Shown: positions 1 through 64,000 of the stretch, in pieces
Layout of the letters: the number at the start of each line of letters is the position of its first letter
How positions within the stretch are numbered: position 1 is the first letter of the stretch
Assembly (NCBI RefSeq): GCF_024281235.1
Contig: NZ_JAHWXY010000002.1
Coordinates: forward strand, 248,001-312,000
Source: Shinella daejeonensis
GTDB taxonomy: Bacteria > Pseudomonadota > Alphaproteobacteria > Rhizobiales > Rhizobiaceae
DNA length: 64,000 nt
Direction: 5' to 3'
Position numbers and translations under genes: made by a program
Notes under the pieces: generated by a model
Database searches by the model: none
The model's input: the letters and a program-made list of their open reading frames with translations, nothing else
Told to the model about the DNA's origin: nothing

Positions 1-321
1 GATGTTTTCGGCAACGGAGAGATTGCCGAAAAGGTTGAGTTCCTGAAAGACGATGCCGATGCCGTGACGCACCGCGTCGGCGGGATTGTCGAACTGGATG
101 CGCTTGCCGTCCATCCAAATCTCGCCAAGCGTGGGACGTTCCACACCGGCGATGATCCGCATCATCGTCGACTTGCCCGCACCGTTCTCGCCGACAAGCA
201 CGTTGACCGCACCGCGCCGCAGCTTGAGGTTCGCCTTCTTCAGCGCGACGATGCCGGAATAGGCTTTCGTGATGTCCTTCAGTTCGAGAATGACGTCGCC
301 GTCATCGATATCGGTCATCAT
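1..321 (-). CDS. Sugar ABC transporter ATP-binding protein (RbsA/XylG type), 3' end cut off by window
   Basis: This is the N-terminal 107 residues of an ATPase that energises import of a monosaccharide. Near residue 37 there is a Walker A motif (GENGAGKST), followed by a Q-loop region (VFQELNLF) typical of the first nucleotide-binding domain of RbsA/XylG/MglA proteins. Full-length members have about 500 residues with two such domains, so most of the gene lies left of position 1. The start is fixed by an ATGA overlap with the stop codon of the upstream lipoprotein gene, which implies translational coupling. The binding protein and DUF2291 lipoprotein just upstream belong to the same minus-strand operon, and the permease is probably beyond the window edge. 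Confidence 0.93.
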   Translation of the reverse strand, partial: MMTDIDDGDVILELKDITKAYSGIVALKKANLKLRRGAVNVLVGENGAGKSTMMRIIAGVERPTLGEIWMDGKRIQFDNPADAVRHGIGIVFQELNLFGNLSVAENI

Positions 322-959
322 GAGCCCCCGATGGTGATCGTCGCGGGCACGAACTGCGGCAGCTGTCCCCCGGCCGGCAGCGGATAGGCGCCGGTGGCCT
401 TGATCGACCTGCCGGTCAGCCCCTCGCGCGGCAGCTTTTCGAGCAGCGCGCCGTTCACATGGGTGTTGAACGACTTGCCGTATTGCGCCCATTCGATCTG
501 ATTCTTGAATTCATTGAAGTTCACGAAATCCAGGCTGTCGCGGATCGCCGTGCCGCGGATCGCCGGCCCGATCGAAACGCGCACATCCGCCTTGCTGTCA
601 CCGTCGACGTCCACGTCGACATAGGCCGCTCGCGATTTCGTTTCCGCAGCGACGATCGTACCGTCGATCCGGGCGGCGAAGGTCCAGGGCGCATTGCCCT
701 GCTTTTCCTTGTGGCCGTATTTCGCGCCGGCCGCATCGGGATCGCCGGCCGCCAGCGCCGCGACATCCTCGAAGGGACCTGCGCGCTCCTCCAGATAGGG
801 AACGACCTTCGTGTCCCAGATTTCGGCGACCAGCCTCTCGGGATTGAAGGCGCCCGCCGCCGCCCGCTTCTGTTCGTCCTCGGTCCTGACGAATTTGCAG
901 CCGCCAAGCGCGAGAGCCCCGGCAAGCATGATGGCGCATGCGGCACTGAACCCAGCCAT
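318..959 (-). CDS. DUF2291 family lipoprotein of a sugar ABC operon
   Basis: A predicted periplasmic lipoprotein of about 213 residues. A short hydrophobic signal peptide ends in a lipobox (ALGGC), with Cys21 as the lipidation site. The rest matches the DUF2291 family, small lipoproteins found almost only next to ribose/xylose-type ABC importers in rhizobia. Their biochemical role is not established. An ATG at 965 is also in frame, but GGAG sits only one base before it and seven bases before the ATG at 959, so 959 is preferred. The stop overlaps the ATPase start (ATGA). A strong hairpin lies between this gene and the binding-protein gene upstream. Confidence 0.85.
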   Translation of the reverse strand: MAGFSAACAIMLAGALALGGCKFVRTEDEQKRAAAGAFNPERLVAEIWDTKVVPYLEERAGPFEDVAALAAGDPDAAGAKYGHKEKQGNAPWTFAARIDGTIVAAETKSRAAYVDVDVDGDSKADVRVSIGPAIRGTAIRDSLDFVNFNEFKNQIEWAQYGKSFNTHVNGALLEKLPREGLTGRSIKATGAYPLPAGGQLPQFVPATITIGGS

Positions 960-986
960 TCCCATTCTCCGTCGTAAACAGCGGTC

Positions 987-1012
987 GCGCGGCGGGTCTT
1001 CGCCCGCCGCGC
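987..1012 (-). terminator. Hairpin after the sugar-binding-protein gene
   Basis: A perfect 10-bp GC-only stem (GCGCGGCGGG / CCCGCCGCGC) with a 6-base loop lies 15 bases after the binding-protein stop codon and before the lipoprotein start. There is no T-run, so it is more likely a partial terminator or an mRNA 3'-end stabiliser that raises binding-protein levels over the downstream genes than a full stop. Confidence 0.6.
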
Positions 1013-1026
1013 CCGATCCCGGGGGA

Positions 1027-2040
<1,014 letters not shown>

Positions 2041-2088
2041 TCAAAACGGCGCACGAGACGCCGCGCAGCGGACTGGCCGCCGATTCGA

Positions 2089-2916
2089 TCAGGTGATGCG
2101 GCGGATGCTGGCCGCGATTTCCTCCGGCTCGAAGACCCGCTTCCAGTCATCCTTCATCAAGGCGGGCTTGCCGAATTCGATTGCCTTGTTGCAGGCATCG
2201 GAGAACACGCCCGGCGTTTCCTCGAAGATCACCGCGCCGAGAACGTTCATATGGCCGAGCAGGAAGTCACGGGCCGCCTCCTTCGGCACGCCGCGCCGCA
2301 CGCATTCGTCCATGGCCTCGCGCATGACGACGAGAAGCGAAGCGCAGACCGTTTCGGAAAGGCCCGGCTCGAGCATCGCCATCTGCTCGACGGTGACGCG
2401 GTGCGAGCGCATGACCGGAGCCCAGATCACTTTGGCGATCTCCTCGCCCAGCGCATAGGCGCTCTCCGGCCCCTGCATCAGCGCCGAAACGATATGCTGC
2501 CGGGCGGCGACGCCGCCGAAGAAATCACGCTTGGCCGCCGGATCCGTCTCATCGTTGAAGATCGGGGGATGGCAGGGATGCGTAACGAAATAGGTGAGGT
2601 CCGCGCGCTCGGGCAGGTGCCCGGCAAAGGGCGCCGCGGCATCGAGCGCGACGACCATCGTGCCGGGCTTCAGCTTGTCGGAGATGCCGGCCGCCACCTT
2701 GCCGATCGCCGTATCGGGAACCGCCAGAATGACGACATCCGCACCATCGAGGCCTTCATCGGCCGAGACGCAGGCGATGCCCAGATCATCGGCAAGCCGC
2801 GCCCGGCCCGCCGCCCCCACCTCGACATGGCGGACGTCGAAACGCGATCCCATGAGATTCTTGGCAAGCCGGTAGCCCATCTTGCCACCGGCGCCGAACA
2901 GCGCGATCGACGTCAT
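2089..2916 (-). CDS. apnO: NAD-dependent dehydrogenase, probable D-apionate oxidoisomerase
   Basis: A 275-residue protein with an N-terminal Rossmann fold (ALFGAGGKMG at residues 5-14) and an all-helical C-terminal half of the phosphogluconate-dehydrogenase-C type. Motifs such as THPCHPP and KVIWAPVMRSH match my memory of ApnO proteins, which convert D-apionate to 3-oxo-isoapionate in apiose catabolism. Its place at the head of a ribose-type ABC operon fits sugar-acid catabolism. The start is chosen because GGGAGA precedes it by about 7 bases. Downstream pathway enzymes (kinase, RuBisCO-like decarboxylase) are not in the window, so the assignment rests on resemblance and context. It could be another hydroxy-acid dehydrogenase of the same family. 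Confidence 0.7.
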   Translation of the reverse strand: MTSIALFGAGGKMGYRLAKNLMGSRFDVRHVEVGAAGRARLADDLGIACVSADEGLDGADVVILAVPDTAIGKVAAGISDKLKPGTMVVALDAAAPFAGHLPERADLTYFVTHPCHPPIFNDETDPAAKRDFFGGVAARQHIVSALMQGPESAYALGEEIAKVIWAPVMRSHRVTVEQMAMLEPGLSETVCASLLVVMREAMDECVRRGVPKEAARDFLLGHMNVLGAVIFEETPGVFSDACNKAIEFGKPALMKDDWKRVFEPEEIAASIRRIT

Positions 2917-2989
2917 CGAATATCTCCCACATGAAACGGTCACCGGCGATCCGGATGGCCTGAGTTTTCCTTGCCCGCTCCGGCACGCC

Positions 2990-3018
2990 TATATTTCTCA
3001 ACTGGTATGACATGTCAA
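2990..3018 (-). promoter_or_regulatory. Candidate promoter and palindrome before the apionate/sugar operon
   Basis: On the minus strand a TTGACA -35 box (3018-3013) is followed after 17 bases by AATATA (2995-2990), about 75 bases before the dehydrogenase start. A perfect 10-bp palindrome, TGACATGTCA (3008-3017), overlaps the -35 box and could be the operator of the nearby IclR protein or of a regulator outside the window. The -10 match is weak. Confidence 0.4.
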
Positions 3019-3188
3019 TAACCACCTCAGAAAATATGTGATGCCGAACCGACGATACCGCCACGCCTGACGGTCATGCGCGCTTGGTGAACGCAGTGTT
3101 TGCAATTGGCGGCTTTTCAAACCTGCCGCTTCGACCCATCTTGCAGGCAGTTCAAAAACCACACGCGTAATCTCGAGGCAGGACCTTC

Positions 3189-4211
3189 ATGAAGAAAATC
3201 GGCTTTCTCTCCTTCGGCCACTGGAGCGCCACGCCCCAGTCGCAGACCCGTTCGGCCAGCGATACGCTTCTCCAGTCGATCGACCTTGCCGTCGCGGCCG
3301 AAGAACTCGGCGCCGACGGGGCCTATTTCCGTGTCCACCACTTCGCCCGCCAGCTTGCCTCGCCCTTTCCACTGCTCGCCGCCATCGGCGCGAGGACGAA
3401 AAGGATCGAGATCGGCACCGGCGTCATCGATATGCGCTACGAGAACCCGTTCTACATGGCGGAAGACGCGGGCGCGGCCGATCTGATCGCCGGCGGCCGG
3501 CTGCAACTCGGCATCAGCCGGGGCTCGCCCGAGCAGGTCATCGATGGCTGGCGTTATTTCGGCTTCCAGCCGCAGGCCGGGATGAGCGACGCCGACATGG
3601 GGCGGCAGCACGCCGAGGTCTTCCTCGATCTCCTGAAAGGCGAAGGTTTTGCCGAGCCCAATCCACGCCCGATGTTTCCCAATCCGCCGGGCCTCCTGCG
3701 GCTCGAGCCGCATTCCGAAGGCCTGCGCAGCCGCATCTGGTGGGGCGCGGGCTCCGACGCCACCGCCCAATGGGCGGCGAAACTCGGCATGAACCTGCAA
3801 AGCTCGACGTTGAAAAACGACGAAACGGGCGAGCCCTTCCATGTCCAGCAAGCCGCACAGATCCGCGCTTATCGCGAAGCCTGGAAGGCTGCCGGCCACA
3901 GCCATACGCCACGCGTCTCGGTCAGCCGCAGCATTTTCGCGCTCGTCGACGATCGCGACCGTGCCTATTTCGGCCACGGCGGCAAGGAGGAGGACTCGGT
4001 CGGCTATATCGACGCCCAGACACGCGCCATCTTCGGCCGGTCCTACGCCGCCGAGCCGGATGAACTCGTCCGGCAGCTTGCCGGCGACGAGGCGATTGCC
4101 GAAGCCGACACCCTGCTTCTGACCGTGCCGAACCAGCTCGGCGTGGACTATAACGCCCATGTCATCGAGGCGATCCTCAAATATGTCGCGCCGGAACTCG
4201 GCTGGCGCTGA
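3189..4211 (+). CDS. LLM-class (luciferase-like) flavin-dependent oxidoreductase
   Basis: A 340-residue single-domain TIM-barrel protein of the bacterial-luciferase-like monooxygenase superfamily, which uses reduced FMN or F420. Family signs are the early GFLSFGHW strand, DGAYFRVHHF near residue 45, GTGVIDMRYENP and the QLGISRGSPEQV segment. It starts with ATG after AGGA and is transcribed away from the dehydrogenase operon across a 272-base gap. An IclR regulator follows 132 bases later on the same strand. The substrate cannot be deduced. Members near sugar or amino-acid transporters are often annotated only as oxidoreductases. Confidence 0.88.
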   Translation: MKKIGFLSFGHWSATPQSQTRSASDTLLQSIDLAVAAEELGADGAYFRVHHFARQLASPFPLLAAIGARTKRIEIGTGVIDMRYENPFYMAEDAGAADLIAGGRLQLGISRGSPEQVIDGWRYFGFQPQAGMSDADMGRQHAEVFLDLLKGEGFAEPNPRPMFPNPPGLLRLEPHSEGLRSRIWWGAGSDATAQWAAKLGMNLQSSTLKNDETGEPFHVQQAAQIRAYREAWKAAGHSHTPRVSVSRSIFALVDDRDRAYFGHGGKEEDSVGYIDAQTRAIFGRSYAAEPDELVRQLAGDEAIAEADTLLLTVPNQLGVDYNAHVIEAILKYVAPELGWR

Positions 4212-4343
4212 CCGACCGGCGCATGACACGGCCCCGTCGTCTTGCGCCGGCCCGGGATGCCGGCGGGGAGACGGGGGCGGCCCGCGCGGTGGAAGCGGGC
4301 TTGCCCGCCTTTCGGGACCGGGCTACAGGGGGAGGAATATTCA

Positions 4344-5183
4344 ATGCCGCCCCAGGGCGTCGAAACGATCGCCAAGGTGAGAAGCGTGTCTTCCGACGAG
4401 ACGAAGCGTGTTGACAGCGCCGATCCGCTGATGGTCCGATCGGTGGAAAAGGCCTTTCGTGTCCTCGAAGCCTTCGATGGCACCAACCGGACCTTCAGCC
4501 TGGCGCAGATCTGCGCCAGCGTCGGCCTCGACAAGAGCGCGGCGCAGCGTTTCACGCATACGCTCAACAAGCTCGGCTACCTGCACAAGGATCCGGTGAC
4601 CAAGCGTTTCGAGCTCAGCCTGCGAAGCCTCGAGATGGCGCGCCATTTCATCACCGCCAACCCGATCGTCAACCAGGCCATGCCCTATCTCCTCCATCTC
4701 AGCCGCGAGACGGAAGAAACGGTAAACCTCACCCTGCCCGACGGTCCGGAGATCGTTTTCGCAGCCCGCTTCATGAGCCGGCACATGCTGAACACCGACG
4801 TCGTCGTGGGCACCCGCATGCCGGCCTTCTGCACGGCGCCAGGCAAGGCCATTCTGTCCTGCCTGCCGGGTGAGGAAGCGCTGTCCCTTCTCCGGCGTTC
4901 GCCATTGCAGGCTTTCACACCGCAGACGATCCATACGGTCGACGAACTTCTCCTGCAACTGGAGACCGCCCGTGAAGCGGGGTATGCGACCGCATGGGGT
5001 GAGTTCTTCCCCGGCGACCTCTCCGTCGCCGCCGCCGTTCTCGATGGCAACGGCCGCCCCGTCGCCGCCGTCAATATCGGCGTCGCCAGCGCACGCTACA
5101 CGCCGGAAAAGGCCGAGGACGTCTTCGCCCCCCTTGTCACCGCCGCTGCCCGCTCGATTTCACAAGCCGCCTCCAACTTCTAG
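4344..5183 (+). CDS. IclR family transcriptional regulator
   Basis: A 279-residue repressor/activator with an N-terminal winged helix (about residues 28-90, VRSVEKAFRVLEAF then LAQICASVGLDKSAAQRFTHTL) and a C-terminal GAF-like effector domain (ETEETVNLTLPDG, GTRMPAFCTAPGKAILSCL). This is the usual IclR length and layout. The start is the ATG 7-8 bases after GGGGGAGGA. The frame stays open upstream to 4242, but that part is low in plausibility. IclR proteins often control catabolism of sugar acids and aromatics, so the flanking sugar operon or the flavin enzyme is the likely target. It converges with the LacI gene on its right. Confidence 0.93.
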   Translation: MPPQGVETIAKVRSVSSDETKRVDSADPLMVRSVEKAFRVLEAFDGTNRTFSLAQICASVGLDKSAAQRFTHTLNKLGYLHKDPVTKRFELSLRSLEMARHFITANPIVNQAMPYLLHLSRETEETVNLTLPDGPEIVFAARFMSRHMLNTDVVVGTRMPAFCTAPGKAILSCLPGEEALSLLRRSPLQAFTPQTIHTVDELLLQLETAREAGYATAWGEFFPGDLSVAAAVLDGNGRPVAAVNIGVASARYTPEKAEDVFAPLVTAAARSISQAASNF

Positions 5184-5243
5184 GGAAGAGCCGGCAAAAA
5201 GAGAGGCCCGCACGTGTCGCCGTTCTTTGGCAGCATGCGGCCC

Positions 5244-6251
5244 TCATGCCGTCTGGCCTTCCCGCAAGACGAAGCCGATATCGATGATCGTTTGCTCCGC
5301 AGGCCTGGACTTCTGCTCAAGCAGTTTCTCGGCAGCGATCTTTCCGATACGGAAACGATCCGAATAGATCGTGGAAAGAGCATGTGGCAGGGCTTCGCCG
5401 ATCTCAAGACCGTTGAAGCCGAAGAGAGCCAGATCATCTCGCACGGCAAGGCCGGCGGCCACGCAGTGCAGGTATCCGCCAACCGCCATGTCGTCGTTCG
5501 AGAAGACCACCACGTCGAGTTCCCGGCCCTGCTCTAGCAGTGACGCCAGCGACTGCCGTCCCTTCTGGATGGAACTGGGCCCTTCGGAGTAATGCTCGGC
5601 GACGATGCCCAGGCCATGGTCCGCCAGCGCAGCCCTCAATCCGTCGTATCTCAACCGTGACCGGCGGTCCGCGCGCCAGTCGTGTCCGACATAGCCGAAC
5701 TTGCGGTAGCCTTTGGCAATGAGGTGACGGCCAATCTCCAGACCCGCTTTCGGATGGGAAAGTCCGACAGCCACGTCGATGGGCGTCTCGTCGATCTCCA
5801 TCAGTTCGGCAATCCGCACCTTGTGATTGTCGAGCATGCGCCGTGTCGCGTCCGTATGATCGAAGCCGGTCAGGATGAGCGCCTCGGGATTCCATGCGAG
5901 CAGCGAAGCGACAATCTCCTGCTCGATCCGGGGATCGTATTCGGTCACACCGACAAGCGCCTGATAGCCACTCGCCGCAAGCGCGACATTGATGCCCCTG
6001 AGCACATCCGGAAACACGATATTCGTGAGCGAGGGAATCAGAACGCCGATCAGCTTCGAGCTTGACGAGGCGAGAGCGCCGGCGGCCCGGTTCGGCACGT
6101 AACCGAGCTGCTGCACCGCATCGAGCACCCGCTGGCGGGTGGCCTGCGCGATCGGCCCCTCTCCCCTGACAACGCGGGAAGCCGTTATCGGGCTTACGCC
6201 GGCCAGGCGCGCGACATCGGCGAGCCTTGGGACACTTCGTTTTATTTCCAC
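5244..6251 (-). CDS. LacI family transcriptional regulator of the downstream ABC/kinase operon
   Basis: A protein of about 335 residues with a LacI helix-turn-helix at its N-terminus (RLADVARLAGVSPITASRVV), hinge region (NRAAGALASSSSKLIGVLIP) and periplasmic-binding-like effector domain (FGFNGLEIGEALPHALSTI). An upstream ATG at 6281 is in frame but lies inside a palindromic operator and has no ribosome site. GTG at 6251 follows GGGGGTG by about 9 bases and gives a normal LacI N-terminus, so it is preferred. The gene is divergent from the importer operon starting at 6416, and two palindromes in the shared promoter region are its likely binding sites. The effector is unknown. Confidence 0.92.
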   Translation of the reverse strand: MEIKRSVPRLADVARLAGVSPITASRVVRGEGPIAQATRQRVLDAVQQLGYVPNRAAGALASSSSKLIGVLIPSLTNIVFPDVLRGINVALAASGYQALVGVTEYDPRIEQEIVASLLAWNPEALILTGFDHTDATRRMLDNHKVRIAELMEIDETPIDVAVGLSHPKAGLEIGRHLIAKGYRKFGYVGHDWRADRRSRLRYDGLRAALADHGLGIVAEHYSEGPSSIQKGRQSLASLLEQGRELDVVVFSNDDMAVGGYLHCVAAGLAVRDDLALFGFNGLEIGEALPHALSTIYSDRFRIGKIAAEKLLEQKSRPAEQTIIDIGFVLREGQTA

Positions 6252-6265
6252 CCCGTCACCCCCGA

Positions 6266-6281
6266 ATGATAGCGCTAACAT
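6266..6281. promoter_or_regulatory. LacI-type operator 1
   Basis: ATGATAGCGCTAACAT is an imperfect 16-base palindrome with the central AGCGCT core common in LacI-family operators. It lies just upstream of the preferred GTG start of the LacI gene, which suggests autorepression. Confidence 0.6.
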
Positions 6282-6321
6282 TTTCTGCTTGCGTCACTGT
6301 CCGGCCTATGCTTACAATCCA

Positions 6322-6337
6322 ATGGTAGCGCAACCAT
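6322..6337. promoter_or_regulatory. LacI-type operator 2
   Basis: ATGGTAGCGCAACCAT has perfect 5-bp outer arms (ATGGT/ACCAT) around a GCGC core and matches operator 1 in spacing and core. The centres of the two sites are 56 bp apart, close to whole helical turns, in the divergent promoter region. Confidence 0.65.
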
Positions 6338-6415
6338 CGGACTGGGATTATCCCATGAATCAGGATCGCGCGTCTACGCTCCGTGAAGGCTTTTGGCAAT
6401 AATAAGGGGAACGCC

Positions 6416-7681
6416 GTGAAGAACTTCAATCCAAAGATGCGGCAATCGATGATTGCATTGTCTGCGCTGCTCGCAACGACGACTTTAGCGCCGGCAGCCT
6501 CCGCCGCCGATGTCAGCATCTTTCTCTGGCAGTACGACGAGCCGGGAATTTCGACCTGGTGGCGCAACAGCGTCGCCGCCTATGAGGCGGAGACCGGCAA
6601 CAGGATGGTCGTGAGGAACACCACCGGCGCCCAGTACTATCAGCAGCTCGTGATCGAGATGGCGAGCGGTGACGCCGCCGACGTCATCGGCGTCAACACC
6701 TCCAATCTGCATGAGCTTGTCTCCGCCGGCAAGCTGAAGCCGCTGGACGATCTGCTTTCCGATCCCGCCGTCAAGGCGCGCATCCAGTCCGGCGGCTGGG
6801 ACGCCCTGACGGTCGACGGCAAGATCTACGCCGTTCCGATCGCCGGCCGCACCCTCGAGATGATCTACAACGCCTGTTATTTCGAAGAGGCCGGCATCTC
6901 CGGTCCGCCGACCACGCCGGAAGAGTATCTGGCGGCGGCCCGCAAGCTGACCAAGCGCGACGAATCCGGAAACATCACGCGCTACGGCACCAGCATGATG
7001 AACGCGAGCGAGGATCCGACCTATGAGATGCTCCTCATGTGGACGATCGCGCATGGCGGCCGTTTCGCCGATGCCGACGGGCAGTTCGCGCTGACCTCCG
7101 AGCCGGTCGAAAAGGCGCTCACCTTCATGAAGACCATCTATGACGAGGGTCTCGCGCCGCGCGGCATGAGCGAAACCGACCAGCGTTCGCTTTTCGCAAC
7201 CGGCAAGACGGCAATGACCATCGACGGCCAATGGCAGTTTCCCTTCGTCGAGCAGAACAATCCCGACCATTACGACTGCTACAAGTCCGCAAGTCGTCCG
7301 TGGGATGGCGTGGCGACCGGCGGCGTCACCGTTGCCCTCGCCCTGAACGCGGATGCAAAGGAACCCGAAGCCGCCCAGGCCTTCCTCGAACTCATCACGC
7401 GGCCGGAAATCCAGAGCACCTTTGCGGATCACTCGCCTTTCGTGCCTTTCGGCGTGGATGCGGTTTCCCAGGAACAGATCGCGTCGCGGCCCTATCTCGA
7501 GCCCTGGCTGAAGAGCATCGGAACCGCGATCCCCATCACCGTTCCCGGCCATGAAAACCAGTTCAATACGATATGGCCGATCGTGGTCAACGGCGTGGTG
7601 GCATCGCTCCAGGACGGGGTGGAGCCGAAGGATGCGCTTGCTGAAGTCCAGGACGAACTCGAGGGCTGCTGCGGAAAATGA
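6416..7681 (+). CDS. Carbohydrate ABC transporter substrate-binding protein (MalE/UgpB type)
   Basis: A 421-residue extracellular solute-binding protein family 1 member. It has a Sec signal peptide (KMRQSMIALSALL core, cleavage near ASA-A around residue 31) and the usual two-lobe pattern (GDAADVIGVNTSNLHEL, YAVPIAGRTLEMIYNACYF, GKTAMTIDGQWQF). The GTG at 6416 follows AGGGGA by about 6 bases; an upstream GTG at 6383 lacks such a site and would bury the signal peptide. It heads a long same-strand operon through 18395. The ligand is unknown. The linked kinase/phospho-lyase and GlpD-like enzymes suggest a glycerophospho- or amino-alcohol-containing solute rather than a plain sugar. Confidence 0.93.
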   Translation: MKNFNPKMRQSMIALSALLATTTLAPAASAADVSIFLWQYDEPGISTWWRNSVAAYEAETGNRMVVRNTTGAQYYQQLVIEMASGDAADVIGVNTSNLHELVSAGKLKPLDDLLSDPAVKARIQSGGWDALTVDGKIYAVPIAGRTLEMIYNACYFEEAGISGPPTTPEEYLAAARKLTKRDESGNITRYGTSMMNASEDPTYEMLLMWTIAHGGRFADADGQFALTSEPVEKALTFMKTIYDEGLAPRGMSETDQRSLFATGKTAMTIDGQWQFPFVEQNNPDHYDCYKSASRPWDGVATGGVTVALALNADAKEPEAAQAFLELITRPEIQSTFADHSPFVPFGVDAVSQEQIASRPYLEPWLKSIGTAIPITVPGHENQFNTIWPIVVNGVVASLQDGVEPKDALAEVQDELEGCCGK

Positions 7682-8652
7682 ACATGGTGCCGAGAAGCAT
7701 CCCCCTGGACGCCCGGCATGAAGCTCGACCTAAACCGGCGCTCGTCCGGTTTAGGGAGCTTTTTTCCGATGGAATGGGTTTTCCCGCTCTCATGGTGGCG
7801 CCCGCCTTGCTGACGCTTGCGGTCGTCATCGGCTTTCCCATCGTGAAAGGCCTGATCCTGAGCTTTCAGATGATCAAGCTCACCAGCCCGGCAACGGGTG
7901 GCGACTTCACCTTGTATAATTACGTGAAGATGTTTTCCGACAAGAACGTCCTGGCATCCGTCTGGCGTTCCTGTGTTTACATGTCGGGGTCCGTTCTCGG
8001 CGCCACCTTCGTCGGCCTGATCGCCGCGCTGCTGACGCGCAGGGCATTCATGGGGCGGTCCCTGTTCCGGACCTTCTTCATTCTGCCCTGGGCCATTCCC
8101 GCCGTCGCCACGACACTCGTCTGGGGTGTCATGTATGACGCCAATTTCGGCGTGATGAACCGTATCGTGCAGCTTCTGCCCGGCATCAATTCCAACATCG
8201 AATGGCTGATCGACCGCGATTATGTGCTGGGTTCCCTCATCGCCGTGCAGATCTGGGGGGATTTTCCCGTCGCCTATCTCTTCCTTCTGGCCGGGCTTCA
8301 GGCCATCCCGGAAGAACTTTACGAAGCCGCCAATGTCGATGGCGCCAACGGCTGGCAGCAGTTCTGGCACATCACGGCGCCGCAACTGCGCTACATCGTG
8401 ACCGTGACCATTATTCTGCTGGGGATCCTGAGCTTCCGCTCCTTCGCCGTCATTCATATCCTGACGGGCGGAGGCCCCAATCGGCGGACAGAGACCCTGG
8501 TGATACAGACCTACAACGCCGCCTTCCGTTCGTTCGACTTCAGTTACGGCGCGGCGCTCGGAATTCTGTCACTGATCTTCTCGGTCGTCATCGTCGCTCT
8601 TTACATTCGCCTCACGCTGGGCCGGGAAATGCGCGGGGCGGCGGCGACATGA
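7678..8652 (+). CDS. ABC transporter permease (MalF/UgpA type)
   Basis: A 324-residue inner-membrane subunit with about six membrane helices and the EAA loop (EELYEAANVDGANGWQQFWHITAPQL, near residue 220) that docks with the ATPase. The start ATG overlaps the binding-protein stop (ATGA). A strong terminator-like hairpin lies within the first 28 codons. A later in-frame ATG at 7774 would avoid the hairpin but has only a poor ribosome site and leaves little before the first helix, so the coupled start is kept. The partner permease follows with another ATGA overlap. Confidence 0.93.
   Translation: MNMVPRSIPLDARHEARPKPALVRFRELFSDGMGFPALMVAPALLTLAVVIGFPIVKGLILSFQMIKLTSPATGGDFTLYNYVKMFSDKNVLASVWRSCVYMSGSVLGATFVGLIAALLTRRAFMGRSLFRTFFILPWAIPAVATTLVWGVMYDANFGVMNRIVQLLPGINSNIEWLIDRDYVLGSLIAVQIWGDFPVAYLFLLAGLQAIPEELYEAANVDGANGWQQFWHITAPQLRYIVTVTIILLGILSFRSFAVIHILTGGGPNRRTETLVIQTYNAAFRSFDFSYGAALGILSLIFSVVIVALYIRLTLGREMRGAAAT
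7721..7765 (+). terminator. Intrinsic-terminator-like hairpin inside the start of the permease gene
   Basis: The arms AAGCTC(GA)CCTAAACCGG and CCGGTTTAGGGAGCTT pair over 16 bp with one 2-base bulge and a 7-base loop, directly followed by six T residues (7760-7765). This looks like a textbook rho-independent terminator, but it sits about 40-85 bases after the binding-protein stop and inside codons 15-30 of the permease. It probably makes most transcripts end after the binding-protein gene, and translating ribosomes may modulate it. Confidence 0.7.
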
Positions 8653-9473
8653 GAAACCTCACTCTATCGAAGGCGGTCCATCGCCTGATCCTCGTCGCGA
8701 CGACGATCTGCATTCTCTTCCCCATCTACTGGATGCTCGTTCTTGCATTCACCAAGTTGGGGATGAGCCGAAGCGTGGAGGGTTTCTACCCGGCCAGCCT
8801 GACCTTCAACAACTTCACGCAGCTCTTCACCGAAAGGCCGATGCTGCGCTGGCTGCTGAACAGCGCTCTCGTCGCCAGTATTTCCTCCGCGTTGTCGCTG
8901 CTGATCGGCACCTCGGCCGGCTATGCGCTGAGCCGGCTCCATTTCCGGGGGGCCGGGCTGATCATGATCCTGATCCTCGTCACCCAGATGATGCCGCCGA
9001 CAGCAATCGTCGTGCCGATCTACGACCTGTTCCGACAGCTCGGCATGCTGAACACCATTCAGGGCGTAACGCTTGGTCACATCTCGCTGGTCATTCCGCT
9101 CGCCGTCTGGATGACCAAGGGGTATTTCGACAGTATTCCGCTCGATCTGGAAAATGCCGCCCGCATCGACGGGTGCACGCGTCTGGCTGCATTCTGGCAT
9201 GTGGCCCTGCCGCTCGCCTCGCCCGGACTGATCGTCGTGTTCATCTACGGCTTCGTCACGAGCTGGCACGAATTCCTGTTCGCAAGGACGCTCGTCTCGC
9301 AACAGGAATTGTGGACCGGCGCGGTCGGGCTCGGCTCGTTCCGCGGCGAGTTCTTCACCCTTTTCGAACCGCAGATGGCCGCATCCGTCGTCTTCAGCGT
9401 GCCCGTGGTTCTGGTCTTCATGTTCCTGCAAAGGCGGTTGATCTCGGGCGGACTGGCGGGCGGCGTGCGCTAG
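8649..9473 (+). CDS. ABC transporter permease (MalG/UgpE type)
   Basis: A 274-residue inner-membrane subunit with six predicted helices, beginning MRNLTLSKAVHRLILVATTI. The cytoplasmic EAA loop is ENAARIDGCTRLAAFWHVALPLASPG near residue 180. The start overlaps the upstream permease stop (ATGA). Together with the MalF-type permease, the binding protein upstream and the ATPase downstream it completes a type-1 carbohydrate importer. Confidence 0.94.
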   Translation: MRNLTLSKAVHRLILVATTICILFPIYWMLVLAFTKLGMSRSVEGFYPASLTFNNFTQLFTERPMLRWLLNSALVASISSALSLLIGTSAGYALSRLHFRGAGLIMILILVTQMMPPTAIVVPIYDLFRQLGMLNTIQGVTLGHISLVIPLAVWMTKGYFDSIPLDLENAARIDGCTRLAAFWHVALPLASPGLIVVFIYGFVTSWHEFLFARTLVSQQELWTGAVGLGSFRGEFFTLFEPQMAASVVFSVPVVLVFMFLQRRLISGGLAGGVR

Positions 9474-9550
9474 GGCGCGAAAGCCTCGTGGAAACAATGA
9501 AAACTGCTTGCAGCGCATCCACCACGCGCCTGCACAATCGGGATTGAAAC

Positions 9551-10641
<1,091 letters not shown>

Positions 10642-10645
<4 letters not shown>

Positions 10646-12216
10646 GACAGCAATTGGCAGAGATCGACGGCCGGAGCTTCCAGGTCGTCATCGTCGGCGG
10701 CGGCATCAGCGGCGCGAGCGCGGCCCAATATCTGGCGACCGCCGGATACGATGTCCTGCTCGTCGAGAAGGACGATTACGCATCCGCGGCCACGAGCCGT
10801 TCCGGCCGCCTGCTGCACTGCGGCCTGCGCTATCTCGCGCCGACCTATTCCGTCTGGGAGTTCATCAAGGAGCCGAAGAAGGTCATCGCCGCCATGAGCG
10901 CCGCGTGGCGCTCGATCCGTTCCAGCACGCAATTCCTGGCAACCACGCCGGAACAGGCGCGCCCGATGACGGTGCACTCCGTCGTCTACAAAAACTCTCC
11001 CTATGCCGGCTGGCAGGTCGACATCGGGGCGCGGCTGCTGCAATTCCTGAACCTGAACCGACAGTCGCTCGGCTATCGCCGCAGCCGGCCCGGTTCCGCC
11101 GACACACCCCGGTTCATCGACTGGCTGCGCGACAAGAACGATGCCGCAAGCGTCGTCAGCATCAAGGATCATCAGTTCGACTGGCCCGAGCGCATCTGCG
11201 TGGACGCGGTGATCGAGGCGCGCCGGAAAGGCGCCACGGTCCGTAACTACACACGCGCCACGAAACTAGCCCGCACGCAGGACGGTCGCTGGGATGTGAC
11301 GCTGGAGGACGCCCTCCACGGCAATGCGACGGCCAAGGTCGGCTGCGACGTTATCCTCAACATGGCGGGCGCATGGATCGATCAGGTCAACCGCACCGTC
11401 GATGGCGCAACGCCGGCGCCGCGCAAGGTGCTGGCCGTCAAGGGCGTCCATATCCTCGTTCAGCTGCCGCCGGAATGCCGCGGCCAGGGCATCATGGGGG
11501 CCACGCGCTCCAAGGAGGGCCAGGCCTGTATTCCGTGGGGAGACCTGCATTATATCGGCCCGACCGAGACCCTTTACGATGGCGATCTCGACGATGTCCG
11601 GCCTCTGGAGGAAGACATCGCCTCGATCATCGACGAGATCAACTACATGATGCCGGGGATCGCGATCTCCCGCAGCGACGTCAAGCAGGCGTGGGCAGGC
11701 GTTCGGCCCATCACCTATGATCCCGCGTTCCCGAAAGGAAACCGGATGGCCTTCAGCCGGATGTACGACCTGACGGACGAGGGCATGCCCAATGTGTTCA
11801 CCCTCACCTGGGCGGCGATCATGTTCCATCGCTCCGCATCGGCGGAAATCCTGAAAGCGGTCAGGAAACGCATCGCACCGGCAGGGCCTGCCCGGCCACT
11901 GTCGTTTCGCGCCAGGAAATTTTCGCGAACACCGGTGCCGCAGCCGATCGTCGACAGCTACCCGTTGATCGGCATTGCCGACCTCATCGAATCGGCACGG
12001 GAAGAACAGCCGATGTCCCTCTATGATCTGCTTTTCCGAAGGCTGCCGCTCGGCTGGTTCACGCATATACCGCCGGAAGCGGTGGAGCGCGCGGCAAAGG
12101 CCGCCGCCGGGCCACTCGAATGGACCGAGGAACGCACCGCGCGGGAAATCGAGCGCTATCATGAACTGGTCGCCCGCTATCATTGCGACGACGGCCGCAC
12201 GCCCTGGCATATCTAG
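10642..12216 (+). CDS. GlpD-like FAD-dependent oxidoreductase
   Basis: A 524-residue DAO-fold flavoprotein. The dinucleotide-binding motif VVIVGGGISGASAA begins near residue 14, and SRSGRLLHCGLRYL (near residue 52) matches the corresponding region of aerobic glycerol-3-phosphate dehydrogenases. No signal peptide is seen. The length and N-terminal pattern fit GlpD, but the C-terminal part diverges, so the substrate may be another sn-glycerol or polyol phosphate. Translational coupling to the importer ATPase suggests it oxidises the imported compound or its first breakdown product. Confidence 0.8.
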
Positions 12217-12300
12217 CGCAAGTCCGGACATAGAACCGATTTCCGCTTTCACCGGAATTGCGCTGGACACACCAGAGGCCCTCACAGCCGGATCAGATGA

Positions 12301-13638
12301 TTGACGCCGACCGCCGCCAACCAGCCCATCGCCTTCAGCATCGGCCATCGCACGGTGCTGGCGCTGGCTATTCCGATGATGATCACCCATCTGTCGACAC
12401 CGCTCGTCGGCCTGGTGGCGACAGCGGTTATCGGCAGGCTGGGCGACAGCGCGCTCATCGCCGGGGTTGCGCTGGCCTCGGTCATCTTCGACGTCGTCTT
12501 CGTATCCTGCAACTTCCTGCGTTTCGCCACGACCGGCTTCACGGCGCAGGCCGTCGGGGCCAACGACAGACGCGGCGAGTATCAGGACCTTTCCGGCGCG
12601 ATCTGCCTGGCGCTGGCGATGGGCGTGATGCTCGTCGCATCGCAGGCCCTCATCCTCGCGGGCGGGATGGCCGCCCTCTCGGTCGACGAGGCTCTGCGTC
12701 CCGTCGTCCGGGAGTATTTTTTCTGGCGCATCTGGTCCGCTCCGTTCGTGCTGTTCAACTATGTCCTGTTCGGCTGGCTGCTCGGCCGCGGTAGCGTCCT
12801 CATGGCGCTTGCCTTGCAGACGTTCCTGAACGGCGTCTGCATAGGCCTCAGCATCTATCTGGTGCTTTATCTCGATCTCGGGGTTGCCGGCGCGGCGATG
12901 GCCAGTCTCTTCGCCGAATTTGCAACCTTCGCCGTTGGCCTGCTGGTGATGGCCCGCACTATCGACCGGGAGGCGTGGAAACAACGCAACATACAAAGCG
13001 GATGGAACTGGCGACGCCTGCTGCGGGTCAATCTCGATCTCATGGTCCGTTCTATCGCACTTCTTGTCGGCGTTTCACTTTTCACGCGCCAGAGCGCAAC
13101 CCTCGGGGTCGATATTCTGGCTGCCAATACGATCCTGCTCAGGCTCTATTTCGTCAGCGTCGCGATCCTCGACGGTTTTGCCACAGCAGCCGAGCAGCTG
13201 GCAGGCCGGGCCGTTGGCGCGCGCTATCGCCCGGCCTTCGACTTCGCCATTCGCGCCACCACCCGATGGGGGCTCGGATTTGCGGTTGCGCTCTGCCTTG
13301 GCCTTCTTTTCGCCGGCCCTGTCCTGATCGACATGATGGCGCCGACAGCCGCCGTGCGCGACATTGCCGATCGTTTCCTGCCCTGGGCGGCCATCCTGCC
13401 CGTCGCAGCCGTCACGGCTTTCCAGCTCGACGGCGTTTTCGTCGGCGCCACCTGGTCGCGCGAGATGCGCAACATGATGCTTCTCTCTCTTGCGGTCTTC
13501 GTTGCCGCCTTCACGATCCTGCAACCACCCTTCGGAAACCACGGTCTCTGGATCGCCATGGTGATCTTCCAGCTTGCCCGTTGCGCAGGGTTCGGCCTGC
13601 TGCTGCCGAGGCTCGCCGCGCGAACGTTTCCCCGCTAG
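12301..13638 (+). CDS. MATE family efflux transporter
   Basis: A 445-residue integral membrane protein with about twelve helices and internal two-fold repeat typical of MATE cation/drug antiporters (HLSTPLVGLVATAVIGRLGDSALIAGVALASVIF near the N-terminus). The only plausible start is TTG at 12301, weakly preceded by CCGGA. No earlier in-frame start exists close by. It lies 84 bases after the FAD enzyme and 50 bases before the kinase fusion, all on one strand. An exporter inside an uptake/catabolic operon may expel a toxic intermediate, but the substrate is not predictable. Confidence 0.88.
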   Translation: MTPTAANQPIAFSIGHRTVLALAIPMMITHLSTPLVGLVATAVIGRLGDSALIAGVALASVIFDVVFVSCNFLRFATTGFTAQAVGANDRRGEYQDLSGAICLALAMGVMLVASQALILAGGMAALSVDEALRPVVREYFFWRIWSAPFVLFNYVLFGWLLGRGSVLMALALQTFLNGVCIGLSIYLVLYLDLGVAGAAMASLFAEFATFAVGLLVMARTIDREAWKQRNIQSGWNWRRLLRVNLDLMVRSIALLVGVSLFTRQSATLGVDILAANTILLRLYFVSVAILDGFATAAEQLAGRAVGARYRPAFDFAIRATTRWGLGFAVALCLGLLFAGPVLIDMMAPTAAVRDIADRFLPWAAILPVAAVTAFQLDGVFVGATWSREMRNMMLLSLAVFVAAFTILQPPFGNHGLWIAMVIFQLARCAGFGLLLPRLAARTFPR

Positions 13639-13688
13639 CTTTTTGCTGGTAACGGAGAGGCAGGAAAACGGTTATACGGGAGATGACG

Positions 13689-16600
13689 ATGGCGGATCAG
13701 CAGCTGGCGAAGATCGAAGCCCTCTTGCGCGACAGTTACGGCGTGGGGGGCGCACTTGCGCCGCTGCCCGGAGAGCACGACCTGAATTTCCGCGTGAACG
13801 CCGGAGACGGCAGGCAGTACCTGCTGAAGCTTCATGCGCCCGGCGACGCGGCGGAACTGGACATGCAGATCGCCGTGCTGGAGCACCTGCGCCGGACGGC
13901 CCCCGATCTTCCGGTATCGCGCATGTTTGCGGCACGGTCCGGCAAGGCGGCCGTCACCGTCGATATTCACGGCCCCCGTACCGCACGCCTGCTCGACTGG
14001 CTGCCCGGCGACGTCTGGGCCAAGGCGAAGATCCGCAATCGCGCAAGCTCCGAAACGCTCGGCCGCCTGCTCGGCGAACTGGGCCGGCATCTGGAGCGCT
14101 TCGATCACGGCGGCGCGGAGCGCATCTATGACTGGGACATCGGCCGCGCCGAAAGGCACATCGCCCATGTGGACATGATCGACGATCCGGAAAAGCGTGA
14201 CGCGGTACGCGCTGTCCTGCACCGTTTCACGACCGACACGCTGCCGCGCCTCGCCGGTTGCCCGCGCCAGATCATCCATAACGACGCCAACGACTACAAC
14301 GTGCTGCTCGACGCCAACGGCAATGTCAGCGGACTTCTCGACTTCGGCGACATGGTGAAGACCTACCGGGTGGTCGAGATCGCCGTTGCAGCGGCTTATG
14401 CGCTCATCGGCGAAAATGACGGCGTCGATACGATTGCCGCGATCGCCGGAGCCTATCACGCGGTCAACCCGATCAGCGAGACGGAAGCCGGGCTGCTGTT
14501 CGATCTCGTGCGCACCCGCTATGCGGTCAGCATCTGCATGGCCGCAAAGCAGATCCGCGCCAATCCGGAAAACACCTATCTTCTGGTAAGCCAGGAGGAC
14601 ATTTGGCGCGAACTGCGGCGGCTGGACCGGGAAAACCGGGCTATCGCGGTCGCACGCATCCGCGATGCCTGCGGCTTTTCACCGATCCCCGGTGCGGCGG
14701 CGGTCATGCGCTGGCTGGAACGCAACGCCCATGATTTTTCGCCCGTCGTCCGCCCCCGGACCGCAAAGCCGAAAGTGACCGCGCTCGACTTCTCGCAAGC
14801 CAATGCCGACGAATGGGCCGGCCTCGACACGCCCGCCTTCGAGGCGCGCATTTTCGACCGCATCGCCCGGGACGGTTCGGATTTCGCCATCGGCCTCTAC
14901 GGCGAGGACCGGGTCATCTACAAGGGCGACGCCTTCGAGACGGTGACGGAGGGCGAACGCAGGACCACCCATCTCGGCATCGATATCTTCGCGCCGGCCG
15001 GCGAACCGGTCCATGCGCCCTTTGCCGGCAAGATCGCCTTCATTCACGATGATGCGGTGGACTACGGTTTCGGGCCGACGGTGCTCATCGAGCACAGCAC
15101 GGACGACGGAACCGTTTTCTGGACGCTTTACGGGCATCTCGCCCGCGCCGGCGTGGAAAAGCTCTCCATCGGCCAGCCGATCGCCAAAGGCGAGGCTTTC
15201 GCGGCCTTCGGCGCGGCGGCGGAGAACGGCAACTGGGCCGCGCACCTGCACTTCCAGATCGTCACCGACCATCTCGGCCTTGGGGGCCGCATGCACGGCG
15301 TCGGCGTGCGCGACCAGTGGCAGGTCTGGCGCGCGGTGAGCCCCGATCCCAGCGTCGTGCTCGGCCTGCCGGTCCCCGCCGCGGTGCGTGTCGCGCGCGA
15401 CAAGGCGTTTCTCATGCGCGAGCGGCATCGCCACATCGGCCGGTCGCTCTCCACCGCCTATGGGTCGGCCCCGCTGAAGATCGTCGGCGGCGAGGGAGCG
15501 CATCTCATCGACGAGACCGGCACGCGCTGGCTCGACATGGTCAACAACGTCTGCCATATCGGCCATTGCCACCCCCGCGTGGTGAAGGCGGCGCAGGCGC
15601 AGACGGCAAGGCTCAACACCAATTCGCGCTATCTCCACGATTCGCTGGTGGAATACGCCCACCGGCTGACGGCGCAGTTTCCCGACCCGCTCAACGTCTG
15701 CTTCTTCGTCAATTCCGGCAGCGAGGCCAACGATCTGGCGATCCGGCTGGCGCGCGCCTATACCGGCAACCGCGACATCATCACCGTCGACCATGCCTAT
15801 CACGGGCACCTTTCGAGCATGATCGACGTCAGCCCCTACAAATTCGCCGGCAAGGGCGGCGAGGGCCAGCCCGCCCACGTCCAGGTCGCCGAGATGCCCG
15901 ACCTTTATCGCGGCCGCTTCCGCTATGGCGACGCGGACGCGGGCCGCAAATATGCACAGAGCGTGAAGGACAGGATCGACGCACTGGCCGCAGAAGGGCG
16001 CAGGCCCGCGCTGTTCTTCAGCGAAGGCATCCTCGGCACCGGCGGCCAGCTCACGCTGCCGGAAAACTACCTGAAGGAAGCCTTCGCCCATGTGCGCGCG
16101 GCCGGCGGGCTCTGCCTTGCAGACGAGGTGCAGGTCGGCTTCGGCCGCGTCGGCCGTCACATGTGGGCGCATGAGACGCAGGGCGTCGTGCCGGACATCG
16201 TCACCATGGGCAAGCCGATCGGCAACGGCCATCCGATGGCCGCCGTCGTCACCACCGAGGCGATCGCAGCCGCCTTCGCCAACGGCATGGAGTATTTCAA
16301 CACCTTCGGCGGCAATCCGGTCTCCGCGGAAATCGGCCTCGCCGTGCTGGATGTCATCCGCGACGAGCGGCTGATGCACCATTGCCTTGTGATCGGCGAC
16401 CGGCTGATGGATGGCGCGCGGGAACTGGCCCGACGCCATTCGCTCATCGGCGACGTGCGCGGTTATGGTCTTTTCAACGGTATCGAACTGGTGCGCGACC
16501 GCGAGACGCTGGAACCGGCGGCACGCGAACTCGATCTCGTCATCACCGGGATGAAGGAGCGGCACCATATCCTGCTCAGCAGCGAGGGTCCGCATCATAA

Positions 16601-16697
16601 CGTCCTGAAGATCAAGCCGCCGGCCCCCTTCAGCGCCGGGGACTGCGATCGCTTCCTGAATGCCCTGGACGACGTGCTCGGACGCATCGCGGATTAG
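13689..16697 (+). CDS. Three-domain fusion: APH-type kinase, M23 metallopeptidase, class-III PLP phospho-lyase/aminotransferase
   Basis: A 1002-residue protein. Residues 1-340 form a choline/aminoglycoside-kinase-like domain with the Brenner motif HNDANDYN (197-204) and the metal-binding DFGD (218-221). Residues 410-540 are an M23 (LytM) domain with zinc motifs HLGID (428-432), YGHL and HLH (519-521). Residues 570-1000 are a class-III aminotransferase fold with PLP lysine K842 in TMGKPIGNGHP. Veiga-da-Cunha and colleagues used bacterial kinase/aminotransferase fusions of this type to identify hydroxylysine kinase and the ammoniophospholyases of phosphoethanolamine and phosphohydroxylysine. 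An aminoalcohol is therefore probably phosphorylated and then cleaved to aldehyde, ammonia and phosphate. GGGAG spacing favours ATG 13689 over 13683. No signal peptide is present. Confidence 0.9.
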   Translation: MADQQLAKIEALLRDSYGVGGALAPLPGEHDLNFRVNAGDGRQYLLKLHAPGDAAELDMQIAVLEHLRRTAPDLPVSRMFAARSGKAAVTVDIHGPRTARLLDWLPGDVWAKAKIRNRASSETLGRLLGELGRHLERFDHGGAERIYDWDIGRAERHIAHVDMIDDPEKRDAVRAVLHRFTTDTLPRLAGCPRQIIHNDANDYNVLLDANGNVSGLLDFGDMVKTYRVVEIAVAAAYALIGENDGVDTIAAIAGAYHAVNPISETEAGLLFDLVRTRYAVSICMAAKQIRANPENTYLLVSQEDIWRELRRLDRENRAIAVARIRDACGFSPIPGAAAVMRWLERNAHDFSPVVRPRTAKPKVTALDFSQANADEWAGLDTPAFEARIFDRIARDGSDFAIGLYGEDRVIYKGDAFETVTEGERRTTHLGIDIFAPAGEPVHAPFAGKIAFIHDDAVDYGFGPTVLIEHSTDDGTVFWTLYGHLARAGVEKLSIGQPIAKGEAFAAFGAAAENGNWAAHLHFQIVTDHLGLGGRMHGVGVRDQWQVWRAVSPDPSVVLGLPVPAAVRVARDKAFLMRERHRHIGRSLSTAYGSAPLKIVGGEGAHLIDETGTRWLDMVNNVCHIGHCHPRVVKAAQAQTARLNTNSRYLHDSLVEYAHRLTAQFPDPLNVCFFVNSGSEANDLAIRLARAYTGNRDIITVDHAYHGHLSSMIDVSPYKFAGKGGEGQPAHVQVAEMPDLYRGRFRYGDADAGRKYAQSVKDRIDALAAEGRRPALFFSEGILGTGGQLTLPENYLKEAFAHVRAAGGLCLADEVQVGFGRVGRHMWAHETQGVVPDIVTMGKPIGNGHPMAAVVTTEAIAAAFANGMEYFNTFGGNPVSAEIGLAVLDVIRDERLMHHCLVIGDRLMDGARELARRHSLIGDVRGYGLFNGIELVRDRETLEPAARELDLVITGMKERHHILLSSEGPHHNVLKIKPPAPFSAGDCDRFLNALDDVLGRIAD

Positions 16698-16739
16698 CAG
16701 GAGCCCGGCCAACTGCCTGAACGAGAAAGGAAGAACGGA

Positions 16740-18395
16740 ATGCAGCAGCGTTTCGCCGTCGTTGCCGATCCCCATGTCCACGATATTCGCGGCGACTACC
16801 GTCTCGGCCGGATCGGGGCGGATCGCCTGCCGGCAAGGCTGGAACTGCGCACGCTCGCCGACAGCGCCCGCTCCACCCGGCTCTTCAACGAAAGCGGGCA
16901 CGCCTTCCGCGCCGCCCTCGACGACATCGCCGCGCGCGGCATCCGCCACGTCATCGTGGTGGGCGACTATTCCGACGACGGGCAGGAAGCCAGCGTCACC
17001 GCAGCCCTCGCGCTGATGCGATCCTACGGGGAACGGTTCGGGATGCGCTTTTACGCCACCGTCGGCAATCACGATGTTTACGGCGATACCGGCCGCAGCC
17101 TCGACCGCCGGTTCCTGCTGGCGAACGGCAACCATTTCACCGTCTCCGGATCGAAATCCGACGATGGCGAGCGGACGATCTTCAATCCGGCCATGCGCTG
17201 CCGGTCCTATGCGCAGGGCCTGCCGTCCGCCCTGGGTTTCTTCCGCGACGGGCATGAACTGCATTGGGAAACGCCGTTCGGCCCGTCCGACGCGCTCGCC
17301 GACCGTCAATACACCGTTGCCTCACCGGACGGACGGCGACACCGGCGCTTCATCGATGCGTCCTATCTGGTGGAGCCCTCCCCCGGCGTCTGGCTGCTCT
17401 CCATAGACGGCAACGTCTTCGTTCCCCGCAACGGCGACGGTTTCCGGCGGCCGGAAGACGCTTTCGACGACAGTACGGACGCCGGCTATAATGCGCTGGT
17501 CCGCCACCGTCCCTATCTCATCGACTGGATCGCCGATATCGTGCGGCGGGCGGACGAGCAGGGAAAACGGCTCGTCGCCTTCACCCATTATCCCGCCGTC
17601 GATCCATTCGACGACACCCACGGCGACGAGGAACGCCTGCTTGGCCGCACGGTCTTCGTGCGCCGCACACCGCTTGCGGCAACCGCCGCCGTTCTGGCGC
17701 AGACGGGCCTTCGGCTGCATTTCAGCGGCCATCTCCATATCGATAATGTGACGACAGAAGACGGCCTGACAAATGTCGCCGTGCCCTCGACCGCGGGCTA
17801 TCCCGGCGGCTATCGCATCCTCACGCTCCATGCTGACGGAGCGGAACTGGAAACCGTCCGCCTTGCGAGCCATCCCCTCGATCCCGCCATCCTTTCGGCC
17901 TATCGGACGGAAGCGGATCAAACGGACATCGACGCCGGCGGCCTGCTGGAGGCGGCCGATTATGAAGCCTTCATCCACGCCCATCTGCGCGGCGTCATCC
18001 GTCACCGTTTTTTCGCGACAGAATGGCCGGAAGCCTTGCAGCGGGAAATCGGCCGGCTGACGCTTGCCGACCTCATCCGGCAGGCAGACAGCGTCGCGAC
18101 CCTCCCGTCGGAAGCCCTCGCCCCGCTGGAGCATCTGCCGGCGATGTATCTCGTCGAGGCGACCTATGTCGCCCGCCACAATGGCGCATGGCGCTACGAG
18201 ATTTCCCCCGCTGAGCGCGGGCTTCTGGAAAGCCTTCTCCCGGCCGGCCGGGGAGAGGGCCCGGGACTTGCGGCAACGATCCTGCGCAATTTCCGCCGGC
18301 ACTTCGACAAGCCGGATTTCCGGCGCATCGCCTTTTCGCGCGACTGGACGCCCGTCTGCGAGGACGGACGCCATTTCCGCAGGAAAATCGCCTAG
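16740..18395 (+). CDS. Calcineurin-like metallophosphoesterase
   Basis: A 551-residue protein. The complete two-metal signature is visible: DPH (residues 10-12), GDYSDDG (75-81), GNHD (109-112), HYP and GHLH (330-333). A long C-terminal part after about residue 380 matches nothing I recognise. There is no signal peptide, so it probably acts in the cytoplasm on a phospho-mono- or diester. GGAAG precedes the ATG. It is the last gene of the LacI-linked operon, 42 bases after the fusion gene, and could hydrolyse a glycerophosphodiester to feed the kinase/lyase and the GlpD-like enzyme. Confidence 0.88.
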   Translation: MQQRFAVVADPHVHDIRGDYRLGRIGADRLPARLELRTLADSARSTRLFNESGHAFRAALDDIAARGIRHVIVVGDYSDDGQEASVTAALALMRSYGERFGMRFYATVGNHDVYGDTGRSLDRRFLLANGNHFTVSGSKSDDGERTIFNPAMRCRSYAQGLPSALGFFRDGHELHWETPFGPSDALADRQYTVASPDGRRHRRFIDASYLVEPSPGVWLLSIDGNVFVPRNGDGFRRPEDAFDDSTDAGYNALVRHRPYLIDWIADIVRRADEQGKRLVAFTHYPAVDPFDDTHGDEERLLGRTVFVRRTPLAATAAVLAQTGLRLHFSGHLHIDNVTTEDGLTNVAVPSTAGYPGGYRILTLHADGAELETVRLASHPLDPAILSAYRTEADQTDIDAGGLLEAADYEAFIHAHLRGVIRHRFFATEWPEALQREIGRLTLADLIRQADSVATLPSEALAPLEHLPAMYLVEATYVARHNGAWRYEISPAERGLLESLLPAGRGEGPGLAATILRNFRRHFDKPDFRRIAFSRDWTPVCEDGRHFRRKIA

Positions 18396-18413
18396 AGCCG
18401 AATGGGGAAACGT

Positions 18414-18500
18414 GCGGAGCGGTTTTCCGTCCGCATCCCGCTCTGTCTCTGGAAGCGATCTTATGAATTCAGGCCTATTCGGCCCGAGTTCATAACGATC
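18414..18500. terminator. Tandem hairpins between convergent genes
   Basis: A small hairpin (GCGGAGCGG-tttt-CCGTCCGC, 18414-18434) is followed by a long imperfect palindrome (18457-18500; arms begin GATCTTATGAA and end TTCATAACGATC, inner GGCC/GGCC). They lie between the phosphoesterase stop and the convergent epimerase stop. Either could end transcription from both sides. There is no T-run. Confidence 0.45.
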
Positions 18501-19531
18501 TAGCGCTTGCGCGGCCAGGTATCGGCGAGGCGATAGCCGGCCGGCCAGGGATCGTCCGGATCGAGCATCACCTGATGGGTGCCGGTGACCCAGGCCCGGC
18601 CGGAGATTTCCGGCACGATGGCCGGACGGCCGCCGACCGTGGTCTCGCCGACGATGCGGCAATCGAAGCGCGAATCGATGATCGAATAGCCGGAAAAATG
18701 CTGCCCAACCTTCATCCGGCCACGGGCATGCAGCACCGCCATGCGCGCCGAGCACCCCGTTCCGGTGGGGGAACGGTCAAGCTTGGCCGGCTGGATGACC
18801 ACCGTGTTGCGTCCGTGCAGAACGCCGTCGCGCTCCTCCACCGGCAGCGTGAGCTGGCAGAAGGAGATATGGTTCCATTCCGGATTTTCCGGATGGGTGA
18901 AACCGAGCTGTTCGTTGGCGGCCCTGGTGATGCGGATGCCCGTCTCGGCAAGCTCCCGCGCCTCGTCCGGCGTCACTGCGAAGCCGAGCGTGCGGGCGTC
19001 GGTCAGCACGAAACTGTCACCGCCATAGGCGGTGTCCACAGTCAGGGTGCCGAGGCCCTCTACCTCCAGCTTCGCGTCCAGCTTGTCGGCGAAGGAGGGA
19101 ACGTTGGTGACGGCGATCCGCTCCGCCTTGCCGTTGCGGCAGGTGGCGACCACATTCACCAGGCCGCCCGGCGCTTCCAGCACCATGCGGGTTTCCGGCT
19201 CGACCATCGGCACGATGCCGCTGTCCAGCAGCACGGTCGAAACGCAAATGGAGTTGGAGCCGGACATGGGCGGCGTATCCTCCGGCTCCATGATGATGAA
19301 ACCCATGGTGGCGCGCGGATCCTTCGGCGGGACCAGAAGATTGATATGGCGGAATACCCCGCCTCGCGGCTCGTTCAGCACGAAATCCCGCAGCGTCTTG
19401 TCGTTGGCGATGAAATTGCGCTGCTCCCAAAGCGTATCGCCCGGAGGCGGGGCCACCCCGCCGACGATCACGTCGCCGACTTCCCCTTCCGCATGGCATG
19501 AAACAATATGGATGACCTTGCTGCTGCGCAT
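18500..19531 (-). CDS. Proline racemase family protein, Ser-Cys type (hydroxyproline 2-epimerase-like)
   Basis: A 343-residue member of the proline racemase superfamily, which inverts C2 of proline derivatives with two facing acid/base residues. Here the first is Ser90 (PPMSGSN) rather than Cys, and the second is Cys260 (SPTGTGCSA). Known members with Cys-Cys are proline racemases or 4-hydroxyproline epimerases, and Cys-Thr enzymes are trans-3-hydroxyproline dehydratases. Ser-Cys enzymes have been linked to epimerisation of 4- and 3-hydroxyproline. GGAGG lies 8 bases before the ATG. It is divergent from a GntR gene and borders a hydroxyproline catabolic set, which supports this role. Confidence 0.85.
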
Positions 19532-19628
19532 TGCGCTTCCTCCACGTTCAAGGGATTTGATCCACGACCTTCCCGCGCCGCGGAGAAAAACAGCGGAGCG
19601 GTGTTATAAGGATAGAAAAATAGGATCC

Positions 19629-19637
19629 AATATACAA
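19629..19637 (-). promoter_or_regulatory. TTGTATATT motif in epimerase/GntR divergent promoter
   Basis: On the minus strand this reads TTGTATATT and is followed by a GGATCC palindrome. The same TTGTATA core recurs at 24184-24192 and 25872-25880, in the other two promoter regions of the hydroxyproline island. It is a candidate operator half-site for one of the local GntR proteins. Confidence 0.4.
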
Positions 19638-19747
19638 TCACCTCCGTGCCGCAACAGATGGATTTCTGCCGCCGTTGCCCGCCAGGCCGATTGGCCCTAT
19701 GACCGGGAGACGGGAACGGCATACTGATCCCGCGTGGAGAAAAGACC

Positions 19748-20416
19748 ATGAAATTCGAGGCCGTCGACGTCCGGCAGACCGCGTCCGCCGCCGACATCGT
19801 CTACGAGACCCTGCGCAAGGCCATCATTTCCGGGGAACTCGCGGAGGGCGCGGCTCTGCGGCAGGATCAGATCGCCCGGATGTTCAACACCAGCCGCATT
19901 CCCGTCAGGGAAGCGCTGACCCGTCTGGAGCAGCACGGGCTCGCCACCAGCCAGCGCTACAGGGGGACCATCGTTGCGGGGCTGTCGATCGTCGAGATCG
20001 AGGAAATCTTCGAGTTCCGCGCGTTGATCGAAGCGGAGGTCATGCGTCTTGCCGTCCCCGATCTCGATGAAGTCACGCTTGAAACGGCCCGCCGTCACTG
20101 TCTCGAATTCGATCGCGAAACCGATCCGGGCCGCTGGAGCGATATCAACCGGCGCTTTCACTATACGCTTTATGAGGCCTCACACCGGCCCTATTATCTC
20201 CAGACCGTGGGAGCCGCGCTCGACAGGATCGACCGCTATCTGCGGGCCCAGCTCACCTTCACCAACGGGCTGATGCGTGCGGGCCGCGAGCACGAGGCCA
20301 TTCTTGCCGCCTGTATCGCGGGTGACGCAGAACGCGCTTCACGGCTGACCCGGGACCATGTCCTCGACGCCGGACGCTCCCTCGTCGCCTTCCTGCGCGA
20401 GCATCGTGGCGCGTAG
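19748..20416 (+). CDS. GntR family regulator (FadR/FCD subfamily) 1
   Basis: A 222-residue regulator with an N-terminal winged helix (VYETLRKAIISGELAEGAALRQDQIARMFNTSRIPVREAL) and a helical FCD effector domain whose metal-site pattern is recognisable (FRALIEAEVMRLA, DINRRFHYTLYEAS, HEAILAACIAGDAERA). GGAGA lies about 10 bases upstream of the ATG. It is divergent from the epimerase gene, and a second FCD regulator follows, so the two probably divide control of the hydroxyproline genes. The effector is likely a hydroxyproline-pathway metabolite, but this is inferred from context. Confidence 0.93.
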   Translation: MKFEAVDVRQTASAADIVYETLRKAIISGELAEGAALRQDQIARMFNTSRIPVREALTRLEQHGLATSQRYRGTIVAGLSIVEIEEIFEFRALIEAEVMRLAVPDLDEVTLETARRHCLEFDRETDPGRWSDINRRFHYTLYEASHRPYYLQTVGAALDRIDRYLRAQLTFTNGLMRAGREHEAILAACIAGDAERASRLTRDHVLDAGRSLVAFLREHRGA

Positions 20417-20474
20417 CGCAAACCACACCCCATCGGAAGAAGCCCATTGACCGCGCGACGGGGAAAAGTATTTC

Positions 20475-20488
20475 TTATGTCGACAAAA
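20475..20488. promoter_or_regulatory. GntR-type operator TTATGTCGACAAAA
   Basis: A 14-base inverted repeat (one mismatched pair) centred on TGTCGACA, ending 9 bases before the start of the second GntR gene. The same core occurs as a perfect palindrome at 21216-21227 before the DapA-family gene. It points to autoregulation and disfavours the alternative ATG at 20477, which lies inside the site. Confidence 0.6.
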
Positions 20489-20497
20489 GGATTTTTC

Positions 20498-21202
20498 ATG
20501 ACCGATATACGTCCCGACGCCCTTCCGGAGCGCAAGCGCGGCTCCGGTGTCAAAATGGTCTACGATATTCTGCGCGACGAGATTCTCGACCTGAAGCTTT
20601 CGCCGGGAAGCCCGGTCGACGAGGTACAGCTCGCCGAGCGGTTCAAGATGTCGCGTACACCGATCCGCGAGGCGCTGGTGCGGCTTGCCGGCGAGGGCCT
20701 GATCGAAGCGCTGCCGAACCGGTCTACCATGGTGTCGAACATCGACTTTCTCAATCTCAACAGCTTCTTCGACGCACTGACGCTGATGTACCGGGTGACG
20801 ACGCGACTGGCGGCGCAGTATCACCGGCCGGACGACCTTGCGATCATCCGCGGTTATCACGACGACTATGCCGCCGCCGTCGCCGCCCAGGACGCCCTGG
20901 CGATGATCGCGACCAACGCCGCCTTTCACTCGGCCATCGCCGAGGCCGGACGCAACCCCTATTTCACCGGTCTCTTTCGCCGGCTTCTGGACGAGGGGCG
21001 GCGCATTCTCCGGCTTTACTACCAATCCTACGAAGGCCATATGCCGGATCGTTTCGTCGAGGAGCACAGCGCGATCATCGCCGCGATCGCCGCAAGGGAC
21101 GTCGAGGAAGCCGACCGCATCGGCAAGGCGCATGCCCAGCAGATCGTGCAGCAGGTGCAGTCGCTGTTCACCCGCGGCGACCGGCTCGACCTTGCGCTGT
21201 GA
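20498..21202 (+). CDS. GntR family regulator (FadR/FCD subfamily) 2
   Basis: A 234-residue FCD-type regulator. The winged helix covers about residues 12-75 (MVYDILRDEILDLKLSPG, then FKMSRTPIREALVRLAGEGLIEALPNRS), followed by a helical effector domain (HSAIAEAGRNPYFTGLF, EEHSAIIAAIAARDVEEA). ATG 20498 follows AAAGGA by about 7 bases. Upstream in-frame starts at 20447 and 20477 are less likely because an operator-like palindrome overlaps them. The matching perfect palindrome before the next gene indicates that it controls the DapA-family gene and itself. Confidence 0.92.
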   Translation: MTDIRPDALPERKRGSGVKMVYDILRDEILDLKLSPGSPVDEVQLAERFKMSRTPIREALVRLAGEGLIEALPNRSTMVSNIDFLNLNSFFDALTLMYRVTTRLAAQYHRPDDLAIIRGYHDDYAAAVAAQDALAMIATNAAFHSAIAEAGRNPYFTGLFRRLLDEGRRILRLYYQSYEGHMPDRFVEEHSAIIAAIAARDVEEADRIGKAHAQQIVQQVQSLFTRGDRLDLAL

Positions 21203-21215
21203 TTCTTGTATTTTA

Positions 21216-21227
21216 TTTGTCGACAAA
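21216..21227. promoter_or_regulatory. GntR-type operator TTTGTCGACAAA
   Basis: A perfect 12-base palindrome in the gap between the second GntR gene and the DapA-family gene, sharing the TGTCGACA core with 20475-20488. It lies 88 bases before the DapA-family start. Confidence 0.65.
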
Positions 21228-21314
21228 CAAAACACAGCCTGCTAGAAGCTTCTGCGAGGGGTCGGGAAGCCATATGGGACCGGCCCGTAACTGAAAGGCC
21301 AAGAGGAGACCTAC

Positions 21315-22277
21315 ATGAAGACCGAGATTTTCTCCGGCGTCATTCCCGCCCTTATGACCCCCTGCAAGGACGACCGCACGCCGGATTTCGACGCGCTGGT
21401 CCGCAAGGGCAAGGAACTCATCGAAAAAGGCATGTCGGCCGTCGTCTATTGCGGCTCCATGGGTGACTGGCCGCTGCTAACCGACGAACAGCGCATGGAA
21501 GGCGTCGAACGTCTCGTCAAGGCCGGCGTTCCGGTCGTCGTCGGCACCGGCGCGGTCAGCACGGCTTCCGCCGTCGCCCATGCCAGACATGCCCAGAAGG
21601 TCGGCGCCCAGGGCCTGATGGTGATCCCGCGCCTTCTGTCGCGCGCCACGATCATCGCCGCCCAGAAGGACCACTTCAAGGCGATCCTCGCCGCTGCCCC
21701 GGATCTGCCGGCCGTCATCTACAACAGCCCCTATTACGGCTTCGCCACCCGCGCCGACCTGTTCTTCGCGCTGCGGGCGGAACATCCGAACCTTATCGGC
21801 TTCAAGGAATTCGGCGGCGGCGCCGACATGCGTTATGCGGCCGAGCACATCACCAGCCGCGATGACGACGTTCTGCTGATGGTCGGCGTCGACACCTGCG
21901 TCTTCACCGGCTTCGTCGATTGCGGCGCCGTCGGCGCAATCACCGGCATCGGCTGCGTTCTGCCGAAGGAAGTGCTGCATATGTGCGCCCTGTCGCGCGC
22001 CGCAGCCGCCGGCGACCCGGACGCCCGCCAGCGCGCGCGCGAACTGGAATCGGCGCTTGCCGTGCTTTCCTCCTTCGACGAAGGCCCGGACCTCGTTCTC
22101 TACTTCAAGCACATGATGGTGCTGAAGGGCGACAAGGAATATACGCTGCATTTCAACGAGAGCGATGCGCTTTCCGAAAGCCAGCGCGGCTACGTCGAAG
22201 CCCAGCTCAAGCTGTTCGACACCTGGTATGCCGAATGGAGCAAGCTGCCGGGCGCGGTCCAGAAGTACAAGGTCTGA
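21315..22277 (+). CDS. DapA-family lyase, probable pyrroline-4-hydroxy-2-carboxylate deaminase (HypD type)
   Basis: A 320-residue (beta/alpha)8 protein of the dihydrodipicolinate synthase/N-acetylneuraminate lyase family. Schiff-base Lys164 lies in LIGFKEFGG and the catalytic Tyr in VIYNSPYYG (near residue 140). The usual GTTGE segment reads GSMGDWP, which I associate with hydroxyproline-pathway members that deaminate 1-pyrroline-4-hydroxy-2-carboxylate to alpha-ketoglutarate semialdehyde. It is under the TGTCGACA operator, and the semialdehyde dehydrogenase lies 2 kb downstream. A biosynthetic DapA role is unlikely because of this motif and the context. A strong terminator follows. Confidence 0.85.
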   Translation: MKTEIFSGVIPALMTPCKDDRTPDFDALVRKGKELIEKGMSAVVYCGSMGDWPLLTDEQRMEGVERLVKAGVPVVVGTGAVSTASAVAHARHAQKVGAQGLMVIPRLLSRATIIAAQKDHFKAILAAAPDLPAVIYNSPYYGFATRADLFFALRAEHPNLIGFKEFGGGADMRYAAEHITSRDDDVLLMVGVDTCVFTGFVDCGAVGAITGIGCVLPKEVLHMCALSRAAAAGDPDARQRARELESALAVLSSFDEGPDLVLYFKHMMVLKGDKEYTLHFNESDALSESQRGYVEAQLKLFDTWYAEWSKLPGAVQKYKV

Positions 22278-22310
22278 ACCCCAACGCACAAAATCGATCC
22301 CGAAAGATGA

Positions 22311-22343
22311 AGCATCCGGTCCGGTGGGGCCGGATGCTTTTTT
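22311..22343 (+). terminator. Rho-independent terminator after the DapA-family gene
   Basis: A perfect 9-bp stem (AGCATCCGG / CCGGATGCT) with a 10-base loop runs into six T residues. It starts 33 bases after the stop codon and is also placed to separate the convergent membrane-protein gene. Confidence 0.9.
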
Positions 22344-22347
22344 GCCT

Positions 22348-22938
22348 TCATTGCAGGGTGTCGTAAAGACTGACGGCCCAGCCGATCTCAGCGACAAGCG
22401 CACCGACGGCGAAGGTCATGTGGAAGCGCGGGCTGGTGCTGCGGATCGCGATGACGCTTAGCGCGATATAAAGGGCGATGCGCAGCCAGTATTCGGGGCC
22501 GAGCAGGGCCAGATAGGCCTCGCCCTTGCTCAGCGTATCGACGATATCCATCAGGAAAGCGACGATCAGGAAGCCGAAGAACCACTTCCGCCGCGACATG
22601 AAGTAATCCGCAAAGCCCTTGTACTCGTTCATCGCGTCGGGGAACAGCAGCGTGCACATGAAGAAGAACAGGCTCGCATAAAGCACGACGAAGCAATAAA
22701 GCGGGAACGTCCATTGCACGGCGCTGAGATGGAATTCCCACCACCAGAAATAGATCACCTGCAACAGCATGAAAAAGGTCCATACGAGATGGACGCCGTA
22801 CACCTTGTGCTGGCCGGGATGCTGCACGAAGCGGGCGAGCCCGGTCAGCAGCCGGCCGATGCTGAGGCCGACGATAATGCTGATGGCGGTGCGGACATGG
22901 GCGAAAATCGCCGGGTCGACGGAAGGGGACGGGGTCAT
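22348..22938 (-). CDS. Multi-pass membrane protein of unknown function
   Basis: A protein of about 196 residues, rich in hydrophobic and aromatic residues, with five or six probable membrane helices (for example TAISIIVGLSIGRLL, LVWTFFMLLQVIYFWWWEF, FPLYCFVVLYASLFFFMC, FGFLIVAFLMDIVDTL). I do not recognise the family. The start is uncertain: ATG 22938 is weakly preceded by GAG and ATG 22950 has no visible site. It lies between the terminator of the DapA-family gene and the Ldh-type gene, with no obvious functional link to hydroxyproline use. Confidence 0.75.
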   Translation of the reverse strand: MTPSPSVDPAIFAHVRTAISIIVGLSIGRLLTGLARFVQHPGQHKVYGVHLVWTFFMLLQVIYFWWWEFHLSAVQWTFPLYCFVVLYASLFFFMCTLLFPDAMNEYKGFADYFMSRRKWFFGFLIVAFLMDIVDTLSKGEAYLALLGPEYWLRIALYIALSVIAIRSTSPRFHMTFAVGALVAEIGWAVSLYDTLQ

Positions 22939-23081
22939 GATCTCATGCATTCGGCCGTTTTACGGAAATGCGGATCGTAAAGACCCGCATCGCCGATGCA
23001 ACCCCGACCCGGCATGTCTCGACGCAAACGCGCCGCAAGACGATTGCGGGCGGCCCCGGCCGATGGGCCGGGGCGTCGGGC

Positions 23082-24119
23082 TCAGACGATCGCGTCGAGC
23101 CCCTTCTCCAGCAACCGGTCGAGCTGCGCGATCTCCGCGGCGGTCAGCGCAATGCCATCGCTTGCGGATCTGGCGCGCGCCGCAAACCGGCGCTGCGACG
23201 GCAGCCGCGCGCCCTGACCGACGATGGTCTCGAACAGGGTTTCGGCGCGGGCGAAGGGATCCCCGGGGCGACCCTTGGCGAAGGCTTCCGGCGAAAAGGC
23301 CAGCAGCAGTTCGCCATGGAAGGGCGAAAGTGTGGTGGTGCCGAGATAATCGAGCACTTCCGGACTCGTCAGATCACCGATCAGGATGCCCGCCAGAAGT
23401 TCGATCATCGTGCCGATCGCCGAGCCCTTGTGGCCGCCGAACGGCAGCATCGCGCCGGCGAGCGCCGCTTCCGGATCGGTCGTCGGATTGCCATCGGCGT
23501 CGATCGCCCAGCCCTCCGGCAACGACTTGCCGGCACGGCGGTGCAGCTCGATTTCACCGCGCGCGGCCACCGAGGTCGCAAAGTCGAAGACGTAAGGAGC
23601 GCTGTCCTTGCGCGGCCAGCCGAATGCGAAGGGATTGGTGCCGAGCAGCGGCTTGCTGCCGCCGGTCGGCGCTACTGTGGCATAGCTCGGGCACATGACG
23701 ATACCGGCGAGACCCTGCGCGGTGATCGCCTCGACCTCCGGCCAGAGCGCGGAGAAATGGGAGCAGTCGTTGACGACCAGCGCCGCAAGACCGAAAGCGC
23801 GCGCGCGCTCGGCCAGAAGCGGAATGCCCAGTTCGACGGCAGCATTGGCAAAACCGCCCCTGGCGTCCACACGGACAATGGCGGACCCGTCCTCCACGGC
23901 AGCCGTCGGGACGGCATCGGGCTTCACCTTGCCGGCCTTGACCGTGCGCAGCGCGCCTTCGATGCGATAGATGCCATGCGACTTGCAGGCGTCGCGCTCG
24001 CCGGCGACGATCACGCGCGTCACTGCGCCCGCCTGAACGTCATTGAGACCGGCGCGCAGGAAGATCGCCTTGACCCGCTCTTCGAGCGCGGGGACTGTCA
24101 GGATGGTGGTTTCGGTCAT
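23082..24119 (-). CDS. Ldh family (malate/L-lactate dehydrogenase-like) oxidoreductase, probable cyclic imino-acid reductase
   Basis: A 345-residue NAD(P)-dependent enzyme of the LDH2/malate-lactate dehydrogenase family, which differs from classical Rossmann LDH. Visible family motifs are ACKSHGIYR near residue 45, NDCSHFSALW, GTNPFAFGWP and LPFGGHKGSAIG. The family includes DpkA-type reductases of 1-pyrroline- and 1-piperideine-2-carboxylate. In this island the substrate would be the 1-pyrroline-2-carboxylate made by the aconitase X homologue, giving L-proline. GGAGG lies about 12 bases before the start, so ATG 24140 is a less likely alternative. Divergent from the aldehyde dehydrogenase. 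Confidence 0.85.
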   Translation of the reverse strand: MTETTILTVPALEERVKAIFLRAGLNDVQAGAVTRVIVAGERDACKSHGIYRIEGALRTVKAGKVKPDAVPTAAVEDGSAIVRVDARGGFANAAVELGIPLLAERARAFGLAALVVNDCSHFSALWPEVEAITAQGLAGIVMCPSYATVAPTGGSKPLLGTNPFAFGWPRKDSAPYVFDFATSVAARGEIELHRRAGKSLPEGWAIDADGNPTTDPEAALAGAMLPFGGHKGSAIGTMIELLAGILIGDLTSPEVLDYLGTTTLSPFHGELLLAFSPEAFAKGRPGDPFARAETLFETIVGQGARLPSQRRFAARARSASDGIALTAAEIAQLDRLLEKGLDAIV

Positions 24120-24172
24120 CGTCTGTCTCTCTTCCTCCATGAAAGTCGATCGGCACTGGGCGATTGATGTGT

Positions 24173-24192
24173 GCATACATAGAGTATACAAA
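24173..24192. promoter_or_regulatory. Paired TGTAT sites in the Ldh/aldehyde dehydrogenase divergent promoter
   Basis: Read on the minus strand, TTGTAT and ATGTAT start 11 bases apart (one helical turn). The same arrangement, TTGTAT repeated at 11-base spacing, occurs at 25872-25888. This is a candidate operator shared by the hydroxyproline promoters. Confidence 0.45.
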
Positions 24193-24268
24193 TATTCGAC
24201 AAGAGCAATTCACCCAGGCCCGCTTCGGACCAAAGCACATAACACGCTTCTTGAGAAAGGGACGTCAA

Positions 24269-25786
<1,518 letters not shown>

Positions 25787-25802
25787 AGTAGCGTCAGATG
25801 AC

Positions 25803-25843
25803 ATCCGCGGGCAGCTTTTCGGCAAGGAAACTGTCCGCCGGAT
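25803..25843 (+). terminator. Imperfect hairpin after the aldehyde dehydrogenase gene
   Basis: The arms ATCCGCGGGCAG and CTGTCCGCCGGAT pair with one bulge and one mismatch across a 16-base loop, 17 bases after the stop codon. There is no strong T-run. Possible weak terminator. Confidence 0.35.
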
Positions 25844-25871
25844 ATCGCCTGCCCGCCCTCAAGAATACGCT

Positions 25872-25888
25872 TTGTATATTAGTTGTAT
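25872..25888. promoter_or_regulatory. Twin TTGTAT repeats upstream of the amino-acid ABC operon
   Basis: TTGTAT occurs at 25872 and again at 25883, 11 bases apart on the same strand, about 85-100 bases before the binding-protein start. It matches the site pair at 24173-24192. Confidence 0.45.
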
Positions 25889-25971
25889 TTTGTGATTGCT
25901 TTCCGCATGCCGACATGAAATAGCGACATTGGCGCGAATGCCACAGCCATCTCAGGGAGAGAGAAACCAAC

Positions 25972-26781
25972 ATGAAAAATTCAACCGTTTTCGCTTTCGG
26001 CCTTGCGGCCGCACTTGCCACGACAGGCCCGGCCTTCGCCGACAAGCTCGATGACATCATCGCTTCCGGCACGCTGCGCTGCGCCGTCGTTCTCGACTTC
26101 CCGCCGATGGGCGCGCGCGATGAGAACAACAACGCGATCGGCTTCGACGTCGATTACTGCAACGATCTTGCCGCAGCCCTCGGCGTCACGGCCGAAATCG
26201 TCGAAACGCCCTTCCCGGAACGCATCCCGGCCCTGATGTCCGGTCGCGTCGACGTCGGCGTCGCCTCGACCTCGGACACGCTGGAGCGCGCCAAGACCGT
26301 CGGCATGTCGATCCCCTATTTCGCCTTCGAGATGGCCGTCACCGCCAATGAGCAATCCGGCATCAAGTCGTTCGAGGACATGAAGGGCAAGACCGTCGGC
26401 GCGACCGCCGGCACCTTCGAGGCCATCGCGCTCGAAAAGCAGGTCAAGGAATGGGGCGAAGGCGAATTCCGTCCCTACCAGACGCAGGCTGACGTCTTCC
26501 TCGCATTGAGCCAGGGCCAGATCGACGCCACCGTCTCCACCTCCACGGTCGCGCAGTCCAACGTCAAGAGCGGCAAGTTCTCCGGCATTTCCGTCGTCGG
26601 CAAGGCGCCTTTCGATATCGACTATGTCGCGCTGTTCGCCAACCGCGAGGAATACGGCCTCCTCAACTATCTCAATCTGTTCGTGAACCAGCAGGTTCGC
26701 ACGGGCCGTTACGCCGAGCTTTATGAAAAGTGGGTGGGCGGCGAACTGCCCGACCTCACGATCAGCGGCGTTTACCGCTGA
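25972..26781 (+). CDS. Polar amino-acid ABC transporter substrate-binding protein
   Basis: A 269-residue type II periplasmic binding protein of SBP family 3. A Sec signal peptide is cleaved near FA-D at residue 24, followed by the family pattern LRCAVVLDFPPMGARDENN, GFDVDYCNDLAAALG, RVDVGVASTSDTLERA and GKTVGATAGT. It heads a complete polar-amino-acid importer (two permeases and an ATPase follow). Placement inside the hydroxyproline island suggests hydroxyproline or proline-like ligands. A strong hairpin with a T-run separates it from the first permease. Confidence 0.94.
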   Translation: MKNSTVFAFGLAAALATTGPAFADKLDDIIASGTLRCAVVLDFPPMGARDENNNAIGFDVDYCNDLAAALGVTAEIVETPFPERIPALMSGRVDVGVASTSDTLERAKTVGMSIPYFAFEMAVTANEQSGIKSFEDMKGKTVGATAGTFEAIALEKQVKEWGEGEFRPYQTQADVFLALSQGQIDATVSTSTVAQSNVKSGKFSGISVVGKAPFDIDYVALFANREEYGLLNYLNLFVNQQVRTGRYAELYEKWVGGELPDLTISGVYR

Positions 26782-26795
26782 TCCAACCGTTTCCC

Positions 26796-26837
26796 GGCCG
26801 GCGCCAAGTGACACACTTCGCGCCGGCCCTCCTTTTT
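26796..26837 (+). terminator. Terminator-like hairpin between binding-protein and permease genes
   Basis: A 14-bp stem (GGCCGGCGC, a C-C mismatch, then AAGTG, pairing with CACTT and GCGCCGGCC) closes a 3-base loop and is followed by CTCC and five T residues (26833-26837). It probably reduces transcription into the permease genes relative to the binding protein. Confidence 0.8.
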
Positions 26838-26853
26838 GCAAGGTGAGACGGCA

Positions 26854-27519
26854 ATGTTCAACTACACCTTTCATTGGAATCAGGCCTTCAAGGCACTGCC
26901 GCAGATGCTGGACGGGGCCGTGGTCACGTTGCAGATCGCGCTGCTTTCGATGGCGATCGGCCTTGCCTGCGCCATCGCGCTGACGCTTTTCCGGCTGTCG
27001 GGCAATCGCATTCTCGGCGGTTTCGCCACGGCATGGGTCGAAGTCGCCCGCAATACGCCGGCGCTGTTCCAGATTTACATGGCGCATTTCGGCCTGGGCA
27101 ATTTCGGCATCCACCTCAGTCCCTATGTGGCGCTGCTCGCCGGGATCGCCTTCAACAACGCCGGCTATCTCGCGGAAAACTTCCGTGGCGCACTGAAGGC
27201 CATTCCCGATACCCAGACCCGATCCGCGCGCTCGCTGGGCATGACCTCGATGCAGGCCTTCGGCTATATCGTCCTGCCGCAGATGCTGCGCATCGCCTTC
27301 CTGCCGGCCACCAACCAGATGATCTGGGCGATCCTGATGACCTCGCTCGGCGTCACGGTCGGCATGAACACCGACCTTGCGGGCGTCACCCAGGCGCTGA
27401 ACGCGGTGTCCTTCCGCACCTTCGAATTCTTCGCGCTCGCCGCGGTGATCTACTACGTGATCGCTAAGATCGTCACCCTCGCCGCCCGCCTGTTTGCGGC
27501 GCGCATGTTCCGCTACTGA
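26854..27519 (+). CDS. Amino-acid ABC transporter permease 1 (HisM/GlnP type)
   Basis: A 221-residue inner-membrane protein with about five helices, a conserved start (GAVVTLQIALLSMAIGLA) and the EAA-type loop (AENFRGALKAIPDTQTRSARSLGM near residue 120) that contacts the ATPase. AGGTGAG precedes the ATG. The second permease starts 12 bases after its stop. Confidence 0.94.
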   Translation: MFNYTFHWNQAFKALPQMLDGAVVTLQIALLSMAIGLACAIALTLFRLSGNRILGGFATAWVEVARNTPALFQIYMAHFGLGNFGIHLSPYVALLAGIAFNNAGYLAENFRGALKAIPDTQTRSARSLGMTSMQAFGYIVLPQMLRIAFLPATNQMIWAILMTSLGVTVGMNTDLAGVTQALNAVSFRTFEFFALAAVIYYVIAKIVTLAARLFAARMFRY

Positions 27520-27531
27520 GAGAGGTGAGAG

Positions 27532-28185
27532 ATGTTCAATACCGCCCTCACCTGGAATGATCTCCTCTTCCTCGCGCAAGGCGCGGGGATGACCCTTGCG
27601 GTGACCGGCCTTTCGGTCGCCGCCGGCACGGTTCTCGGCGTGATCTTCGGCGTCATGCGCTTCCAGCTCGGACCCTATTGGTTCGCGCCGCTGACCTTCC
27701 TGCTCGATATCTTCCGTTCCGTACCCTTGCTCATCCAGCTCGTGCTCGGCAATGCGCTCCAGTCGATCATGCGGCTGGGCTGGCCGCCCTTCACCACCTC
27801 CTGCGTGGTGCTGTCGCTCTACACCGCCGCCTATTGCACCGAAATCGTACGCGGCGGCATTTCAGCGGTCCCGCCCAATACGCGTCGCGCCGGCCGTTCG
27901 CTCGGCCTCACCTGGTCGCAGGACATGCGCTATATCGTGACGCCGCTTGCCGTGCGGGTTTCCCTGCCGGCCTGGATCGGCCTCACGCTCGGGGTCATGA
28001 AGGATTCCGCGCTCGTCCTCTGGCTCGGCCTGATAGAGTTGCTGCGGGCTTCGCAGATCCTCGTCACGCGCCTTCAGGAACCGCTGTTCATCCTCCTGAT
28101 CTGCGGCGCGTTCTACTTCATCATCAGCTTCCCCGTCGCCCGGTTTGGCGGTTATCTCGAGAAACGGTGGTCCCCCAATGATTGA
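27532..28185 (+). CDS. Amino-acid ABC transporter permease 2 (HisQ/GlnP type)
   Basis: A 217-residue inner-membrane partner of the preceding permease with the same layout: GMTLAVTGLSVAAGTVLGVIFG for the first helix and CTEIVRGGISAVPPNTRRAGRSLGL for the cytoplasmic coupling loop. GAGAGGTGAGAG precedes the start. It overlaps the ATPase gene by 8 bases. Confidence 0.94.
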   Translation: MFNTALTWNDLLFLAQGAGMTLAVTGLSVAAGTVLGVIFGVMRFQLGPYWFAPLTFLLDIFRSVPLLIQLVLGNALQSIMRLGWPPFTTSCVVLSLYTAAYCTEIVRGGISAVPPNTRRAGRSLGLTWSQDMRYIVTPLAVRVSLPAWIGLTLGVMKDSALVLWLGLIELLRASQILVTRLQEPLFILLICGAFYFIISFPVARFGGYLEKRWSPND

Positions 28186-28900
28186 GATCGAAAACGTCCA
28201 CAAGTCCTTTGGCCAGCTCGAGGTGCTGAAGGGGATCAACCTCACCGTGAAGAAAGGCGAGGTCCTTACCATCATCGGCGGTTCCGGCTCGGGAAAGTCG
28301 ACCCTGCTGACCTGCATCAACGGCCTTGAGGCCATCGACAGCGGCCGCATCGTCGTCAACGGGACCGACGTCCATGCCAAGGGAACGAACCTCAACAAGC
28401 TGCGCCGCTCGCTCGGCATCGTCTTCCAGCAGTTCAACGCCTTCCCGCATCTGACCGTCCTGGAAAACGTGATGCTGGCGCCGCGCAAGGTGCTTCGTCT
28501 TTCCAAGGCCGAGGCCGAGGCGATGGCCGTCAAGCACCTCACGCATGTGGGCCTTGCCGACAAGCTGAACGTCTATCCGAGCCGCATGTCCGGCGGCCAG
28601 CAGCAGCGCATGGCGATCGCCCGCGCGCTTGCCATGTCGCCGGACTACATGCTGTTCGACGAGGTGACCTCGGCGCTCGACCCGCAACTCGTGGGCGAGG
28701 TTCTGGATACGCTGCGCATGCTGGCGTCCGAAGGCATGACGATGATCTGCGTCACCCACGAAATGAAGTTCGCCCGCGAGGTTTCCGACCGCGTCGCCTT
28801 CTTCCACAAGGGTATCCTGACGGAGATCGCGCCGCCGGAGGAGCTGTTCGACACGCCCAAGGATCCCAACTTGCAGCAGTTCCTCGCAGCAACCCACTGA
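28178..28900 (+). CDS. Amino-acid ABC transporter ATP-binding protein (GlnQ/HisP type)
   Basis: A 240-residue ATPase with Walker A GGSGSGKST near residue 35, Q-loop FQQFNAFPH, signature MSGGQQQRM, Walker B YMLFDEVTSALDP and H-loop VTHE. The length is standard for the polar amino-acid class. The start overlaps the permease gene by 8 bases, and the FAD enzyme follows almost at once, so the importer and catabolic enzymes share a transcript. Confidence 0.95.
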   Translation: MIEIENVHKSFGQLEVLKGINLTVKKGEVLTIIGGSGSGKSTLLTCINGLEAIDSGRIVVNGTDVHAKGTNLNKLRRSLGIVFQQFNAFPHLTVLENVMLAPRKVLRLSKAEAEAMAVKHLTHVGLADKLNVYPSRMSGGQQQRMAIARALAMSPDYMLFDEVTSALDPQLVGEVLDTLRMLASEGMTMICVTHEMKFAREVSDRVAFFHKGILTEIAPPEELFDTPKDPNLQQFLAATH

Positions 28901-28904
28901 GGTC

Positions 28905-30155
28905 ATGATGAACGCGCCGCTTTCGCCGGACGTCGTCGTCATCGGCGCCGGGGTCGTCGGGCTGTCCGCAGCCATCGCCGCACAGGCACGCGGCCTCTCG
29001 GTCGTCGTCTTCGACAGGGAAGGACCGGCGGCCGGCGCTTCCGCCGGCAATGCCGGGGCCTTCGCTTTCACCGACATTCTGCCGCTGGCCTCGCCGGGGA
29101 TCATCGCGAAAGCGCCGAAATGGCTGCTCGACCCGCTCGGGCCGCTGAGCATCCCCCCGGCCTATGCACTGCGGATCGCACCCTGGATGTTCCGTTTCTG
29201 GCGGGCCTGCTCACCAGCCCGCGTCGCCCGGTCCACGACGGCCCAGACCGCACTGATGGACCTTTCCAAGGCGGAGCTGGAAGCATTCCTCACCGCCACC
29301 GGCACCCTGCACATGCTGCGCAAGGACGGCAATCTTCAGGTCTACGAGGGTGAAGACGAGTTCAAGGCCTCGCTTTCCGGCTGGAAGGCGCGCGAAGCGC
29401 ACGGGATCGAATTCCGGCATCTCGACGCCGACGCGATGGCCCAGATCCAGCCGGGGATCGCCCCGCGCTTCACCCATGGCACCTTCACGCCCGGCTGGTA
29501 TTCCATCGCCGATCCCAAACTATACACCCTCGCCCTTGCCGATCACTTCCGCGACAAGGGCGGCCTGATCGAAATCGCCGCCGTGACGGCGCTGAAGCCG
29601 CTTGCCGACGGTGTCGAGATCATCACCTCGAACGGCGCCCGCCGCGCCGGACGGGTCGTTCTGGCGGCAGGCGCCTTTTCCCACCGCATCGCCCGAACGC
29701 TCGGCGAAGCCATCCCGCTGGAGACCGAGCGGGGCTATAATACCACCCTGCCGGCCGCCGCCTTCGACCTGCGCACGCAAATCACCTTCGGCGGCCATGG
29801 TTTCGTCGTGACCCGGCTTTCCACCGGCATCCGCGTCGGCGGCGCGGTGGAACTGGGCGGGCTCGATCTGCCGCCGAATTTCCGCCGCTCGGAAGCCCTT
29901 CTGAAGAAGGCGCAACTCTTCCTGCCGGGTTTGAAGGCCGAGGGGGGCCAGCAATGGATGGGCTTCCGGCCGTCGCTGCCAGACAGCCTGCCGGCGCTTG
30001 GCCGCGCACGGGCGAGCGACCGGGTGATCCATGCCTTCGGCCACGGCCACCTCGGGCTGACCCAGGCGGCCGGAACGGCCCGCATCGTCGCCGATCTTCT
30101 GACCGGCAACCGACCACCCATCGATCTGGCGGCCTTCTCACCGCAACGTTTCTGA
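28905..30155 (+). CDS. FAD-dependent D-amino-acid dehydrogenase-like oxidoreductase
   Basis: A 416-residue DAO-family flavoprotein with [14 protein letters not shown] near residue 10 and the SAGNAGAFA segment characteristic of DadA-like dehydrogenases. Two adjacent ATG codons (28905 and 28908) follow GAGG closely, so either may be used. In the island it is the best candidate for oxidation of cis-4-hydroxy-D-proline, the epimerase product, to 1-pyrroline-4-hydroxy-2-carboxylate, which the DapA-family enzyme then deaminates. A multi-subunit hydroxyproline oxidase is not seen. The assignment depends on context. Confidence 0.85.
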
Positions 30156-30165
30156 GGATCCGATC

Positions 30166-31860
30166 ATGACCGCTTCACCCTTTCCCGCCGCCCGCCACAT
30201 TCTTGCCGGTGAAGCCCAAGGGCGGGTGATCCCCACCAGCGAGGCGCTCAGCTTCTGGGGCGGCGTCGATCCCGCAAGCGGCCGGGTCATCGACATCCAC
30301 CATCCGCTGCATGGCGTCTGTCTGACCGGCGGCATCCTGATGATGCCGTCGAGCCGCGGATCCTGCACCGGGTCGGGCGTCCTCCTGGACCTCGTGCTGA
30401 CCGGCCGCGCGCCTGCCGCCCTCATCTTTTCGGAGGCGGAGGACGTGTTGACGCTCGGTGCGCTGATCGCGTCGGAAATGTTCGGCAAGCCCCTGCCCGT
30501 CGTCCGCGTGTCGCCGGAAACCTTTGCCGCGCTGTCGACCTCGGAAAGCCTGCGGATCGGTCCGGCGACCATCGAAACCGATGCCTTCAGCGTCCCGCTG
30601 TCGCCCCCGGCGACCGCCGCGCTCGAACTGACCGCCGCCGATCGTGAGACGCTCGATGGCGCAAGGGGCGTCGCCGCAAGCCAGGCGATGCGGATCATCT
30701 GCGCCATGGCCGCCCAGCAGGGCGCGACCCGCCTCGTCGACGTGACGCAGGCCCATATCGACGGTTGCATCTATGCCAGCCCGGCCAATCTGATCTTCGC
30801 CGAGAAAATGGCGGAACTCGGCGCGAAAGTCTGTGTTCCCACGACGATGAACGCCATTTCGGTCGACCGCGCCAATTGGGAAAAGCAGGGTATTCCCGCC
30901 GATTTCGGCAATCCGGCGGCCCGCCTCGCCGACGCCTATGTCCGCATGGACTGCAAGCCGACCTTCACCTGTTCCCCCTATCTACTCGACAGCGCGCCGC
31001 GGGCCGGCGAACTCATCGCCTGGGCGGAATCCAATGCCGTCGTCTTCGCCAATACCGTGCTCGGCGCACGAACCGCCAAGCACCCCGACTTCCTGGACCT
31101 CTGCATCGCGCTGACCGGGCGCGCGCCGCTGTCGGGCGTCTATCTCGACGTCAACCGCAAGGCCGCCCGTATCGTTGAGGTGGAACTGCCTGAAGGGGTC
31201 GACGACGCGTTCTGGCCGCTGATCGGCTATCTTGCCGGCAAAGCGTCGCCGGATCGCATTCCGCTTCTTCGCGGCCTCGACCAGGCAGCGCCCTCACGTG
31301 ACGATCTCAAGGCCCTCTGCGCCGCGTTCGGTACGACTTCCGCAGCACCGATGCTGCATATCGAAGGCGTGACCCCGGAAGCAACGCTCGGCGCGACTGT
31401 CGATGCGGACCATATCCGGATCACCCGCACCGATATCGCGCAAGCCTGGGGCCTCCTGAACGACGGTCCGGAAGCGGTGGAACTCGTGGCCATCGGCAGC
31501 CCGCACGCCTCGCTGGAGGAATGCCGCGCATTCGCCGACGGGCTCGCCGGGCGAAAGAAGCACAAGGACGTGGCGGTCATCATCACCGCGGGCCACGATG
31601 TGATCGCCGCAGCGCGCGACGAGGGTACGCTCGAACGTCTGACGCGAAGCGGCGTCGAGGTGCTGCCGGACCTGTGCTGGTGCTCGATTACCGAACCGCT
31701 TTTCCCGACGCGCACGAAGGCGGTAATGACCAACTCCGGAAAATATGCCCATTACGGACCCGGTCTTTCAGGCCGCAAGGTTCGTTTCGGCAGTCTTGCA
31801 GACTGCATCGAAGCCGCGCTCAACGGGCGCGCCGCCGCCCATGCAGCCGGATGGCTTTAA
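30166..31860 (+). CDS. Fused aconitase X, probable cis-3-hydroxy-L-proline dehydratase
   Basis: A 564-residue protein joining a small swivelling domain (about residues 1-140; [10 protein letters not shown] at 62-71) to the large catalytic aconitase X domain. Cysteines in [18 protein letters not shown] and [10 protein letters not shown] are candidate iron-sulfur ligands. Fused aconitase X proteins from Agrobacterium and Pseudomonas are known to dehydrate cis-3-hydroxy-L-proline to 1-pyrroline-2-carboxylate. Context agrees: ABC importer, D-amino-acid dehydrogenase and Ldh-type imino-acid reductase are all nearby. GAGGATC precedes the ATG. It is the last gene of the importer operon. A mevalonate-type aconitase X role is unlikely in this setting. 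Confidence 0.88.
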
Positions 31861-31882
31861 ACCGGCTCGAAGAGAACAGCCC

Positions 31883-31908
31883 GGCGGGACGTCAGATACT
31901 GTCCCGCC
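31883..31908. terminator. Perfect hairpin between convergent aconitase X and LacI genes
   Basis: GGCGGGAC and GTCCCGCC form a perfect 8-bp stem with a 10-base loop overlapping the 3' end of the LacI gene, 22 bases after the aconitase X stop. No T-run. Possible bidirectional terminator. Confidence 0.45.
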
Positions 31909-32905
31909 GAACGATCTGGAAACCGGTATTGCGGACGTGGCCCGGCTCGCCAGCGCCGCGCACCCGCTCGACGATCATGCGGATCGCATGGCGTCCCATG
32001 TCCTCGGCATTCGGCTGCAAGGTGGTGAGGCGGGGCGTGATCTCAGAGGCGATCTCATAATCGCCCCAGCCCGCCACGGCAAGACGCTCCGGCACTTTCC
32101 AGCCGCGCCGGCTGCATTCGAAAAGCACGCCGGCGGCGATGATGTCGGTCGGGCAGAGCAGGCCGTCAAGCGCCGGGTCCATCCCGCAGAGACCCTCCAG
32201 CGCTTTCGGACCCGCGCCAAAGCCGTCCGCCTCGTCCACAAGGTAAATCAGGTCGGAACGCAAGCCCCGCGCCTTCAGGCTGGCCTCGAAAGCCGGCACC
32301 CGTTCGCGAAAGCGGTGAGACACGGAGCCGCCGTAGCCGACGAAACCGATCCGCCGGCATCCGGCCTCCAGGAGAAGCGCGATCATCGCCTGCGTCGCCT
32401 CGGCCGACGAATAGCCGACCGCCATATCGAACGGCGCATGATGCACCCAGGATTCCACCACCGGAACGCCCGTCTTGCGCAGCAGTTCGACAGCATCCTT
32501 CTCATGCTCGTCGCCGACGAGCGTGATACCGGCCACCCTCAGACCGATGAAGGTCTGGATCGCCGCCGCTTCCTGCTGCTGCGTGTCGGCAAGCTTCAGG
32601 ATGAGTTCATAGCCGAGGTCGGCGACCGCCTCCTGCATGCCCCGGACGTATTTATAGAAACTGGAGTTCTTGATCGACGGGATGACCGCGCCGATGACCC
32701 GGCTCTGGCCGGAAGCCAGGTTGCCGGCAGCATGATTGGGAATGTAGCCGAGTTCGGCCGCCGCCAGGAGCACCTTGCGCCGGGTTTCGGCATGGACCCG
32801 TTCGGGATAGCGAAAGGTGTTGGAGACCGTCATCGGCGATACGCCCGCCATGACCGCGACGGATTGCATGGTGACGGGCGTCTTCTCCTCGTACGCCTTC
32901 GACAT
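31892..32905 (-). CDS. LacI family transcriptional regulator of the hydantoinase/polyamine-type operon
   Basis: A 337-residue LacI-type repressor with helix-turn-helix SVAVMAGVSPMTVSNTFRYP near residue 15, hinge PNHAAGNLASGQSRVIGAVIP and a periplasmic-binding-like C-terminal domain. ATG 32905 follows AAGGGG. A longer frame to 32989 is judged spurious. The gene is divergent from the operon starting at 33103, and a perfect 14-base palindrome in the gap is its likely operator. A LacI protein controlling a polyamine-type importer with hydantoinase genes is unusual. Confidence 0.93.
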   Translation of the reverse strand: MSKAYEEKTPVTMQSVAVMAGVSPMTVSNTFRYPERVHAETRRKVLLAAAELGYIPNHAAGNLASGQSRVIGAVIPSIKNSSFYKYVRGMQEAVADLGYELILKLADTQQQEAAAIQTFIGLRVAGITLVGDEHEKDAVELLRKTGVPVVESWVHHAPFDMAVGYSSAEATQAMIALLLEAGCRRIGFVGYGGSVSHRFRERVPAFEASLKARGLRSDLIYLVDEADGFGAGPKALEGLCGMDPALDGLLCPTDIIAAGVLFECSRRGWKVPERLAVAGWGDYEIASEITPRLTTLQPNAEDMGRHAIRMIVERVRGAGEPGHVRNTGFQIVRRDSI

Positions 32906-33016
32906 CGTTTCCCCTTTCCCACATTTTTCCTGCCTGGCCGGTTCGGGATGACGCCCTGCCCCAAGAGGCGCGGATTTGAGAAAATCCATCCTTGACTGAA
33001 ACAGGCTTTACAGGAA

Positions 33017-33030
33017 TTGTAGCGCTACAA
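33017..33030. promoter_or_regulatory. LacI operator TTGTAGCGCTACAA
   Basis: A perfect 14-base palindrome with the AGCGCT core, located between the divergent LacI gene and the ABC ATPase gene, 72 bases before the latter's start. Confidence 0.75.
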
Positions 33031-33102
33031 AATTCAGTAGGGAACGCATTCTTTCATGTCAATCGCCTCTTCCATAGCCCCGGCCGCCGGACGGACCCCT
33101 CC

Positions 33103-34203
33103 ATGAGCGTACAGGATCGACCGGCCGCCGAAGTGCTGTCGCTGCGGGGTGTGCGCAAGGCTTATGGCCCTGTCCTTGCCGTTGACGATCTGGATCTGAC
33201 CGTGGAGGCGGGCGCGCTGGTGGCGCTTCTCGGCCCCTCGGGATGCGGCAAGACGACGACGCTTCGCATGGTGGCCGGCTTCGAGACCCCCGACACGGGA
33301 TCGATCCGCATCGGGGAGAGGGAAGTCGCCGCCCTGCCGCCGCATCGGCGCAACCTCGGCATGGTGTTCCAGAACTACAGCCTGTTTCCCCATCGCACGG
33401 TCGCCGAGAACATCGGCTTCGGCCTGCGCATGGCCGGCGTCGCGCGGGCGGAACGGGATCGTCGCGTCGAGGAGATGCTGGACCTCATTCGCCTGCCGGG
33501 ACGCGGCGACATGTATCCCTCCCAGCTGTCCGGCGGCCAGCAGCAGCGCGTGGCGCTCGGCCGGTCGCTGATCGTCAATCCCAAGGTTCTCCTGCTCGAC
33601 GAGCCGCTCGGCGCGCTCGACAAGGCGCTGCGGGAAAGCATGCAGTTCGAGGTCCGCGCGATGCAGCAGCGGCTCGGCATCACGACCCTGCTGGTGACCC
33701 ACGATCAGGAAGAGGCCCTGTCCATGGCCGACCGGGTCGCCGTCATGAACCGCGGCCGCATCCTGCAGATCGGCTCGCCGAACGATATCTACGACCGGCC
33801 GCAAAGCCGTTTCGTGGCCGAATTCCTCGGCACATCGAATATTTTCGAGGGGCGGGTTTCTCCCGACGGCACGGCGCTTCTCGTTCCCGGCGGGAACGGG
33901 GATGTCGCCGTGCCGCTCGAAGCCCCCGCCGCAGCCGGCCAGCCGCTTCTCCTGTCGGTACGCCCCGAACGCATGCGGCTCGGCGCGAACCGGGGCGAGG
34001 GCGCGAATTTCGAAGGCCGCATCACCGGCGCGGTCTTCCGCGGCAATTATGCCGCCTATCAACTCGACGTGCCGGCGCTCGGACGGGAACTCTTCGTCTA
34101 CCGGCAGGCCGACGGGCCGCTCGGAACGGTTTCCTTCGGGCTCGGTGAGGTTTTGACGCTCGGATGGACGCCGCGGGACGCCGTCCCGGTCAGTGCGGAG
34201 TAA
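33103..34203 (+). CDS. ABC transporter ATP-binding protein (PotA/FbpC type)
   Basis: A 366-residue ATPase with Walker A GPSGCGKTT near residue 45, Q-loop FQNYSLFPH, signature LSGGQQQR, Walker B VLLLDEPLGALD and H-loop VTHD, followed by a C-terminal TOBE domain. This fits the spermidine/putrescine/iron class. The start MSVQDRP is chosen because the upstream frame to 32992 crosses the operator. The ribosome site is weak. It begins the operon controlled by the divergent LacI protein. The matching binding protein and permeases lie 4-5 kb further on, after the hydantoinase genes. Confidence 0.93.
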   Translation: MSVQDRPAAEVLSLRGVRKAYGPVLAVDDLDLTVEAGALVALLGPSGCGKTTTLRMVAGFETPDTGSIRIGEREVAALPPHRRNLGMVFQNYSLFPHRTVAENIGFGLRMAGVARAERDRRVEEMLDLIRLPGRGDMYPSQLSGGQQQRVALGRSLIVNPKVLLLDEPLGALDKALRESMQFEVRAMQQRLGITTLLVTHDQEEALSMADRVAVMNRGRILQIGSPNDIYDRPQSRFVAEFLGTSNIFEGRVSPDGTALLVPGGNGDVAVPLEAPAAAGQPLLLSVRPERMRLGANRGEGANFEGRITGAVFRGNYAAYQLDVPALGRELFVYRQADGPLGTVSFGLGEVLTLGWTPRDAVPVSAE

Positions 34204-34211
34204 CGAGGAAC

Positions 34212-36278
34212 ATGACGATCATGCAAAAAGGCGGCGCACGCATCGGCATCGATGTCGGCGGAACATTCACGGATTTCGTTCTTTCCGATCCGCGCGACGA
34301 TAGCCTTGCCTATTACAAGGAACCCTCCACGCCGGACGATCCGTCGCGCGCACTGATCGAAGGGCTGAGATCGCTGCTGGACAAGACCGGGCTTGCCGCC
34401 GGCGACGTCGCGACGATCATGCACGGCACGACCATCGGGCTCAATGCGATCATCCAGCGTCGGGGCGCGACCATCGCGCTGATCGTCACCAGGGGCTACC
34501 GCGACATCCTGGAAATCGCGAGAAGCCGCATGCCTTCCTCCTTCGATTTCCACGCCAGCAAGGAAGCGCCGCTGGTGCCGCGCTACCGGATCGTCGAAAT
34601 CGACGCCCGCCTTTCGGCGGACGGCAGGACGACGCTCGAACCGGATGCGGCGGAACTCGACCGCGTGGCAAGCGAACTGAGGGCGCTGAAGGTGGACGCC
34701 GCGGCGCTGGTGCTGATCAACGGCTATACCGATCCCGCCGTGGAGACGGCGCTCGCCGCACGCCTTTCGGAAAAGACGGATGGTCTTTCCATCTCTTCCG
34801 CCGCTGCGATATGGCCGGAAATCCGCGAATATGAACGCACGCTGGTCGCCTGCCTGAACGCCTATATCCAGCCGCTGATGCAGCATTATTTCACCGGATT
34901 GAAGCACGGTCTGGAACGGGACGGCGTCACCGCGCCGATCCTCATCACCGCCTCCAACGGCGGTTCGCTCAGTCTTTCCTCTGCCGCCGAACGGCCGGTG
35001 GAGACGATCCTGTCCGGCCCCGCTTCCGGCGTGATGGCCGCCGCCCGGCTGGCCGCCGAGGCCGGCGTCACCTCCATCATCACCTTCGACATGGGCGGCA
35101 CCTCCTCCGATATCGCCGTTGCCCATGCGGGCGAGGCCGAGCTTGCCACCCGGACCGATATCGGCGGCCTTCCGCTGGTGCTGCCGGTGGTCGACGTGTC
35201 GGCCATCGGCGCCGGCGGCGGTTCGGTCGTCTGGGTGGACGATCATGACGTCCTGCATGTCGGGCCGCGCAGCGCCGGCGCCATGCCCGGTCCGGTGTCC
35301 TACGGCCGCGGCGGCACGGAGCCCGCCGTCACCGATTGCTATCTGGCGCTCGGCTATATCGACCCCGCCGGCTTCCTGGGCGGACGGATGCAGCTCGACA
35401 GGGACGCCGCCGAGACGGCGCTTGCCGATATCGGCGCACGCATCGGCCTTGGCGGGGCGGATGCGGCAGCCCGCACGGCCGAAGGCGCGCTCGCCGTCAC
35501 CACGGCCGGCATGGCCACCGAACTCTACAAGACGCTGGCCGCGCGCGGCCTCGATCCGGCGACCTTCGCCCTCGTGCCCTTCGGCGGGGCCGGCCCGACC
35601 CACGCCAACCTTCTGGCGGAAGAAGTCGGGATCGGCCGGGTGGTCATCCCGCCCGCCGCCGGTACCTTCTGCGCCCTTGGCGGGGCGGCCGCCGATCTCC
35701 GGCGCGATTTCGTGCGCAGCCTTCGCCGGCCGCTCGACGAAAAAAGCGCCGCTCTCCTGCAGGAGATTTTCACCGAGCTTGCCGCCGAAGGCAGCACCTG
35801 GCTCGACCGGGAAGGCGGCAATACCACAGGTCGGCGCATCGAACGCGGCGTCGATATGCGCTATGCCGGTCAGGCCTACGAATTGCGCGTCGCCCTGCCC
35901 GAGCATACTGTGAGCGTGGAAGCGATAGCCGAAGCCTTCCATCGCGAACATGAACGGATCTATGGCTTCCGCGACACGCAGACCGCCGTCGAACTCGGCA
36001 CGGCCCGTCTCGCCATGGTGGGAGAAACGACGAAACTCGCCCGGCAAAGGATTGCCGGGGGCTCCGGCAGCCCCGTCCCCCGGGGCGTTCGGGCGCTGTT
36101 TCGCAAGGGCGGATGGCTGGAAGCCGCCGTCTTCGGCCGCGAGGCGCTGGGTGCAGGGGACGTGATCTCCGGCCCCGCCATCATCGAGCAGGACGATACG
36201 ACCACCATCCTGCTGCCCGGCTGGTGCGCGCGGGTCGATATCGCCGGCAACCTGCATCTGGAAAGAACCGCAACATGA
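34212..36278 (+). CDS. Hydantoinase/oxoprolinase A subunit (HyuA family)
   Basis: A 688-residue ATP-dependent amidohydrolase subunit. The N-terminal GIDVGGTFTDFVL (near residue 11) and the HGTTIGLNAIIQRRGA motif mark the hydantoinase_A/oxoprolinase ribonuclease-H-like ATPase fold. FDMGGTSSDIAV and PFGGAGPTHA are further conserved elements. GAGG precedes the ATG 4 bases away. With HyuB (ATGA overlap) it should open a cyclic amide such as a hydantoin or 5-oxoproline at the cost of ATP, or carboxylate a ketone as in acetone carboxylase. The absence of a gamma subunit favours the hydrolase role. Confidence 0.9.
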   Translation: MTIMQKGGARIGIDVGGTFTDFVLSDPRDDSLAYYKEPSTPDDPSRALIEGLRSLLDKTGLAAGDVATIMHGTTIGLNAIIQRRGATIALIVTRGYRDILEIARSRMPSSFDFHASKEAPLVPRYRIVEIDARLSADGRTTLEPDAAELDRVASELRALKVDAAALVLINGYTDPAVETALAARLSEKTDGLSISSAAAIWPEIREYERTLVACLNAYIQPLMQHYFTGLKHGLERDGVTAPILITASNGGSLSLSSAAERPVETILSGPASGVMAAARLAAEAGVTSIITFDMGGTSSDIAVAHAGEAELATRTDIGGLPLVLPVVDVSAIGAGGGSVVWVDDHDVLHVGPRSAGAMPGPVSYGRGGTEPAVTDCYLALGYIDPAGFLGGRMQLDRDAAETALADIGARIGLGGADAAARTAEGALAVTTAGMATELYKTLAARGLDPATFALVPFGGAGPTHANLLAEEVGIGRVVIPPAAGTFCALGGAAADLRRDFVRSLRRPLDEKSAALLQEIFTELAAEGSTWLDREGGNTTGRRIERGVDMRYAGQAYELRVALPEHTVSVEAIAEAFHREHERIYGFRDTQTAVELGTARLAMVGETTKLARQRIAGGSGSPVPRGVRALFRKGGWLEAAVFGREALGAGDVISGPAIIEQDDTTTILLPGWCARVDIAGNLHLERTAT

Positions 36279-38254
36279 AGCTCGACTCCGTCACCCTCGC
36301 CATTCTCGGCAACAAGCTGGCTGCCGTCAGCGAGGAGATGTGCCTGACGCTCCAGCGCACGGGGCGAACGCTCTATGTCAAGGAAACCGCCGATTTCGCC
36401 TGCGCGCTCGCCGGGCTCGACGGCCGCTTCTTCGCCTATCCGCGTTCGATCGGAGTCTCCGGCTTCGTGGGGCTGGAATGCCTGCCGGCGATCGAGGCCG
36501 TCGGCCCGCTGGAGCCCGGCGACGTGATCCTCACCAACGATCCCTACCGGTCCGAAGGGCTTTCGACCCATCTGCCGGACCTTCACATGATCGAACCCTA
36601 CTTCCACGAGGGCCGGATCGTCGCCTACGGCTGGTGCTTCGTGCATTGCTCGGATGTCGGCGGGCGGGTGCCCTCGAGCATCTCGCCGGTCAATACGGAA
36701 ATCTTCCAGGAGGGATTGCGCATTCCTCCCGTCAAGCTGATGAAGCGCGGCGAGATGGTGCCCGAGGTTCGCCTGTTCCTCGACGCCAACAGCCGCACGC
36801 CCGACGCCAATATGGGCGATATCCGCGCCATGCTCGCCGCCCTTTCCGCCGGCCGCCGGCGGCTGGAGCAGACCATCGCCCAGCATGGTGCCGAAACCGT
36901 CGCCGCGGCGGCGACCGATCTGGTCACCTATGCCGCCGAAAAGGCCCGCGCGGTCCTGAGGCGGGTGCCGGAGGGCCGTTATTCCTTCTCCGACTATCTC
37001 GACGACGACGCGGCCACCCATCTGCCGGTGCGCATCGCGCTGGCCGCGACGTTCAGCGACGGCACGGTGCATCTCGATTTCACCGGCACGGATCCGCAGG
37101 TCGCGACCGCGATGAACATTCCCTCGCGCGGGCGGCCGCATGCCTGGCTGACGCTGCGGGTGCTCGCTCTCGTCAACACGCTCGATCCCACGACGCCGCT
37201 CAACGCCGGACTGCTCGACCCGGTGCGGATCACCGCGCCCGAAGGCAGCCTCGTCAACCCGCAGGAGCCGGCAGCGACCGGCGTGCGGCACGCCGCCGCG
37301 ATCCGCGTCAACGACGTGCTCAACGGCGCCTTCGGCAAGGCCCTGCCCGAAGTCATGCCGGCGGCCGCATCGGGCACGGTCATTCCCGTCGTCATGGCGG
37401 AACCGGACGGCAGAGGCGGCCGCCGCGTACAGGTCGTCGAGCCGATGATCGGCGGCACCGGCGCACGTTTCGGCCACGACGGCGTCGACGGGCGCGACAG
37501 CGGCATCTCCAATCTCGCCAACAATCCGGTCGAGACCGTGGAGGCCGAACTCGGGGTCGAAATCCTCACCTATGCGCTGCGGCCGGATTCCGGCGGAGCC
37601 GGCCGCTGGCGCGGCGGCTGCGGCATGGAACTGACCTTCCGCGTGCTGACGGACGATACCAACGTCCTCGGACGGGGAATGGAACGCCTCGTCTTCCGGC
37701 CCTGGGGCGCAAACGGCGGCAAGCCCGGCGCGACGGCCGAACTGACGGTCAATCGCGGCCGGCCGGACGAACGCCGTCTCGGCAAGATCGACGTGCTGAC
37801 GGTCAATGCCGGCGACACGGTCACCTTTCTCACACCCGGCGCGGGCGGATGGGGCGATCCGGCCACCCGCGATCCGGAAGCGGTGCGCCGGGACGTCGAG
37901 AACGGCTTCGTCACGCCCAGAGGCGCGCTCGACGATTACGGCGTGGTCATCGCCAATGGCGAGATCGACCCGGACGCCACACGCCGGCAGCGCGCGACCA
38001 TCGTCGCAAGCAACGCCGATACCGCACAGGGGCCGGAACGCACCCGCTGGGACAGCGTCTTCTCCGCACCGGAGATGGACCGGCTGAACAGGGCGCTCGT
38101 CGGCATGCCGGGCGCGATACGCCAGCGCCGGCGGCGCGAGATCCTCGATATGGTCCTGGCCCCGCTGCCGGAACACTTTCCACGCGTGGAAGCCAGCGAA
38201 GAGGCCGTGACGCTGGCGCGACGCAAACTCGGCGAAGCCATAGCTCAACTCTAG
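36275..38254 (+). CDS. Hydantoinase/oxoprolinase B subunit (HyuB family)
   Basis: A 659-residue hydantoinase_B-family protein. Recognisable segments are EEMCLTLQRTGRTLYVKETADFACAL near residue 20, ILTNDPYRSEGLSTHLPDLHM and a glycine-rich C-terminal stretch (TPGAGGWGDPATRDPEAVRRDVENG). It partners HyuA, whose stop overlaps its start, to form the ATP-dependent lactam/hydantoin-opening enzyme. Location between the ATPase and the rest of a polyamine-type importer suggests the imported solute carries or forms the cyclic amide. Confidence 0.92.
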   Translation: MKLDSVTLAILGNKLAAVSEEMCLTLQRTGRTLYVKETADFACALAGLDGRFFAYPRSIGVSGFVGLECLPAIEAVGPLEPGDVILTNDPYRSEGLSTHLPDLHMIEPYFHEGRIVAYGWCFVHCSDVGGRVPSSISPVNTEIFQEGLRIPPVKLMKRGEMVPEVRLFLDANSRTPDANMGDIRAMLAALSAGRRRLEQTIAQHGAETVAAAATDLVTYAAEKARAVLRRVPEGRYSFSDYLDDDAATHLPVRIALAATFSDGTVHLDFTGTDPQVATAMNIPSRGRPHAWLTLRVLALVNTLDPTTPLNAGLLDPVRITAPEGSLVNPQEPAATGVRHAAAIRVNDVLNGAFGKALPEVMPAAASGTVIPVVMAEPDGRGGRRVQVVEPMIGGTGARFGHDGVDGRDSGISNLANNPVETVEAELGVEILTYALRPDSGGAGRWRGGCGMELTFRVLTDDTNVLGRGMERLVFRPWGANGGKPGATAELTVNRGRPDERRLGKIDVLTVNAGDTVTFLTPGAGGWGDPATRDPEAVRRDVENGFVTPRGALDDYGVVIANGEIDPDATRRQRATIVASNADTAQGPERTRWDSVFSAPEMDRLNRALVGMPGAIRQRRRREILDMVLAPLPEHFPRVEASEEAVTLARRKLGEAIAQL

Positions 38255-38305
38255 CATAGCGGATTGCAGTACGGCCGTAACGAACCCGGATTGATGGAGA
38301 CCCCG

Positions 38306-39355
38306 ATGACGACAATCAAGAGACGTACCTTCCTCAGCGGCGGCGCAGCCCTTGGCGCCGGGCTGATGGCCGGCCTGCCGCTGCACGCAGCGCGGGCGCA
38401 GGCCCGCGAAATCACCGTCACCGCTTTCGGCGGTGTCTGGGAAGAAGCGGTGCGCACCTGCTTCGTCGCCCCGTTCGAGGCCAGAACGGGCGCCAAGGCG
38501 AGCGTTTCGCTCGGCGGCCCGCCGCAATGGCTGGCACAGGTGGAAGCCGCACCGGACAACCCGCCGGTCGACGTGCTGATCATGACGCCGGACCTCGCGC
38601 TGACGGCGGCCAAGGCCGGCCTCGTCGACGACTTCACCGTGGACAAACTGCCGAACCTCGCCAAGATCCCGCAGGAGCTGACCGACAGCGTGCTCGCCAA
38701 GGGAACGCTCTTCGACTATGGCGTCGGCGGCATCAGCTTCAACAAGGACCGTGTGAAGAACCCGCCGAAATCCTTCGCCGAATTCGTGGATCGCGTCGCC
38801 GATGGCGAATTCATCGCCTCGGTTCCCTCGATCAGCTACGCGGTGACGCCGATCATGCTGATCTGGGCGATGGCCCAGGCGCTCGGCGGCAGCGTCAACG
38901 ACGTCGATCCCTTCTTCAAGGCAATGGACCGGATGAAGGACAATCTCGTCTTCTGGTCCAGCCCGAACGATTTCTTCAATCACCTTTCCTCGGGCGAAGC
39001 GGAACTCGGCATCTATTTCGACGGACGCACCTGGAATCATTACGACAGCGGCGCGACCTGGATCGACTTCCTCAATCCGCAGGAAGGCGGCGCGCTCAAC
39101 GGCGTCGCGGTGCAGAAGCCGAAGAACGCCAACCCGCTTGCCTGGGACTATATCAACGAAGTCCTCGACGCGGACAATCAGACCCGCTTCGCCGAGATCA
39201 TGAACTACGGCGTCACCAATACCGACGTCGTCTATAGCGAACGGCTGAAGCCGCGCATTACCCCGTGGCAGGAAACCCGTTTCCCCCCTTACGAGGAAAT
39301 CGCCGCCGTCCGCAACGAATGGGTCGACCGCTGGAATCGCGAGATCGGCCGCTGA
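38306..39355 (+). CDS. Tat-exported ABC transporter binding protein (PotD/spermidine-putrescine type)
   Basis: A 349-residue solute-binding protein. The N-terminus has a twin-arginine signal (KRRTFLSGGAALGAG) and a cut site near ARA-Q, followed by a PotD/family-8 fold (ITVTAFGGVWEEAVRTCF, VDVLIMTPDLALTAAKAG, ELGIYFDGRTWNH). GGAGA lies 6 bases before ATG 38306, so upstream starts at 38264 and 38294 are rejected. Tat export implies folding before secretion. A perfect GC hairpin follows before the permease genes. Confidence 0.93.
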   Translation: MTTIKRRTFLSGGAALGAGLMAGLPLHAARAQAREITVTAFGGVWEEAVRTCFVAPFEARTGAKASVSLGGPPQWLAQVEAAPDNPPVDVLIMTPDLALTAAKAGLVDDFTVDKLPNLAKIPQELTDSVLAKGTLFDYGVGGISFNKDRVKNPPKSFAEFVDRVADGEFIASVPSISYAVTPIMLIWAMAQALGGSVNDVDPFFKAMDRMKDNLVFWSSPNDFFNHLSSGEAELGIYFDGRTWNHYDSGATWIDFLNPQEGGALNGVAVQKPKNANPLAWDYINEVLDADNQTRFAEIMNYGVTNTDVVYSERLKPRITPWQETRFPPYEEIAAVRNEWVDRWNREIGR

Positions 39356-39363
39356 CAGGCGCT

Positions 39364-39385
39364 GCGGCCGCCTTTCGGCGGCCGC
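39364..39385 (+). terminator. Hairpin after the PotD-type gene
   Basis: A perfect 9-bp stem (GCGGCCGCC / GGCGGCCGC) with a TTTC loop, 9 bases after the stop codon and 25 bases before the permease start. No T-run. Likely an mRNA stabiliser or partial terminator. Confidence 0.6.
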
Positions 39386-39409
39386 CATTGACAGGACAGG
39401 ATACCCCTC

Positions 39410-40255
39410 ATGCAGATGCAGGCACCGATCGCTGCAAAGGCACGCAGACCATGGCTGCTGATCGTGCCGGCATTGCTGTTTCTCATCGTCTTCTTCGTCC
39501 TGCCGCTCGTCGACAACGGCCTGCGCAGCGTCGCAGGCGACGCGGGAGAATGGACCGGCGCACGCTATGTCACGCTGTTGACCGACAGTTTCTATCTCCG
39601 GGTCACGTTCGAAACCGTCCTCCTGTCCGCCGGCGTCACGCTGATCTGCGTCATCATCGGCTATCCGGTCGCCTATTTCCTGGTGCGCAAGGCCGGGCGC
39701 TGGGCGGGCGTCGTCGTCTTCCTGCTGATCGCCCCGCTGCTCACCTCGATCATCATGCGCACCTTCGGCTGGCAGGTGCTGTTTGCCCGCCGTGGGCTGG
39801 TCAACAACCTGCTCGTCGACCAGCTCGGGGTGATTTCCTCACCGCTGCGCCTCACCAACTCGCCGGAGATCGCCGTGGCGGCGCTGGTTCACGTTCTCGT
39901 GCCCTTCATGGTGCTGGCGATCGCCACGGTGCTGCAATCCGTCGACCGCAGACTGGAGGAATCCGCCAAGATCCTCGGCGCGGGGCGCTGGCGCGCCTTC
40001 TGGGAGGTGACGCTGCCGCTTTCCATGGACGGTATCGGCACGGGGGCCATCCTCGTCTTCATGATCGCCAACGGCAGCTTCGTCACGCTGGTCCTGCTCG
40101 GCGGCGGCATCCAGACGCTGCCACTCCTGATCTACCAGCAGTTCAACACCACGCGCGATTTCGGCATGGCGAGCGCCATGAGCACGATCCTGCTGGTGAT
40201 CGCCGTCTTCTGCCTTTTCCTTCAATTGCGCCTCGTGCGCCGGCAGGGAGCGTGA
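39410..40255 (+). CDS. ABC transporter permease (PotB type)
   Basis: A 281-residue inner-membrane protein with six probable helices (LLIVPALLFLIVFFVLPLV near the start) and coupling loop EESAKILGAGRWRAFWEVTLPLSMDG near residue 182. AGGA precedes the ATG. The PotC-type partner begins one base after its stop. Confidence 0.94.
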   Translation: MQMQAPIAAKARRPWLLIVPALLFLIVFFVLPLVDNGLRSVAGDAGEWTGARYVTLLTDSFYLRVTFETVLLSAGVTLICVIIGYPVAYFLVRKAGRWAGVVVFLLIAPLLTSIIMRTFGWQVLFARRGLVNNLLVDQLGVISSPLRLTNSPEIAVAALVHVLVPFMVLAIATVLQSVDRRLEESAKILGAGRWRAFWEVTLPLSMDGIGTGAILVFMIANGSFVTLVLLGGGIQTLPLLIYQQFNTTRDFGMASAMSTILLVIAVFCLFLQLRLVRRQGA

Positions 40256-40256
40256 C

Positions 40257-41063
40257 ATGAGCGTCTTTTCCCGCGACTGGATCAACACCGCCCTCGCCGC
40301 CTTCGTCGTCCTGTTCTTCGTCTTCATGCTCGCGCCGATCCTCGTGGTGATCGTGGTGTCCTTCACCTCGGCGGGCTATGTCGCCTTTCCGATTCCCGGC
40401 TGGTCGCTGAAATGGTTCGCCAATATCTTCGCCTACCGGCCGTTCATCGATGCGATGATCGTCAGCATCGAGGTAGCGGTCGGAGCGACCGTGCTGTCCT
40501 GCCTCGTCGGCGTGCCGGCCTGCCTCTATCTGGCGCGCTCGCGCGCGGCCTGGGCCAATACGGTGATGACCTTCCTGCTCTCGCCGCTTTCCATGCCGAT
40601 GATCGTCATCGGCTTCGCCTCGCTGTTCTTCCTGTCGCGGATCGGCATCGGCATTTCCTTCACTGCGCTGATCGTCACCCATATGGTCGTCTGCCTGCCC
40701 TATGTCATCCGCACCGTCGCGGGCGTCTATGCCGGCCTTCCCACGTCCTATGAAGAGTCGGCCGCCATCCTCGGGGCAAACCCCGCCCGGGTGTTCTGGC
40801 ACGTCACGCTGCCGCTCATCCGGCCCGGCATCATCGCCGGCTCGCTGTTTTCGTTCCTGACGTCCTTCGACAACCTGCCGATCAGCTATTTCTTCGCCAG
40901 CGCCAGCACCAATACGCTGCCGGTGGTGATGCTGAGTTATCTCGAACACCAGTTCGACCCGACCATCGCCGCCCTCAGCACGCTTCAATTGCTGATGGCG
41001 ATCATCGCACTTCTCGTCGTCGATCGTATCTACGGCATCGACAAGATGACGGTGGCGGGATGA
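40257..41063 (+). CDS. ABC transporter permease (PotC type)
   Basis: A 268-residue inner-membrane subunit with about six helices (ALAAFVVLFFVFMLAPILVVIVVSF for the first) and coupling loop EESAAILGANPARVFWHVTLPLIRPG near residue 165. Its stop overlaps the VOC gene start (ATGA), which begins a run of four tightly coupled genes. Confidence 0.94.
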   Translation: MSVFSRDWINTALAAFVVLFFVFMLAPILVVIVVSFTSAGYVAFPIPGWSLKWFANIFAYRPFIDAMIVSIEVAVGATVLSCLVGVPACLYLARSRAAWANTVMTFLLSPLSMPMIVIGFASLFFLSRIGIGISFTALIVTHMVVCLPYVIRTVAGVYAGLPTSYEESAAILGANPARVFWHVTLPLIRPGIIAGSLFSFLTSFDNLPISYFFASASTNTLPVVMLSYLEHQFDPTIAALSTLQLLMAIIALLVVDRIYGIDKMTVAG

Positions 41064-41710
41064 CCCTTCACCTGCCTCTCGATCACGCCATTCTCGCCGT
41101 CAGGGATCTTGAAGCCGCCGGCGCGGCCTTCGCAGCCGCCGGCTTCGTCGTGACGCCCGAAACCCGCCACAGCGCCGCCATGGGCACGGCGAACCGCTGC
41201 GTCATGCTTCATGGCAGCTATATCGAGCTTCTCGCGATCGTCGAGGAAACCCCGGCCAACGCGCCCTGGCGCGCGCTGCTGGCAGCCGGCCCCCGGCTGG
41301 CCGGCCTGGCTCTTGCCAGCGACGACATCGCCGCAAGCGCCGCCAGTCTGTCCGCCGCCGGCATCCGTGCGCAGGCGACGCGGCATTTCGAGCGCGCGAC
41401 CGATCATGGCAACCTGCGCTTTTCCATCATCCGCATCGAGCCCGAGGAAACGCCGGGTCTGCAATGCCTCTTCTGCCAGCATCACACGCGCGATCTTGTC
41501 TGGCTGCCGGACTTGCTCGACCACCCCAACGGCGCGACGACGCTTGACGCGATCGCTCTGCCGCAGGCCGACAGCCTCCGACACCTTGCCGGCAGCGGAA
41601 AAGTTGCCATTCTTTCCGGTCCCGCGCGGCTGACGATCACCGGACGACAGGCAGCCGTCCACGATCTGACGCAGCTTTGCGGCGTGACCGTCGAGGTCCG
41701 CACGCCATGA
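41060..41710 (+). CDS. VOC family (glyoxalase-like) protein
   Basis: A 216-residue protein whose N-terminal half has the VOC pattern LDHAILAVRDLEAAGAAFAAAGF, close to the Glyoxalase_3 type. His at the first metal position (LDHAIL) and Glu in GSYIELLAI are visible. The second half is more divergent. VOC proteins are metal-dependent lyases, isomerases, epimerases or dioxygenases, and the reaction here is unknown. ATGA overlaps on both sides tie it to the permease and the FAD oxidase. Confidence 0.85.
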   Translation: MTLHLPLDHAILAVRDLEAAGAAFAAAGFVVTPETRHSAAMGTANRCVMLHGSYIELLAIVEETPANAPWRALLAAGPRLAGLALASDDIAASAASLSAAGIRAQATRHFERATDHGNLRFSIIRIEPEETPGLQCLFCQHHTRDLVWLPDLLDHPNGATTLDAIALPQADSLRHLAGSGKVAILSGPARLTITGRQAAVHDLTQLCGVTVEVRTP

Positions 41711-43029
41711 CGAGCTGGCCTGTCGACCCGCCTTCGTCGCTCTGGCGGCTCCTGTCGCGCGAAGTCTTCTCGGCCCCGGCGCTCCGACAGGAGATCCGGG
41801 CGGATATCGTCGTGGTGGGCGGCGGCATCGCCGGCCTCGCCACGGCCGTCGAACTGCGCGACCGCGGTCACGACGTCGTCGTGCTGGAGGCGGCACACAT
41901 CGGCCACGGCGCTTCCGGACGCGCCAACGGACAGGTGATTTCCGCGCTGACACGTCATGGACCGGATGCGTTGCGCGCCCTCTGGCCCGGCAAAAGGGGG
42001 GATCGCTTCATTGCGCTGGTGGCCGGATCGGCAGACCGGCTCTATGGGTTGATCGAGCGCTATGCCATCGATTGCGACGCGAGGCGCAACGGCTGGCTCC
42101 AGCCGGCCCATACCGAAGGCCGCGCCCGGCGCGTGGCGGCGCTTGCCGCGCAATGGGCCGAGGCGGGCGCGCCTGCCGCCGCCGTCGACGCCGCCACGAT
42201 GAGCGCCCGGGTCGGTACGGATGCCTATTGCGGCGGCTGGGAGCACCGGGGCGGCGGCCATATCAATCCCTATGCCTTCACCCTCGGTCTCGCACGCGGC
42301 GCTGCGGCCGACGGCGTGCGGATCTTCGAAACGAGCCCCGCCCTTCGCCTGACCCGCCAGGGCGATCTCTGGCAGGTGGAAACGCCGGCCGGCCGCGTGC
42401 TTGCCGGCAAGGTCGCGCTGGCGACGGCCGCCCATAGCGGCGATCTCTGGCCGGACTTCCGCCGCTCCCTCGTTCCCGTCACCTCCTATCAGGCGGCGAC
42501 CCCGCCGCTCGGCGCATTTGCCGATACGATCCTTCCCGGCGACGAGGCGGCATCCGACACACGCATGGACCTGCGCTACTTCCGCAAGGACCGCGAAGGC
42601 CGGCTCGTTTCCGGCGGTGCGCTGGCGCTGCAATTGGCCGCGCATCGGCGTGTTTCCACCCTGGTCGCCGGCCGGCTCGCGAAGATCTTTCCCGGCCTGC
42701 CGCGCCGGCCGATGGGGCATGTCTGGAGCGGCCGTATCGCCATGACGACCGACCGCCTGCCGCATCTGCACCGCCGCGCCGATGGTCTCGTGGCCTGGGC
42801 GGGCTGCAACGGCCGCGGTCTGGCGCTGGCCTGCGCCATGGCCGACGTCATGGCCGATGCGCTCGAGGGGGTGCCGGACGAGGCGCTGGCGCTGCGCCCG
42901 TCACCCCCCTCCCCTCTTCCCCTCCACGGGCTTGTCGCCCGTTGCGCGCGGCTGATCCTGCCGTGGTATCGCTGGAAGGATGCGCGCGAAATCCCGTTCC
43001 CACCCGAAACCATGAAGCGGACACCATGA
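41707..43029 (+). CDS. PuuB-like FAD-dependent amine oxidoreductase
   Basis: A 440-residue flavoprotein with ADIVVVGGGIAGLATAVEL near residue 32 and GHGASGRANGQV near residue 70, a pattern shared with gamma-glutamylputrescine oxidase (PuuB) and related DAO-fold amine oxidases. The C-terminal part has the expected DRLPHLHRRADGLVAWAGCNGRG FAD motif. No signal peptide. Coupling (ATGA) to the VOC and DUF1028 genes, and the polyamine-type importer upstream, suggest it oxidises a secondary or acylated amine made from the imported solute. Confidence 0.85.
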   Translation: MTSWPVDPPSSLWRLLSREVFSAPALRQEIRADIVVVGGGIAGLATAVELRDRGHDVVVLEAAHIGHGASGRANGQVISALTRHGPDALRALWPGKRGDRFIALVAGSADRLYGLIERYAIDCDARRNGWLQPAHTEGRARRVAALAAQWAEAGAPAAAVDAATMSARVGTDAYCGGWEHRGGGHINPYAFTLGLARGAAADGVRIFETSPALRLTRQGDLWQVETPAGRVLAGKVALATAAHSGDLWPDFRRSLVPVTSYQAATPPLGAFADTILPGDEAASDTRMDLRYFRKDREGRLVSGGALALQLAAHRRVSTLVAGRLAKIFPGLPRRPMGHVWSGRIAMTTDRLPHLHRRADGLVAWAGCNGRGLALACAMADVMADALEGVPDEALALRPSPPSPLPLHGLVARCARLILPWYRWKDAREIPFPPETMKRTP

Positions 43030-43703
43030 CCTTCTCCCTTTCGGCCTATGATCGCCAGACCGGCGCATTCGGCATCGCACTCGCCAGTTCCAGCATTGCG
43101 GTCGGCAACCGGTGCTCCTGGGCCCGCGCCGGCGTCGGCGTCATCGCCACCCAACACCGGACCGATATCCGTTGCGGGCCCCTCGGGCTCGATTTGCTGG
43201 CGCAGGGCTTTTCGGCGCAGGAGACCGTGAGCCTTCTTGCGCAAAGCAGCGAGCACCCCGATCTCCGGCAATTTTCCGCCGTCGACCGGGAAGGGCGCAC
43301 CGCTCTCTTCAACGGCCCGAAGATCGAATCCATCGCCACCGGCCATCAGGGCGACGCCTGCGTCTCCATCGGCAATTTCCTGGCCGATCCGCGCGTCACG
43401 GAAGCCATGGTAAAGGGCTACGAAGGATCGCCGGACGGGACCTTCGCCGGACGCTTGCTCGACGCGCTTGACGCGGGCGTCGAGGCGGGCGGGGAAACCC
43501 AGCCCGCCATGGCCGCCGCCCTGCTGATCGTCGACCGCCACGCCTGGCCGCTGGTGGACCTGCGCGTCGATTTCGAGCTGCATCCCGCACAACGGTTGCG
43601 CGGCCTCTGGAAAGCCTATGAACCGATCGTCGATCGCTTCGTCACGCAGGTTCTCGACCCGGCCGCCCTGAAGCCGCTGATAAATTCGGCATTGCAGGTT
43701 TAA
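43026..43703 (+). CDS. DUF1028 family protein
   Basis: A 225-residue protein of the DUF1028 family, thought to adopt an Ntn-hydrolase-like fold. Family features are FSLSAYDRQTGAFGIALASSS at the start and a serine-rich, glycine-rich core (GVGVIATQHRTDIRCGPLGLDLL). The reaction is not established. Members often sit beside amidohydrolases, oxoprolinases and peptide catabolism genes, which fits here. It overlaps the oxidase gene (ATGA) and ends the operon. Confidence 0.88.
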   Translation: MTFSLSAYDRQTGAFGIALASSSIAVGNRCSWARAGVGVIATQHRTDIRCGPLGLDLLAQGFSAQETVSLLAQSSEHPDLRQFSAVDREGRTALFNGPKIESIATGHQGDACVSIGNFLADPRVTEAMVKGYEGSPDGTFAGRLLDALDAGVEAGGETQPAMAAALLIVDRHAWPLVDLRVDFELHPAQRLRGLWKAYEPIVDRFVTQVLDPAALKPLINSALQV

Positions 43704-43706
43704 AGC

Positions 43707-43784
43707 AAATCCGGTGAAATCCGGGATTTCTTTAGTATATCGTTTTTACCGCATTATCCGGCGCCGAAGCGAGATCGCTTCGGC
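43707..43784. terminator. Two hairpins between convergent DUF1028 and MocR genes
   Basis: AAATCCGG / CCGGGATTT (43707-43729, one bulge) is followed by CTTT and fits a weak plus-strand terminator. A perfect palindrome GCCGAAGCGA-ga-TCGCTTCGGC (43763-43784) follows and could act for the convergent MocR gene. Confidence 0.5.
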
Positions 43785-43793
43785 TGGAAATCC

Positions 43794-45233
43794 TCAACGG
43801 CCATTGCGCATGGCTGACGGGGTAACTGCGGGCAGGCTTTCCCTCAGCGCGGCGACGACGGCCTCCAGATCACTCTTTTGCGCACATTGGGCAACATTGA
43901 AACGCAGGAATCCCTTCGCCGTCTGGGAAAGGCTGAAGGCATTGCCGGGAGCAAGAACGACGCCGCGCCGCAGGCAATCCTGCGCCAGTTCGGCGGCATC
44001 GGCCTCGCCCGGAAGCCGGCACCACAGGAACATGCCGGCCGCCGGCCGCACCCAGGGCTCGATGCCGAGCGGCGCCAGCGCGGCGGCAACGCTCTGGCGG
44101 GCCTCGGCAAGCCTGCGCCGCACCATATCCATATGCTTGCGATAGGCGCCGTCGGTCAGCGCCGCCGCAAGGATCGCAGCCGACAGCCGGCCGCTCCCGA
44201 AACTGGTGGCGATCTTGAGATCGGTCAGGTTTTCGATCCAGTCGGGACGGGCAGCGATATAGCCGCAGCGCAGCGAGGCCGAAAGCGTCTTGGAAAAACT
44301 GCCGATGGCGATCACCCGGGACAGCCCGTCGAAGGCCGCCAGACGCGGCGCGGGCGTCTCCTCGAAATCGGCGAAAATATCGTCTTCGACGATGATCAGC
44401 CCCGCCTCTTCGGCAAGCTTCAGCAGCCGATGGGCAACCACCGGGGACAGCATCGCTCCGGTCGGATTATGGATCGCCGCATTCGTGATATACAGTCTCG
44501 GGGCATGTTCGCGCAGCGCAGCGCCGAAAGCTTCCAGATCCGGCCCCGCGGGCGTGAAGGGCACGCCCACCGCCTTTGCCCGATGCGCCTTCAAAAGGGC
44601 GTGGAAATTGAAGTAGCAGGGATCGTCGACGAGCACCCGGTCGCCGGGCTCCAGCAGCAGGCGGCATACGAGATCGATCGCATGCGTTCCCGATTCCGCA
44701 AGCAGCACCTGCCCCGGCGCCGCCTCGACGCCGTGGGCGGAAAGCCGCCGCGCCAGAATCTCACGCAGCGACCGAAGGCCGAGCGGCGAGGCATAGTCGA
44801 CGAGATCGGCGCTCTCCGCCCGCGCCGCCGCCCGCAACGCCTTGCGGATCCCGGATTCGAACATCCAGTCCGCCGGGAGCCAGCCGCAACCGGGCATCAG
44901 CGTTCCGCTGTCGGCTTCAAGCGCCTGACGTGAAATCCACAGCGGGTCGATGGCGCGCTCCCGGCGCGGCGCCACCTCGGCAAGCGCGAGCGGCGCCGGC
45001 GTGCCGGAAACGAAAAAGCCCGCGCCCGGGCGGGAGCGGATCGCCCCCTCCGCCACCAGCCTTTCGTAAGCCTCGACCACGGTGGAGACCGAAACGCCCA
45101 TCGCCTTCGCCTGCACCCGCACAGACGGCAGACGACTTCCGGCGACGAGGTGACGGCCGCCAATGCGCATGCGGACGCTTTCCATCACCTGTTCAATCCG
45201 CGTCTGCGGGTTCTGCCCGGTCCCGTCTCGCAT
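43794..45233 (-). CDS. MocR-type regulator (GntR winged helix fused to class-I aminotransferase fold)
   Basis: A 479-residue PLP-dependent regulator. Residues 10-78 form a GntR winged helix (SRLPSVRVQAKAMGVSVSTVVEAYERLVAEGAI). Residues 100-470 form an aminotransferase-like domain with N256 in HNPTG and PLP lysine K315 in GSFSKTLSASLRCG. MocR proteins usually sense PLP or amino compounds rather than catalyse. It is divergent from a DMT exporter gene, a common pairing in which the regulator controls export of an amino acid or vitamin B6-related compound. An inverted repeat lies in the gap. Confidence 0.94.
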   Translation of the reverse strand: MRDGTGQNPQTRIEQVMESVRMRIGGRHLVAGSRLPSVRVQAKAMGVSVSTVVEAYERLVAEGAIRSRPGAGFFVSGTPAPLALAEVAPRRERAIDPLWISRQALEADSGTLMPGCGWLPADWMFESGIRKALRAAARAESADLVDYASPLGLRSLREILARRLSAHGVEAAPGQVLLAESGTHAIDLVCRLLLEPGDRVLVDDPCYFNFHALLKAHRAKAVGVPFTPAGPDLEAFGAALREHAPRLYITNAAIHNPTGAMLSPVVAHRLLKLAEEAGLIIVEDDIFADFEETPAPRLAAFDGLSRVIAIGSFSKTLSASLRCGYIAARPDWIENLTDLKIATSFGSGRLSAAILAAALTDGAYRKHMDMVRRRLAEARQSVAAALAPLGIEPWVRPAAGMFLWCRLPGEADAAELAQDCLRRGVVLAPGNAFSLSQTAKGFLRFNVAQCAQKSDLEAVVAALRESLPAVTPSAMRNGR

Positions 45234-45256
45234 TCCGTACTGCCCTTAATACCATA

Positions 45257-45274
45257 ACAGTTCTTTCAAACTGT
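45257..45274. promoter_or_regulatory. Inverted repeat in the MocR/DMT divergent promoter
   Basis: ACAGTT and AACTGT form a perfect 6-bp inverted repeat with a 6-base spacer, about 24 bases from the MocR start and 70 from the exporter start. It is a candidate MocR binding site. Confidence 0.45.
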
Positions 45275-45343
45275 ACTTCATCGTATATGGAAGCGCCAGT
45301 CCATGTCCGGCATAGTCCGCACCCGTATCAAGGAGACGGACCG

Positions 45344-46243
45344 ATGGACGAAAAGACGCGAGGCTGGATCAACGGCTTTATCGGCATGACGATTTTTGCA
45401 GGCTCCCTTCCTGCGACACGCCTGGCCGTGGGCGGTTTCGATCCCGTCTTCCTGACCGCCGCCCGTGGTGGGCTTGCGGGACTTTGCGCCCTTGCGCTTC
45501 TGGCGTTGTTTCGCCAGAAGAAGCCGCAGCGCGCGGAAATCGGGCCGCTCGTGGTGGTGGCGCTGGGCGTGGTCGTCGGTTTTCCCCTGCTGACCGCCTT
45601 GGCGCTGCAATATGTCTCGTCGGCGCATTCCCTCGTCTTCATCGGCCTGCTGCCGCTTTCGACGGCGATTTTCGCCGTATGGCGCGCCGGAGAGCGTCCG
45701 CAGCCCGCCTTCTGGCTGTTTTCCGGCCTGGGCAGCGCGCTGGTCGTCGGCTTCGCCTTTTCGCAAGGGGTTTCCATCACCCCGGCCGGCGATCTGTTGA
45801 TGCTTGGGGCCATTATCGTCTGCGGCCTCGGCTACGCGGAGGGTGCACGGCTTTCCCGGCGGCTGGGCGGCTGGCAGGTCGTCTGCTGGGCTCTGGCGCT
45901 ATCCCTGCCGCTGATGCTGGCATTGGCGCTTCTTTCCTGGCCCGCAAGCTTCGGCGCAATCGCTCCCCCCGCCTGGGCCGGCCTCGTCTATGTCACCCTG
46001 TTCAGCATGCTGATCGGCTTCTTCTTCTGGTATCGGGGACTGGCGCAGGGCGGAATAGCAGCGGTGGGACAGCTCCAGCTGTTGCAACCCTTCTTCGGCC
46101 TGCTGCTGGCCGCCTGGCTGCTCGGGGAGACCGTGACTGCCGCCATGCTCGCCACCAGCGCCGGCGTCGTGGTCTGTGTCTTTGCCGCGCGCCGCTTTGC
46201 CGGCCGTGCGCCGGCGGAGCAGCGCGCAAACGCATCGTCATGA
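45344..46243 (+). CDS. DMT superfamily (EamA) transporter
   Basis: A 299-residue membrane protein with ten predicted helices in two EamA repeats (FIGMTIFAGSLPATRLAVGGFDPVFLTAARGG in the first, LVYVTLFSMLIGFFFWYRGLAQGG in the second). Many members export amino acids or metabolites. GGAG lies 8 bases before the ATG. It is transcribed divergently from the MocR gene, its probable regulator. Confidence 0.92.
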   Translation: MDEKTRGWINGFIGMTIFAGSLPATRLAVGGFDPVFLTAARGGLAGLCALALLALFRQKKPQRAEIGPLVVVALGVVVGFPLLTALALQYVSSAHSLVFIGLLPLSTAIFAVWRAGERPQPAFWLFSGLGSALVVGFAFSQGVSITPAGDLLMLGAIIVCGLGYAEGARLSRRLGGWQVVCWALALSLPLMLALALLSWPASFGAIAPPAWAGLVYVTLFSMLIGFFFWYRGLAQGGIAAVGQLQLLQPFFGLLLAAWLLGETVTAAMLATSAGVVVCVFAARRFAGRAPAEQRANASS

Positions 46244-46403
46244 CGATGAGCGGAAATCCCCGGACACGCGAAGCGCCCGCCGTCCGGCATCGCCCCCTCC
46301 CCCGGCCGCAATGCCGTCCTGCCACGATCACGATAGAGCTTTAGGTTACGTTCAGACTTTTGTGCCACCAACGGGGTATTCCAGACACGGGAGTACCATA
46401 ATC

Positions 46404-47606
46404 ATGGAATCGGTGACGTTGGCGGATGTGGAGCGCCAGATCGCCGGCGGCTTCCGCCTCCTGCGTTTCACGCCAGCCATCGAAGCGCTTTTCACCCGAG
46501 ACTATGCGGCACACCGGGTCGGCCTGACACCCATCTGGGCGCTGGTCGGAACCCTGATCTACGATCTGGCCCACTTCGGCGACATATCGATGATGGCCGA
46601 TGTCTCGCAACGGCTTTTTCTGGCGCGGTTTGCTGTTTTCACTCCCTTCGCCCTGTTCACGGTGATCGCCCTCCGGCTATGGCCTTCGGCACGCAATTAC
46701 GATTTGCTCGCCATCGCCATCGGAACGCTTGGCGCCCTCCTGCCGATGGCCGTCGGAGCAGGCAGCGCCAGCCCCTATTTCTTCGCCTATCAGACAGGCA
46801 GCGTCGCTACCTTCCTGTTTTTCGTGGTCGCGCTGCGCCCGCGTTTTCCCGCCGTTCTCGTCGGCCTTTTCATGCTTTGCACCATCCAGTTCGCAACGAC
46901 CGGGCTGAGCGGAGCGTTCGACCCCGTTACCTATGCCGGCATCGTGACGTTCTATCTGACGCTGACGGTCTTTCTCGGCATGAGCGCCTATTTCGCCGAG
47001 CACAAGGAACGGCTGAACTTCATCCATCAGCTCCGCGGCTGCCTGTTACAGGCCGAACTTCAACGCCAGTCGGAACGGGACGAACTGACCGGATTGCTCA
47101 ACCGCCGTTCGCTGGCGCGCATTCACGACCGGATCTGGCGGGAAAGCGGGCGCGATACGCAAGCCGCCGTGATCCTGCTCGACATCGATCATTTCAAGCG
47201 CTTCAACGACATCCACGGGCATATCGAGGGTGACGAGTGCATTCGCGCGGTCAGCCGCTGCATCTCTCGCGCGGTCGGCTCGAAGGGGCACACATTCCGC
47301 TACGGTGGCGAGGAAATCCTCATCCTTCTGCCGGGGACGCAGGCCGAGGCGGCGGTCGCGATGGCGCAGGCCATCCGCGCCGCAATCGAGATCCTCGCCA
47401 TTCCCCACCACGGGCTGGAGGGCAGCGGCCATGTCACCGCAAGCCTCGGCGTGGCAAGCGGCAGGCCTTCGGCCACATCCTTCGCGCAATTGCTCGCAGA
47501 CGCCGACGTGGCGCTCTACGAAGCCAAACGGCAGGGTAGGAACAGGGTGCGCCGCCACGCCACGCCCGAAAGCCCGGCCCCGGCAATCGCCGGGATCAGC
47601 TCTTGA
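46404..47606 (+). CDS. Membrane-bound diguanylate cyclase (GGDEF)
   Basis: A 400-residue protein with about five or six N-terminal membrane helices (residues 40-205) and a GGDEF domain at 235-395. The catalytic loop reads GGEEI (301-305) and the DIDHFKRFND metal/substrate motif is intact, so c-di-GMP synthesis is expected. The RxxD product-inhibition site that normally precedes the loop is absent (VGSK in its place). GGGAG lies 12 bases before the ATG. The gene overlaps the convergent GntR gene by 11 bases at the 3' end. The membrane part resembles no sensor domain I can name. Confidence 0.9.
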   Translation: MESVTLADVERQIAGGFRLLRFTPAIEALFTRDYAAHRVGLTPIWALVGTLIYDLAHFGDISMMADVSQRLFLARFAVFTPFALFTVIALRLWPSARNYDLLAIAIGTLGALLPMAVGAGSASPYFFAYQTGSVATFLFFVVALRPRFPAVLVGLFMLCTIQFATTGLSGAFDPVTYAGIVTFYLTLTVFLGMSAYFAEHKERLNFIHQLRGCLLQAELQRQSERDELTGLLNRRSLARIHDRIWRESGRDTQAAVILLDIDHFKRFNDIHGHIEGDECIRAVSRCISRAVGSKGHTFRYGGEEILILLPGTQAEAAVAMAQAIRAAIEILAIPHHGLEGSGHVTASLGVASGRPSATSFAQLLADADVALYEAKRQGRNRVRRHATPESPAPAIAGISS

Positions 47607-48297
47607 GGCGCTGCAAGGCCGCCAGAATCGACCGTTCCGACTTCAGAAGATAGCCGTCCAGTTCATCCGCCGCCGCCGCCAGTCTGCCCTGTTCCAGCAG
47701 GTCGACGAGAACCCCGTTCGTCTCGATATAGGGCGTATGCAGAACTGCCGTTTCCCGGATGCGTCCAAAAACGAGCCGCAACTCGGCAAGCAGGAGGCCG
47801 AAAGCCGCACTGAGACGCGGACTGTCGCAGAGTTCCACCATCGCGCGGTGAAACTCCATATTGAGCGTCCCGACGGCACGCCAATCACCGTCAGCCGCCT
47901 GTTCCTTTGCCCTTTGCGCCAGCTCTTTCATCCGTACGAGCGCCGGATGCCCGGGAATCGCCGCCTGCACCGCTCCCTGCTGGATCACCCGGCGCATGCG
48001 GTAGATATCGACGACCGCCGCCGCGCCGGGGGCGGCGACGAAGACGCCGCGATTGGGATAATGCACCAGCAGACCCTGACTGGTCAGAAGCCGGAAAACC
48101 TCGCGCAGCGTGTTGCGCGAAATACCGAACTGCGCCGCGACCTGCTGTTCCAGGAGCTTTTCGCCGGGACCGAAATCTCCGGCGATCAGCATTTCACGGA
48201 CGCGGTCGCAAATCACGTCGGCCAGCGGCTGCCCGTTTGCCGGCGGGAAGTCACCGACAATTCCGCCAACCTGCGCCTCGTCGCCTGCGGGTGTCAT
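47596..48297 (-). CDS. GntR family regulator (FCD subfamily) of the oxoprolinase/carboxylase operon
   Basis: A 233-residue FCD-type regulator: winged helix at about residues 25-90 (VICDRVREMLIAGDFGPGEKLLEQQVAAQFGISRNTLREVFRLLTSQGLLV) and a helical effector domain with NMEFHRAMVELCDSPRL. It is divergent from pxpA. Two AT-rich inverted repeats of ATTG/CAAT type in the gap are probable operators. The 3' end overlaps the diguanylate cyclase gene. Confidence 0.93.
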   Translation of the reverse strand: MTPAGDEAQVGGIVGDFPPANGQPLADVICDRVREMLIAGDFGPGEKLLEQQVAAQFGISRNTLREVFRLLTSQGLLVHYPNRGVFVAAPGAAAVVDIYRMRRVIQQGAVQAAIPGHPALVRMKELAQRAKEQAADGDWRAVGTLNMEFHRAMVELCDSPRLSAAFGLLLAELRLVFGRIRETAVLHTPYIETNGVLVDLLEQGRLAAAADELDGYLLKSERSILAALQRLKS

Positions 48298-48320
48298 CTC
48301 AAAACTTTCTGCTCAGCGAT

Positions 48321-48356
48321 ATTGTTGAACAATCATGAATGGTATATTGAACAATA
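48321..48356. promoter_or_regulatory. Twin inverted repeats in the GntR/pxpA divergent promoter
   Basis: ATTGTTGAACAAT (48321-48333) is a perfect 6-1-6 palindrome, and TATTGAACAATA (48345-48356) has perfect 5-bp arms. They share the TTGAACAAT core in the same orientation, 24 bases apart, and lie 36-70 bases before the pxpA start. Confidence 0.6.
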
Positions 48357-48391
48357 CGAAGGCTTTTTTCAATGCGTAACGGGAGGTTTTC

Positions 48392-49171
48392 ATGGCCAGC
48401 ATCGATCTCAACAGCGATCTCGGCGAAAGCTTCGGCCCCTGGCCGATGGGGGACGACGTGTCGATGCTGTCGATCGTCACCAGCGCCAACATCGCCTGCG
48501 GCTTCCACGCCGGCGATCCGGCTGGAATCCTTTCCGTCCTGAAGGAGGCCGGGCGACGACACGTCTCTGTCGGCGCGCATGTCGGCTACCGCGACCTCGT
48601 CGGCTTCGGCCGGCGCAACATGGATCCTTCCAGCGCCGAACTCGTCGGCGATACGATCTATCAGATCGGCGCCCTGCAAGGGCTGGCGAAAGCCGCAGGA
48701 ACCCGGGTCCGCTACGTCAAACCGCATGGCGCGCTCTATAACACCATAGCCCATGACGCCCGCCAGGCAGCCGATGTGATCGAGGGCATCAAGGCGGTCG
48801 ATCCCACGCTGATCCTCATGGCGCTTGCCGGCGCGCCCATCGTGGCGCAGGCGCGCGCGGCCGGCCTGACCGTTGTCTGCGAGGCTTTCGCCGACCGGGC
48901 CTACAATGCGGACGGCAGCCTCGTCAGCCGCCGCCTTGACGGTTCCGTCATCCACGACCCGCAGGCCATCGCGGCGCGCATGTTGCGCCTTGTCACCGAG
49001 GGTCGGATCACCGCCGTCGACGGGACGGATATCGCCCTCGAAGCCCAGTCCATCTGCATCCATGGCGATACACCGACAGCCGTCGCCATCGCCCGCACGC
49101 TGCACGAGACCCTTTCGCAACAGGGCGTCGGATTGCAATCCTTCGCAGATACGCTGGCTGCCCATGGCTGA
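48392..49171 (+). CDS. pxpA: LamB/YcsF family protein, 5-oxoprolinase subunit A
   Basis: A 259-residue protein of the LamB/YcsF (PxpA) family. Hallmarks are the N-terminal [31 protein letters not shown] and VKPHGALYN, which lie in a TIM-barrel deacetylase-like fold. With PxpB and PxpC it forms the prokaryotic ATP-dependent 5-oxoprolinase, which opens 5-oxo-L-proline to glutamate. GGGAGG precedes the start. It overlaps the fused pxpBC gene by 8 bases. Association with a biotin carboxylase suggests that the substrate may first be carboxylated. Confidence 0.95.
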
Positions 49172-50786
49172 GCCCCTGCGCTTCCTGCCGGCTGGCAGCG
49201 ATGCCTTCCTCGTCGAACTGGCGGGTCTGGAGGCAACGCTGACCTTGCTCGACGTTCTCCTTGCGGCCCGGCCGGAAGGCATCCGCGAACTGGTGCCCGC
49301 CGCCCGCACGGTGATGGTCCGGTTCGATCCGCTCGTCACCACCCGCGCGCGGCTGACGGAGCATATCCGGGCCGTCGACCTTTCCCGCCGCAGTTCACGG
49401 CAGGGCGAGACGTTCGATATTCCGGTCATCTATGACGGCGAGGACCTTGCCGACGTCGCCGAAATCCTCGGCTGCACGGTCGAAGAGGTGATCCGCCGCC
49501 ATACCGCGGCAACCTTCACCGTCGCATTCACCGGTTTCGCGCCGGGCTTCGCCTATATGTCCTGCGACGATCCGGGGCTTGTCGTTCCCCGCCGCAAGAG
49601 CCCGCGCGTACGTATCCCCGCAGGTTCCGTGGCGCTCGGCGGCGCGTTCTGCGGCATCTATCCTTCCGACAGTCCCGGCGGCTGGCAATTGCTCGGCCGC
49701 ACGCCGCTCAGAATGTGGGATACCGGCCGTCCCCGCCCGTCGCTCCTCGCTCCGGGAGATCGCGTGCGCTTCCGGACCACGGAGACGGGCGACAGCGTGG
49801 TCATCGATACCTCAAAACGACCGTCGACCGACCCGGCCGGCATCGCGGCGCCGACCGGGGGGCTTCGCGTCACCCGTGCGGATCGTCCCGCGCTCTTTCA
49901 GGATCCGGGCCGCCCCGGTCGCGCCGACCAGGGGGTTTCCGAATCCGGCGCGCTCGATCGTTCCAGCCTTGCCGAAGCCAACCTGTGCGTCGGCAATCCT
50001 CGCGATACGGCGGCCATCGAGATCGCCTTCGGCGGTTTCTCCTTCGTCACGGACCGCCCGGTGACACTGGCCGTAGCCGGTGCGCCGTGCCCGCTCGTCA
50101 TCCGCACGGCGGACGGCCGCGCCCTCACCGCGCCCTTCTGCCGGCCGTTCGCCCTAGATGCCGGCGACAGGCTGACGATCGAACCCCCATCCCGGGGGAT
50201 GCGCAGCTATCTGGCGCTGCGCGGCGGCTTTGCCGTCGATCCGGTGCTCGGCTCCGCCGCCACCGACACGCTGGCCAAAGTCGGCCCCGCGCCGATTCTG
50301 GCCGGTGACCGGCTCGTTCCGGCGCAAGGGCCTGTCGTCGCCGTCGATCCGTTCCGCCCCGCCCCGGCATCCCTGCCGCGCGCCGGAGAAACGGTGACGC
50401 TCGACATCGTGCTCGGCCCCCGCACGGACTGGTTCACGCAGAAAGGCCTCGCCACCCTCACGGCGCAGGACTGGGAAGTGACAGCGGAGACGAGCCGCGT
50501 GGGCATGCGCCTTGCCGGCACCGAACCGCTCGAACGAAACGATACGGCGGAACTTCCTTCGGAAGGAACGGCGCTTGGAGCCATCCAGGTGCCGCATAGC
50601 GGCCAGCCGGTGCTCTTCCTCGCCGACCATCCGCTGACCGGCGGCTACCCGGTCATCGGCGTCGTCGCCCGCCATCATCTCGACCTTGCCGGCCAGATTC
50701 CGATCGGTGCGCATATCCGCTTCCGGGTCATCGCTCCCTTCGATCCCCTTGTCACCGAAACCGCCTCCAGGAACACCGAACGATGA
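49164..50786 (+). CDS. Fused 5-oxoprolinase subunits B and C (KipI-KipA; urea-carboxylase-CT-like)
   Basis: A 540-residue fusion. Residues 1-220 are PxpB/KipI ([11 protein letters not shown] near residue 130 and [11 protein letters not shown], then [16 protein letters not shown]). Residues 230-540 are PxpC/KipA ([22 protein letters not shown] and [18 protein letters not shown]). The same pair of domains forms the carboxyltransferase part of urea carboxylase. It overlaps pxpA by 8 bases and the biotin carboxylase gene by 4 (ATGA), so all three should be made in fixed ratio. Confidence 0.92.
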
Positions 50787-52495
50787 AAAAGCTGCTCATT
50801 GCCAATCGGGGTGAAATCGCCGTGCGCATCGCCCGCGCCGCCCGCGACTACGGTATCGCCTCGGTGGCGATCTACTCGGACGCCGACACGCATTCGCTGC
50901 ATGCCGAATTCGCCGACGAGGCCTATGGTCTCGGCCCGGGGCGGCCTGCCGATACCTATCTCGACATCCAGAAGATCCTTGGCATCGCCCGGCGCGCCGG
51001 CGCCGACGCCGTCCATCCGGGCTATGGCTTCCTGTCGGAACGCGCGGAATTCGCGCAGGCCGTCATCGATGCCGGGCTCATCTGGGTCGGTCCCCGGCCG
51101 GACGTGATCACGGCGCTCGGCGACAAGGTCGAGGCACGGCGCATCGCCGAGAAGGTCGGCGCGCCGCTGGTGACAGGATCGGACGGCCCGCTCGCCTCGG
51201 CGGCGGAAGCCGTCGCCTTCGCGAAATCCGCCGGCCTGCCGCTCGCCATCAAGGCGGCTTTCGGCGGCGGCGGCCGCGGCATGAAGATCGCGCGGAAACT
51301 GGAGGAGGTCGGCGAGCTTTTCGATTCCGCCGTGCGGGAGGCCAAGGAGGCTTTCGGCCGCGGCGAATGCTACGCCGAACAGTTCCTCGACAAGCCGCGC
51401 CATATCGAGGCGCAGATCGTCGCGGACAATCACGGCAACACGGTCGTCCTCGGGACGCGCGACTGCTCGCTCCAGCGCCGCAACCAGAAACTCGTCGAGG
51501 AAGCTCCCGCACCCTTCCTCTCGCCGGAACAGCGCGACCGCATTCATGACGCCGCCCGCGCCATCTGCGTGGAGGCCGGCTACACCGGCGCCGGCACGGT
51601 GGAATTCCTCCTGTCCGGCGATGGCGTCATCTCGTTCCTCGAGGTCAATACCCGTCTCCAGGTCGAGCATCCGGTCACGGAAGAAACGACGGGCATCGAT
51701 ATCGTCATCGAGCAATTGCGCATCGCGGACGGCCTGCCGCTTTCCGTCACCGCAACACCCGAACCCGTCGGCCATGCCTTCGAATTCCGCATCAATGCGG
51801 AGGATCCCGGCCGCGGCTTCCTGCCCACCCCCGGCCTGATCACCCGCTTCCGCGCACCGTCCGGCCCCGGCGTGCGTCTCGACGCCGGTGTCGAGACCGG
51901 ATCGGAAATTCCCGGCCTCTACGATTCCATGATGGCGAAGCTGATCGTCACCGGGGCAACGCGGGAAGAAGCACTGATCCGGGCTCGCCGCGCACTTGCC
52001 GAATTTCGGATCGAGGGGGTTGCCTCGGTCCTGCCTTTCCACCGCGCCGTGGTGGCGGAGCCCGCGTTCACCGGCGAGGACGGCTTTCGTATTTCCACCA
52101 ACTGGATCGAAACGGAATTCCAGGGCGTAGAGCCCTCCGCGCGGATCGAGCCGGCCGAAAGCGGATTGTTGCGCAGCTTCATCGAGATCGACGGCAAGCG
52201 CCACGCGCTCGGCTTGCCCGCCGCCCTTTTCTCCGGCCTCGCCGCGCCGCAAGGCGCCCCGTCCGCCCCGGCCGCCGCCGCAAGCGAGGGCGCGGTGATC
52301 GCCCCCGTTCCCGGCACGTTGCAGCAATGGCTGGTGGAAGACGGCGCGACGGTCAAGGAAGATGACACCGTCGCCCTCATCGAGGCGATGAAAATGGAAA
52401 GCCGGATCCTCGCGCCGAAGGCGGGCCGCATCCGCATCAGGACCGAGGCCGGAAAGGCCGTCACACTCGGCGCGGAGCTTGCGATCATCGAATGA
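50783..52495 (+). CDS. Biotin carboxylase fused to biotin carboxyl carrier domain
   Basis: A 570-residue protein. Residues 1-450 are an AccC-like ATP-grasp biotin carboxylase ([36 protein letters not shown]). A linker rich in Ala and Pro leads to a C-terminal biotinyl domain with the biotin site EAMKMES (Lys537). It should carboxylate biotin with bicarbonate and ATP. No acyl-CoA carboxyltransferase is present. Instead it is coupled (ATGA) to the PxpBC fusion, whose homologue is the carboxyltransferase region of urea carboxylase. A housekeeping acetyl-CoA carboxylase role is unlikely because of this context and the fused carrier. Confidence 0.92.
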
Positions 52496-52568
52496 GCGCC
52501 CTCCTTCGCACTCGCCCGGCAGACGATACGCCCCGCGTGGCGACCACCGAACACATGGAGAAAGAGAC

Positions 52569-53429
52569 ATGAAGCCACAACCCATCACCCGCGCCCCGCA
52601 GGACGCCGCCGCCCGCAAGGCGATCGCGCCGATCGTCTGCTACCCGGTCGAAACTCTGCCGCGTCCCGACCTTGCCGCCTATCGCGCACTGCGCGACGAT
52701 CTCGAACTGATCGAAACCGTCGTCGTTCCGCCGCGCGAAGCCGCGACCTGGACGGTTCCGGCCGGCCACTTCTGCCGCATCCTTTGCAGCGAAGGCCCGC
52801 AGGTCGGCGACCTCAACCTGTTCAACGCCAACGATCTCGACGAAAAGTTCTACAGCGGCAAGACCCGGGCGCTGAACGGCACCCATGTCGGCCTCGGCGA
52901 CCAGCTCTTTTCGAGCTTCCCTTATCTCCGCCCCATCGCCACCATCACCCACGACACGCTGGACTGGTACGGCTTCGACGAATTCGGAGGATCGGTGCAC
53001 GACGTTATCGGCACCCGTTGCGATCCCTATACGAACAACCTCTTGAGCCATGGCGGCCAATACCACCACTGCTGCCATTCCAACCTCACGCGCGCCTTCG
53101 CCGAAAAGACCGGAAAGCCCCTGCATGAGGCGGAAACCTATATTCACGATGTGCTGAACGTCTTCATGTGCACCGGCTTCACCCGCGATACGGGACAGTA
53201 TTTCATGAAGGCCAGCCCGGTCCGTCCGGGCGACTATCTGGAGTTCTTCGCCGAGATCGATCTGCTCGGCTGCATGTCCGCATGCCCGGGCGGCGATTGC
53301 TCGTCGGAGCATTCCTCCGATACCGCCGCCTGCCATCCCATGGTGGTCGAGATCTACAAGCCCGCGCGGCTGCCCGAAGGCTGGACCCCGCCGGCGCTCA
53401 ACGGCTACGATCGCACCCACGGCCTTTGA
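52569..53429 (+). CDS. Urea carboxylase-associated (DUF1989) family protein
   Basis: A 286-residue DUF1989 protein. Cysteine- and histidine-rich segments (QVGDLNLFNANDLDEKF, GGQYHHCCHSN, CPGGDCSSE) suggest metal binding, as expected for the family. Members accompany urea carboxylases and probably act on the same nitrogen compounds; I cannot name the reaction. GGAG lies 8 bases before the ATG; the upstream open frame to 52479 overlaps the carboxylase stop region and is unlikely. Its presence supports the idea that the cassette is a urea-carboxylase-like system. Confidence 0.9.
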   Translation: MKPQPITRAPQDAAARKAIAPIVCYPVETLPRPDLAAYRALRDDLELIETVVVPPREAATWTVPAGHFCRILCSEGPQVGDLNLFNANDLDEKFYSGKTRALNGTHVGLGDQLFSSFPYLRPIATITHDTLDWYGFDEFGGSVHDVIGTRCDPYTNNLLSHGGQYHHCCHSNLTRAFAEKTGKPLHEAETYIHDVLNVFMCTGFTRDTGQYFMKASPVRPGDYLEFFAEIDLLGCMSACPGGDCSSEHSSDTAACHPMVVEIYKPARLPEGWTPPALNGYDRTHGL

Positions 53430-53486
53430 CGGCCCTCTGCCGGGCGGCCCCGCCCGCCCGGCGGACATCGCAGACCGGCCGGGACC

Positions 53487-54278
53487 CTAAAGCCGCAAGG
53501 TGACAGGCTCCACCTCGGTCAGGAAGGAGGCGACCACCGAGGGGAGGGTCGCCGAAGTCGGTTCCACGATGCCGCAGCCGGCCAGAAGCGCGCGCTTGTC
53601 GGTCTCCTTCCCGCGATAGCGCCAGATGGTGCGGGCGGCATAGGGCAGGTTGTCGTTCCGCCAGGAAAGGCCCATCGTCACGCCACGAAGGTAGTGACGC
53701 TGGTGCAGCGCGAAGGGCGCAAGGATCGTCTGGCCGAATGTCGGCTCCTCCCCCCGGCTCAATTCGGTGATGAAAATGCGCTGGCGGCGGAAGGCCGCAA
53801 GCCCGACATAGCGTGATCGCTGCCGGATACCGCTGCCCCTGTCTTCGATCCGCTCCAGCGACCCGGACAGGATCTGGCCGTTCTTCTCCCGCATGTGAGA
53901 ACAGGAGCAGACGATCCGGCCCGGCCAGGACAGGGATACATGCCAGGTCTGGTAGAAGCCGAGGTACGGGCGCAGCGCCTGGAGGTCTCCGGGGAAGGCC
54001 GTGGAAAGAGGTCCCCTCCCGCGCTCCGGCTCGGGCTCGACCCCGTTTTCGAACTTGTGCCGGAAGGCGGGCGGCGGCAGGTCGAAATCAGCCGGATCGA
54101 GACCGAAAATCGACGCGATCCTCAGCCGGTTATGGGCCGAAGGATGCGCGCCGGCGTTGATGTAGCGGTTGAATTGCTGCCGGTTGATGCCGATCGACCG
54201 GCATAGCTCAGAAATCGACGGCCGCGTGCTACAGGCGAAGCGCAGATTGTCGCTATAATAGGGAGAAGGTTTACGCAT
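53487..54278 (-). CDS. Helix-turn-helix transcriptional regulator
   Basis: A 263-residue regulator. The N-terminal part (about residues 10-65, SISELCRSIGINRQQFNRYINAG then NRLRIASIFGLDPADFDL) is an XRE/Cro-like DNA-binding fold. The remaining 190 residues form a conserved but unnamed domain (LGFYQTWHVSLSWPGRIVCSC). A perfect 9-bp inverted repeat straddles its start codon, which indicates autoregulation. It is divergent from the binding-protein gene at 54385. No obvious ribosome site, so the transcript may be nearly leaderless. Confidence 0.82.
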   Translation of the reverse strand: MRKPSPYYSDNLRFACSTRPSISELCRSIGINRQQFNRYINAGAHPSAHNRLRIASIFGLDPADFDLPPPAFRHKFENGVEPEPERGRGPLSTAFPGDLQALRPYLGFYQTWHVSLSWPGRIVCSCSHMREKNGQILSGSLERIEDRGSGIRQRSRYVGLAAFRRQRIFITELSRGEEPTFGQTILAPFALHQRHYLRGVTMGLSWRNDNLPYAARTIWRYRGKETDKRALLAGCGIVEPTSATLPSVVASFLTEVEPVTLRL

Positions 54279-54295
54279 GGCGTCTAGCGTAAACC
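54268..54295. promoter_or_regulatory. Perfect 9-bp inverted repeat over the HTH gene start
   Basis: GGTTTACGC and GCGTAAACC flank a 10-base spacer that contains most of the start codon of the HTH gene. Arms this long are very unlikely by chance and are typical of a dimeric repressor operator. The site is also about 90 bases upstream of the divergent binding-protein gene. Confidence 0.8.
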
Positions 54296-54384
54296 AGCAT
54301 AAAACAGCGTCAAGAAGCGAAATTGCATCCTTCCGCCAGCGCTTCAATATCATGGGAAATTTCATTCGAAAAACGAGGGCCGCA

Positions 54385-55944
54385 ATGACCGGAGACAGCA
54401 AGACTTTTCACCTTTCACGTCGCGGCCTCCTACAGGCGGGCGCATTGATCGGCGCATCGGCAGCAACGGGCCTGACCCTTGCCGCACCGGCCCGGGCACA
54501 GGAGCCGGTGCGCGGCGGCAATCTGCGGCTGGGGCTGGGCGGCGGCGCGTCATCCGATACGCTCGATCCGGCGCTCGCCTCGGCAAGCGTGCTCTTCGTC
54601 GTCGCCCATTGCTGGGGCGATACGCTGGTCGAATCCCATCCCGAGACCGGCGCAGCGCTGCCGTCGCTCGCCGAATCCTGGACGCCCTCCCCCGACGCCA
54701 AAGAATGGACGTTCAAGATCCGCAAGGACGTGAAATTCCATAACGGCACCCCGTTGACGCCCGCCGACGTCGTCGCCACGCTGCGGCGTCATGCCGATGA
54801 AGCCTCGCAATCGGGCGCACTTGGCCTTCTCTCCGGCATCACGGCGATCGAGGAGCGCGCCGGCGACGTCGTCGTCACCCTGGCCGAGGGCAACGCCGAC
54901 CTGCCGCTGGTGCTGACGGACTACCATCTCCAGATCCAGCCGGAGGGCGGCAACCCGACCGACGCCATCGGCACAGGTCCCTACAAGCTGACGTTTTTCG
55001 ATGCCGGCATCCGCGCCACCTTCGAACGCAACCCCGACGACTGGCGCAGCGACCGGGGCTATGTCGATACCGTCGAGATCACCGTCATCAACGATTCCAC
55101 CGCGCGCATCAGCGCCCTGAGCGCCGGACAGGTCGACTTCATTAACGCCATCGAACCGAAGGTCGTGCCGCTTCTTTCGCGCGCCCCGACGGTCGAAATC
55201 CTGCGCACGTCCGGCAAGGGCTTCTATTCGTTCCTGATGCATTGCGACACCGCGCCCTTCGACAACAACGATCTGCGCCTCGCCCTCAAATACGCGATCG
55301 ACCGCGAAACCCTTCTGGCGCAGGCGCTCGGCGGTTTCGGCACCATCGGCAACGACTATCCGGTCAACACCAACTATGCGCTTGCTCCGACGGACATCGA
55401 ACAACGCACCTACGATCCCGACAAGGCCGCATTCCACTACAAGAAGTCCGGCCACGACGGCACGATCCTGCTGCGGACCTCGGAAGCCGCCTTCCCCGGC
55501 GCGGTGGACGCGGCGGTAATCTTCCAGCAGAGCGCCGCAAAGGCCGGTATCCAGATCGACGTGCAGCGCTCGCCGAGCGACGGCTACTGGACCGACGTCT
55601 GGAATTCCAAGCCCTTCTGCGCCTCCTACTGGGGCGGCCGGCCGACGCAGGATGCGCGTTATTCCACCTCCTACGTCTCGAACGCGGAATGGAACGATAC
55701 ACGGTTCAAACATCCCGAGTTCGACGAGATGGTCGTGCGGGCGCGGGGCGAACTGGATGAGGACAAGCGTCGCGTGCTCTATCGCGACATGGCCATCATG
55801 GTGCGGGACGAGGGCGGCCTGATCCTGCCGGTGTTCAACGACTATGTGAACGCCTCGACCAAGCGGCTGAAAGGTTTCGTCCACGATATCGGCAACGATA
55901 TTTCCAACGGCCGCATCGCCAGCCGCGTCTGGCTGGAGGCGTAA
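54385..55944 (+). CDS. Tat-exported peptide-type ABC binding protein (SBP family 5), orphan
   Basis: A 519-residue DppA/OppA-like solute-binding protein with a twin-arginine signal (SRRGLLQAGALIG, cleavage near ARA-Q). Family 5 features are DTLDPALASASVLFVVAHCWGDTLVE, WTFKIRKDVKFHNGTPLTPADVVATLRRH and IGTGPYKLTFF. ATG 54385 follows GAGGG, and earlier in-frame starts overlap the HTH operator. No permease or ATPase genes are adjacent, so it must use a transporter encoded elsewhere or act as a sensor. A hairpin and a CocE-type hydrolase follow. Confidence 0.93.
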   Translation: MTGDSKTFHLSRRGLLQAGALIGASAATGLTLAAPARAQEPVRGGNLRLGLGGGASSDTLDPALASASVLFVVAHCWGDTLVESHPETGAALPSLAESWTPSPDAKEWTFKIRKDVKFHNGTPLTPADVVATLRRHADEASQSGALGLLSGITAIEERAGDVVVTLAEGNADLPLVLTDYHLQIQPEGGNPTDAIGTGPYKLTFFDAGIRATFERNPDDWRSDRGYVDTVEITVINDSTARISALSAGQVDFINAIEPKVVPLLSRAPTVEILRTSGKGFYSFLMHCDTAPFDNNDLRLALKYAIDRETLLAQALGGFGTIGNDYPVNTNYALAPTDIEQRTYDPDKAAFHYKKSGHDGTILLRTSEAAFPGAVDAAVIFQQSAAKAGIQIDVQRSPSDGYWTDVWNSKPFCASYWGGRPTQDARYSTSYVSNAEWNDTRFKHPEFDEMVVRARGELDEDKRRVLYRDMAIMVRDEGGLILPVFNDYVNASTKRLKGFVHDIGNDISNGRIASRVWLEA

Positions 55945-55979
55945 GCGCCCGCCGCCGGCACCACCGACCCTTTTTCAAC

Positions 55980-56007
55980 GGTCAGGCGGCCGCGACGCCG
56001 TCTGACC
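55980..56007 (+). terminator. Hairpin between the orphan binding-protein and hydrolase genes
   Basis: GGTCAGGCGGC and GCCGTCTGACC pair over 10 of 11 positions with a 6-base loop, 35 bases after the binding-protein stop. A TTTTT run precedes rather than follows it (on the minus strand it follows). Likely an mRNA-stabilising or attenuating hairpin. Confidence 0.55.
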
Positions 56008-56026
56008 GCCTACCCGGTTGAGGACC

Positions 56027-58024
56027 ATGACCGACAACAGCTTTCACGTCATCGAAAACGAATGGATCACCCTGAAGGACGGAACGCGCCTTGCCGCCCG
56101 CATCTGGATGCCGGACGGCGCAAGCCCGGACGCTCCCGTGCCGACCGTGCTGGAGTTCCTGCCTTACCGCAAGCGCAACGGGACCGCGCCGCGCGATGAA
56201 TCCACCTATCCCGTCTTCGCCGCCGCCGGCATCGCCGGCGTGCGCGTCGATATTCGCGGCTCGGGCGAATCGGAAGGCGTCATCGACGGCGAATATACGC
56301 CGCGCGAGCTTTCCGACGCGGTCGAGGCCGTCGAATGGATCGCCGCGCAAGGCTGGTCCAACGGCAATGTCGGCATGATGGGCATTTCCTGGGGCGGCTT
56401 CAACTGCCTTCAGGTCGCCGCCCTAAAGCCGCCGGCACTCAAGGCCGTGATCTCCATCGCCTCGACGGTGGACCGCTACAACGACGATATCCACTACAAG
56501 AACGGCACCCATCTTGCCGCGCAATTCGGCTGGGCGGCGACCATGAACGCCTATCAGGCGCGCTCCCCCGATCCCGCGCTCGTCGGCGAGCGCTGGCGCG
56601 ACATGTGGCTGGAGCGGCTGGAAGGCGAGCCGTTCTTCATGGCCGAATGGCTCGGCCATCAAAGGCGCGACGATTTCTGGCGTCATGGCTCGATCTGCGA
56701 GACCTTCGACGATTTTCCCGTTCCCGCGCTGGTGATCGCCGGCTGGGCCGACGGCTACCGCAACACGCCGCTGAAAGCCGTGCGCGGCATGCCGGAGAAG
56801 GCCCGGGCGCTGATCGGCCCCTGGGTGCACAAATATCCGCATTTCGCCTATCCGAAACCCCGGGCCGATTTTCACGGCGAGGCCATCGCCTGGTGGCGGC
56901 GCTGGCTCTGCGACGAGCCCAACGGCGCGGAAAAGACGCCGCAGGTTCGGGCCTATATCCTCGACGGGCCGAAACCCGCCCGCTGGCGCGAGAGCGATCC
57001 GGGCTACTGGGTCGCTAGGGACACATGGTCCGAACCGGAGATGCTGACGCTCACCATCGATGACGCAGGACGCCTTTTGCGCACTCCCGAGCGGCCGGCG
57101 CACGGTCGCGCCCTTCTGCGCTCGCCGCTCGACACCGGGACGATGGCCGGCGAATTCTTCACGCTCAAGCCGGATTCAGAAATGGCCGGCGACCAGCGTC
57201 CCGACGATGCCGGATCGCTGGTTTTCGAAACGGAAGCGCTCGTCGAAGACTGCGTCCTTCTCGGCGAGCCGGTCGTCAAGCTCGTTCTCTCCAGCGATAG
57301 CCCGCTCGGCAATCTCGCCGCCCGCGTGGTGGACGTCCACCCCGACGGAACCGCGACGCGCGTCTCCTTCGGCGTGCTCAACCTTGCCCATCGTCACGGC
57401 AGCGCCGAGCCGCAGGTGCTGGAACCCGGAAAGCCCGTTGAAATCGTCATGACCCTCGACGCCTGCGGCTACCGTTTCGCACCGGGCCATCGCATCCGTC
57501 TTTCACTTTCGACCGCCTATTGGCCGATGATCCTGCCGCCGCCCTTCGATACGACGCTCGACATCGATCTCGCCGCGACGGCCCTCGCCTTGCCGCTTCT
57601 CGGATCGCACCGGCGCATCGAGGTGGCGGAGCCGGACAATCCCGATCCCCTGCCCCATTACGACACGCTGGAGGAAGGGGCCGCCGAACGTTCCGTGGAA
57701 CGGGATCTGGCCGCGGGCATCACCCGCTACCGGCTGCTGGAGGATACGGGTCTCCACCGTCATCCCGGCAACGGGCTTTGCGCCCGCGATGTCCGCGAGG
57801 AGGTCTGGACCCTTGCGCCGGACGATCCGCTTTCGATGACCGCCGAGGCGAAATGGACGACCATCCTCGAACGGGACGGCTGGCGCACCCGCGCCCATTG
57901 CGTCTCGACGCTATCCTGCACGCAGACCGAATGGGTGATCACCGAAGCGACCGAGGCCTTCGAGGGCGATCGCAGCGTCTTCAAGCGTGAGCGAAGCCGG
58001 CGCATCCCGCGCGACCACATGTAG
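56027..58024 (+). CDS. CocE/NonD family hydrolase (X-Pro dipeptidyl-peptidase-like)
   Basis: A 665-residue alpha/beta hydrolase with nucleophile Ser121 in GISWGG, the RGSGES segment near residue 80 and a C-terminal jelly-roll domain (from about residue 370, VKLVLSSDSPLGNLAARVVDVHPDG). This is the layout of cocaine esterase, glutaryl-7-ACA acylase and X-Pro dipeptidyl-peptidase. No signal peptide, so it should act in the cytoplasm. GAGGACC precedes the ATG at 56027. Next to a peptide-type binding protein, it may hydrolyse an imported proline-containing peptide or ester. Confidence 0.9.
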   Translation: MTDNSFHVIENEWITLKDGTRLAARIWMPDGASPDAPVPTVLEFLPYRKRNGTAPRDESTYPVFAAAGIAGVRVDIRGSGESEGVIDGEYTPRELSDAVEAVEWIAAQGWSNGNVGMMGISWGGFNCLQVAALKPPALKAVISIASTVDRYNDDIHYKNGTHLAAQFGWAATMNAYQARSPDPALVGERWRDMWLERLEGEPFFMAEWLGHQRRDDFWRHGSICETFDDFPVPALVIAGWADGYRNTPLKAVRGMPEKARALIGPWVHKYPHFAYPKPRADFHGEAIAWWRRWLCDEPNGAEKTPQVRAYILDGPKPARWRESDPGYWVARDTWSEPEMLTLTIDDAGRLLRTPERPAHGRALLRSPLDTGTMAGEFFTLKPDSEMAGDQRPDDAGSLVFETEALVEDCVLLGEPVVKLVLSSDSPLGNLAARVVDVHPDGTATRVSFGVLNLAHRHGSAEPQVLEPGKPVEIVMTLDACGYRFAPGHRIRLSLSTAYWPMILPPPFDTTLDIDLAATALALPLLGSHRRIEVAEPDNPDPLPHYDTLEEGAAERSVERDLAAGITRYRLLEDTGLHRHPGNGLCARDVREEVWTLAPDDPLSMTAEAKWTTILERDGWRTRAHCVSTLSCTQTEWVITEATEAFEGDRSVFKRERSRRIPRDHM

Positions 58025-58140
58025 GGAATATGCAGGACAGCCGGTCCCGCCCCGCTGAATGGGCGGGGCGGGACCGGCCCTTGCTCCTGCCACCCGGCTT
58101 ATGCTTCCCGGACCTGTCCGCGCCGCCGGAAAGACATCCG

Positions 58141-58671
58141 TCAGAACGCGTCCAGCGCGTAAGCGAAGACGTCGTCCCACTCCTTGTCGTCAACGTCCAT
58201 GAGCCCAAGCCCCCGCAGGAGAAAGAGGCCTTCAATGGCGAGGAAAGCATGGCGTATCCGCCGCCCTTCCCGCGTTGCAGGATCAGCCAGATCGAACATC
58301 TCCCGGTAGAAGGATTTCACATGGCCGACATGGCCAGGCTCATTCAGCAATGCCACCATCAGATGCGCGGCGCGGGTCTGGAATATATGCTTCTGCTCGG
58401 CGGAAGCCCTGACATGCGCTTCCAGCGTGTCCGCAGGGCCGCCGCCTTCATCGAGCGCGTCGCGCCGGGCTGTGAAACGCGCCAGTTCCCGATGCAACAT
58501 GTCGGTGATCAGAGCGCTTTTCGACGGGTAGGTGTAGGTCAGGCCGCCCTTGCTTATGCCGGCCCTGGCCGCCACCATGTCCATCGTGAAATGCGTGCCG
58601 CCAGTCTCCGTGATCAGTTCCTCGGCCGCATTGAGAATGGCAGTCCTGTCGATACTTTTCGGTCTGGCCAT
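58141..58671 (-). CDS. TetR family transcriptional regulator
   Basis: A 176-residue regulator with a TetR helix-turn-helix (ILNAAEELITETGGTHFTMDMVAARAGISKGGLTYTYPSK at residues 12-52) and a short helical ligand domain. AAGGGGAG precedes the ATG. It lies 100 bases downstream of the Tat-exported FAD oxidoreductase on the same strand. Twin TCAGAC/GTCTGA repeats upstream of that gene are its most likely operators. Confidence 0.92.
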   Translation of the reverse strand: MARPKSIDRTAILNAAEELITETGGTHFTMDMVAARAGISKGGLTYTYPSKSALITDMLHRELARFTARRDALDEGGGPADTLEAHVRASAEQKHIFQTRAAHLMVALLNEPGHVGHVKSFYREMFDLADPATREGRRIRHAFLAIEGLFLLRGLGLMDVDDKEWDDVFAYALDAF

Positions 58672-58771
58672 ATGATCTCGCTCCCCTTGCAGGCTTTCTC
58701 CGGAAGACGGTTATGCCACGGCGAACGCATAAATGTAGCGTTCGCCGCAGGATAACCCGGATACCGGCACG

Positions 58772-60214
58772 TCAGTACCGGAAGACGAACTCCGATCCGT
58801 CGGTGAAGCGGTTGAACCGATAGATCGCCGGATCGCAGGTGGTCTCCTCGCCGGCAATCATCTCCGCGATCATCTGGCCGGACGCCGGACCGGTGGTCAG
58901 GCCGTTTCCGGAAAAGCCGGTGATCAGGAAAAGACCGGGGAAATCGGGCACGTCGGTCACGAATTGGGTCGAATCCGGCGTCGCATCGATCATGCCGGCC
59001 CATTCCTCCTTCACCACGGCCTTTTCATATTGCGGAAACGCCCGGCGCAGATTGGCGAGCGCCGTATCGTTTTCCTTGCGGTCGACCGTGCCGGAAAGCA
59101 TGCGGACCTCTTCGAACGGCGTGATTTCGTCATTTCCCCATCGCGACTTCATGCGCAGCGACCGGAAGAAGTCCTGGCTCAGGCGCACCTTGACCAGATC
59201 GCCCGAGTATTTCAGCGTCGGCCAGAAATCCAGGAGGTAACGGAAGCTGTCGCTGGTGATGGGGGAAGCGCTCATGCCGACGCCAACCGAGGTCTCTCCA
59301 TCGGTCTGCATCCGCCATGCGAAATCCGGTCCGTATCCGGCGCCGGGCAACGCGCCGTCGATGCGGCTCAGCCGCTGCATCGAAGAGGAAAGCGTCAACT
59401 GGGGCACCCGCACATCGATATTGCCCGCAAAAAGCGAACTCCAGGCGCCGCCCGCGATGACGACATATCTGGCCTTGATGTAACCCTTCTCGGTATGCAC
59501 GCCGGCAACCTTGCCGCCCTCGCGCTCAACCGAACGGGCCGCGCAGGGCGCAATGATCCTCACGCCTTCGCGCATGGCGCCCATGGCAATTTTAGACACA
59601 GAATAAACGGGCTCCGCCGTGCCGTCGCTGGCCTGGTAGAGGGCGGCCTTGAACTTCCCGCCCGCACCGGGAATGAGAGCGTCGAGATCGGCTCCGGTGA
59701 CGATCTTCGAGTCCATTCCGGGCTGGACCTCCAGCGCCGCCTTCAGCCACTCGTTATGCATGTCGACTTCGTCATCGGAACCGATCAGCGTGAAATTGCC
59801 CGACCGGCGAAAGCCGATGTCTTCGCCGAAGCGCGCCGCGAAGCCTTGCCAGATGGATTTCGACTGGTTGGTCAGTTCCAGCTTTCCAATGTCCCAGCCA
59901 TTGGAATAGATCCAGCCGAAGGCGCGGCCCGACTGCTCTCCGGCGACGACGCCCTTTTCCAGAACGACCGTGTTGAGCCCCTTTTCATTGAGGAACAACG
60001 CCGTGGAAAGGCCGGCGATGCCGGCGCCGATCACCACGACATCCGCCTCGGCAGGAAGTTCGGCAAGTGTCTGGACGGGCATGACGCGGGGCACGGACGA
60101 GTGGACTCGCCAGCCCTGCCCGGTCATGAAGCCGATGCCCGCGCCGGCGCCGATCACCGCGCCCGCGACGCCGGATCCGGCGCCGATGAGAAAGCTTCGT
60201 CTGGATATACTCAT
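58772..60214 (-). CDS. Tat-exported FAD-dependent oxidoreductase (DAO type)
   Basis: A 480-residue flavoprotein with a twin-arginine signal (SRRSFLIGAGSGVAG) and then the dinucleotide motif [16 protein letters not shown] near residue 55. The GFSGNGLTTGPASGQMIAEM motif near the C-terminus completes the FAD site. Tat export implies a periplasmic, cofactor-loaded enzyme that probably oxidises an amine or amino acid. GAGAGGTG lies 8 bases before ATG 60214. The longer frame to 60370 would cross the operator repeats. The TetR gene follows as the probable second gene of the operon. Confidence 0.9.
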   Translation of the reverse strand: MSISRRSFLIGAGSGVAGAVIGAGAGIGFMTGQGWRVHSSVPRVMPVQTLAELPAEADVVVIGAGIAGLSTALFLNEKGLNTVVLEKGVVAGEQSGRAFGWIYSNGWDIGKLELTNQSKSIWQGFAARFGEDIGFRRSGNFTLIGSDDEVDMHNEWLKAALEVQPGMDSKIVTGADLDALIPGAGGKFKAALYQASDGTAEPVYSVSKIAMGAMREGVRIIAPCAARSVEREGGKVAGVHTEKGYIKARYVVIAGGAWSSLFAGNIDVRVPQLTLSSSMQRLSRIDGALPGAGYGPDFAWRMQTDGETSVGVGMSASPITSDSFRYLLDFWPTLKYSGDLVKVRLSQDFFRSLRMKSRWGNDEITPFEEVRMLSGTVDRKENDTALANLRRAFPQYEKAVVKEEWAGMIDATPDSTQFVTDVPDFPGLFLITGFSGNGLTTGPASGQMIAEMIAGEETTCDPAIYRFNRFTDGSEFVFRY

Positions 60215-60272
60215 GATAGAAACACCTCTCGTTATCTGACCGATCTGCGCAGTAAATTCGGATGGCAATTTA

Positions 60273-60316
60273 TCAGACCGTACAGTCTGAAACTCATATA
60301 AGACTAATTGGTCTGA
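60273..60316. promoter_or_regulatory. Twin TCAGAC-N6-GTCTGA operators
   Basis: Two inverted repeats: 60273-60290 (perfect 6-bp arms, 6-base spacer) and 60299-60316 (one mismatch, same spacing), with centres 26 bp apart. They lie 59-102 bases before the FAD oxidoreductase start and 150-195 bases before the divergent LysR gene. This is a typical TetR two-dimer arrangement. Confidence 0.7.
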
Positions 60317-60468
60317 AATCAATCCAAACGATCTCCAAACCTTGGCCGCCCCCGCTGCTCCGGCCCGCACCCTTCCGGCCCTGCCACCGCTGCGAGGTCC
60401 GTCTGTTCGACTTTCCCCGACGATGATAGAGAAGCAGGACGCACAATCGCTTGGGATCGGGATACGCG

Positions 60469-61380
60469 TTGGACAGGCTGGAATCAGACAGGATGTTCGT
60501 GGCGGTGATGGAAACCGGCAGCTTCACCGCTGCGGCCGAGCGGCTCGGCACAAGTTCGGGCCAGGCATCGAAGCTGGTTTCCCGACTGAAAAACACATTG
60601 GGAGTCCGGCTGCTCAGCCGCACCACCCGCGCGGTTTCGCCCACCGAGGCGGGACAGGCCTATTTCGATCGCCTGCGTCCGTTGCTTGAGGAATTCGACA
60701 ATCTCGACGCCGCCGTCCGCGATGCATCGCATGCGCCGCGCGGACGGCTGCGCCTGACCGCGCCTTTGACGTTCGGCACCATGGAACTCGTGCCAGCATT
60801 GAACGCTTTTGCAGTGGACTTTCCGGAGATCGAACTGGATGTCAGCTTCTCGGACCGACTCGTCAATCTGGTCGACGAAGGATTCGACATGGCCGTCCGG
60901 GTCGGACGAGCGGACGATTCCAGCATGATCGCACGCAGGCTCTGTGACGTGCGTGTCGTGGTCATCGGATCGCCGGCCTATCTGGACCGCCACGGCGAGC
61001 CGGAAACGCCCGCCGACCTGTCGCGGTTCGACTGTATTCTCGATACCAACTTCAGGGAGCCGAACCGATGGCCGTTCCGACATCCCGGCGGCGGCGTGGC
61101 GCAGGCCCAGGTCGGCGGGCGGATCCGCTATTCCAATGCCGAGGCCTGCCTCACCGCCGCCGAGGCGGGGCTGGGGCTTGCCTGCGTACCGGCATTTATC
61201 GCGGGCGAGGCCCTGCGAGCGCGACGGATGCGGCAGGTGCTGCAACCCTTCGAAACGGATCCCTATACGGTACACGCCCTTTATCCACACAGCCGCCATC
61301 TCGCCGCGAAACTCCGCGTCCTCGTCGATTTTCTGGTCGAGCGCTATCGCGGCGTTCCACACTGGCAGCAAGGCTGGTAG
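60469..61380 (+). CDS. LysR family transcriptional regulator
   Basis: A 303-residue LysR protein with a winged helix at residues 1-60 (LDRLESDRMFVAVMETGSFTAAAERLGTSSGQASKLVSRLKNTLGVRLLSRTTR) and a periplasmic-binding-like effector domain. The normal LysR N-terminus begins at TTG 60469, preceded by GGGAT. Another TTG at 60451 is possible but lengthens the family start. The next two genes on the same strand (VOC dioxygenase-like and hydroquinone reductase) suggest response to quinones or catechols. Confidence 0.93.
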   Translation: MDRLESDRMFVAVMETGSFTAAAERLGTSSGQASKLVSRLKNTLGVRLLSRTTRAVSPTEAGQAYFDRLRPLLEEFDNLDAAVRDASHAPRGRLRLTAPLTFGTMELVPALNAFAVDFPEIELDVSFSDRLVNLVDEGFDMAVRVGRADDSSMIARRLCDVRVVVIGSPAYLDRHGEPETPADLSRFDCILDTNFREPNRWPFRHPGGGVAQAQVGGRIRYSNAEACLTAAEAGLGLACVPAFIAGEALRARRMRQVLQPFETDPYTVHALYPHSRHLAAKLRVLVDFLVERYRGVPHWQQGW

Positions 61381-61570
61381 ATTGCTTCCATATTGGAATC
61401 AATAATCTTCCGATGACCCGGATTATCATCCCGGATCGTCAATGCCATATTCTTCACGGAACAGAAAATCGGACGAACAAACATGCGTATTGCCGGCTTT
61501 ATGGGCAATCCGATCACCCTTGCCATGCGGGCCTTGCCCGACACGGCAGCCTCTTTCCGGGAGAACCAAC

Positions 61571-62434
61571 ATGACCAAAACGACTGATTTCTTCGATATG
61601 AGCGCCGCCCCGATGCGGATCGGCAGGGTGAGGCTGAAGGTTCGCGCCCTCAATGCCGTCTCGAGCTTCTACCAGAGCGTCCTCGGCCTGACCGAAATCA
61701 CCAGGAACGATCGCGAGGTGACGCTGGGCGTCGGCCTTACGCCCCTGCTCGTTCTCGAGGCGGATCCCGCGCTCGCCCCCGGCGACCGGCGGCAGGCCGG
61801 GCTCTTCCACACCGCGTTCCTGATGCCGACACGCGCCGATCTTGCGCGCTGGCTCGGTCACGTCGCCAAGGCGCATATACGGCTCCAGGGCGCCTCCGAC
61901 CACATCGTCAGCGAAGCGATCTATCTCGCCGACCCTGAAGGCAACGGGATCGAGGTCTATGTCGACCGCCCCGTTTCGCGGTGGCTGGATGCCGGCGGTC
62001 GCATCCAGATGACGACCGAACCGCTCGACGTGCAGAATCTGCTCGCCGCCGACGAAGGAACCGTCTGGACCGGCTTTCCGGAGAAGGGCTGCATCGGCCA
62101 CGTCCACCTGCAAGTCGGGGATACGGCGGCGGCGGACCGCTTCTATCGCGACGTGCTCGGCTTCGACGTCACCGTCGACTATCCCGGCGCCAGCTTCTAC
62201 GGCAGCGGCGGCTATCACCACCAGCTGGCCGGAAACATCTGGAACAGCCGTGGCGCGGCACGCCGGCCGGAAGGCATGGCCGGTCTCGACGACGTCGAAA
62301 TCATCCTGCGCGACGCCGCCGAACTTGCGGATATCCTGGCGCGTGCCGAAAGTGCCGGCCTCCAGCCGACCCTCCACGACGACGGCGCAACCCTGCGCGA
62401 CCCGTGGGGCATTACCATCACGCTGACAAACTGA
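61571..62434 (+). CDS. Two-module VOC protein (MhqO/CatE-like ring-cleavage dioxygenase family)
   Basis: A 287-residue protein with two VOC modules (RVRLKVRALNAVSSFYQSVLGL near residue 18; GHVHLQVGDTAAADRFYRDVLGF near residue 180). The family includes CatE/MhqO hydroquinone or catechol dioxygenases. The N-module ends with DPEGNGIEVYVDRP and keeps Glu, but the C-module ends DPWGITITL where an acidic ligand is usual, so metal binding or activity may differ. GGGAGA precedes the ATG. The hydroquinone reductase gene follows 10 bases later. Confidence 0.87.
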   Translation: MTKTTDFFDMSAAPMRIGRVRLKVRALNAVSSFYQSVLGLTEITRNDREVTLGVGLTPLLVLEADPALAPGDRRQAGLFHTAFLMPTRADLARWLGHVAKAHIRLQGASDHIVSEAIYLADPEGNGIEVYVDRPVSRWLDAGGRIQMTTEPLDVQNLLAADEGTVWTGFPEKGCIGHVHLQVGDTAAADRFYRDVLGFDVTVDYPGASFYGSGGYHHQLAGNIWNSRGAARRPEGMAGLDDVEIILRDAAELADILARAESAGLQPTLHDDGATLRDPWGITITLTN

Positions 62435-62444
62435 GGAGACGATC

Positions 62445-63410
62445 ATGCTCGTAAACGGAAAATGGATGGCCGACTGGCAACCGGTTCAGGCCAAGGACGA
62501 GAAGGGCGGCTTCGTGCGCCAGACATCGAGCTTTCGCAACTGGATCACGCCGGACGGCAGCGCCGGGCCGACCGGCGAAGACGGCTTCAAGGCAGAAGCG
62601 GGCCGCTACCACCTCTATGTCGCCTATATCTGCCCTTGGGCGTCCCGCACGCTGATCGCACGCAAACTGAAAAAGCTCGACAGCCTGATATCGGTTTCGG
62701 TGGTCGATCCGACACTCAGCGATCAGGGCTGGCGGTTCGGCGACTATCCCGGCTCGGATCGCGACGAGGTCAATGGCGCGACCTATCTGCATGAACTCTA
62801 CACGCGCGCCGATCCGGCGATCAGCGGCCGCGCCACGGTTCCGGTTCTCTGGGACAGGAAACGCGGCACGATCGTCAACAACGAATCGGCGGAAATCGTG
62901 CGGATGATGAATTCCGGTTTCGGCGAACTGGCCGATACGACGGTCGATCTCTACCCGGAGGACCTGCGCGAGGAAATCGAGGCGCTGAACGCCCGTATCT
63001 ACCCAAGCCTCAACAACGGCGTCTATCGCGCCGGGTTCGCGACTACGCAGGAAGCCTACGAAGAAGCCTTCGCCGGGGTCTTCGCCATGCTCGACGAACT
63101 GGAGGCGAGGCTTGCAGACGGCCGCAGGTTCCTCAGCGGGGACCGCTTCACCGAGGCGGATATCCGGCTGTTCGTGACGCTGATCCGTTTCGACCCGGCC
63201 TATTACGGCCTGTTCAAGTGCAATCTCAGACGCATTGCCGACTATCCGGGCCTGAACGCCTATGTCGCGCGGGTGCTGGCCATTCCCGGCGTGCGCGAGA
63301 CCGTCAACATCGACCACATCAAGCGGGGTTACTATTCCATCAAGGCGCTCAACCCGACCGGTATCGTGCCCCTCGGGCCGGAAATGCCGGAACTGTCCGA
63401 AGCGGCTTGA
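62445..63410 (+). CDS. Glutathionyl-hydroquinone reductase (Xi-class GST)
   Basis: A 321-residue glutathione S-transferase of the ECM4/YqjG type. Catalytic Cys63 lies in YICPWASR, and the long N-terminal segment (GGFVRQTSSFRNWIT) and C-terminal GYYSIKALNPTGIVPLGP are specific to this class. It reduces glutathionyl-hydroquinones in quinone detoxification. Length and motifs are complete. With the upstream VOC protein and LysR regulator it forms a plausible quinone-stress cassette. Confidence 0.94.
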   Translation: MLVNGKWMADWQPVQAKDEKGGFVRQTSSFRNWITPDGSAGPTGEDGFKAEAGRYHLYVAYICPWASRTLIARKLKKLDSLISVSVVDPTLSDQGWRFGDYPGSDRDEVNGATYLHELYTRADPAISGRATVPVLWDRKRGTIVNNESAEIVRMMNSGFGELADTTVDLYPEDLREEIEALNARIYPSLNNGVYRAGFATTQEAYEEAFAGVFAMLDELEARLADGRRFLSGDRFTEADIRLFVTLIRFDPAYYGLFKCNLRRIADYPGLNAYVARVLAIPGVRETVNIDHIKRGYYSIKALNPTGIVPLGPEMPELSEAA

Positions 63411-63431
63411 GCCGCAACCGGACCTGAACGG

Positions 63432-63920
63432 TCAGCCTGCCGGACGATCGAACGGTCGCCCGGCCCGGCGCGCCTCCAGCATGGCGCTCTTCTTGTATTC
63501 CGGCCGGCCGGTGATCTCTTCGCCCGCCCATTGCGGAAGCTGCACGTCCCGATCGATGCGGTCGAGTTCGACCTCTGCGAGCACGACGCCGGCAAGCTCG
63601 CCTTCATAGACGTCGATCTCCCAGTCCAGACCGCCGAAGGCCACATGATAACGCGTTTTTTCAAGGATGTTGGCGCCGCAATGCGACGCCAGCATTTCCT
63701 CTGCATCCTCGCACGGGATCTCGTATTCGAATTCGGTGCGCCGGCCGTGCTCCTGCCTGGACTTCACGGTCAGGGTGGCACGATCCCCGTAAATCCGGAC
63801 CCGAACCTTCCGGCCGTCGCTTGCCGCCAGTATCCCGTCACGCAAGGGCTCGCTGCGAAGGATACGTCGACGCCATGTATCGTCCTTGACCAGAAACTTG
63901 CGTTCGATTTCCAGCGGCAT
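63432..63920 (-). CDS. CYTH domain protein (triphosphate tunnel metalloenzyme)
   Basis: A 162-residue CYTH protein with the defining EIERKF motif (ExExK) at residues 4-9, then RVRIYGDRATLTVKSRQ and EYEIP strands that line the tunnel. Bacterial members hydrolyse inorganic triphosphate or act on other triphosphates. GGGA lies 6 bases before ATG 63920 and abuts the alternative ATG 63926, so 63920 is preferred. It converges with the glutathionyl-hydroquinone reductase gene across 21 bases. The remaining 80 bases to the window end hold no recognisable gene. Confidence 0.92.
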   Translation of the reverse strand: MPLEIERKFLVKDDTWRRRILRSEPLRDGILAASDGRKVRVRIYGDRATLTVKSRQEHGRRTEFEYEIPCEDAEEMLASHCGANILEKTRYHVAFGGLDWEIDVYEGELAGVVLAEVELDRIDRDVQLPQWAGEEITGRPEYKKSAMLEARRAGRPFDRPAG

Positions 63921-64000
63921 CGACATTCCCAAATCAAACAGTTTGTTCCATCCTACCGCGCAAGGGAGATCCATCCCACCCCGCATTTCGGCCCGCTGGC

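What the first reader, a model, noticed from the sequence alone, without database searches (positions are those of the whole stretch)
6266..18395. Candidate undescribed catabolic operon for a phosphorylated amino-alcohol or glycerophospho compound
One strand carries, in order, a MalEFGK-type importer, a GlpD-like FAD enzyme coupled to its ATPase, a MATE exporter, a kinase/M23/PLP-lyase fusion and a metallophosphoesterase, with a divergent LacI gene and two operators. Kinase plus class-III PLP phospho-lyase is known chemistry for ethanolamine or hydroxylysine phosphate. A phosphodiesterase plus a glycerol-3-phosphate-dehydrogenase-like enzyme would complete use of glycerophosphoethanolamine. 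The gene set and order are seen. The substrate is inference.
Basis: partly seen in the sequence, partly recalled or inferred. Interest (0 to 1): 0.78.

Follow-up and report, generated by a model that had tools for sequence, protein, structure and literature searches.

The report
Mosaic amino-alcohol catabolic operon in Shinella
A soil bacterium carries an operon with its own regulator that couples a sugar-type importer and a flavin enzyme to a kinase/lyase fusion of the kind that breaks down amino-alcohols; it is probably a new combination of known parts, and glycerophosphoethanolamine, the first guess, is an unlikely substrate.

Summary
The gene order is real: LacI (-), two operator-like sites, then SBP-MalF-MalG-MalK-FAD-MATE-kinase/M23/lyase fusion-metallophosphoesterase (+), in a Shinella genome. 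The kinase/lyase part is well supported: kinase motif, PLP lysine, and a lyase domain close to ethanolamine-phosphate phospho-lyase. The glycerophosphoethanolamine reading is not supported: the 'GlpD-like' enzyme and its 16 aligned relatives lack the GGKxTT(Y/F)R motif kept in E. coli GlpD and in two true GlpDs of this genome. Of 16 orthologous importer loci none shows the fusion or the phosphoesterase; 14 carry an enolase-superfamily gene, 12 an imine-reductase-like gene, 11 a class-V PLP enzyme, and two share FAD and MATE. In all 10 close fusion loci examined there is an amino-acid importer plus SDR instead. So the operon is a mosaic: an importer-FAD-MATE unit joined to a portable amino-alcohol kinase/phospho-lyase and a phosphoesterase. 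Best reading: catabolism of a nitrogen-bearing polyol or glycoside whose amino-alcohol part is phosphorylated and eliminated to aldehyde, ammonia and phosphate. Substrate unknown. The neighbouring cluster has dehydratases for both 3-hydroxyproline isomers, which leaves a collagen/hydroxylysine reading open.

The parts
5244..6281 (-). LacI-family regulator, GntR/IdnR-like; the ORF starts at 6281, inside operator 1; a GTG at 6251 is an alternative start that leaves the operator outside the gene
   Evidence: Pfam LacI + Peripla_BP_1/3; best NCBIfam GntR_PSEAE 306.6 bits, under its cut-off of 400; start read from the sequence
6267..6280 (.). operator-like site 1, TGATAGCGCTAACA
   Evidence: one of two exact matches in the assembly
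6323..6336 (.). operator-like site 2, TGGTAGCGCAACCA
   Evidence: one of two exact matches in the assembly
6416..7681 (+). CUT1-type solute-binding protein (ORF from 6383; the GTG at 6416 after AAGGGGAACGCC is the likelier start)
   Evidence: Pfam SBP_bac_1/8; start from sequence; 16 orthologous loci at 52-59%; model pLDDT 81, nearest solved folds listed are mostly oligosaccharide-binding proteins
7678..8652 (+). MalF-type permease
   Evidence: Pfam BPD_transp_1
8649..9473 (+). MalG-type permease
   Evidence: Pfam BPD_transp_1 on the longer ORF 8202-9473; start 8649 from overlap and homology
9551..10645 (+). MalK/UgpC-type ATPase
   Evidence: NF008653 511.9 bits, over its cut-off of 432
10642..12216 (+). 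GlpD-like FAD enzyme of the DAO family, not a glycerol-3-phosphate dehydrogenase by score and motif
   Evidence: Pfam DAO; WAAIMFHR in place of GGKLTTYR; orthologues 57% and 54% in L111 and L117
12301..13638 (+). MATE exporter, DinF-like
   Evidence: Pfam MatE; DinF model 247 bits, under its cut-off of 409; orthologues 53% in L111 and L117
13683..16697 (+). kinase / M23 / class-III PLP phospho-lyase fusion (APH about 13770-14459, M23 about 14967-15266, lyase about 15468-16679)
   Evidence: Pfam; NF004799 1373 bits; motifs HNDANDYN, HxxxD + HxH, GKPIGNG; PDB 6tor ethanolamine-phosphate phospho-lyase 479 bits
16740..18395 (+). calcineurin-like metallophosphoesterase, no signal peptide seen by eye; DxH, GD, GNHD, H and GHLH motifs intact
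   Evidence: Pfam Metallophos; motifs invariant in 9 of 9 aligned

Best explanation
It is a LacI-controlled catabolic operon for a small nitrogen-bearing polyol, aminoglycoside-like or glycosylated amino-alcohol compound. The sugar-type ABC importer brings the compound in. The FAD enzyme oxidises or cleaves it at the nitrogen or an alcohol. The freed 1,2-amino-alcohol is phosphorylated by the kinase domain and eliminated by the PLP domain to an aldehyde, ammonia and phosphate. The MATE protein exports an inhibitory compound, and the phosphoesterase removes phosphate from a side or entry product. Shown: genes, order, motifs, kinship and contexts. Inferred: one transcript, control by LacI, the direction of the pathway, each substrate, and the roles of MATE and the phosphoesterase. 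The operon is a mosaic of an importer-FAD-MATE unit found elsewhere and a portable kinase/lyase module.
For: Intact kinase, PLP and phosphoesterase motifs. The lyase domain matches PDB 6tor, ethanolamine-phosphate phospho-lyase, at 479 bits, E 1e-142; with the whole fusion as query it scores 477 bits, 5g4i (phospholyase) 294, and no other listed chain above 186. Importer, FAD and MATE occur together in two other genomes, L111 and L117. The fusion clade lies with an amino-acid importer plus SDR in all 10 other loci examined, which ties the fusion to an amino compound. The same genome has a second operon, L048, with a sugar-type importer, diol-dehydratase-like gene, SDR, kinase and phospho-lyase-like gene, so this pairing of importer and chemistry recurs. 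Five of six annotated FAD relatives lie beside an ABC importer (amino-acid type in two, PotABCD-like in one, peptide type in two), one of them with an ornithine cyclodeaminase gene. The two operator-like sites have no other exact copy in the assembly (weak).
Against: No genome examined repeats the whole set. The importer's 16 orthologues live with other enzymes, so what it carries may be unrelated to the fusion. The fusion's own partner module (amino-acid importer + SDR) is missing here. GC content steps up along the operon (LacI and importer 59-62%, FAD and MATE 64%, fusion and phosphoesterase 66%), as two units of different origin would. R54, Y55, H233 and R317 of GlpD are kept in the FAD enzyme. 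No promoter was found upstream by the simple scan. No substrate was tested and no transcript data exist.
Confidence: 0.42

Rival explanations
1. Two unrelated units share a strand: an importer-FAD-MATE operon for one compound, followed by a separately used kinase/lyase gene and phosphoesterase that landed downstream.
For: Importer loci and close fusion loci are disjoint in all loci examined (16 and 10). The joins MATE-fusion and fusion-MPE were seen in no other locus examined. FAD-MATE gap is 84 bp and GC rises from 59-62% (importer) to 66% (fusion, MPE).
Against: Gaps of 44 and 42 bp; the three + strand terminator-like hits lie inside malF and the MATE gene, none between genes; the operator-like pair lies upstream of the importer only (weak).
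Confidence: 0.25
2. One reading: glycerophosphoethanolamine is imported, cut by the phosphoesterase, glycerol-3-phosphate is oxidised by the FAD enzyme and ethanolamine goes through kinase and phospho-lyase.
For: Lyase near ethanolamine-phosphate phospho-lyase; phosphoesterase with intact motifs whose relatives sit with inositol monophosphatase and organophosphate-type importers; MalK passes the UgpC model; R54, Y55, H233 and R317 of GlpD kept.
Against: FAD enzyme lacks GGKxTT(Y/F)R and scores 124 against 360 bits, while two true GlpDs (779 and 736 bits) lie elsewhere in the genome; UgpC is a subfamily-level model; no match to the phosphoesterase in the 16 importer loci (other phosphodiesterases were not sought there); no UgpB among the 50 listed nearest folds of 1172 at E 0.001 or better.
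Confidence: 0.07
3. Collagen reading: the fusion is a hydroxylysine kinase plus 5-phosphohydroxylysine phospho-lyase and the operon uses free or glycosylated hydroxylysine beside a hydroxyproline cluster.
For: Trans-3-hydroxyproline dehydratase (654 bits, cut-off 550) and cis-3-hydroxyproline dehydratase (929, cut-off 700) lie at 18500-19531 and 30166-31860. The fusion clade goes with SBP_bac_3 amino-acid importers. In 5 of 6 Ensifer/Sinorhizobium loci a MalK match directly follows the fusion; in S. meliloti that importer is followed by an MGH1-like glycoside hydrolase and a GH42 beta-galactosidase.
Against: The lyase's best match is the ethanolamine-phosphate enzyme; no phosphohydroxylysine lyase sequence was to hand for comparison. 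The hydroxyproline genes are a separate unit (the first is convergent with MPE, the rest are on the + strand). No collagenase was sought. Only one S. meliloti locus was scanned for glycosidases.
Confidence: 0.15

Closest known systems
Hydroxylysine kinase (HYKK/AGPHD1) and the ammoniophospholyases ETNPPL and PHYKPL of animals (gene names recalled)
   Same: A kinase and a class-III PLP phospho-lyase act on amino-alcohols; the lyase domain here is close to ethanolamine-phosphate phospho-lyase 6tor (479 bits; that 6tor is human is recalled).
   Different: Both are fused in one chain here with an M23 domain between them, inside an import operon; substrate untested. The animal work (Veiga-da-Cunha 2012) was seen only as a cited reference in PMC8154272 (passages); the paper is not held.
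NCBIfam NF004799 (PRK06148) kinase/M23/aminotransferase fusion
   Same: Full-length match over the cut-off; 28 of 151 related genomes have a member over the cut-off.
   Different: The window gene belongs to a separate clade (support 100/100, 20-row tree); the 10 other clade loci examined lie with an amino-acid importer and SDR.
Phospholyase of PDB 5g4i (A1RDF1 of Arthrobacter, recalled)
   Same: Class-III fold phospho-lyase, 296 bits.
   Different: Single-domain and more distant than 6tor.
Ugp glycerol-3-phosphate / glycerophosphodiester uptake and GlpD
   Same: MalK passes the UgpC subfamily model; the FAD enzyme's four solved relatives at E 1e-10 or better are glycerol-3-phosphate dehydrogenases/oxidases.
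   Different: Permeases far below the UgpA/UgpE cut-offs, no UgpB model hit, GlpD motif lost.
Alphaproteobacterial cluster MR_MLE / LysR / class-V PLP enzyme / PotABCD-type importer / OCD / MalEFGK (found here; no name known to me)
   Same: Orthologous importer (52-59%), and in L111 and L117 also the FAD enzyme and MATE.
   Different: The window genome has no close MR_MLE (best 31%, 45 bits) or class-V gene of that type (best 28%, 126 bits); kinase/lyase and phosphoesterase stand in their place.

Membership tests
NF004799/PRK06148 kinase-M23-phospholyase fusion | full-length match over the curated cut-off | tested here: met
   1373 against 1128 bits, positions 9-1011 of 1015
NF004799/PRK06148 kinase-M23-phospholyase fusion | kinase HxDxxxxN, M23 HxxxD and HxH, PLP lysine | tested here: met
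   HNDANDYN at residue 199, THLGID at 429, HLHFQ at 521, GKPIGNG at 843; roles of the motifs recalled
Ethanolamine-phosphate / phosphohydroxylysine phospho-lyase | sequence closer to phospho-lyases than to class-III transaminases | tested here: met
   6tor 477 and 5g4i 294 bits against at most 186 for other chains (best 60 of 186 listed)
Ethanolamine-phosphate / phosphohydroxylysine phospho-lyase | elimination of phosphate and ammonia from the phosphorylated amino-alcohol | not testable with these tools
   needs an enzyme assay
Glycerol-3-phosphate dehydrogenase GlpD | curated model cut-off | tested here: not met
   123.6 against 360 bits
Glycerol-3-phosphate dehydrogenase GlpD | GGKxTT(Y/F)R motif, its lysine (K354) recalled as a phosphate ligand | tested here: not met
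   WAAIMFHR; motif kept in E. coli GlpD and three GlpD-type proteins of this genome. R54, Y55, H233 and R317 are kept in the window enzyme, which is evidence on the other side
UgpABCE glycerol-3-phosphate / GPC importer | UgpC model | tested here: met
   511.9 against 432 bits, subfamily level only
UgpABCE glycerol-3-phosphate / GPC importer | UgpB-like binding protein, UgpA/UgpE cut-offs | tested here: not met
   UgpA 90 against 335 and UgpE 80 against 297 bits; no UgpB model among the four SBP hits
Metallophosphoesterase, phosphodiesterase type | DxH, GD, GNHD, H, GHxH metal ligands | tested here: met
   invariant in 9 of 9 aligned sequences
Metallophosphoesterase, phosphodiesterase type | diesterase rather than monoesterase activity | tested here: inconclusive
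   profile best hit Lmo2642 E 1.7e-12; fold model failed, pLDDT 34

The most novel reading that the evidence does not exclude
The region is a collagen-fragment utilisation island: 3-hydroxyproline dehydratases for both isomers (at 18500-19531 and 30166-31860) beside an operon that imports a glycosylated hydroxylysine-type compound through a sugar-type importer, with the fusion acting as bacterial hydroxylysine kinase and phospho-lyase, and its apparently intact M23 metallopeptidase domain releasing the amino-alcohol from a peptide-like conjugate before phosphorylation.
Probability: 0.1. Interest if true: 0.7.

Novelty: new variant of a known kind. Interest (0 to 1): 0.42.

Why it matters
Kinase plus phospho-lyase removal of amino-alcohols seems little studied in bacteria (my searches found no bacterial operon of this kind), yet this one genome has four kinase/lyase pairs, next to three types of importer. 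That makes a tractable set for finding substrates. The fusion also holds an M23 metallopeptidase domain with its metal ligands kept and no clear reason to be in a small-molecule enzyme. The work also separates a conserved importer cluster in Alphaproteobacteria for which I know no name, and shows that a gene that looks like glycerol-3-phosphate dehydrogenase belongs to a different DAO subfamily.

Tried and rejected
Rejected: FAD enzyme as GlpD (motif and score). Rejected: whole set conserved. Led nowhere: single-sequence fold of the phosphoesterase (pLDDT 34), not used for a fold search. The SBP fold search gave mostly oligosaccharide-binding proteins at TM about 0.6 and does not decide the ligand. 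The first scan of genome contigs with the SBP alone found no relative; the alignment did. Paper searches for hydroxylysine kinase, phospholyase, GlpD residues, S. meliloti locus tags (tags guessed from memory), rhizobial hydroxylysine use, phosphohydroxylysine and 3-hydroxyproline enzymes gave nothing on this operon; apart from PMC8154272 (passages) these papers were seen only in listings. Considered without test: iminosugars, calystegines, diethanolamine, opines.

Rows dropped: the S. meliloti 1021 locus L032 was not in the printed range; it is the same locus type as L036 and is not counted among the 10 fusion loci (one search shows the same matches). L036 is the source of the reference proteins for that count. 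Three of the 19 loci (L124-L126, best segments 24-27%) are left out of the 16. L123 was left out of alignment A2 and of the SBP model because its match is split into two pieces. A 25% match to the fusion over 353 aa in L110 is a generic class-III aminotransferase-level hit and is not counted as the fusion. Of 92 plasmid records with the fusion over 80% of its length I fetched neighbourhoods of seven (L032, L036, L145-L149); of 85 records with the phosphoesterase eight (L033-L035, L150-L154).
Full report
What is there. The window lies in a Shinella genome: two genomes of the same genus hold contigs of exactly the lengths of named Shinella plasmids (684,612 and 1,891,767 bases). MalK and FAD overlap by ATGA. 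The two operator-like palindromes in the LacI-SBP gap are the only exact matches of their pattern in the 4.66 Mb assembly. The pattern was written from them, and at one mismatch the reversed control gave 13 hits against 7, so this is weak support. GC is 59-62% in LacI and importer genes, 64% in FAD and MATE, 66% in fusion and phosphoesterase; the window mean is 64.7%.

The fusion. The kinase motif HNDANDYN, the PLP lysine in GKPIGNG and the M23 ligands HxxxD and HxH are present; the M23 ligands are kept in 16 of 17 aligned fusions and lost in L051d. The lyase domain matches PDB 6tor, ethanolamine-phosphate phospho-lyase, at 479 bits and the phospholyase 5g4i at 296 bits; with the whole fusion as query no other listed chain passes 186 bits. 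A 20-row tree puts the window gene in a clade with S. meliloti, three Shinella genomes and one other genome of the family (support 100/100). In all 10 loci of that clade whose neighbourhoods I scanned (L036, L037-L040, L145-L149; L036 supplied the reference proteins) the fusion lies with an SBP_bac_3 amino-acid binding protein, a permease and an SDR. None of these is in the window operon. Of 10 loci of more distant fusions 7 have an Lrp-type gene beside the fusion. In S. meliloti the fusion is followed, 105 bp on, by a sugar-type importer, an MGH1-like glycoside hydrolase, a LacI-like gene and a GH42 beta-galactosidase; a MalK match directly follows in 5 of 6 Ensifer/Sinorhizobium loci. That importer is not the window's: its permeases are 25-32% identical and the window's binding protein gives no match there.

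The FAD enzyme. It scores 124 bits against GlpD's cut-off of 360. I aligned it and 16 relatives with E. coli GlpD and three GlpD-type proteins of this genome. The motif GGK(L/I/W)TT(Y/F)R is kept in all four of the latter and in none of the 17. The window enzyme has WAAIMFHR. That the lysine (K354) binds phosphate is recalled; a paper search found no text to confirm it. R54, Y55, H233 and R317 are kept in the window enzyme, which counts the other way. Two true GlpDs over the cut-off lie elsewhere. In 24 of 201 related genomes, the window's own among them, there is a match at E 1e-60 or better, but none outside the window's genome exceeds 45% identity. Of six annotated relatives on plasmids, two lie with amino-acid importers, one with a PotABCD-like importer, two with peptide-type importers (one of these also with an ornithine cyclodeaminase gene), and one near a trimethylamine methyltransferase family gene without an adjacent importer. 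I therefore drop the glycerol-3-phosphate step.

The importer. In 397 genomes of the order, at E 1e-40 or better, only two orthologues of the binding protein (52% and 57%) and one distant relative (31%) turned up beside the window itself. A profile scan of one genome for each of 84,980 species gave 16 orthologous loci in Nitratireductor, Pelagibacterium, Cucumibacter, Mesorhizobium and others. Their neighbours are strikingly constant: an enolase-superfamily (MR_MLE) dehydratase-like gene in 14 of 16, a LysR gene, a class-V PLP enzyme (best models SufS and EgtE, both far under their cut-offs) in 11 of 16, a PotABCD-type importer, and an ornithine-cyclodeaminase-family gene in 12 of 16. The L109 copy of the last scores 308.6 against 322 bits for the Pyr2C/Pip2C reductase model; the copy next to the binding protein in L106 is more distant (122). 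Several loci are cut by contig ends, so these are lower bounds. Two, L111 and L117, also carry the FAD enzyme (57 and 54%) and the MATE gene (53%). None of the 16 (8-21 kb each) matches the fusion or the phosphoesterase at E 1e-10. The window genome has no close MR_MLE or class-V gene of that type. A model of the binding protein (pLDDT 81, 16 sequences) is nearest to proteins that bind oligosaccharides; UgpB is not among the 50 listed of 1172 matches.

The phosphoesterase. All metal-ligand motifs are invariant in nine aligned sequences and I see no signal peptide. Of eight other loci, six have an Fbp/Afu-like importer nearby and five an inositol-monophosphatase-like gene within about 2 kb upstream, four of these with a Na/Pi transporter; two lie in glycan gene clusters. 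None of the eight has the fusion. The best solved relative is Lmo2642 (E 1.7e-12). A phosphoester substrate is likely; which one is open.

The same genome, other loci. Three further kinase + lyase pairs exist as separate genes. L048 has a sugar-type importer, a diol-dehydratase-like ORF that joins large and medium subunits (779 and 165 bits, both under their cut-offs of 788 and 248), and an SDR. L049 has a divergent PotABCD-type importer and SDR. L050 has an MR_MLE gene, an HpcH-type gene and a divergent ribose-type importer inferred from weak matches. L048's kinase and lyase were confirmed by Pfam; those of L049 and L050 rest on similarity and, for the kinases, on the HxDxxxxN motif. So kinase/phospho-lyase chemistry with sugar-class importers recurs in this organism. 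This is the best independent support for reading the window operon as amino-alcohol or amino-polyol catabolism.

Interpretation. The operon is a mosaic: an importer-FAD-MATE unit known from elsewhere plus a portable kinase/lyase and a phosphoesterase, beside one LacI gene. I commit to a catabolic operon for a nitrogen-bearing polyol or glycoside, at confidence 0.42. The chief rival is that two unrelated units share a strand (0.25); the GC step speaks for it. The glycerophosphoethanolamine route is unlikely (0.07).

The bold reading. The neighbours include a trans-3-hydroxyproline dehydratase, convergent with the operon, and a cis-3-hydroxyproline dehydratase 12 kb on, both over their cut-offs, with an amino-acid importer and a DadA-like enzyme (under its cut-off) between them. 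Hydroxylysine and 3-hydroxyproline are both collagen residues (general knowledge). Together with the glycosidases behind the S. meliloti fusion, this leaves open that the fusion acts on hydroxylysine. Nothing here distinguishes hydroxylysine from ethanolamine.

Novelty. The fusion family is known to NCBIfam, and the two-step chemistry is known from animals (Veiga-da-Cunha 2012, seen only as a cited reference in PMC8154272; the paper itself is not held). New is the operon setting and the combination. Paper searches found no description of this operon in the open-licence library; most subscription papers are not held there.

Noticed in passing
window 18500-31860: Next-door genes for trans-3-hydroxy-L-proline dehydratase (654 bits, cut-off 550) and cis-3-hydroxy-L-proline dehydratase LhpI (929, cut-off 700), with DHDPS- and ALDH-family genes, an amino-acid importer and a DadA-like enzyme: probably hydroxyproline catabolism.
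   Followed up: partly
L048 (G000:C37:130000-149000), 1-14903: A second operon of this genome: sugar-type importer, B12-type diol/glycerol dehydratase-like ORF joining large and medium subunits, SDR, kinase, phospho-lyase-like gene, GntR, with a gamma-glutamyltranspeptidase further on.
   Followed up: partly
window 14967-15266 and 16 aligned homologues: M23 metallopeptidase domain with HxxxD and HxH ligands kept inside a kinase/lyase fusion in 16 of 17 aligned proteins; no reason for it is known to me.
   Followed up: partly
L108-L123: Conserved alphaproteobacterial cluster: MR_MLE dehydratase-like gene, LysR, class-V PLP enzyme, PotABCD-type importer, OCD-family gene, MalEFGK importer; function unnamed.
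   Followed up: partly
window 7729-7755: 10-bp hairpin followed by TTTTTT about 50 bases into malF, terminator-like; could damp expression after the binding protein. The scan as a whole found fewer such sites than shuffles (7 against 10.4).
   Followed up: no
window 318-5183: Minus-strand genes for a DUF2291 lipoprotein, a ribose-type binding protein and a PGDH_C-domain dehydrogenase, next to plus-strand genes for a luciferase-like monooxygenase and an IclR regulator.
   Followed up: no
window 32992-36278: ORF whose best model is caprolactamase subunit alpha (500 bits, under its cut-off of 1000) after a PotA-type ATPase gene.
   Followed up: no
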